IMG/VR virus record: IMGVR_UViG_3300042197_002316
Location: 1 to 24,825 of that record
Source of the DNA: a virus
Strand: one strand, 5' to 3'
DNA length: 24,825 nt
Shown: piece after piece, positions 1 through 24,825 of the stretch
Layout of the letters: each line of letters starts with the position of its first letter
Numbering within the stretch: the first letter of the stretch is position 1
Position numbers and translations under genes: made by a program
The notes under the pieces: generated by a model
The model's input: the letters and a program-made list of their open reading frames with translations, nothing else
The model's database searches: none
What the model was told of the DNA's origin: nothing

Positions 1-42
1 CAACTTGTTTAGATAGAATGGATACAAAGCCGCACACAATTT

Positions 43-426
43 GTGAGCGACGAACAGCAATTACTGTTTGAACTTAACTGTTTACAGAGAAGTTCAGCCA
101 GAAAAAGATTTCGAAAGGATATTTTTGAAGCTTGGGAACACCGATGTGCTTATTGTGATCGTAAAGATCCTTCTACGTTAGATCACGTAATACCGAGAGC
201 AAAGGGGGGACCAACTACTAGAAATAATTTGGTAGCAGCCTGCGCTGACTGCAATCTGCAAAAATCAGATAGCGACTATTTTACTTGGTGGAGGTCACAA
301 GAATTCTGGTGCGAAGAAAGAGAATTAAAAGTCTTACAATGGATTTACGAGGATCCTATAAAAACAGAAGCGGCGAAAGCCTATGAAGACCTCCGCCGCT
401 TAAATATTTTGAAACCGGCAGATTAA
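43..426 (+). CDS. HNH endonuclease
   Basis: A 127-residue HNH nuclease of the zinc-ribbed type. Visible motifs are CAYC (Cys35, Cys38), the catalytic DH pair (Asp47-His48), Asn61/Asn62 and a second CxxC (Cys67, Cys70) followed by Asn71, the order expected of a beta-beta-alpha-metal nuclease that nicks or cuts DNA. Translation starts at a GTG, the only usable start after the in-frame stop at 10-12. In phages such free-standing HNH proteins are either homing nucleases or packaging partners encoded next to the terminase; the terminase would lie outside the window to the left, so this role cannot be decided. The gene is convergent with the small leftward ORF that ends at 427, with no spacer. Family assignment is secure; the biological role is open. 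Confidence 0.9.
   Translation: MSDEQQLLFELNCLQRSSARKRFRKDIFEAWEHRCAYCDRKDPSTLDHVIPRAKGGPTTRNNLVAACADCNLQKSDSDYFTWWRSQEFWCEERELKVLQWIYEDPIKTEAAKAYEDLRRLNILKPAD
368..401. terminator. GC hairpin at 3' end of the HNH gene
   Basis: AAGCGGCG at 368-375 pairs perfectly with CGCCGCTT at 394-401 (8 bp, 18-nt loop), followed by a short AT-rich stretch (AAATATTTT). It lies within the last codons of the HNH gene, just before the convergent gene end at 427. It may act as a weak terminator or a 3' stability element; the long loop and lack of a pure T-run keep confidence low. Confidence 0.3.
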
Positions 427-603
427 TTACTGCTTAGCAAAGCGAGTCACAATGCCAGCAAGAATTTCGACAACGCGGTAGTATTTCGCAACCGCATTGT
501 TATCTTTTTGCGTGGGCGTAAGGTTTACGATCAGTAACGCCACCGCGTGAATGGCGAGAAGAATCTCAACGAGACTCTTTGCGTGTTGAATAATGTTGTC
601 CAT
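427..603 (-). CDS. small membrane protein, holin-like candidate
   Basis: A 58-residue ORF with ATG at 603-601 and TAA at 429-427. Residues about 11-28 (LVEILLAIHAVALLIVNL) form a clear transmembrane helix, followed by the segment NLTPTQKDNN and a second, weaker hydrophobic helix around EILAGIV. The pattern helix, then NLTPTP-like turn, then Tyr-rich helix is one I associate with small phage proteins near lysis genes, but I cannot name the family. It is the last gene of a leftward trio (with 633-947 and 940-1203) close to the endolysin, so a holin or lysis accessory role is plausible. No good Shine-Dalgarno precedes it. The reading frame looks real; the function is inferred from context. Confidence 0.6.
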   Translation of the reverse strand: MDNIIQHAKSLVEILLAIHAVALLIVNLTPTQKDNNAVAKYYRVVEILAGIVTRFAKQ

Positions 604-632
604 GACGGAGATGTGCCGTTTTTTTAATTCTA

Positions 633-947
633 CTAGCTCCGTTTAAACGTGCTTCGTATCTCGATAGCTCCACCCAACAATTCTTGTGCTTGCGATCCGT
701 CGGGTTTGTGTTCTATAAATTCAAATTTAGCTGGTTCCTCTTTATCCCACATGGCTTTTATTTTATCTATTTCAAAATCAACCTCTTTCAAAGTTTTTTG
801 AACTTTCCAAAGTACCCAATCTGGTTTGCAGTAAGTTAAAACAGCAGACACTATTTTATTATTTTTAAATAATTTATAATCTTCTCTTAAGATTAAAAGT
901 GATTCGTATATATAGGCATTCCAAATATTGAATTTAGTGTCACTCAT
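633..947 (-). CDS. hypothetical protein
   Basis: A 104-residue protein of unrecognised family. It is rich in charged and aromatic residues, with predicted helices (for example LKEVDFEIDKIKAMWDKEE) and no signal peptide or membrane segment. Its ATG at 947-945 overlaps the end of the upstream membrane-protein gene by 8 bases, so the two are probably translationally coupled. Lying between two small membrane proteins close to the endolysin suggests a lysis or host-envelope role, but nothing in the sequence proves it. Confidence 0.7.
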   Translation of the reverse strand: MSDTKFNIWNAYIYESLLILREDYKLFKNNKIVSAVLTYCKPDWVLWKVQKTLKEVDFEIDKIKAMWDKEEPAKFEFIEHKPDGSQAQELLGGAIEIRSTFKRS

Positions 948-1203
948 GGCTCTTGGATAAAATAAGTTGATCGAGTTTGTTATTAATATTTTTTAACCAG
1001 CCGCGAATGTCGTCTAGCTGACTATCTAAATCAGCTTTCAACACGTATTTTAAGGGCATATCAGCCAGAGTTTTTTCTGTAGCTTCGATTTTCCGTTTTA
1101 CGGATTCAAATCGAACGTCAATTGTTTTTTGCTTTCTGTCGTGGCTCCAAGTTAAAAATCCAACTAAGCCCATCGCTATTGCGACAATGGTCTCGCTGCC
1201 CAT
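940..1203 (-). CDS. membrane-anchored coiled-coil protein
   Basis: An 87-residue protein with an N-terminal transmembrane segment (ETIVAIAMGLVGFLTW), a basic stretch (HDRKQK), then an amphipathic region ending in LDDIRGWLKNINNKLDQLI, which looks like a coiled coil. This layout (one N-terminal helix, then a short coiled-coil tail containing a PLKYVLKADL-type segment) is common among small cyanophage and siphophage proteins near lysis genes and could be a holin or an inner-membrane spanin-type protein. The ATG at 1203-1201 is chosen over a TTG one codon upstream. It is the first gene of the leftward trio and is divergent from the gene at 1298. Confidence 0.75.
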   Translation of the reverse strand: MGSETIVAIAMGLVGFLTWSHDRKQKTIDVRFESVKRKIEATEKTLADMPLKYVLKADLDSQLDDIRGWLKNINNKLDQLILSKSHE

Positions 1204-1207
1204 CAAT

Positions 1208-1297
1208 AAAATTCACTCTATAAGAATTTTAATTGATTGTCGTCTTTGAATTCGTTATGGCTTGGTTTAGAATTTTTATATCGAGTGAGCTTAAACC
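1208..1297. promoter_or_regulatory. divergent promoter region with inverted repeat
   Basis: AT-rich 90-bp spacer between the leftward lysis-type trio and the rightward late genes. AAAATTC (1208-1214) and GAATTTT (1224-1230) form a 7-bp inverted repeat with a 9-nt spacer and could be an operator or overlap the leftward promoter. A TTTATATC stretch at about 1275-1282 lies about 15 bases before the GTG at 1298 and could be part of a rightward -10 region. No consensus -35 is convincing. Confidence 0.35.
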
Positions 1298-1735
1298 GTG
1301 TCGCAATTCACGAAAAACAAGGAATTAGACAACGTGTTATCTAGCGGGGTTTCGACAACCCAGTATCGCGCATACTCTACTGCTTTCGATCAGCGCCGTT
1401 CTTTGAATGCCAGCGGCGTTGTTGTTGTTAATACCACTGCGCGTACTTACGCTGCCGATGGCGCATACGGAATTTCTGATTATTACCCTTTAACTGTTAA
1501 CGCTACAGGTCTTCTGCAGGTTAATATTCGTGATCAAAACAGCTGCGGGGATGTCATTATTCTGGACTCTACCGGAGCTGAAGTTATGACTGCTTCGCCT
1601 TCGAAGTTCAGCAGCCGCGACAATTCTGTTACCACGCAGCGAATTGGTTCTTCAGGCACTTACTACACTTACATTCAGTTAAAGGGTCGTAGTGGTGCTG
1701 AATATCGCATCGGCATCGACGTTATCGAAGCTTGA
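1298..1735 (+). CDS. beta-sandwich virion-type protein (PPC-like)
   Basis: A 145-residue protein, GTG start. It has no membrane segment. From about residue 38 onward it is a run of beta strands with the rhythm of bacterial pre-peptidase C-terminal (PPC) domains: Y-hydrophobic-L-V-N-A-T-G-L-L-Q-V, then VIILDSTGAEV, then GTYYTYIQLKG and a final YRIGIDV strand. Such jelly-roll domains occur in secreted proteins and also as phage head decoration, tail or adhesin parts. It sits one base before the endolysin start, inside the late block, so a structural or adhesion role is likely. The fold suggestion is by pattern only; no enzyme motif is visible. Confidence 0.7.
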   Translation: MSQFTKNKELDNVLSSGVSTTQYRAYSTAFDQRRSLNASGVVVVNTTARTYAADGAYGISDYYPLTVNATGLLQVNIRDQNSCGDVIILDSTGAEVMTASPSKFSSRDNSVTTQRIGSSGTYYTYIQLKGRSGAEYRIGIDVIEA

Positions 1736-1736
1736 G

Positions 1737-2975
1737 ATGTATCTATCTGAAGAAGGTCTGAAGCTCTTAAAGAGCTTCGAAGGGTGCCGCTTGACCGCGT
1801 ATCGAGACGCCGTGGGCGTTTTGACGATAGGTTACGGCAGCACAGGACCTCATGTTACTGAGGGACTTAAGATTACTCAAACAGAGGCTGAGAGACTTTT
1901 ACGTAATGATGTTTCGCACTTTGAAAGAGGTGTTAGGGAATCAGTAAAAGTATCTATTAATCAGAATGAATTTGATGCTCTGGTTTGTTTTTCTTTTAAT
2001 GTCGGCTTAAACGCTTTTCGTAATTCAACTTTATTAAACGTTCTTAATAAGAATGCCGATCGCACCGTTGTCGCATCTGAGTTTAGTCGTTGGACTAAGG
2101 CTGATGGAAAAGTGTTGGAAGGCTTAATTAAACGACGTGAGGCGGAAAAACAGCTATTTTTACGGAAAATCCTGAACCCCGTGCTTTCCGCATCAATCGT
2201 CGCTCAACAAGACACTTGGTTAAAACGTGAACCTCTAGATTCTTCTGAGCTTCAACCAGAACAAAAAGTATTTGTTCCTAAAGGTAGTGCTCACTTATGG
2301 GACAAAGTGGAACTTGTTCCGGGTGAGACGCATTATAAAATTTATCTACAGGCCGATACTGAGAAACCCTGGTGGTTCTTCCCCAGACATTTCAAGATTA
2401 TTAATGACCCTAAACCTAAAGAGCCTGCTCCTATTAAATTAAACAAGATACATCTTCCCGTTGTGTATTATTCCCAACGGGATAATAAAAAAGATCCCAT
2501 GCGCACTTGTTTTTCAAGTTCATGCGCGATGTTGTTGAAATATCTGAAACCAAATTCAATATCTTCTGATGATGATTATATAAAAACCGTATTTTCGTTT
2601 GGGGACACTGTCGATCCTGCGGTTCAAATAAAAGCATTACGGCATTACGGCGTGGAAGCCCAGTTCCGCCAGGACGGTATTTGGAACGACATCGATAGTT
2701 TGCTTGTTAAAGAAATTCCTGTTCCTATTGGATTTCTACACAAAGGAACCGCAGCTAAGCCCACGGGGACTGGTCATTGGTTAACTGTTATTGGACGTAC
2801 TGCGGATCTAGCTAAGTATATTGTTAACGACCCTTTTGGGGAGTTGGATTTAGTTGGAGGATCTTATATAAATACAAAGGGGGCAAACCTGACTTACAGT
2901 AAAAAAAATCTCGGCCCACGGTGGATGGTCGATGGCCCGCAAGATGGGTGGTACATTAAAACGCTTTCCTTTTAA
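1737..2975 (+). CDS. endolysin: GH24 lysozyme plus C39-like peptidase
   Basis: The phage endolysin, 412 residues from the ATG at 1737, which lies one base after the upstream stop; an in-frame extension back to 1692 only overlaps the previous gene. Residues 1-150 are a T4/lambdoid-type GH24 lysozyme with the catalytic pattern Glu15 (KSFEG), Asp24 (YRD) and Thr30 (TIGYG), which hydrolyses the glycan strands. Residues about 155-225 (DTWLKREPLDSSEL onward) resemble the SH3-like linker seen in cyanobacterial endolysins. Residues 235-400 look like a peptidase C39-type papain fold: Gln247 (YYSQRD), Cys258 (TCFSSSCAM), His347 (TGHWLTV), Asp365 (NDPFGE). It would thus cut both glycan and peptide. There is no signal peptide, so export needs a holin. 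Domain one is secure, the peptidase very likely. Confidence 0.93.
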   Translation: MYLSEEGLKLLKSFEGCRLTAYRDAVGVLTIGYGSTGPHVTEGLKITQTEAERLLRNDVSHFERGVRESVKVSINQNEFDALVCFSFNVGLNAFRNSTLLNVLNKNADRTVVASEFSRWTKADGKVLEGLIKRREAEKQLFLRKILNPVLSASIVAQQDTWLKREPLDSSELQPEQKVFVPKGSAHLWDKVELVPGETHYKIYLQADTEKPWWFFPRHFKIINDPKPKEPAPIKLNKIHLPVVYYSQRDNKKDPMRTCFSSSCAMLLKYLKPNSISSDDDYIKTVFSFGDTVDPAVQIKALRHYGVEAQFRQDGIWNDIDSLLVKEIPVPIGFLHKGTAAKPTGTGHWLTVIGRTADLAKYIVNDPFGELDLVGGSYINTKGANLTYSKKNLGPRWMVDGPQDGWYIKTLSF

Positions 2976-2978
2976 GTC

Positions 2979-3194
2979 ATGACTTCCGAGGATCTTACTG
3001 ATAACGTTCTTGTTGACTGGGATTTACGTGAGCAAGAAGCTCGCACTAAGTTTTTGGATTACTTATATGATTTTTTTGGTTGCACAGACGGCCTGTACAC
3101 CGGATTGTGGAGTATTTATAAAGAGGGTATTGCCTTGGCTTTCAGAGATGAAATTTTACACGGCAATATTGAATTAAAGGAATATAAATCATGA
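2979..3194 (+). CDS. hypothetical acidic protein
   Basis: A 71-residue acidic protein starting three bases after the endolysin stop and overlapping the next gene by four bases (ATGA). It contains the aromatic-rich stretch FLDYLYDFFGC. No family is recognised. The tight coupling on both sides supports that it is translated. Confidence 0.65.
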   Translation: MTSEDLTDNVLVDWDLREQEARTKFLDYLYDFFGCTDGLYTGLWSIYKEGIALAFRDEILHGNIELKEYKS

Positions 3195-3415
3195 GCGACA
3201 GAAATTACAAAGAAGAGTATGAATCCTATCACAGTACAGACGAACAGAAAAAACGTCGTGCTGCCAGGAACAAAGCTCGTAGGCGTTTAGAAGCCGAAGG
3301 TCGTGCGCAAAAACATGACGGGAAAGATGTTGATCATAAAAATGGAAATCCGTTAGATAACAGCTCAGATAATCTTAGAATTAGATCTAGAAGTGCCAAC
3401 AGAGGCGACAAGTAG
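3191..3415 (+). CDS. small basic HNH-like protein
   Basis: A 74-residue, very basic protein. Residues 20-40 are a Lys/Arg-rich helix (KKRRAARNKARRRLEAEGR) followed by GKDVDHKNGNPLDNSSDNLR, which matches the core of an HNH nuclease: the D-H pair, the N-G-N-P-L-D-N loop and the final S-D-N-L-R helix. It has no zinc-ribbon cysteines. Short proteins of this kind recur in podovirus and siphovirus genomes beside structural genes, and their role (nicking, DNA binding or packaging) is not settled. Starts in an ATGA overlap and ends in a one-base overlap with the next GTG. The motif is clear; catalytic activity is uncertain. Confidence 0.7.
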   Translation: MSDRNYKEEYESYHSTDEQKKRRAARNKARRRLEAEGRAQKHDGKDVDHKNGNPLDNSSDNLRIRSRSANRGDK

Positions 3416-3912
3416 TGGCTATCGTTCCCCGTTCAGACATCACCGGAAAAGCCCCTGAAGCGCGGGCGGGACTAACGTTGCCCCCTGGTCTGATCGGGTA
3501 CAACGTCGAACCCCAGCTCGGTCTCCGTCGCGTTACTCAGCTCGATAACACCAATCGCGTGGCAACGCAGATTGCCGTTGATCGCGGAACTTATAGCCGC
3601 CCTCCCATTCCGCCAGTTGAGTATGGCGAGGGAAACATCAAAAAATCCACTCAGTTAACTGGTGCTCCCGGTTACAACCAACGTAATATTCCCCTCCCTG
3701 AGAGCCCGGACGACATGTCTCAGGCTCAATACATGGCTTCTCTTATCGAAGCGAATCCCGCAAACCGGATGAATCTTCGGCGCGAAACCGGTCCAGCTCA
3801 ACAAAATTTTGTAAGAACTCCACTCGCTACGTCTGATTATCCTTTGTTGACGCATAACATGATGAATAACTTACTAGCTTTATCCAAACAAAAATTGGGT
3901 AAGATTAAATGA
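3415..3912 (+). CDS. hypothetical proline-rich protein, possible virion component
   Basis: A 165-residue protein starting with GTG that overlaps the upstream TAG by one base. It is rich in Pro, Gly, Asn and Gln with little predicted helix except near the C terminus (HNMMNNLLALSKQKLGKIK). No membrane segment or catalytic motif is visible. Low-complexity, extended proteins of this sort in a late block are often internal virion or tail-associated proteins, which is only a guess here. GC-richer codon use than the early small genes at the right edge fits the late block. Confidence 0.65.
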   Translation: MAIVPRSDITGKAPEARAGLTLPPGLIGYNVEPQLGLRRVTQLDNTNRVATQIAVDRGTYSRPPIPPVEYGEGNIKKSTQLTGAPGYNQRNIPLPESPDDMSQAQYMASLIEANPANRMNLRRETGPAQQNFVRTPLATSDYPLLTHNMMNNLLALSKQKLGKIK

Positions 3913-4040
3913 GGGACACAGATTTTCCTATTCGGTTAGCTGGTCAGCGGTTGGGTCTCGAAGCCATCCGTTTGCCTTCTTTAACTCCATCTGAAGTCAC
4001 GGCTAGACTTCGGTATCAGCAAACCTTTCCTCGTACCTGA
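3909..4040 (+). CDS. very small hypothetical protein
   Basis: A 43-residue ORF starting in an ATGA overlap with the stop of the upstream gene and ending two bases before the next ATG. It is basic (MRDTDFPIRLAGQRLG...), with no recognisable domain. The perfect start-stop spacing on both sides is the main support. Confidence 0.5.
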   Translation: MRDTDFPIRLAGQRLGLEAIRLPSLTPSEVTARLRYQQTFPRT

Positions 4041-4042
4041 TC

Positions 4043-4207
4043 ATGCGATTCGCAGGCCCACAGATCTATATGGATCCGTCTCAAATGAAGCCGACCTCCG
4101 GCAGGTTTGCAGGCGCTGTGGCGAAACAGAATCCCGGCCTTGTCGAGAGGATTACGGATGCTATCGTTCCGGGTAAGAAAGCCCAGAACACCAGTGCCGC
4201 ATCTTAA
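4043..4207 (+). CDS. small hypothetical protein overlapping thyX
   Basis: A 54-residue ORF (MRFAGPQIYMDPSQMKPTSG...) starting two bases after the previous stop and running 14 bases into the likely thyX start. It is basic, rich in Pro/Met/Gly and ends in a Lys- and Ser-containing tail. No family is recognised. It explains the sequence upstream of thyX better than the long N-terminal extension of the thyX frame does. Confidence 0.55.
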   Translation: MRFAGPQIYMDPSQMKPTSGRFAGAVAKQNPGLVERITDAIVPGKKAQNTSAAS

Positions 4208-4913
4208 AGAACTTCATAAGGTCAAGCTCGATTGGATTACGGATAATCCGGAGCGTGTTCTGGCTAAGCACGCCCGCGTGTCGACGAAGAATCCTGAGCG
4301 AGAAGAATATATAAAACTTTTAACACATTGCATTCGCGAGGGGCACGTTAGTGTCTTCGAGCAAGTGTGCGCTTCATTTGAAATTTATACCTCGCGGAGT
4401 ATCTCTCCGCAGATTCTTCGTCATCGTTCTTTCTCGTTTCAGGAAGCTAGTCAGCGATACTGCAACCCTTTAGATGTTTTAGCTGAGTTGTCCGGTATAG
4501 CTCCGGAATTTGAACTCCGAGCTCAGGATTCTAAAAATCGGCAGAACAGTATTGAATACGAAAACGAACTGATCGAAGAAGAGTTTCGCGACCGTATTCG
4601 CCACGCGTATGCGTTGTGCTCCGAGCTTTACACCGATATGGTTCAGTCAGGTGTGGCCAGGGAGTGTGCTCGAAATATTCTCCCGCTATGTGTCCCTACT
4701 CGTCTTCATATGCAAGGTACATTGCGGAGCTGGTTGTTCTTTGTGGGTGTCCGCTCCGCACCAGGCACACAGAAGGAACATAAGCACATTTCGAACCAGA
4801 TTGGGCAGCGTCTGCAAGCCCTTCTTCCTTCTGTAATCGAAGCTGTAATTGAGGCGTCAAAAAATGATGCCAGCCTCGGGTTAAGAGGCTGGCAATTCAT
4901 CGACTCGATGTGA
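4194..4913 (+). CDS. thyX: flavin-dependent thymidylate synthase
   Basis: ThyX converts dUMP to dTMP using methylene-tetrahydrofolate, FAD and NADPH, feeding thymidine to phage DNA synthesis. The diagnostic motif RHRx7SxR is complete: RHRSFSFQEASQR at residues 76-88 counted from GTG 4194. The downstream segment ARECARNILPL and the TLRSWLFFVGVR helix also match the family. The frame is open back to an ATG at 4107, but that region encodes the 54-residue ORF in another frame and has no ThyX-like sequence, so GTG 4194 (239 residues, normal length) is preferred. An ATG at 4158 is another option. It is the last gene of the rightward block, just before the convergent terminator pair. Confidence 0.95.
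   Translation: MPHLKELHKVKLDWITDNPERVLAKHARVSTKNPEREEYIKLLTHCIREGHVSVFEQVCASFEIYTSRSISPQILRHRSFSFQEASQRYCNPLDVLAELSGIAPEFELRAQDSKNRQNSIEYENELIEEEFRDRIRHAYALCSELYTDMVQSGVARECARNILPLCVPTRLHMQGTLRSWLFFVGVRSAPGTQKEHKHISNQIGQRLQALLPSVIEAVIEASKNDASLGLRGWQFIDSM
4859..4894 (-). terminator. leftward terminator inside thyX
   Basis: TGCCAGCCTC (4868-4877) and GAGGCTGGCA (4885-4894) form a perfect 10-bp stem with a 7-nt loop. Read leftward, it is followed after four bases by six T residues (A-run 4859-4864 on the plus strand). It would stop transcripts from the leftward gene ending at 4963, using the last codons of thyX as the terminator. Confidence 0.7.
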
Positions 4914-4922
4914 CACCTGTAC

Positions 4923-4946
4923 GATCCCCTTCATGGGGGGATCTTT
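4923..4946 (+). terminator. rightward terminator after thyX
   Basis: GATCCCC (4923-4929) pairs with GGGGATC (4937-4943) over a 7-nt loop and is followed by TTT. It is placed between the convergent gene ends at 4913 and 4963. The T-run is short, so efficiency may be moderate. Confidence 0.6.
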
Positions 4947-4962
4947 CCTGGCGCATTCCTAA

Positions 4963-5556
4963 CTATAGCAGATTTTTCCAGGGATCGATATCTGTTGAAG
5001 GTGTTTGTTGAACAACCTGAGGCTCTGGTGTGTATGCAGGCATTTGCTGCTTAGCCATAGCCTGGGCCTGCATTTGTGCCTGAATCATCATTATTTGCTG
5101 TTTCAGAGCCTGATTCTCAGCCAGAACAGGTTGGGTCCTAGATTCAACCCACGCTTGCGAATTTTTCGTAAGCGTATCTAACACGTTTTCGGTGTGCGGG
5201 AAGGCATATGCGACGGTGTTGTTTACGCTTAACTTCTGTCCGTTTTGTGATTCTGCAAGCGCATCAAGGAACACAGTCGCCGTGGGCAGATCAATGTCAG
5301 CAAAGAAACTAATTTCCTCGGGAACGATCACCCCTTTGTTGCGCTCGTAAAAGCTTTTGAAAGCTGTAGCTACACGAATAGCTTCTTCTCGTTTACGTGC
5401 TTTTTTATCTTCTTCGGAACGAATACACAGTGTTCCGAACGTAGCGCCACCGATTGCTGCTACAGCACTTGCAATTGAATTGGTTGCGATCGCAGCCGTG
5501 CTGACCACCGCGACTCCCGCCGCAGCTACCAGCGAATTTTTTAAGAGGTCATTCAT
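4963..5556 (-). CDS. membrane-anchored protein with Gln-rich tail
   Basis: A 197-residue protein of unknown function. Residues 8-46 are an Ala/Val/Ile/Gly-rich hydrophobic region (one or two membrane helices), followed by a basic stretch (KKARKREE). Residues 60-120 look like a small helical, winged-helix-like domain (FYERNKGVIVPEEISFFAD..., then VNNTVAYAFP). Residues 125-175 are a helical, Gln/Met/Ala-rich segment, and the protein ends with DIDPWKNLL, a short acidic-aromatic tip of the sort used for protein docking. The ATG overlaps the primase-helicase stop by 8 bases, so it is coupled to replication; it might tether replication proteins to the membrane, but that is speculation. Confidence 0.75.
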   Translation of the reverse strand: MNDLLKNSLVAAAGVAVVSTAAIATNSIASAVAAIGGATFGTLCIRSEEDKKARKREEAIRVATAFKSFYERNKGVIVPEEISFFADIDLPTATVFLDALAESQNGQKLSVNNTVAYAFPHTENVLDTLTKNSQAWVESRTQPVLAENQALKQQIMMIQAQMQAQAMAKQQMPAYTPEPQVVQQTPSTDIDPWKNLL

Positions 5557-8287
5557 CTGATTGTGGTTTTTGAGGGTCGTGTTCCGTGAAGGCGGATTGC
5601 CAGATGTCTGGGTTTGCGGCCCAGTCTATTGGAGAGGGTAGCCTATTTTTTCCTATTGAAGCTCGATCCGTCGTGGGATCGAAAGGTTTGAGTCGCAGTC
5701 CTGTGACGATTGCTTTTCCGTTGATGTATTTCGGCGTGATGCCTGGGATTTTTACAACGTTGGTTACGGTTTCTTTAAGGCGGTCAACGAAACGCGGTTT
5801 TGCGCTGTGCTTATATCCGTTTGATTTGCAGTAGTTAACGTACGATGCGTACAGTTCTGAGTAGGCGTTCTTAACGTAGAAGCCTTTTTCAGATTCATCA
5901 ACCGTTGGTCGGAACGCACCGCCACCTAGCACTCCGTAGCTGTTTGGAGCGTACAGTGTGCAGTCAGCCAACCAAGCGCAGATAGGGTTGTTGAACACCA
6001 GCGCATCGAGGTTGGATTCATTTAGATCACTGCAATACTTGACGGGGTTTGCTAATACATCCCGCATCTCTGCAAAATCCATCTGTAGGAGCCACGTGGC
6101 AATGCCCGACAACTCTTCCGCAAACTCGCCTTCAATGTGATCGTTAAACACGCTGATTAGGTTTCGCCTGTTTGAGGGGTTAACAACCTTATCCATAACT
6201 ATCGTTAGCCTTCTTCGCTCCAGACCGCTACTGATATCACTGGAGCTGATGTGTTCGTTACTCGCGATTGACACCAGAAGTTCTGGTTTAAAGTTTATAA
6301 CTTGCGTACCGTACTTACGCTCAGCACGTAGGGTATCGCTGGAGGATGTAAGTTTTTTAAGGGTGTCCAGTCGCTTACTGAACGACGCTTCGTCAGTCAG
6401 CAGCAGGAGTCGTTTGCCGATCAGACTATGACACTCGAATCGATTGGTTTCAATCGTTTCAAGATCGCTTGTATGTGTGCCTGTGTACCCCGCTAGCGCA
6501 ATCAGGATCTGCTGCAGTGTTGACTTACCTGATCCACCTGGACCAATAAGATGCAAAAAGCGTTCACCAGTTGTATATCCAGTAAGGACAGCACGACAAA
6601 AAGCCCGAATAAGTATGACTTTATCTTTACCAACTGCCCATTCGAGCCAGTTCAAAAATTTAGGGCACTTGCTTGAAAGGTCGTAATCAAACTGAAGCTT
6701 GGTTTGAAAGTACAGTTCGCGCTTGTTTCCTGGGTCAAACTGCAGCGTCTTTGCGTCCAGCACACCGTTTTTAAATGGGATAAGACCACGAGAGGCTTGC
6801 CAGATAGATGCCCTACCCCCACGCGCTGAGCGTAACAGCTTCGCTTTCAGGATCTGAAAGACCGAGTTGACTGTGGCCGAGCTGTACTTAGGAAGAACTC
6901 CAGCCTTTACAAATGTATCAAGGGTTTTTACAACGCGCCTTTTAATGTGATGTTCGTCGTTTATAAACCACACGCCTTCGTCTTCATCATATGTGAAGAA
7001 TTCGTCCAGACTAGAATCGAATAAAAAATCGTCTCCATAATTATTTACAATAATATCTGCAATATCGTTTTCACTAAATTGCTTATTATTAGTCTGCAGC
7101 TGTATTAGCTGGCTCGGTGTGTTTGGGGTTTGATTTGGCATTTGATTTTGTATCGACGGTGTATCTAACTCAAACGATGAATCGTCAAAAGTTAAGATTG
7201 AATTTTTTGGTTTTGGTTTGTTGTTTTTAAGTTGTTGCCTGACGCTTTCAGGGCAGACGTTTTCAAAAACTTGTCGGTTGTTTGCTTTTACTTTTTTCCA
7301 AGCTGCTAATTCTTTTTCGTCTGAACTCAAAACAATTGCAGGCTCAAGCGTATCAGCAGATGTAATACTATTTAAAATTCTAGAAAACTTACCATCCAGT
7401 TCGGAGCTGTACTCGTAAATAGCATAGAACACCCGGTTCGCTACGTCAAGGGGTGCCGTGCTTACGGGAACGTTGTTTTGTCGAACCCAGTTCGCCCACC
7501 CGATAATCTCTTTGAAGGCCATAGCCATCGTCGAAGATCTATCATCAACCGCATCGCCGTCGAGGATGCCTTGAACAGATCGACTCAGCAGCTTCGTTAG
7601 CGGAATGCCCTCGGGATCAATGTCGAGTTCCAGCGCTTTCTGCGGGTCACTCAACGAGTCTTCAGATTTTGGAAGCGCTACGAACGCCAAAAAACCTTCA
7701 TCAATTTTGTTTGCGGGTATAAATTTATCTGTTACACATATGATGTCACCCTTATTTTTACATCCATAAAACAAATTTGGAACCTGCGTGGCTCTTATGT
7801 CAGCTCCAGGTATTTGCTGCGCAATTTGCCTTGTAAACCATTGGTAGAACTGTGTATCAATAATCGGTTTTTCTAAACCGAATACCAACCTGAATCGCGG
7901 CCACTCCGTTGTGTGACTCGGCGAATAGTAAGCAAGACTTAAATACTTTTTACAAATTTCTAAATCGTTAATATCCGTTACATTTAATTCCTGCTTTTGT
8001 ATTTTGCTACCGTCGGCATCTTTCCCATCTGCTTGATTATCTACATCGATGATAATTAAACCAGCCTGAATACATCCTGTCTCGTTTTTTGTTCGTTTAC
8101 CGTTAACTAAATGCCACGCGCATAAACCTTCTCCACAAGATACAAAATCTTCAACATCGTAAATAGTTCCCTCCCATGCTTCCCAGTTATCATTAAACGC
8201 CGCGTAGTTACCGCCGGTTTTTAATTTACCTATACGAGGATCAATATATTTTTTTACTTCTTCGTTGTGACTAAAGAAATAGTTCAT
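5549..8287 (-). CDS. primase-polymerase / D5-type SF3 helicase
   Basis: A 912-residue replication protein combining an archaeo-eukaryotic-type primase with a superfamily 3 helicase. N-terminal part: GLIIIDVD supplies the metal-binding Asp81-x-Asp83, and YSPSHTTEWPRFRLVF (122-136) carries the second AEP motif with His125. The middle (about 430-560) resembles the D5_N region of phage/plasmid P4-type primases. Helicase core: Walker A GPGGSGKST near residue 581, Walker B LLLLTDEAS, sensor region VSIASNEHISSSD and arginine-rich ERRRLTIVMDKVV. It would prime and unwind DNA for the family A polymerase encoded at 14577. Its ATG overlaps a stop in an upstream frame (ATGA); see the exonuclease extension. 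Confidence 0.92.
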   Translation of the reverse strand: MNYFFSHNEEVKKYIDPRIGKLKTGGNYAAFNDNWEAWEGTIYDVEDFVSCGEGLCAWHLVNGKRTKNETGCIQAGLIIIDVDNQADGKDADGSKIQKQELNVTDINDLEICKKYLSLAYYSPSHTTEWPRFRLVFGLEKPIIDTQFYQWFTRQIAQQIPGADIRATQVPNLFYGCKNKGDIICVTDKFIPANKIDEGFLAFVALPKSEDSLSDPQKALELDIDPEGIPLTKLLSRSVQGILDGDAVDDRSSTMAMAFKEIIGWANWVRQNNVPVSTAPLDVANRVFYAIYEYSSELDGKFSRILNSITSADTLEPAIVLSSDEKELAAWKKVKANNRQVFENVCPESVRQQLKNNKPKPKNSILTFDDSSFELDTPSIQNQMPNQTPNTPSQLIQLQTNNKQFSENDIADIIVNNYGDDFLFDSSLDEFFTYDEDEGVWFINDEHHIKRRVVKTLDTFVKAGVLPKYSSATVNSVFQILKAKLLRSARGGRASIWQASRGLIPFKNGVLDAKTLQFDPGNKRELYFQTKLQFDYDLSSKCPKFLNWLEWAVGKDKVILIRAFCRAVLTGYTTGERFLHLIGPGGSGKSTLQQILIALAGYTGTHTSDLETIETNRFECHSLIGKRLLLLTDEASFSKRLDTLKKLTSSSDTLRAERKYGTQVINFKPELLVSIASNEHISSSDISSGLERRRLTIVMDKVVNPSNRRNLISVFNDHIEGEFAEELSGIATWLLQMDFAEMRDVLANPVKYCSDLNESNLDALVFNNPICAWLADCTLYAPNSYGVLGGGAFRPTVDESEKGFYVKNAYSELYASYVNYCKSNGYKHSAKPRFVDRLKETVTNVVKIPGITPKYINGKAIVTGLRLKPFDPTTDRASIGKNRLPSPIDWAANPDIWQSAFTEHDPQKPQSDE

Positions 8288-8496
8288 GGCTCACTGTCGT
8301 CTGGCCATTCTGGCACGGGCGGAACCCAGGCGCAGCCTAGGAAAAACTTAAATTCTGGCTTGTTTTTTGTAAGTTCTTCAGGCGTTTTCGTAAAATTGTC
8401 GTAGAACTTGTAACCACATTTCCATGTGTTTTTCGAGCTCTTTTCGACTGAAAGAAAACACCTGCACACTGTATTCAGGCAGCGGCGTGGACACAA
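8284..8496 (-). CDS. open frame after the exonuclease stop: extension or overlapping ORF
   Basis: A frame shifted +1 relative to the exonuclease stays open from 8496 past the exonuclease stop (8380-8378) and ends with TGA at 8286-8284, in a perfect ATGA overlap with the primase-helicase start. The unique part encodes 31 residues (EELTKNKPEFKFFLGCAWVPP... ending WPDDSEP), protein-like in composition. The only starts in this frame (ATG 8496, GTG 8469) lie deep within the exonuclease. Three explanations fit: a +1 frameshift in or near GCC TGA that extends the exonuclease, a single-base sequencing error, or a separate overlapping gene. The coupling to the next gene argues that the frame is translated; the mechanism is undecided. 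Confidence 0.45.
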   Translation of the reverse strand: MCPRRCLNTVCRCFLSVEKSSKNTWKCGYKFYDNFTKTPEELTKNKPEFKFFLGCAWVPPVPEWPDDSEP

Positions 8497-9172
8497 TAAT
8501 CCTTGTTTTGTCTACGTGAACGTCAAGACATTTCTCTGCCGCTAAAGAGTATGCCGCCATCTGCAGCATTGTTTTCTTTGCTTTAAATACACCAGAGATT
8601 AAAGCCTTCCGTACGTTCTCAGGAATACCTGAATTCGCTTTGGGAAATTTTAAAGAATACGGTGACGTGCTTGTTTTAAAGTCCGCTAAAACTATTTCGT
8701 TGTTTTCATCTTTATAAATTAAATCTGGACACCCTGCATAACCCTGTTCTGTTTTATCGTCGTAGTAGTGTAGGCGCCCGACACCATCATCACCTACATA
8801 CTTGTGCCATTGCGGTTGATTGAACGGCGATTCGCTCCACAGAACTTTGCCGTTCTTGAGGAGATCGTCGAGAGTTTCGGGTACGTCTTTCCAATACGGT
8901 AAATAGTCTGAAGGCGGTTCGACTCGCAAACCGCGAATGTGATTTTCAGTAGCTGAGTGAATCCAAGTCCCCCTGCTTGCTGCTTTTTCCAAAGCACCGG
9001 GGTTCGAAAGGTTCCACGCGGCAAGTTTTTTACGTGTTTCTTCAGTCTGCGTAGACGACAGAATAGTAGTCACCGAAGGCAACGGTTTAGGAACACCGTT
9101 GCAGTTGTAATAACGTTTGCCGTCAATACTTAAGCGGGTTTGGGACACTGGAGTTGTGTCATTTACCCGCAT
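8378..9172 (-). CDS. PD-(D/E)XK exonuclease, RecB/Cas4-like
   Basis: A 264-residue nuclease of the PD-(D/E)XK superfamily, the type phages use as a recombination exonuclease or for host DNA breakdown. Motifs in order: PSVTTILS near residue 32; RGTWIH (67-72, metal-binding His72); CPDLIY with Asp150; IVLADFKTS with Asp164-x-Lys166; and QMAAYSLA, the Q-x3-Y motif of the RecB/Cas4 branch (Gln204, Tyr208). There is no Cas4-type set of four Fe-S cysteines. It precedes the primase-helicase in the leftward operon. It ends 93 bases before the next start, unlike its neighbours, which fits the possible C-terminal extension in another frame. Confidence 0.88.
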   Translation of the reverse strand: MRVNDTTPVSQTRLSIDGKRYYNCNGVPKPLPSVTTILSSTQTEETRKKLAAWNLSNPGALEKAASRGTWIHSATENHIRGLRVEPPSDYLPYWKDVPETLDDLLKNGKVLWSESPFNQPQWHKYVGDDGVGRLHYYDDKTEQGYAGCPDLIYKDENNEIVLADFKTSTSPYSLKFPKANSGIPENVRKALISGVFKAKKTMLQMAAYSLAAEKCLDVHVDKTRIIVSTPLPEYSVQVFSFSRKELEKHMEMWLQVLRQFYENA

Positions 9173-9183
9173 ATTACATTACT

Positions 9184-9204
9184 TTTTTAAGAATAACTTA
9201 AAAA
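9184..9204. other. AT-rich inverted repeat at gene junction
   Basis: TTTTTAAG (9184-9191) and CTTAAAAA (9197-9204) form a perfect 8-bp stem with a 5-nt loop. It overlaps the stop codon of the acidic-tail gene and lies just upstream of the exonuclease start (9172). It has no following T-run in the leftward direction, so an mRNA stability or weak attenuation element is more likely than a terminator. Confidence 0.35.
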
Positions 9205-9575
9205 GACAACGAGTAATTTACTGTACCGCTGTCATCATCGTCATCATCTTCGTCGTCTTCACAATCCTCTTCATCGTCTTCCTCCTCTTCGTCTTCATCG
9301 GAGTCTAGGTAAAACTCAGATACCTGATATTGAAAATCTTTTTGATTGCTGTTCAGTTCTTGGGAGAGGCAAAGGCTTGCGCAAAAACTTTCCCTAACAA
9401 TGTCTGCGCACTCTTCGGGAGTCCTGATTTCTCCGTCTGGGCTGATGCACTCTTCAAGGAGCTGGTTAGAAAGCAGTAAGGCAGCGATTTTATCAAGCTT
9501 GGCATTGGTGGCTGCCAGTTGTTCCACGATTTGCTTTTGGAACTCTTCGAGTCGCCGAACATTGGGTGAAGTCAT
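9198..9575 (-). CDS. helical protein with long acidic C-terminal tail
   Basis: A 125-residue protein of unknown family starting at ATG 9575-9573, in an ATGA overlap with the upstream stop (a longer frame begins at 9614 inside the upstream gene). The N-terminal third is a coiled-coil-like helix (RRLEEFQKQIVEQLAATNAK). The C terminus has an almost unbroken run of Asp/Glu from about residue 91 to 116, then ends in GTVNYSLSF. An acidic tail ending in Phe resembles the C-terminal tips of ssDNA-binding proteins such as T7 gp2.5 or SSB, and acidic runs also occur in DNA-mimic proteins. The position between a methyltransferase-like protein and a nuclease fits a DNA-transaction role. Function is inferred only. 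Confidence 0.75.
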   Translation of the reverse strand: MTSPNVRRLEEFQKQIVEQLAATNAKLDKIAALLLSNQLLEECISPDGEIRTPEECADIVRESFCASLCLSQELNSNQKDFQYQVSEFYLDSDEDEEEEDDEEDCEDDEDDDDDDSGTVNYSLSF

Positions 9576-10117
9576 AAATCTGGGAGAGAGGGAAGAGGAT
9601 CGACTTGATCCCAATTGATTCCGTAGGTTATTTGGGTTCCATCATGCCAGCGTTCTGGCTTCTGGAACACAAACCAACAAGCGGTTACGGAGTCTCGGCT
9701 GGAGCCGATGGCCCTAAATTTAGGCCGTGGGGACAGAACGATCATATTTGAAAGCTTATTTTTTAGTAAGAAGTCTCTCCGCTTGGCCGCCGGTTCAATG
9801 AAGGACAGTCTATCCAACACGGCAATCCCGCATTTAGCTATTTCTAATCCGTACTCAAGTATGTAATCGTTTTCTGGGTCCGAACCCAGCGTTGACGCCA
9901 CCACCCAGTCATGACCTTTGTCTCGCTCTCCCACCCACCAAATAGGGTTGGTTAAATTTTGTTTATCTGTGTTTGTCGTTACTTGATAATTGTGCCCTTT
10001 TAATTGATCCGAGAGTACATTTAATGGGTCGTATGGGACAAATATTTTTCCCTGCAGATAGGAATGTTTTATTAAGGTGTGGGTTACACCCTTTGGGATG
10101 CTGTAAAACGTAGACAT
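9572..10117 (-). CDS. methyltransferase-fold protein, catalytic motifs apparently lost
   Basis: A 181-residue protein whose layout follows small phage Rossmann-fold DNA methyltransferase-like proteins: strand 1 with KIFVPYDPLNVLSDQL (23-38), an interval, then DWVVASTL (70-77) where active enzymes carry D-x-V-x-NPPY, followed by ILEYGLEIAKCGIAVLDRLSFIEPAAKR (the amal-LL-R-FLE-R helix/strand unit), SPRPKF and TACWFVFQKP. The SAM-binding acidic/glycine motif I and the NPPY/F motif are not recognisable, so it is probably catalytically inactive, perhaps a DNA-binding or structural descendant. First gene of the leftward replication block after the nblA divergence, coupled by ATGA to the acidic-tail gene. 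The fold call is by eye. Confidence 0.6.
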   Translation of the reverse strand: MSTFYSIPKGVTHTLIKHSYLQGKIFVPYDPLNVLSDQLKGHNYQVTTNTDKQNLTNPIWWVGERDKGHDWVVASTLGSDPENDYILEYGLEIAKCGIAVLDRLSFIEPAAKRRDFLLKNKLSNMIVLSPRPKFRAIGSSRDSVTACWFVFQKPERWHDGTQITYGINWDQVDPLPSLPDL

Positions 10118-10124
10118 CTGCAGT

Positions 10125-10188
10125 GATCTTAAAACCAGTCCAGCTTAGCCGCTTTTGGCTCGTTTAGTTCACGATCTTAACACCAGTC
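10125..10188. promoter_or_regulatory. paired 16-bp direct repeats in divergent intergenic region
   Basis: GATCTTAAAACCAGTC (10125-10140) and GATCTTAACACCAGTC (10173-10188) differ at one base and are spaced 48 bp apart. They lie between the leftward methyltransferase-like gene and the rightward nblA-like gene. On the minus strand each contains TAAGAT, the same -10 hexamer seen in the promoter at 22257-22285, and the second copy reads TGTTAAGAT, an extended -10. They may be tandem leftward promoters or operators shared by both genes. A small inverted repeat, AGCC/GGCT, lies between them (10147-10160). Confidence 0.5.
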
Positions 10189-10206
10189 ACACAAAGGATT
10201 TAGAGT

Positions 10207-10452
10207 ATGCTGAACCTCCAATGGCAGACACAGGAACAAGAATTTTTACATCAGCGAGTGATGATGGATGCACGAAAGCTCAGCAAGGAAGATCTGTTAA
10301 AAATCTTTGAGGACACACATAAGCAATACCTGTTGCGTAGCCATTTGTTTGCTCGATTAGCCGCGTGGTGCGCAGGAAATAAGATTATTCTTCCGAGCTT
10401 TGAGGAGTTATTAAAACCCAAAGAGGTAAATCATCCTGAAGAAAATAAGTAA
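10207..10452 (+). CDS. nblA: NblA-like phycobilisome degradation protein
   Basis: An 81-residue protein resembling NblA, the small helical adaptor that binds phycobilisome subunits and delivers them to Clp protease. Matching features: a TQEQEF start of helix one, the RKLSKEDLLKIF turn-helix (family: MSREQAQELL-like), and the long helix THKQYLLRSHLFARLAAW (family: LHRQLLLRDNLY-like). The C-terminal LPSFEELLKPKE extension is longer than in typical NblA of about 60 residues. An AAAGGA ribosome site lies 8 bases before the ATG. It is the only confident rightward gene in the replication block, so it has its own promoter. Cyanophage nblA genes are known (Microcystis phage Ma-LMM01). Identification is by pattern, so moderately sure. 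Confidence 0.62.
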   Translation: MLNLQWQTQEQEFLHQRVMMDARKLSKEDLLKIFEDTHKQYLLRSHLFARLAAWCAGNKIILPSFEELLKPKEVNHPEENK

Positions 10453-10780
10453 ACCCCAAACGTTCTATATATTTAGAAATTGCTTCACGCTTTTTAGATG
10501 TCGGTATAGACACAAATGCTGAGCCTGCTGGAAATTTTATATGTGTATCTTTAAACATCCGATAGAGGGCAGCTAAGCCACGCTGATTCCGCCCCGTGGG
10601 GATCTGATTTGCTTTTCTGGCACGTTTATTTTTTCTCTTTTTGTACCAGTCGGATTGTGCTCGGCGAGACTTGTTGATATTTATTCCCACGTGCCAAAGA
10701 TTTTCTCCGATCCGTTCGTAAAATAACGCGACCCATAGGTTTCCAACACGTTGTCTGATTGTAATAATTTTTTTGTGCAT
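10385..10780 (-). CDS. basic hypothetical protein
   Basis: A 131-residue basic protein with a lysine/arginine cluster in its middle (WYKKRKNKRARKANQ). The C-terminal part (SKKREAISKYIERLGF) has a faint resemblance to the end of GNAT acetyltransferases, but no acetyl-CoA loop is visible, so no function is assigned. Its 3' end overlaps the convergent nblA-like gene by 68 bases. Its ATG follows directly after the T-run of a strong terminator (10781-10804) with no ribosome site, so expression must depend on read-through or an unusual start. Confidence 0.6.
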   Translation of the reverse strand: MHKKIITIRQRVGNLWVALFYERIGENLWHVGININKSRRAQSDWYKKRKNKRARKANQIPTGRNQRGLAALYRMFKDTHIKFPAGSAFVSIPTSKKREAISKYIERLGFTYFLQDDLPLWVLITPQSSEE

Positions 10781-10804
10781 AAAAAAGCGGGGTTCGCACC
10801 CCGC
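10781..10804 (-). terminator. strong intrinsic terminator
   Basis: Read leftward: stem GCGGGGT, tetraloop GCGA (GNRA type), stem ACCCCGC, then six T residues. It is a textbook Rho-independent terminator 23 bases after the possible ssDNA-binding gene (10827-11627). The T-run is followed immediately by the ATG of the next leftward gene (10780). Confidence 0.9.
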
Positions 10805-10826
10805 AGTTTAACGCTATCTCAAAGGA

Positions 10827-11627
10827 TTAAAAGTCAATCCCTAAGGCTTTTGCTTGCTCCTCAGTAAGTTCGACAGCTTTTTTAGAAGCTGCTTGTTCTT
10901 GTTTGGGAGCGGCAGCCGGAGGCAGAGCTTTTTCCTCGTTGGCTGAGGCAAGTTGCCTTTCACCACTAGAAGGATGGGACTCTGCAAATGCCGCTTTGAT
11001 TGCGGTGTGATCCGCACCTAAAGGAAGTTCGACCAAGGTGGACCCAGGTATATGGGACTTAAGAGCAGCAGCGATCATGTTTCCGCCATCTGCGTTAAGC
11101 CATGTGTTTACGTCTTCGATCAGCGCCTTCTCTTTGTCGTCAGCAGGCGGACGATCAGAGAATTCAAGAGCGTTGAAATTAATCTTGGCTCCGTCAGCTC
11201 CGGTCATTGGATCCTTCTCGTTAAACGAGCGAGTCACAAACTTCGAAGATGTAACAACAGACGCACAGTTAATGCGGTTGTTATAAAGGGTTTGGAAATA
11301 AGAGATAAAGTTCTTCTGACTCGATTTGCCAGAAATCATCGAAGTCGTTACACACCGAGGTGGAAGCAACCTGTGGCTAGGAGATACACCGATGTAAGCA
11401 ATACGGATAAATTCTTCCTGATTCCTCATTCCGAGATTACCGAAATAAGGAGTAAAGCCAATCAAGATAAACTCAATCGGTATACCGTTGTCGTTCTTAT
11501 CTACGATTGCTGAGTCAGGGTCAACATCGGATTTCCAACGACGAGCTTGAAGATCAATACGAAGAGTGTGCGGAGGAAGATTACAGAGAATTTCGTCTTC
11601 CGAAAAATTACCAGCGATAAATACCAT
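10827..11627 (-). CDS. possible ssDNA-binding/recombination accessory protein
   Basis: A 266-residue protein not securely recognised. The first 150 residues are beta-rich with conserved-looking stretches (IPIEFILIGFTPYFGNLG, EFIRIAYIGVSPSHRLLPPR). Residues 205-255 are an Ala/Pro/Gln/Glu-rich flexible linker, and the protein ends in the tip ALGIDF. Folded N-terminal half, disordered linker and short acidic-hydrophobic C-terminal tip is the architecture of ssDNA-binding proteins, and the next gene upstream encodes an OB-fold SSB with a similar end (GSIDFSL). An ssDNA-binding or annealing role is therefore suggested, not shown. It is followed by a strong terminator and starts 16 bases after the SSB stop. 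Confidence 0.6.
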   Translation of the reverse strand: MVFIAGNFSEDEILCNLPPHTLRIDLQARRWKSDVDPDSAIVDKNDNGIPIEFILIGFTPYFGNLGMRNQEEFIRIAYIGVSPSHRLLPPRCVTTSMISGKSSQKNFISYFQTLYNNRINCASVVTSSKFVTRSFNEKDPMTGADGAKINFNALEFSDRPPADDKEKALIEDVNTWLNADGGNMIAAALKSHIPGSTLVELPLGADHTAIKAAFAESHPSSGERQLASANEEKALPPAAAPKQEQAASKKAVELTEEQAKALGIDF

Positions 11628-11643
11628 GGTTAGTTAGTCCGAA

Positions 11644-12288
11644 TCAGAGGGAGAAATCGATAGAACCGAGAGCAGCAGCAGCTACTGTTCCTTTTTCTGG
11701 ATCAGCAGCTTTTTTAGGAGTTGTTTTAGAAGATTTAGGAAGGTACATAATTTTATCAACGTTATAGTTTAAATACAACTTCTCGTCTTTCTCGCTTGTT
11801 GAAACTTTACCAACGGCAATTGTCGGTGTTCCGGGGGCGAGTTCTGAAAGTTGTTTTGAAAGCTCAGCCCAGGCTGTGACTTTTGCCCACGAGGTTTCGC
11901 CGTTGTCATTTGGCCATGCCAGCGAGCGGTTTGTCACCGTCGTGTCATTAAGCTCAACTTCATCGGCTTTGGGTCCAAGTCCCCCGGTGATCATGAAAAG
12001 ATTGACGGCCAGCAGATCGTCAAAGTTTTCGTTTGTCACAACCAAAATCGGTTGCATTTGGAGAACACCATCGATGGTTGGCCGCGTGGGACCAATAGCC
12101 AGGACTGTTTGATTTTCTTTAAGTTCTTTAATAAGTTTGCCTACGTAATGAGTTTTTTGTTGAAGTAATTGAACTTTTGTAGGAACTCGTTTATCGCTTG
12201 CTGGTAGTGATTCAGCAAGGACATTTAAGATTCCTTCATTCTCATCAGCCTCTGCTGTGATTCGCAGACCCAGAAGAAAGACGTTCAT
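11644..12288 (-). CDS. ssb: single-stranded DNA-binding protein, OB fold
   Basis: A 214-residue SSB-like protein. N terminus MNVFLLGLRI corresponds to the first OB strand. Later segments fit the SSB core: the W-A-K-V-T-A-W-A-E-L-S-K-Q-L strand/helix (family: WGxxAE), GTPTIAVGKVSTSE (family: GDRVxVxGRL) and LYLNYNVDKIMYLP (final strand). A Lys/Ala-rich linker and the tip GSIDFSL follow, comparable to the SSB partner-binding tail though less acidic. It is about 40 residues longer than typical bacterial SSB, with a longer central insertion. It would coat ssDNA at the phage fork alongside the primase-helicase and family A polymerase. The start overlaps the upstream gene by 44 bases. Confidence 0.75.
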   Translation of the reverse strand: MNVFLLGLRITAEADENEGILNVLAESLPASDKRVPTKVQLLQQKTHYVGKLIKELKENQTVLAIGPTRPTIDGVLQMQPILVVTNENFDDLLAVNLFMITGGLGPKADEVELNDTTVTNRSLAWPNDNGETSWAKVTAWAELSKQLSELAPGTPTIAVGKVSTSEKDEKLYLNYNVDKIMYLPKSSKTTPKKAADPEKGTVAAAALGSIDFSL

Positions 12289-12817
12289 TTTTTAGTTTTC
12301 TGTAAATTGTTGAACGATGGACGTTTAGGGCCTCGGCTATCTGGTTTACACCAGTTCCTTGGCTCCGATAGGCTAATAGCAATCGTGTGTCTCCGCAAGT
12401 AAGTTTTGAATTATTGCTCTGGTGATATTCAAAATGATATGGATTTATACAATTTGTGTTTTTACATTTACATTTAGTAATTATTTTATCTTTAGGTATG
12501 TTTAAATACTTAAGAATGACATCTTTAATATAGAATCGTTTGCTAAATGCGTAAACACAGGGACATCCATTTGTAAATTTATTGGTCCAGGGGTAACACT
12601 TATCGTGTTTGAAAGTGTTGTAAGCTAAATCTTTAAATAATTCTGAGAGAGCTGTACTTTTAGAAATTTCATACATTAAGTCGAATTTATCCGCGTCAAA
12701 TGCTCTGAGAATGTCAGAAGCTTGCGCCTGCGCGTGGTTTGAGTCTAAAGCACACACATCAATATTAAATTGTGCGTTGTTTTTAGAGATAATTAACGTG
12801 TATTTGTTTGAATTCAA
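12245..12817 (-). CDS. HNH-type protein with C-terminal HTH
   Basis: A 190-residue protein with two recognisable parts. Residues 116-137 contain CKCKNTNCINPYHFEYHQS, the C-x4-C-x-NP-x-H signature of HNH-family homing endonucleases. Residues 142-178 (DTRLLLAYRSQGTGVNQIAEAL, then NVHRSTIYRKLKNE) form a resolvase-type helix-turn-helix. Nuclease followed by a DNA-recognition helix is the usual layout of intron-less phage homing nucleases; a transcription regulator is the alternative. It starts at TTG (12817-12815) in a TTGA overlap with the upstream stop and overlaps ssb by 44 bases at its 3' end. The AT-rich codon use suggests it may have been inserted between ssb and its upstream neighbour. Confidence 0.75.
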   Translation of the reverse strand: MNSNKYTLIISKNNAQFNIDVCALDSNHAQAQASDILRAFDADKFDLMYEISKSTALSELFKDLAYNTFKHDKCYPWTNKFTNGCPCVYAFSKRFYIKDVILKYLNIPKDKIITKCKCKNTNCINPYHFEYHQSNNSKLTCGDTRLLLAYRSQGTGVNQIAEALNVHRSTIYRKLKNERLSSGSANHSRG

Positions 12818-14031
12818 CGGTTCTTGGCCTTATATTCTGCGCTGCTAAAGAGGTCTTGTTTGAGGGATTCTAATTCTTCCTGAGTAAACCCACCTTCCGC
12901 TCGTGGATCCTGACGGGTATATGTTTCTATTCCGGAAGGATCAGCTTCGCGCCCTAAAACTTCGCGATAAAGAGTATTGAGTTGCTGTACCCTACGCTCG
13001 GGCGACTGTTCAATTTCTTTGCGAATATCTTCAATATTCATTGAAGACTCGTTATAAGTCTTTAAACCGCCAACATCTGCTTGTCTTCCTAAAACATTTT
13101 TATAGATGTCTTGAATTGCAGATTCTCTAGGAGAACTCGGAGGAGCCTCAGGTGCTTTCTGTTGCTCCTTACCTTGGTTCTTGGCCTTATATTCTGCGCT
13201 GCTAAAAAGGTCTTGTTTGAGGGATTCTAATTCTTCCTGAGTAAACCCACCTTCCGCTCGTGGATCCTGACGGGTATATGTTTCTATTCCGGAAGGATCA
13301 GCTTCGCGCCCTAAAACTTCGCGATAAAGAGTATTGAGTTGCTGTACCCTACGCTCGGGAGACTGTTCAATTTCTTTGCGGATACCTTCGATACCCATTA
13401 AAGACTCGTTATAAGTCTTTAAACCGCCAACATCTGCTTGTCTTCCTAAAACATTTTTATAGATGTCTTGAATTGCAGATTCTCTAGGAGAATTTGACGG
13501 TTGATTCCCTGTTGTCGCGGTGCCCCGCGGAGTCATAGCTGACTCAACGCGAACATTACCTCTCATAATTTGCTCATACAAACCTTCTTCGTTTCCTTTG
13601 ACGTTTTGATCACGAAATAACTGAGGGTTACTCTGAGCCCACTCCTTAATTTCTTGCGGTGTAACTCCTCGTTCAATGTTGCGCCAGTAATCTTCCCCAC
13701 CGAAATAAATAGAACTCTGACCAAATTCAGTCGAGGGAATACGTTTTTCCCGCGTTGATCCAGGTTGTTGCACACTTGTGCTAATAGGAGCAGCTGAACC
13801 CGCTACTGCAGCTTCTCTCTGTCTAAGCGTTAACTCTGGTGTTACGGAAACGTTTGAACGACCTAATCTACCGCCACGCTGCGTTTTAGCACCAAACACT
13901 AATTTGAGCTCTGGAAAATATTGACTTAAAACGGACTGTGTTTCTTCAGCACTGTCCTCCGCCTCTAAGTTCGGCAAACTAAAACCAAAATTTTGTCCGG
14001 CTAAATTTACCCTGACTCTTCGATCAGCCAC
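12814..14031 (-). CDS. DUF4214-repeat protein with tandem duplication
   Basis: A 405-residue protein, GTG start at 14031. The N-terminal 170 residues are unrecognised and partly disordered. From residue 181 there are two nearly identical blocks of about 105 residues, each with two half-units of DUF4214 type: IQDIYKNVLGRQADVGGL and LNTLYREVLGREADPSGI. The motif LY-x2-VLGR-x-AD-x2-G is typical of DUF4214, found in surface and adhesion proteins and recalling phycobilisome linker repeats. The location between ssb and the polymerase is odd for a structural protein. A C-terminal FSSAEYKAKN motif ends each block, also typical of the family (FxxSxEY). Function unknown; binding to a repetitive partner is plausible. 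Confidence 0.8.
   Translation of the reverse strand: MADRRVRVNLAGQNFGFSLPNLEAEDSAEETQSVLSQYFPELKLVFGAKTQRGGRLGRSNVSVTPELTLRQREAAVAGSAAPISTSVQQPGSTREKRIPSTEFGQSSIYFGGEDYWRNIERGVTPQEIKEWAQSNPQLFRDQNVKGNEEGLYEQIMRGNVRVESAMTPRGTATTGNQPSNSPRESAIQDIYKNVLGRQADVGGLKTYNESLMGIEGIRKEIEQSPERRVQQLNTLYREVLGREADPSGIETYTRQDPRAEGGFTQEELESLKQDLFSSAEYKAKNQGKEQQKAPEAPPSSPRESAIQDIYKNVLGRQADVGGLKTYNESSMNIEDIRKEIEQSPERRVQQLNTLYREVLGREADPSGIETYTRQDPRAEGGFTQEELESLKQDLFSSAEYKAKNR
12819..13135. repeat. 317-bp tandem repeat, copy A
   Basis: Copy encoding the C-terminal DUF4214 block. It matches 13176-13492 (offset 357 bp) with only about eight mismatches by eye. Six of these are clustered in roughly 21 bases encoding SSMNIEDIR in this copy and SLMGIEGIR in the other. 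Confidence 0.9.
13176..13492. repeat. 317-bp tandem repeat, copy B
   Basis: Upstream-encoded DUF4214 block, about 97 percent identical to copy A by reading. The 40-bp spacer between copies encodes a Gly/Lys/Gln/Pro linker (GKEQQKAPEAPPSSP). Confidence 0.9.
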
Positions 14032-14067
14032 AAACTTAAAACACGTCTAACTCGATTATAAACGCGT

Positions 14068-14577
14068 TTATGCTTTGTCGTTCCTTTCAAAAAATCTTCT
14101 CAATGAGTGTCCCCGTTTAACCACCATATCCAAAGTTTTTAAATTTAAGATTGCTTCCTCATATGTTCTATATGTCTTTGCTAGGTCTTTATCATTTACG
14201 TAAGTTACTACAGTTTGATCAGAGAGCATAGTGCTTACAAACTCTCCTTTTGGACTTACAATAATCCAAACCTCCCTAAATTTTAAACCGGTCTGCGAGG
14301 CCATCTCGGCTTCGGTGTAGAGTCGAGAGTTCCTTAGCAGTTTAAACGTATTTGTAGTTACGAAAGTATTTTTTTCGTTTTTAATGAGCGTTTTGATTTT
14401 GTGTTGTCGTTTTAGAGACCTGGCGTGGTTACTGGCACGTAGCGGAGAATCAAACTCCTCTTTGAGAACATAAAGAAAATTTTCACCCGTAATAACACCG
14501 AAGTATTTGTCTCCGTTCCTAACGGTAAAGATCTCTTTTTCTGGGGATTTAGGAAGTTCTAGAAGGAAATCGGACAT
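14068..14577 (-). CDS. hypothetical protein coupled to DNA polymerase
   Basis: A 169-residue basic protein of unknown family. The ATG at 14577-14575 shares a base with the polymerase stop (TAATG), so it is preferred over the start five codons upstream. It contains two similar alpha/beta-looking parts, KYFGVITGENFLYVLKEEFD and EVWIIVSPKGEFVSTMLSD, each a strand-turn-strand that could be a duplicated small domain, each followed by an alpha region with basic residues (ASNHARSLKRQHK; YRTYEEAILNLK). Coupling to polA suggests a replication accessory. The stop codon lies in a perfect 14-bp palindrome (14058-14071). Confidence 0.65.
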   Translation of the reverse strand: MSDFLLELPKSPEKEIFTVRNGDKYFGVITGENFLYVLKEEFDSPLRASNHARSLKRQHKIKTLIKNEKNTFVTTNTFKLLRNSRLYTEAEMASQTGLKFREVWIIVSPKGEFVSTMLSDQTVVTYVNDKDLAKTYRTYEEAILNLKTLDMVVKRGHSLRRFFERNDKA

Positions 14578-16472
14578 TACTTTGCTGCCCATGAGTCGCC
14601 TACATTAGCATCCGCAACCGAGGGAACGGTCTTCAAAACTTTTTGTGCTGCTTCAACCATAATTTTTTCCAACAAATTTTTATATTCCTCTGCCTTGTGC
14701 TCCACTACTTCTAAAACTATTTCGTCGTGTACACACGCCACCATGTACGCTTCGTCATTTAGATACTGATTAAGTTCTGCGATTGCGATTTTTAGTATGT
14801 CTGCTCCTGACCCTTGTATGAGCGTGTTGGCGCTGCACATCATTGTGGCATCGTCGTAGCTCAGAAGTCTTCTGCGGCCACAGGCTGTCCGAGTAAAAGC
14901 CCAGCCGTCAGCGACCAGAGCAGCTCGTTCCTGGTGCCACTCTCGCAGCCGTGGGTAAGCCGAGTGGAAGGCTGCGTGCGCCACTTTGGCTTCAGATAGT
15001 GAGATTATCTTCCCGCTTTGGGCTGCATATGTTTTGTATTTTCTAAAACCCATACCGTACTGAAGCGCGAAGTTCAGAGTTTTACCGTCTTGTCGTTCCT
15101 CCTTCGTAACGTCTTTGATATCTTTTTTGTAAATCAAACTGGCTGTCAAAATGTGCAAATCTATGTTCTCGTTAAACGCTTTTTTCATCTGAGGGATATT
15201 AATCAATTCGGCTCCTAGTCTTAGCTCTATTTGCGCCCAGTCGCAGATGACCAGTTTGAATCCTTTCGTAGCTGTAAATATCTCTCTGAAATCTTTTGAC
15301 CGGGGTATCTGTTGAATGTTTACCCCGAAAACCGTCTTGGTCTTTGTTTTCGCGACTTTAGGGGATCCGCTACTCGTAAATCTTCCAGAGTTAGCTCCGA
15401 ACTGATTGTATCCAGAATGTATTCTGTGTGTAACAGGATTAACGTTGTCTATCAGTTTGTCTACGTGTTCTAAACGCGTTTCTATTTTTGCTCGTTCCCT
15501 ATAAAGGTTAAGAGTTGGATCTTGGCTGTCAAACTCAGATAACGCAATTTGATTTAATGTAAATTTACCTGTGTCTGCATTCACGGGGAGTTCGATTCCT
15601 GCTTCAGTAAACGCAGAAATGACTTGTGCGGTAGAACCAGGGTTAAATTCTTTACCCGCTTTTTTACCAATGAGAACCAAACCATCCTCTCCTCGCGGCA
15701 GTCTTTTTTCTCCCGGTAAACGTTTATCCAAGCTCTCTACGAACTCAGTGTTAACTGCGTTTAAATCTTCTGTTATTTTACTTTTTAATGCTTTTAATTT
15801 TGTAACATCAACATTAAATCCTCTGTAGCACATTTTTGCTACTGGGCGAATACACTTTGACTCCAAAGTGTAAATGTCTAAAAGGTTTTCCTCTTTGATT
15901 TCCTTCAACTGTTCCGCAGCAATTGCGGGAAGAATGTCAACGTCTTTGGACGCGTATTCAATTTGCTCAAGAGTTAATTCAGGTTGACTCCAATCAGTAA
16001 GTCGTTGTTCTTTATCTATCTCAACTCCCAGTCGCCTTTCTGCCACCGCTTTTAACGAACACGAGATGTCAGCAAAGTAGGGTTTGTTCTTTTGAGGAGA
16101 TACTTTTTTCTCTTTAAATCCTGCTCGTAACACACGTTCGGCAATGTATGTATCGAACACTTTGTTTCGATAATCGATATCTAATAAGTACAAAAACTGT
16201 AAATCGAAATTGGCGTTGTGTAAAACCAATAATTCTCTAGATTCGATTAGGTGTTTAAGTTCTTTAGATACATTTAATTTAAATAAATCAAAGACGTAAA
16301 CTGTTCGATCTTCAACGGTAGGGTCTGCTTCGCAGACTTGAAGCAAGCGTATTTTTGCAATTCCAGCTTGAAGCCCCGTGGTTTCAGTATCAAGGCAGAG
16401 CTTTAGTTTCGGCTGGAGTTGACAAATAGCCTGCTGTGCTTCCTGATCGTTTGTCAGATAAACAGTTTTCAT
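14577..16472 (-). CDS. polA: family A DNA polymerase with 3'-5' exonuclease
   Basis: The phage replicative polymerase, 631 residues, without a 5' nuclease domain. Proofreading domain of DEDDy type: Asp28-x-Glu30 (LDTETTG), Asp90 (HNANFD), Tyr173-x3-Asp177 (YASKD). Polymerase domain: motif A ICDWAQIELR (Asp411), motif B RQDGKTLNFALQYG with Arg460, Lys464, Phe468 and Tyr472, and motif C CVHDEIVLEV (His582-Asp583-Glu584). Phe468 corresponds to E. coli Pol I Phe762, the nucleotide-selecting residue; in phage surveys Phe or Tyr here goes with lytic replication, Leu with temperate. The ATG follows directly on a terminator T-run (16477-16483). Identification is certain. Confidence 0.97.
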   Translation of the reverse strand: MKTVYLTNDQEAQQAICQLQPKLKLCLDTETTGLQAGIAKIRLLQVCEADPTVEDRTVYVFDLFKLNVSKELKHLIESRELLVLHNANFDLQFLYLLDIDYRNKVFDTYIAERVLRAGFKEKKVSPQKNKPYFADISCSLKAVAERRLGVEIDKEQRLTDWSQPELTLEQIEYASKDVDILPAIAAEQLKEIKEENLLDIYTLESKCIRPVAKMCYRGFNVDVTKLKALKSKITEDLNAVNTEFVESLDKRLPGEKRLPRGEDGLVLIGKKAGKEFNPGSTAQVISAFTEAGIELPVNADTGKFTLNQIALSEFDSQDPTLNLYRERAKIETRLEHVDKLIDNVNPVTHRIHSGYNQFGANSGRFTSSGSPKVAKTKTKTVFGVNIQQIPRSKDFREIFTATKGFKLVICDWAQIELRLGAELINIPQMKKAFNENIDLHILTASLIYKKDIKDVTKEERQDGKTLNFALQYGMGFRKYKTYAAQSGKIISLSEAKVAHAAFHSAYPRLREWHQERAALVADGWAFTRTACGRRRLLSYDDATMMCSANTLIQGSGADILKIAIAELNQYLNDEAYMVACVHDEIVLEVVEHKAEEYKNLLEKIMVEAAQKVLKTVPSVADANVGDSWAAK

Positions 16473-16476
16473 GGAG

Positions 16477-16505
16477 AAAAAAAGCTCCCCGACAGGCGAG
16501 GAGCT
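16477..16505 (-). terminator. strong intrinsic terminator before polA
   Basis: Read leftward: AGCTCCTCG pairs with CGGGGAGCT (9 bp including one G-T wobble) over the loop CCTGT, then seven T residues. It follows the winged-helix-like gene (16528-17313), and the polymerase ATG (16472) begins four bases after the T-run. It should stop most transcripts before polA. Confidence 0.88.
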
Positions 16506-16527
16506 GATGATAGTGGTTTTGAACTGG

Positions 16528-17313
16528 TCAGCGAGCCATGCAGAAGTTCATGACATAATCATTAATGTCTGCCCAAAGTTTAACAAGCTCCTCACCTCGC
16601 TCCGTAGCTTTAACTTTATAAAAGACACGTTGCATTTGATTGATGCTGGATCCCGTTGCTATATTAGAACCGTAAGAAATCCCGTTTTTTTGCTGCACCA
16701 ACCCGTGTTTACGACACCAGATCAAACCTTCACGTAAACCGATGTACAACGGCGAAACATGGAACGTGAGCTTGCGCTCAATTGACGGTCGCAGCTCTAC
16801 CGGCTCATACAAACCGTTGTATCGGTTTAGCTCAAACCCTTTGTAATTTAGAGACAAAGGGTTGAAGGAGTGGTTATTTACGAAATCGCAAGCGATTTCT
16901 TTAAGGGTTTTCCACTCTCCCTTGCTGGTTGCTTGAAGCAACATGGCAGCGCCTGTCGCCCAGTTTGATTGATGCGAATTTAACTTCTCAATAAGGTCTT
17001 CAACCTTTACTGAATCGTTAGTCTTCTCAAAGTTTTTGGTTACTTTTGAGGTAATTTTTTTAGGGGATTTTGCAGCCATCGTGGGAGCCTTACGGGTATT
17101 CATTGCGATCTTCCACGCAATGTCCACCAAGCCCTTGTTATTGTTTTTAACAGCCATCTCAAACAACTTTTGGCTGTCCGTGAAGCTGCCTACAATAAAT
17201 TCGCTGAGATCGACTTTGATAGGCTTTGAGCTACCTCCCAGGCTAGGTTCCATCAAAGCTAGAACCTCGTTGCGATCGAGAGGCAGGTCTTGCAAAAGGA
17301 ATTGGATAGTCAT
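16528..17313 (-). CDS. winged-helix-like protein of unknown function
   Basis: A 261-residue protein. The N-terminal half is helical with a basic linker (KSPKKITSKVTKN). The C-terminal 90 residues look like a winged helix: LREGLIWCRKHGLVQQ (recognition helix region) followed by RVFYKVKATERGEELVKLW, the strand-wing-helix ending common in PadR/MarR-like regulators. It might therefore regulate the adjoining genes or bind DNA at replication. It is followed by a strong terminator before polA and preceded by an intergenic region with direct repeats. No homologous family can be named. Confidence 0.65.
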   Translation of the reverse strand: MTIQFLLQDLPLDRNEVLALMEPSLGGSSKPIKVDLSEFIVGSFTDSQKLFEMAVKNNNKGLVDIAWKIAMNTRKAPTMAAKSPKKITSKVTKNFEKTNDSVKVEDLIEKLNSHQSNWATGAAMLLQATSKGEWKTLKEIACDFVNNHSFNPLSLNYKGFELNRYNGLYEPVELRPSIERKLTFHVSPLYIGLREGLIWCRKHGLVQQKNGISYGSNIATGSSINQMQRVFYKVKATERGEELVKLWADINDYVMNFCMAR

Positions 17314-17390
17314 GTCAATAAGGGATGACGTGTGAACAATACTAACGTGTGAAAGGGTTGTCTAGGGTCTGGTCTAAATTTAATGTTTAT
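17314..17390. promoter_or_regulatory. intergenic region with ACGTGTGAA direct repeats
   Basis: ACGTGTGAA occurs at 17328-17336 and 17345-17353, one and a half helical turns apart (17-bp period). This 77-bp gap lies between the leftward genes ending at 17391 and starting at 17313. The repeats could be an operator or activator site for the winged-helix-like gene and for polA beyond it. No good -35/-10 pair was found, though TAGTATTG lies between the repeats on the minus strand. Confidence 0.4.
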
Positions 17391-17786
17391 TTAAGTTTTA
17401 GAGTTCTGTAGAGTTTGAAGCTCTTCGTGAGTGGCGTCTATCCAGCCGTTTATATCTCTAGCAATTTCTGAGCTTATATATTCTTTGTCCACTAAATCTA
17501 AAATACAAATTTGTTCTAATGCTGTAAAACACTCCATACCGTACAGATGTTTTGTGTAATCTACAATTGATATTTGGTTCTCTTTCCAAAATGCGTTCTC
17601 ATAATTGGAATAAATTAAGTTGAACTTGTTATTTGCACCGTCACATTTTATTAAAGTGTTTCGATAAAACACTGACTGATTTTTGGAATTAAAGAAGAGA
17701 CAAGTTAGTAACCAACGGCAAAGTTTGTCAAACTCCAACACGGATCCACCATACTCTTTTACTAAGTCCTCTATTTCAGTCGACAT
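17391..17786 (-). CDS. hypothetical protein
   Basis: A 131-residue acidic protein, mostly helical, with several Cys residues (CRWLLTCLFF, CFTALEQICIL) and no membrane helix of full length. No family is recognised. The start overlaps the upstream small gene by 11 bases. It is the last gene of the MoxR/VWA operon. Confidence 0.65.
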   Translation of the reverse strand: MSTEIEDLVKEYGGSVLEFDKLCRWLLTCLFFNSKNQSVFYRNTLIKCDGANNKFNLIYSNYENAFWKENQISIVDYTKHLYGMECFTALEQICILDLVDKEYISSEIARDINGWIDATHEELQTLQNSKT

Positions 17787-18006
17787 AAATGGAGCTCCAT
17801 TTTGGGGATCCGTTTACTACACCATTGCAAATAAATAGTTCCTGTCTATCTAAACAATACCAAAAGTCTCCTACTTGAGCGCTTTTTGGCATAGTGGATT
17901 TGGTTACAGAAAACGCTTCTGCGACCTTATTGACTTTTTCTTTATAGTAGTTACTTACTTGTTCAATTTCATCTAAAATGTTTTCTAGTTTTTTAGTGTC
18001 GTTCAT
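17776..18006 (-). CDS. small protein with tail-like beta-hairpin motif
   Basis: A 76-residue protein from the ATG at 18006-18004, in an ATGA overlap with the VWA gene stop. The N-terminal half is a helix (KKLENILDEIEQVSNYYKEK). The C-terminal half, QVGDFWYCLDRQELFICNG followed by PKWSSIYVD, matches the G-D-x-W-Y-x-D-x-x-x-x-L-x-x-x-x-x-W pattern of beta-hairpins in phage tail fibres and minor structural proteins. Small helical stalk plus hairpin suggests a virion-associated or assembly-related protein, so its coupling to the MoxR/VWA pair is notable. Confidence 0.65.
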   Translation of the reverse strand: MNDTKKLENILDEIEQVSNYYKEKVNKVAEAFSVTKSTMPKSAQVGDFWYCLDRQELFICNGVVNGSPKWSSIYVD

Positions 18007-19559
18007 CGAACGCATTTTAAAAGGGCATCGACCGTTTCATTCTGATTGCGAGTATCAACCGTAAATACCTCGTCGCTAAAAGATTTACAGACAGAGGGCA
18101 TTGAATCTCCAATGCAAATGGTGGACCATTGAGTACCTGTGTTGTTTTTAAATTCCTCCAACCTTTTTAGTAGTTTAGGGTTTACGTCTGAATGTCCGTC
18201 CGTAATCATGAGAATGTCAGCACGATCATCCAGCTCGGCATCGTTGAGCACGTGGGAAATAACGCAATTAAATGCCGTGCCTCCGCCAGATACTCTGCGT
18301 CCCACTAAATCAAGTAATTCACTGTTGTTTTTCCTGACGGAATCCAGTACGGTTTCACTTTTAATAACAGTATCAAACAAATAAATATGTACACTTCGCT
18401 TTTGTTTCAACGCTTTTTCCGCCACAACAAACATAACGGCTTTACTCCACAGCTCCGATTCTCCCATCATTGAACCTGACACATCGACATACATAACCAC
18501 AGGGCCTTTCGCTAAATCCCTAGCCGTGGCAGTGTAGTCCTTGATAAACAAAGTCTTTTGTGAGTATTTAAGAGCGAAAAGAGCTTTGCCCTCTGGTGTA
18601 TTCGCTAGTGCAATCTCGCTAGGAAAAGCTTTTGTTAAATCGTTTCCGTAACGAGCTCCAGTAATTGATTCATATGATGCTGTGATTTTTTTCTGTCTCT
18701 TCCTCAACACCCAAGCACGTTTCAAAGCACCTAACTTTTTAGCGATTTCTCTCAAGTGCTTACTTTGTTCCAGTTTTTTAGCTAAAGATTTCTTCTCGTT
18801 TAAATCTGTTGTTTCTGAAAGCGAGCCTTCGTTATCTCCATACATATTGCTCATGTTCTCAGACATCTCGTCATTGCTTTTTACTGCACCGTCAACAACG
18901 TTATCTACTTGTGCCTGTACTAACTGTTGAGCCTTTTGAATTTCTTCTGTTAGCTTTTGATTTAATTCTTTTCCATCCTGCCTAGCCTTTGCAGCCGTGG
19001 CCTTATCTCCAGCTTTAATCGCGTCTTTAAATCTTTGCCTGAGCTTTTCTAATTCTTCACCACTTTGAGTTAACAATTCGATGTCAACTGATTGAGATTC
19101 AATAAGCCGTTCAATGTATTCAGACAGCTCGTTGAGAATATTGATTGCGTTATTACCTGCGTTGAATTGAGAACCATAACTTCTTTTCAGAATTTCTCCC
19201 CATGCTGCAGCTTGGCTGAGCTCAGACATAATCGCCCACCAGAACCCATTTTCAGGTTTATATCCGTCGGGCAGATCCGCTTTTTCTCCGTTACATACTT
19301 TCCTGTAGTAAGTTTCGTAATCTTCTTCAGACACTAACCACTTAACATTGTCTGCGTTATACAAGCGTTCAAATAGTTCTTTCCCGAAACGTGAGAGCTG
19401 TTTAATGTTGTATTTCTCAATAAGATATTTTACTGATGGACGAGCTTCGCGAACAAAATCATCCCAGAGAAAATCAGCAAGAGCTGAGCACGCCAGAGTA
19501 AGAGGTGCGTTGTCTACAAGGTGAATCAGTTCAGTTTTAGTTTCGAGAGAGAAGTTCAT
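18003..19559 (-). CDS. VWA-domain protein, ViaA-like
   Basis: A 518-residue partner of the MoxR ATPase encoded immediately upstream. Residues 1-150 are helical; 150-300 are a charged coiled-coil region. From about 300 the sequence follows ViaA: RYGNDLTKAFPSEIALA (ViaA: GDDINRLLPSEL), then a VWA domain with MIDAS residues Asp359-x-Ser361-x-Ser363 (DVSGSM), Thr428 (GGGTAF) and Asp454 (ITDGHSD). In E. coli, RavA-ViaA acts as a chaperone-like AAA+/VWA pair tied to respiratory complexes and membranes; phage annotations often call similar proteins CobT. The ATGA overlap with the ATPase gene implies equal production. No signal peptide. The family is firm; the phage role is unknown. Confidence 0.88.
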   Translation of the reverse strand: MNFSLETKTELIHLVDNAPLTLACSALADFLWDDFVREARPSVKYLIEKYNIKQLSRFGKELFERLYNADNVKWLVSEEDYETYYRKVCNGEKADLPDGYKPENGFWWAIMSELSQAAAWGEILKRSYGSQFNAGNNAINILNELSEYIERLIESQSVDIELLTQSGEELEKLRQRFKDAIKAGDKATAAKARQDGKELNQKLTEEIQKAQQLVQAQVDNVVDGAVKSNDEMSENMSNMYGDNEGSLSETTDLNEKKSLAKKLEQSKHLREIAKKLGALKRAWVLRKRQKKITASYESITGARYGNDLTKAFPSEIALANTPEGKALFALKYSQKTLFIKDYTATARDLAKGPVVMYVDVSGSMMGESELWSKAVMFVVAEKALKQKRSVHIYLFDTVIKSETVLDSVRKNNSELLDLVGRRVSGGGTAFNCVISHVLNDAELDDRADILMITDGHSDVNPKLLKRLEEFKNNTGTQWSTICIGDSMPSVCKSFSDEVFTVDTRNQNETVDALLKCVR

Positions 19560-20746
19560 GATGTTGTCAGATCGTTGATTGCTTTAGCTAGTGTTTCGCA
19601 GTGAGTTTGAAGTTGTCGTGTAAGTTTGACTCCGTTCGACCGAACGGTTACTGACATTTTAAATTTGTTTCCGTCCAAAACCTCGTTCACTTTTTCGTGA
19701 ACTGTAGACATATCTTTGTGAAACTTACGAAGCTGTATAACCATGTCGTTCAGATCGCCCAAACCCCTGGCTTGATGTCTAGAGTGCACAGCACTATATT
19801 CAGCCATGATTCCTGTTGCCGCTCTCCGCGCATCATTCAATACACGTTCAGCCGTGGGAATCTCCTGCTCCAACACTGCTTTGATGACATCTTTGTCCTC
19901 CTCAGATTGATACACAATGTGAATCACTGAGTTGTGCATGTGTTCTGGGCTTAGCTCATCATCCCCTTGTACAATCGCCCAAGCTTTAAGGAACTTAAGA
20001 ATTTGTACGCGTCGACGATCTGAGATGCTGATGCTTCGTTGTTCAAGCATCTCCCACACGCTACTAAATTTTGAAAGAAAATCTTCTGAGATATTTATGT
20101 TTGCTGCAGCTGTCTGAAGAGCGTCTAGCTCATCCAAAGTTAGAAAGCAAGCTACCTCCGGTCTATCTTGGATACCAGCTGCCCACTGATCAAGCAGAGC
20201 TTTTGAAGCAGGCTTACGCAGTTTGCGAACCGTAGGTCGAAACAGAAATCTATCGGCAAATGCCTGCAAAGATTCTTCATCTGCCCATGTATTCGTAGCA
20301 GCGATGATGGATTGAATCGGAGTTTTAATGTTCTGTTTTCCGTTGTTAAACGTTCGCTCGTTAAGCAGAGTCAGCAACGAATTCAGAATTGCGGATGATC
20401 CGCGAAAGAGTTCATCTAAGAATGCGATGTGAGCGGAGGGCAGGTAACCATCAACATCTCTGGTGTATTCATCCTGCAGCAATTTTGTTACTGCTACAGG
20501 ACCAAACACCTCGGATGGGTCCGTTGTGGGCGTAAGAAGATAACCAAAGTAGTTAGCCCCTTCAATCCCGGAACACAATGTCCGAACAAGATCTGATTTA
20601 CCTGTTCCTGGTTCTCCCAGAAGGAATGCGTTTTGTTTGCTTAACAAGGTAGCCAGCAAACCGTCAACGATTTCTTCACGTTCAAGAGCTGAGTTGTTGA
20701 GAGCGGATCGAAAATTTTGCAGCTTAATAAAGAGAGTTTCGTTCAT
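19556..20746 (-). CDS. MoxR-family AAA+ ATPase, RavA-like
   Basis: A 396-residue ATPase. Walker A GEPGTGKS (44-51), TPTTDPSEVFGP (72-83, the MoxR/RavA signature), Walker B IAFLDELF with Asp111-Glu112, sensor 1 Asn152 (AATNTW) and Arg166 in FADRFLFR. The C-terminal 200 residues are helical, replacing RavA's LARA region with another arrangement. MoxR proteins remodel or load partners that carry VWA domains; here the partner follows in an ATGA overlap. Similar phage genes are sometimes annotated cobS (cobaltochelatase), but no cobalamin gene is present. Its start is coupled (ATGA) to the small gene upstream. Confidence 0.92.
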   Translation of the reverse strand: MNETLFIKLQNFRSALNNSALEREEIVDGLLATLLSKQNAFLLGEPGTGKSDLVRTLCSGIEGANYFGYLLTPTTDPSEVFGPVAVTKLLQDEYTRDVDGYLPSAHIAFLDELFRGSSAILNSLLTLLNERTFNNGKQNIKTPIQSIIAATNTWADEESLQAFADRFLFRPTVRKLRKPASKALLDQWAAGIQDRPEVACFLTLDELDALQTAAANINISEDFLSKFSSVWEMLEQRSISISDRRRVQILKFLKAWAIVQGDDELSPEHMHNSVIHIVYQSEEDKDVIKAVLEQEIPTAERVLNDARRAATGIMAEYSAVHSRHQARGLGDLNDMVIQLRKFHKDMSTVHEKVNEVLDGNKFKMSVTVRSNGVKLTRQLQTHCETLAKAINDLTTS

Positions 20747-20955
20747 TGCTTTGAAATTGGAGAGAGCCGTGGAAAATCAATAAATGAAGCTTTTACTGTG
20801 CATTCTGTAGTTAGTACACCACTAACTGCACTCAGTTTCTCAACTGCGACATCGTAGTCTACAAATACAGCAGCTTTATAAATGTCGTTTGTATATTCTT
20901 CAATGTCATAAAGAAAACCTTTATGTGATTGAATTACATAAATTGATTTTTTCAT
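20743..20955 (-). CDS. small hypothetical protein in MoxR/VWA operon
   Basis: A 70-residue protein with no recognised family, predicted as a small alpha/beta fold (KKSIYVIQSHKGFLYDIEEY, then a helix AVEKLSAVSG and a strand TVKASFIDF). It starts in a one-base overlap (TGATG) with the DUF3150-like gene and ends in ATGA with the MoxR gene, so it belongs to the same translational unit. Confidence 0.7.
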   Translation of the reverse strand: MKKSIYVIQSHKGFLYDIEEYTNDIYKAAVFVDYDVAVEKLSAVSGVLTTECTVKASFIDFPRLSPISKQ

Positions 20956-22205
20956 CAGAAGTCCGTTTCAAGGTCGTCAGTTGGTGCGTCTGTTTCTTTA
21001 ACGTCGTTGATCAGTTGATCAATATTTTCGGAAGCATCTTCAATAAGTTCTTTACGTTGAGCGATGAGTTTCTTAAGCTGCTTCGAACGTTGCTCGTAGA
21101 TGTCAACCTCTAGGTTTACATCGCGCATAAGCAAGTTAAGTGCGTTGGAATTTTCTGCTGTTTTAATCTTCTCGCAGAGAATTTTGTAGGAAGTAGAAAG
21201 CGCGAGTGATTGCTTGAGCTTCTCCAAACCTTGAGAGGAATCACGTGAAGAACAGAGCTCAGTCAATTCTTGTCGAATCTCATCCTGCGTGGAGATCAGA
21301 TCTGCGGAAGCTTCATTACGGACATTGAAATCTTTAGCCTGAAGCTTGTTACCGATGTCTAGAAGTTTTTCAACGAGCTGAGTAAGAACTTCAAAGCCAG
21401 GAACAGAGTTACTGATGAGCTGTAATCGTTCAGCAGTAATCTGCCAGGACCCACGTTTTTTAGGTGAACCTGTCTGCTGCTTACCAATCTTGCTAACATG
21501 TCGGGCATCAAGATCGTCAAGAAGTTGTGCGCCGAGATTAAGTGCGCGATCTGCTGCGTTTTGTTTGGCTGCCTGAAGAACTTGTTGTGTGTTGACGCTG
21601 TTCTCATAAGCGATAAGAGCATCTACATCTTCTTCGATAGGCTTACTTACCTTTTCCAGAGTTACAGGCAGCGGACCAAGAACGCTTACTCGAATTGGTT
21701 TCTTGTATTCTTCTTTAGTCGGGAAGAATCTCATGTACGCTTCAAACGCCATTTTGTATTCCACATCATCAATAAACAGAGGACGCAGAATGCTCTCGGT
21801 TGTCTTTTGCCAACGTTCGAATTCATCTTCCCAAACCTCCTTCATTCGAAGGTTTGCTTCTCCAGCTTCTGTTCGGATCTCTTTAATTAGTTTGTTAGCG
21901 TCATAAAAATAACTGCTAGTGACAAAATGAGAATCGCCGTAATGAATGCAATAGCCGTCATAAAGTTCACGCTGACGGATGCGAAGTTGATCCAGTTCTT
22001 TCTTGAGAGCATTTGAAAGGTTGGGGCGAATGCTCACCGTGTTTGCTTCTTCAAGAGTGTCAATAACACTTTTAGGAAGTTTCAGATCATCAAATTTGAT
22101 CTGAACACTCTGCCTAACATCAGCAGAAATGGAGCAGGAAAGAAGGTAGTGAGAAATCATAGCAGTAAAAATAAAATGAAGTACAGGAGCGGTGTGTGAC
22201 CGCAT
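20955..22205 (-). CDS. DUF3150-like coiled-coil protein
   Basis: A 416-residue helical protein at the head of the MoxR/VWA operon. The first 180 residues (RRELYDGYCIHYGDSHFV-like segment, then WEDEFERWQK, then RFFPTKEEYKKPIRVSVL) recall DUF3150, a family I associate with MoxR/CobS and VWA genes in bacteria and phages; this is pattern memory, not a search result. The last 150 residues are coiled coil with a DAPTDDLETDF acidic end finishing in Phe. An AGGA five bases before ATG 22205 supports that start; another ATG at 22160 is possible. It could be the substrate adaptor or scaffold on which the ATPase and VWA protein act. Confidence 0.7.
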   Translation of the reverse strand: MRSHTAPVLHFIFTAMISHYLLSCSISADVRQSVQIKFDDLKLPKSVIDTLEEANTVSIRPNLSNALKKELDQLRIRQRELYDGYCIHYGDSHFVTSSYFYDANKLIKEIRTEAGEANLRMKEVWEDEFERWQKTTESILRPLFIDDVEYKMAFEAYMRFFPTKEEYKKPIRVSVLGPLPVTLEKVSKPIEEDVDALIAYENSVNTQQVLQAAKQNAADRALNLGAQLLDDLDARHVSKIGKQQTGSPKKRGSWQITAERLQLISNSVPGFEVLTQLVEKLLDIGNKLQAKDFNVRNEASADLISTQDEIRQELTELCSSRDSSQGLEKLKQSLALSTSYKILCEKIKTAENSNALNLLMRDVNLEVDIYEQRSKQLKKLIAQRKELIEDASENIDQLINDVKETDAPTDDLETDF

Positions 22206-22239
22206 GAGAATCCTACACGATCTGTAGAATCTTATGCGT

Positions 22240-22249
22240 TTTATACTGT
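22240..22249 (-). promoter_or_regulatory. ACAGTATAAA element
   Basis: ACAGTATAAA on the minus strand, 35 bases upstream of the DUF3150-like start. The same decamer occurs on the plus strand at 23217-23226 and 24787-24796. It may be a second -10 region or a phage-specific element. Confidence 0.4.
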
Positions 22250-22256
22250 TTTGAAG

Positions 22257-22285
22257 ATCTTATCTGTAACAGTCTTTACAATCAA
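22257..22285 (-). promoter_or_regulatory. sigma70-type promoter of MoxR/VWA operon
   Basis: Read leftward: TTGATT (22285-22280), 17-bp spacer, TAAGAT (22262-22257). It lies about 50 bases upstream of the DUF3150-like ATG. Spacing is ideal and both hexamers are close to consensus, so host sigma70 could transcribe this operon early. It overlaps the stop codon of the gene at 22282. Confidence 0.65.
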
Positions 22286-22704
22286 CGCTTAAGGCGCGTG
22301 AAGGCAAGCGAAACTTTATCGGTCAGTTCGTCGCAATCGCCACTAGCCACGAGCTGTTCAGCCGTGTGCTTGAGCTGTAGCTTTGCAACCTTAAGTTCTG
22401 CTTCCAGTTTCTCAACCCGAGCAGCAAGTTTCTCAAGTTTGGAATGAGGCGTGGGGACCCTGGTGATACGAACGACGATGTTCGTATTGAACTGGTTGTA
22501 CTTAAAACGGCTATCAGAACCTTGAAAGCAGCTTAGATCCATACCCTCTGACTCTGCGAGTTTAAAGTCACGCAGGAGGTTATCTTTAGCTGCTTCGAAC
22601 GTAACGCCAAAGGAAGCGTTCAGTTCGGTTTGAGCGGTGTCGCATTCATCGTAAGCCTCAGCAGCTGTGGCGCCAAGACCTACCAAGTCGGTTGTGCGGA
22701 TCAT
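22282..22704 (-). CDS. hypothetical coiled-coil protein
   Basis: A 140-residue protein. Residues 10-60 are helical and acidic; a short beta segment (NTNIVVRITRVP) follows; residues 88-118 are a clear coiled coil (LEKLAARVEKLEAELKVAKL). No family is recognised. The ATG at 22704 follows a 115-base structured leader and no ribosome site is obvious. The operon promoter for the next leftward gene lies just past its stop, so it appears to be a separate transcription unit. Confidence 0.7.
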   Translation of the reverse strand: MIRTTDLVGLGATAAEAYDECDTAQTELNASFGVTFEAAKDNLLRDFKLAESEGMDLSCFQGSDSRFKYNQFNTNIVVRITRVPTPHSKLEKLAARVEKLEAELKVAKLQLKHTAEQLVASGDCDELTDKVSLAFTRLKR

Positions 22705-22819
22705 GGTTTTGAAGTGGATGTGATGTAGGAGTACCCCAGACGGGGTGAAAGCACCTCGTTAAGGGTCGGTGCCACCCATGGTCTGTATCGTACTGAAAAT
22801 TGGTGCATCCGTCAACCCC
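22705..22819. promoter_or_regulatory. structured leader region
   Basis: A 115-base gap holding two hairpins in tandem: ACCCC/GGGGT with the loop AGAC (22733-22746) and GCACC/GGTGC (22751-22755 with 22768-22772). In the leftward transcript they form the 5' leader of the gene starting at 22704. A third partly paired element (GTCAACCCC/GGGGTAGAC, about 22811-22836) surrounds the stop of the next gene. No T-run, so they are not intrinsic terminators; a regulatory leader or processed RNA is possible. Confidence 0.35.
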
Positions 22820-22999
22820 TTAGCGGCGGGGGTAGACAGTCACATAGTTATTTGGAAGACAAGGATTTGCTTCTAAGAACTCTATTTTCGCTTTTTCCAG
22901 CGATTCTGCTTGAATCCTGCTATCGAATCTCCATCCGATCTTGGGCTTTTTCACGAAAACGTCGAATTCGTGCTGTGTCTTGGTTTTTGAAGGGTGCAT
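22820..22999 (-). CDS. small basic protein
   Basis: A 59-residue ORF, ATG at 22999-22997 and TAA at 22822-22820. Its sequence (KTQHEFDVFVKKPKIGWRFD, then a helix SLEKAKIEFLEANP and final YVTVYPRR) reads as a compact alpha/beta protein and is more convincing than the opposite-strand frame over the same region. No family is recognised. It belongs with the small early-type genes of the right edge. Confidence 0.6.
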   Translation of the reverse strand: MHPSKTKTQHEFDVFVKKPKIGWRFDSRIQAESLEKAKIEFLEANPCLPNNYVTVYPRR

Positions 23000-23245
23000 T
23001 GAAACAGTGCAACGTCAAAAGTTTATCAGATGAGGTTAAACTTATCGTCATTGTTACTTATTTGTAACGAGCACACTATTTGACATGACGCGATAGCTCG
23101 TCCGAAAATACAATACATAATTACTTTCCTCTAATTTCTGCTTTTACTTAACGTAAATTTCGTTTTTCGTCGCCATTATGTATCTCAGTGAACAACAGTA
23201 GAAACTATACGTTGCTACAGTATAAATAGATACAAAGTTAAAATT
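23000..23245. promoter_or_regulatory. AT-rich divergent control region
   Basis: A 246-bp region between a leftward and a rightward small gene. It contains a GTTAC/GTAAC inverted repeat (about 23053-23068) and a TTTAC/GTAAA inverted repeat (about 23143-23157). On the minus strand a 30-codon ORF (23118-23026, MYCIFGRAIASCQIVC...) is preceded by GAGGAA at good spacing; it could be a leader peptide but its composition is unconvincing. Promoters for both directions are expected here; only the ACAGTATAAA element is recognisable. Confidence 0.4.
23217..23226 (+). promoter_or_regulatory. ACAGTATAAA element, probable -10 region
   Basis: ACAGTATAAA lies 19 bases before the ATG of the small rightward gene at 23246, at the distance expected for a -10 element with a short leader. 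There is no clear -35. It is shared with 22240-22249 (minus) and 24787-24796 (plus). Confidence 0.45.
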
Positions 23246-23365
23246 ATGAAAAAACCATTCCTCATTTCCTGGGCTTCACTCAAGCTCTCTATCATCAATT
23301 CTCAAAAAGCTAGTAAGGCAGCTCTGATTCGAGAGTTGAAAGAGAAAAAAGGCGCTATCGCTTAA
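23246..23365 (+). CDS. 39-residue basic peptide
   Basis: A rightward ORF (MKKPFLISWASLKLSIINSQ, then a Lys-rich helix ending KEKKGAIA). It starts after a short AT-rich leader with a promoter-like element and overlaps the convergent gene end by four bases. Amphipathic and basic, so it could bind nucleic acid or a host protein as small early phage proteins do, but no homology is recognised. Confidence 0.45.
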   Translation: MKKPFLISWASLKLSIINSQKASKAALIRELKEKKGAIA

Positions 23366-23613
23366 ACTTCTGTGCTGTTCTTGCGTATAATGTTCAGCGT
23401 GTGCTTAGGGTTAATTGGTTTGCGTACACAAATGTATTGATCTGGAACTGTACCTTTTAGGGTCTCTAGTCTGTGCGTCTTCTCTGGGCAGCTATCTTTA
23501 ACCAGGCTGTTCATTTGTGCTTGAATCAAGCAAAAAACGAGCCACATAAAAAATGCCAAACTAAAACCAATGAGGTGTCCCTTGTTGAAACCAAAAGCGG
23601 AGAGTTTGATCAT
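23362..23613 (-). CDS. small membrane protein
   Basis: An 83-residue protein with one strong transmembrane helix near the N terminus (LIGFSLAFFMWLVFCLIQ), preceded by a short basic N terminus, and a hydrophilic 45-residue C-terminal part with two Cys that could lie outside or inside the membrane. No family is recognised. Its ATG follows two bases after the upstream stop, so it is in an operon with the gene at 23616. Confidence 0.65.
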   Translation of the reverse strand: MIKLSAFGFNKGHLIGFSLAFFMWLVFCLIQAQMNSLVKDSCPEKTHRLETLKGTVPDQYICVRKPINPKHTLNIIRKNSTEV

Positions 23614-23615
23614 GT

Positions 23616-23918
23616 TTAATCTTCAGTAACGGACCAGCAAAGATCGTCGAAGTTTGCAATTTTATCTAAAGATTCTCCGTAAAACACAATTCCCCTGGCG
23701 TCCACACTACGTATTTCAAACTTGTTGAACTTGAGGTTAACCAACATACGTTTTACTTCGTCTACATCTTCCAGCATTATGTTGTAGGCTTCCTCCATGT
23801 CCCCACGATCTAACGCTTTATCTATGTTGTCAAAATCAAAAAGCTGGTGAGCTTGAGAAAAAGATAATGTAAAGCCCTGCATTTCAGGCTTTATCTCAAT
23901 TTCATCAGAGTGATTCAT
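23616..23918 (-). CDS. acidic hypothetical protein
   Basis: A 100-residue acidic protein (many Asp/Glu, FDFDNIDKALDRGDMEEAYN), predicted helical with a C-terminal beta part (FEIRSVDARGIVFYG). It overlaps the upstream gene by 14 bases. No family is recognised. Acidic small proteins in phage early regions often inhibit host nucleic-acid enzymes, which is only a general possibility. Confidence 0.65.
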   Translation of the reverse strand: MNHSDEIEIKPEMQGFTLSFSQAHQLFDFDNIDKALDRGDMEEAYNIMLEDVDEVKRMLVNLKFNKFEIRSVDARGIVFYGESLDKIANFDDLCWSVTED

Positions 23919-24111
23919 TGTTCTCCAAAGGATAAAAACGAATTAGGTGTTTTGGTAGTGAATAACGTGTGAGAGCAAAGGCATACGCACCGCTCGTGGA
24001 GTTAAAAGAGTTTCGTTCAATGTGAGCGTTACTTTCTTCCACACAAAGTAAATACTTTTGAGGTTTTAGTTCAATAAGTTCAGCCGTCTTGATAAAAGTT
24101 GTAGGTTTCAT
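23905..24111 (-). CDS. small hypothetical protein
   Basis: A 68-residue protein starting at ATG 24111-24109 (a TTG two codons upstream is the alternative). The segment YLLCVEESNAHIERNSFNST, followed by SGAYAFALTRYSLPKHLIRFYPLE, looks like a compact alpha/beta unit. Overlaps both neighbours (32 bases with the gene upstream, 14 downstream). A similar Thr/Ser-Ala-Tyr-helix feature, SSAYKLKEHFIVK, occurs in the gene at 24585, which may indicate distant relatedness. Confidence 0.6.
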   Translation of the reverse strand: MKPTTFIKTAELIELKPQKYLLCVEESNAHIERNSFNSTSGAYAFALTRYSLPKHLIRFYPLENNESL

Positions 24112-24316
24112 CAGCAAGTGAAGGAGTAAAAATAATTGAAGACAACGGATACTTAAAAGTATTCGCTATCTGCAAACATAGATCCTCGGGATCTTTAGCA
24201 TCCCATTCTTTATTGCGCACCTCATCACAGATGTGAGAGTGCACAACAGATACTTCTTGTTCCGTTAAATCAATAGGTTCGATGTCGAATGAAACTGATA
24301 CTACTTTGTACTTCAT
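24080..24316 (-). CDS. small acidic hypothetical protein
   Basis: A 78-residue protein with no recognised domain (KYKVVSVSFDIEPIDLTEQE, then helix VSVVHSHICDEVRNKEWD and a C-terminal PLSSIIFTPS strand). Starts 11 bases after the upstream stop. Part of the leftward chain of small early-type genes. Confidence 0.6.
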   Translation of the reverse strand: MKYKVVSVSFDIEPIDLTEQEVSVVHSHICDEVRNKEWDAKDPEDLCLQIANTFKYPLSSIIFTPSLADETYNFYQDG

Positions 24317-24327
24317 TAGTGTGTACT

Positions 24328-24513
24328 TCAGTTGTAACGTGCAGGTTCGTCTGCAACAAACTCAGAATCATTCCATTCCACAATGTGACCAAGTTCTTCA
24401 ACTGTGCAGTTAGTCGTTGTGAGCAATTTGTAAGCTGCATTTGCTTCTGCTTCAGTTGGACATGTGATGTAACCGGAATCAGTGACGGAGAAATAGATAC
24501 GAAACTCAGCCAT
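24328..24513 (-). CDS. small hypothetical protein
   Basis: A 61-residue protein, MAEFRIYFSVTDSGYITC at the N terminus, then a helix EAEANAAYKLLTTTNCT and an acidic C terminus. A beta-alpha-beta arrangement. No family is recognised and no ribosome site is seen upstream of the ATG. Confidence 0.6.
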   Translation of the reverse strand: MAEFRIYFSVTDSGYITCPTEAEANAAYKLLTTTNCTVEELGHIVEWNDSEFVADEPARYN

Positions 24514-24584
24514 GATGCAACATAAAAAGGTTGGCGCTTAATCATACCCAGTATGCGGGGGAATGGCTAGAAGCTGAAATAAAC

Positions 24585-24779
24585 TTAAGTTTCGATTACC
24601 TCACGAGGAACAAGGCTGATGTACGCAAGATCTATGTTGTCTCTTGTTATGAAACAACATTTAGGGTTACTTCCTTTAACAATAAAATGCTCCTTTAGTT
24701 TGTATGCACTGCTAAATGTGAAAGCTGTGCAGTTAAGCCTATTGTTCACCCAAACGGCATAACCTGAACGCTTGTTCAT
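24585..24779 (-). CDS. small basic hypothetical protein
   Basis: A 64-residue protein (MNKRSGYAVWVNNRLNCTAF, SSAYKLKEHFIVKGSNPKCCF, ending LVPREVIET). Predicted two strands, a helix, then two strands. It is the first leftward gene inside the window, and a TATACT sequence lies only 10 bases upstream of its ATG, so the transcript could be nearly leaderless. No family is recognised. Confidence 0.6.
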   Translation of the reverse strand: MNKRSGYAVWVNNRLNCTAFTFSSAYKLKEHFIVKGSNPKCCFITRDNIDLAYISLVPREVIET

Positions 24780-24786
24780 CCGTCAC

Positions 24787-24796
24787 ACAGTATAAA
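24787..24796. promoter_or_regulatory. ACAGTATAAA element at right edge
   Basis: Third copy of ACAGTATAAA. Read on the plus strand it would drive a gene beyond the window; read on the minus strand it supplies TATACT just upstream of the gene starting at 24779. The orientation cannot be decided from this window. Confidence 0.35.
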
Positions 24797-24825
24797 GTTT
24801 GTTGGGTACAAGACCATCTTATTTA

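Follow-up and report, generated by a model that had tools for sequence, protein, structure and literature searches.

The gene run and the families of its ATPase and VWA protein

There is a run of six minus-strand ORFs at positions 17391-22205 of the window (the whole stretch of viral DNA analysed, 24,825 nt), and successive ORFs overlap by 1-13 nt, as the first-pass annotation had described for these leftward genes. The run begins with a gene for a 416 aa protein (20955-22205), here called the leader, a largely helical third component with a hypervariable tail and an invariant C-terminal Asp-Phe. The first 15 residues of the annotated ORF are not conserved, so the true start is probably near 22160. 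Downstream are the genes for a semi-conserved 70-aa protein (20743-20955) located between the leader and the ATPase, a RavA-like MoxR AAA+ ATPase (19556-20746; 396 aa), a ViaA-like VWA protein with an intact MIDAS (18003-19559; 518 aa), a patchily conserved, hairpin-like 79-aa protein (17776-18015), whose profile also matches a 293-aa protein of contig G001 (8e-7), and a seldom conserved 131-aa protein (17391-17786). One good sigma70 promoter had been proposed for the run. This was not borne out: there is no sigma70-like site of at least 9/12 on the minus strand between 22160 and 22282, and the 11 sites counted over 16400-24825 are fewer than the 14.8 that chance would give. A search for RNA families gave none.

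The run has conserved neighbours on the same strand. Upstream of the leader is u140 (22282-22704; 140 aa), and g261 (16528-17313; 261 aa) lies between the VWA gene and the gene for PolA, a family A DNA polymerase (14577-16472; Pfam DNA_pol_A, 5e-64). Further along are ssb214 (11644-12288), an SSB-like protein that ends GSIDFSL and matches Pfam SSB at 0.0029, below the cut-off; o266 (10827-11627; 266 aa), which has no assigned fold and carries the C-terminal tag G[IL][DEN]F; and o138 (9198-9614), a small protein with a long acidic tail and Phe as its last residue.

The ATPase matches bpMoxR in Pfam (5e-56) and phrog_19600 (2.7e-70), and the VWA protein matches VWA_CoxE (1.8e-7) and phrog_24053 (1.2e-33). 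The first-pass annotation had credited the ATPase with a complete set of AAA+ motifs and the VWA protein with an intact MIDAS, and both descriptions hold. Across 18 aligned ATPases G44, P46, G47, T48 and K50 (Walker A), D111 and E112 (Walker B), N152, D243 and R244 are invariant, as are the MIDAS residues D359, S361, S363, T428 and D454 across 18 aligned VWA proteins. The GNDL..FPSE segment, which had been singled out as a ViaA feature, does align with GDDIL..LPPE of a Salmonella ViaA.

In profile comparisons with hhalign the ATPase is closer to RavA (P 1.4e-38) than to plasmid CobS-like proteins (P 2.4e-9). The VWA protein is likewise closer to ViaA (P 7.7e-14 over 265 columns, a relatedness that reaches beyond the VWA domain) than to plasmid CobT-like proteins (1.8e-5, 146 columns). 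The CobS and CobT models of NCBIfam (TIGR01650 and TIGR01651) do not match the pair at E<=0.01, and a Pfam scan of 18 window proteins gave no cobalamin family, in keeping with the earlier remark that the window has no cobalamin gene. By these profiles the pair is of the RavA/ViaA kind and distant from CobS/CobT, as had been suspected, and the CobS/CobT label is rejected on the profile scores.

RavA-ViaA of E. coli and Salmonella is thus the nearest known system by profile, and the segment preceding the VWA domain is part of the match, but there are clear differences. The ATPase matches RavA in the PDB (6e-60, profile positions 6-293) over RavA residues 8-299 of 497 only, and the C-terminal remainder, the LARA/triple-helix region, is unmatched. 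Scores against the NCBIfam models are far below the equivalog cut-offs (RavA, 4e-40, 138 bits against 681; ViaA, 1.5e-12, 47.5 bits against 500). Replication genes and a third gene are, moreover, associated with the phage pair. A third component is also a feature of the MoxR-vWA ternary conflict systems, whose bpMoxR model is the one matched by the ATPase; the leader has no Pfam match to VMAP, iSTAND or beta-propeller families at E<=1. A defence system was considered and rejected, PADLOC having no match to the VWA protein or leader and a weak AAA match for MoxR only.

The leader and its conservation in the phage lineage

The leader has no Pfam family above the cut-off and its relatives give just scattered weak matches. 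It had been called DUF3150-like. Direct assignment to PF11348 failed, since this family does not match the window leader at E<=1, is absent from the 25 of 31 families listed for 20 leaders and has no match in 10 records at E<=10. Profile comparison points to a possible remote similarity. Aligned with real DUF3150 proteins, the leader profile scores 31.1 (P 0.0033, with an hhalign probability of only 10%) over 112 colinear columns, and none of 150 column shuffles or 26 control comparisons scored as high (null maximum, 24.9). This similarity makes it plausible that the leader is DUF3150-like. An AF2 model of the leader (pLDDT 69) has no PDB match at E<=0.001. Two search patterns gave no relatives in bacterial genome contigs, and at E<=0.1 the phage collection has no homologue; so far the leader has been found only in this phage lineage. 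A search of 199 genomes sampled from the phylum of G012 did not find DUF3150 itself, and control genomes were equally without a match.

Conservation was assessed in 77 related contigs drawn from the best 80 of 137 MoxR relatives, to which all counts in this paragraph refer. Like a DUF3150 gene, the leader lies beside genes for an AAA ATPase and a VWA protein: it was found upstream of MoxR in 72 of the 73 contigs that could be tested, and the VWA gene is present in 74 of 77 loci, the three loci without it ending inside MoxR or within about 300 nt after it. Leader, MoxR and VWA are therefore nearly universal in the lineage sampled. One 45.8-kb contig (L057) has MoxR and VWA and no leader was found in it. 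The genes u140 (67/68 testable relatives), g261 (71/73) and PolA (70/73), the last two within the fetched flank, are similarly frequent, and the order u140-leader-MoxR-VWA-g261-PolA-...-SSB-like is kept on one strand in nearly all 77 loci as far as these reach. The small genes had been counted as part of the module, which holds in part: the 70-aa gene is semi-conserved (44/75 testable contigs), the 79-aa gene is patchy (28/73) and the 131-aa gene is rare (7/73). The inserted ORFs in module gaps of four contigs (L027, L030, L031 and L023) were read for homing endonucleases and none was recognisable; a similar gene of about 225 aa is inserted in three of the four.

Synechococcus phage S-EIV1 has a terminase in common with the lineage (52%), as well as genes of the structural region (68% and 43%; capsid and portal, at a guess), and the phage group carrying the module probably infects cyanobacteria. 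S-EIV1 has no leader, MoxR, VWA, u140, g261, o266, ssb214, o190 or o174 at E<=10, and the identity of its PolA to that of the lineage is just 23%. Since S-EIV1 replicates without the module, the argument from the block concerns only which genes travel together.

Adjacent MoxR and VWA genes, 30-35% and 24-27% identical, are also present in Aphanizomenon phage CL131 and Moorella phage MTATph1. A leader homologue was not found in either, one of the searches lacking a positive control, and neither MoxR nor VWA is mentioned in the CL131 paper by a term search of its text (PMC6293099). The AAA gene of mycobacteriophage Lumos has no annotated VWA neighbour within 9.3 kb.

C-terminal tips in the phage block and in DUF3150 elements

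All 72 distinct leader sequences end in Asp-Phe, and the residues preceding it vary (1.95-3.44 bits against 0). Whether the constancy of the tip stems from the DNA, for instance from a signal serving the gene that follows, was checked through its codons: those for D and F and the stop codon vary synonymously. In o266, the ending G[IL][DEN]F is seen at every one of 80 loci (best 80 of 360 o266 relatives). Just 14 of the 625 proteins predicted in six records end in DF, and 12 of these are leaders or o266. The tail SIDFSL of ssb214 is kept in 74 of 75, and o138 ends in F in 56 of 59. Within this single lineage the tip is shared by two families exactly and by one, the SSB-like protein (IDFSL), nearly. 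The first-pass annotation had noticed neither the shared tag nor its replication/recombination context.

No family was found for o266 and it has no match to SSB profiles; its model is poor (pLDDT 53), without a PDB match at E<=0.001, and gives an impression of an OB-like order of strands and helices. From its place in the block alone, our guess is that it acts in replication.

DUF3150-AAA-VWA modules of plasmids and bacterial elements are frequently beside ssb, RecT/Bet and exonuclease genes. The C-termini of DUF3150 and exonuclease agree element by element in 14 elements (permutation p 2e-5, relatedness ignored), and the last two residues are identical in 6 of 14 pairs within elements compared with 11 of 182 between elements. 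The residues before the tip also match somewhat (-10 to -7, p 0.011; -9 to -6, p 0.0009). Exceptions are L198, whose exonuclease ends SFQ, and L199, where the match is loose. For RecT and SSB, agreement with the DUF3150 tip is limited to some elements (p 0.14 and 0.57, respectively, for the last three residues). The DUF3150 tip is aromatic in 21 of 22, and the exonuclease has an aromatic end in 11 of 14 elements compared with 1 of 24 YqaJ exonuclease loci in genomes without a DUF3150 match.

The tip tables have one row per distinct element: the near-duplicates L203 and L206 were dropped, and L165, L204 and L205 were not entered because they are near-copies of L164, L195 and L199. The element with the non-aromatic DUF3150 tip (L169/G535) was absent from the first table for that reason and was restored after its independently found exonuclease matched. 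The YqaJ comparison used 24 of 29 loci, five from four genomes with DUF3150 matches being excluded (L294 and L317 of G427, L298 of G523, L300 of G569 and L301 of G535). Exonuclease and 'WGR-like' roles in unannotated elements were assigned in this analysis.

Possible functions of the module

We tentatively suggest, with confidence somewhat short of an even balance, that the module is a three-part, tag-addressed remodeller of replication and recombination complexes within the phage's replication/recombination apparatus. On the model of RavA-ViaA and NorQ-NorD, MoxR would form the ATPase ring, with the VWA protein as an adaptor that bears the MIDAS. The leader would be the DUF3150-like third subunit, with a flexible tail ending in the Asp-Phe common to o266 and nearly to the SSB-like protein, and this tip would be the address label of the machine. 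In the simplest case, the VWA/MoxR pair would capture the tips of DNA-bound replication and recombination proteins and spend ATP to dismantle or remodel the captured complexes, comparable with ClpX, which acts on the C-terminus of Mu transposase. The leader's own tip may be a resident pseudo-substrate or a tether that keeps the machine ready. We infer the binding of the tips to MoxR/VWA, remodelling as its outcome and the identity of the remodelled complexes. Should the machine read the tip as a tag, a concrete substrate prediction would follow.

Alternatively, the tips could be docking peptides, of the type known from the C-terminus of SSB and from T7 gp2.5, for a replisome component that they all bind, PolA or a clamp for example. 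MoxR/VWA would then not read the tips and the module would still be replisome-associated. The phage tips do resemble those of gp2.5 and SSB (disordered, partly acidic, with a terminal Phe, as in the acidic tail of o138), the SSB of S-EIV1 ends DEPF, the block encodes a PolA, element L172 has, by our own reading, a sliding-clamp-like ORF close by, and in CL131 the gene next to the MoxR/VWA pair, adjoining the VWA gene, is annotated as a sliding clamp. However, the DUF3150 tips are mainly aromatic and do not have an acidic-Pro-Phe pattern. They vary per element along with the exonuclease tip, which points to an element-encoded receptor, and among 15 annotated plasmid stretches the AAA gene is present in 15 and the VWA gene in 14, whereas a DNA polymerase is annotated in none. 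We therefore regard docking to a replisome partner as somewhat unlikely.

Roles outside replication fit the data less well than the tag-addressed remodeller. Viral MoxR-VWA pairs have been named cobaltochelatase or virion chaperone from sequence, according to the accessible parts of PMC8651126 and PMC7824862. Acidianus two-tailed virus (p618/p892) and group 2.2 jumbo phages likewise encode such a pair; tail or virion assembly has been proposed for these, and the jumbo pair has a fused metallopeptidase (accessible part of PMC7824862). A chaperone for tail or head assembly would also suit the hairpin-like 79-aa neighbour with its resemblance to the G001 protein, the tail-like small gene from which the first-pass annotation had suggested such a role. 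S-EIV1, with its related terminase and structural-region genes, has no module, the flanking genes in the lineage loci are PolA and the SSB-like gene, and the hairpin gene is patchy among the best 80 of 137 MoxR relatives, all of which disfavours the suggestion and makes virion assembly unlikely. The kinship with RavA/ViaA, whose published partners are respiratory enzymes in E. coli (accessible parts of PMC3893208 and PMC10585395), could instead point to remodelling of host respiratory, photosynthetic or membrane complexes. We found no evidence for the host membrane or photosynthetic role that had been raised previously; RavA is unmatched beyond about residue 299, and the leader, which has so far been seen in these phages alone, has its tip in common with a replication-block protein. 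Host takeover is therefore quite improbable. The idea that the pair are cobaltochelatase subunits with a part in cobalamin synthesis, a proposal made for archaeal tailed viruses, draws on a label used for such genes in other viruses (accessible part of PMC8651126); the profile placement of the pair and the lack of cobalamin families among the scanned window proteins make it very improbable indeed. Overall, the observation in the first-pass annotation is partly confirmed and its interpretation partly supported.

More broadly, we raise as a possibility, and with more doubt than expectation, that an AAA+/VWA pair with a DUF3150-type third subunit represents a widespread, unrecognised class of tag-addressed remodellers. 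These would use an element-specific tag code that the exonuclease and other DNA-processing proteins share with the third subunit, and would have arisen at least twice, as RavA/ViaA-like machines in cyanophages and as CobS/CobT-like machines in conjugative elements, including the IncA/IncC backbone. The DUF3150-AAA(CobS-like)-VWA(CobT-like) modules, found in bacterial genomes and in MOBH plasmids, IncA and IncC among them, have the same three-part architecture as the phage module, a conserved third-component tip that a recombination protein shares and a frequent link to ssb, RecT and exonuclease genes. They differ from it in gene order, their third component is at most remotely similar in sequence and their ATPase and VWA proteins are distant by profile; the ATPase and VWA protein of L164, the one element tested, match the CobS and CobT models.

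Module genes and family placement

The window is one entire virus record of 24,825 bp, and the module consists of six minus-strand ORFs running from 22205 to 17391 with head-to-tail overlaps, in agreement with the tightly overlapped leftward genes of the first-pass annotation; the single good sigma70 promoter proposed to serve them did not hold. The MoxR AAA+ ATPase (19556-20746) matches bpMoxR at 5e-56 and, in the PDB, RavA at 6e-60 (profile positions 6-293). The MIDAS of the VWA protein (18003-19559) is intact, as had been noted, and is invariant. Profile comparison places both proteins on the RavA/ViaA side, where the annotation had put them: P is 1.4e-38 for MoxR against RavA and 2.4e-9 against the plasmid CobS-like proteins, and for the VWA protein it is 7.7e-14 over 265 columns against ViaA and 1.8e-5 over 146 columns against the plasmid CobT-like proteins. 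NCBIfam names RavA and ViaA for the pair with scores far under both equivalog cut-offs, so 'RavA/ViaA-like' is correct and 'RavA/ViaA' is not.

The third component, the leader (20955-22205), had been called DUF3150-like. It matches no Pfam model above the cut-off, and there is no PF11348 match in ten records related to the window. For this reason the leader profile was compared with genuine DUF3150 proteins by hhalign, using 71 of the 72 leaders (one is too short) and 23 DUF3150 proteins. The alignment spans 112 columns, beginning close to the N-terminus on both sides, and scores 31.1 (P 0.0033, probability 10%), which is higher than all 26 control comparisons (maximum 22.7), all 150 column shuffles (maximum 24.9) and the reversed profile (22.2). 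This remote profile similarity, above all controls run though short of the Pfam cut-off, is suggestive of homology between leader and DUF3150, not proof. In the AF2 model the leader consists mainly of helices and its tail is disordered; the model has no match in the PDB at E<=0.001.

Conservation across the viral lineage

Scanning viral contigs with the ATPase, the VWA protein and the leader as queries yielded one large lineage. From 137 relatives the main set retains 80 loci, of which 77 belong to the lineage and the other three are distant. Among the 77, every testable locus except L057 has the leader upstream of MoxR (72/73), and the same holds for u140, a 140-aa gene upstream of the leader, in 67/68. 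VWA is present in 74/77 lineage loci and the remaining three end inside or shortly after MoxR. Wherever leader and MoxR both occur they are on the same strand, with a gap of <=350 nt in 63/74. In most loci that reach far enough, the block continues with g261 (a 261-aa gene between VWA and PolA), PolA, the further block genes o174 and o190, and the SSB-like gene. Conservation of the neighbouring small genes is uneven: the 70-aa gene is reasonably conserved (44/75) and the other two are not (28/73 and 7/73). No leader relative was found at E<=0.1 among 50,697 phage records, or in the genome contigs searched.

Contig L057 (1-6200) is the only lineage contig of the 80-locus set that has MoxR, VWA and enough upstream sequence but lacks leader and u140; several small genes starting ..ITPPPEL.. 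take their place. Similar genes of ~225 aa lie between the 70-aa gene or the leader and MoxR in three other loci (L027 4816-5487, L030 11414-12097 and L023 11225-11902). Between the SSB-like gene and PolA the window encodes a 405-aa protein (12814-14031) with a DUF4214 match of 7.9e-19 and a visible internal repeat, present in only part of the relatives. A distant relative with a 186-kb contig carries a putative Ro60/TROVE ORF (L116 14310-15992) near its MoxR-VWA pair.

Shared C-terminal tips

Asp-Phe forms the C-terminus of every one of the 72 distinct leaders. Entropy is zero in the last two alignment columns and 1.95-3.44 bits in the preceding 14. The tip codons vary synonymously (GAC 44, GAT 28; TTC 56, TTT 16) and three stop codons are used, so selection acts on the tip of the protein. 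Among 625 proteins predicted from five long contigs and the window only 14 end in DF, and 12 of these are the leader (6/6) and o266 (6/6), a highly conserved 266-aa protein of the same block (window 10827-11627). The o266 tip is G[IL][DEN]F in 80/80 loci, the best 80 of 360 (DF 67, EF 11, NF 2). The SSB-like protein (11644-12288) has the tip SIDFSL in 74/75, and a small protein, o138 (9198-9614), ends in an acidic run plus terminal F in 56/59.

DUF3150 genes were found in 1,168 of 72,556 plasmid records, many with equal match scores and so probably near-copies, and in 5/274 and 8/398 bacterial genomes, one genome being common to both sets. Among the 15 plasmid stretches with DUF3150 that were examined, an AAA gene is annotated in 15/15, a VWA gene in 14/15, and bet/RecT and an exonuclease in most. 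Several of the bacterial elements resemble the plasmid stretches in gene content, and the AAA and VWA proteins of one element match the CobS and CobT models. In a bacterial genome (L172, 2421-3563) a putative DNA polymerase sliding clamp ORF lies downstream of the DUF3150-VWA module, and in Aphanizomenon phage CL131 an annotated sliding clamp adjoins the VWA gene.

In these elements the C-terminal residue is aromatic in the DUF3150 protein (21/22), the exonuclease (11/14) and the WGR-like or small neighbour (6/7), and rarely or never in AAA (1/17) and VWA (0/18). The DUF3150 and exonuclease tips are alike within elements (NSFYF/SSFYF, DCYF/SAYF, IMVF/YVVF). Over 14 elements their similarity exceeds all 50,000 reshufflings (p 2e-5, the reshuffling ignoring kinship of elements), and the final two residues agree fully in 6/14 pairs within elements vs 11/182 between. 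Some matching is seen at positions upstream of the two tips as well (p 0.011 and 0.0009), L198 shows no match and L199 only a loose one. The DUF3150-AAA and DUF3150-VWA tip pairs give no signal (p 0.34 and 0.48), and RecT and SSB tips match DUF3150 in some elements only (p 0.14 and 0.57). A search for YqaJ exonucleases served as negative control: at YqaJ loci in genomes without a DUF3150 match, 1/24 has an aromatic end (Fisher p 3e-6). The same search gave two more elements, G427 (NFWF/TFWF) and G535, where a non-aromatic DUF3150 tip, ELVL, has its match in the exonuclease tip ELVI; in each genome the two genes are on separate contigs.

A tip like that of DUF3150 is also seen on a protein beside the AAA gene in five loci, where it is annotated as WGR (L201 7454-7807) or is hypothetical or unannotated (L194 4136-5044, L195 4294-5175, L164 5137-5907 and L174 8330-9187).

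Because the third subunit has a flexible C-terminus ending in a tip that DNA-processing proteins of the element also carry, the data suggest that this tip is recognised by the machine or by a partner common to these proteins. MoxR-VWA pairs are described in the literature as acting as chaperone and substrate adaptor (PMC7824862, PMC7159879, PMC7911831). In the simplest mechanism VWA/MoxR would capture the tips, and ATP-driven remodelling of DNA-bound complexes would follow. The main alternative is that the tips dock to a replisome partner. Capture and docking both place the module in replication/recombination and differ in the receptor. DUF3150 is named in no paper found in our literature search, which largely excluded subscription papers and preprints, and shared tips are described in no title or abstract opening on phage MoxR-VWA-DUF3150, phage CobS/CobT, SXT cobS/cobT, s067, C-terminal tips or cyanophage MoxR. 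Neither MoxR-VWA pairs in viruses nor DUF3150 genes are new in themselves; the new element is the shared tag.

Comparison with Synechococcus phage S-EIV1

G001, an 86-kb lineage member, and Synechococcus phage S-EIV1 have terminases with 52% identity. Further genes of the terminase region are common to both at 68% and 43%; they are annotated as hypothetical only and, from their place, are putatively structural. A primase and an exonuclease relative are also shared between S-EIV1 and the lineage. At E<=10, S-EIV1 lacks the leader, MoxR, VWA, u140, g261, o266, the SSB-like ssb214, o190 and o174, and the PolA proteins of the two share only 23% identity. Therefore the terminase region is retained and most of the module block is different. 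This suggests that the module may travel with the replication genes and not with the virion genes, an argument for which S-EIV1, one isolate, is the best evidence. From the kinship with S-EIV1, the host of the lineage is probably cyanobacterial. G001 (L119-L123) additionally carries counterparts of two S-EIV1 genes: at 4556-5095 one with 52% identity to the gene annotated as ferritin-like, and at 16266-16625 a short one homologous to the SAM decarboxylase gene.
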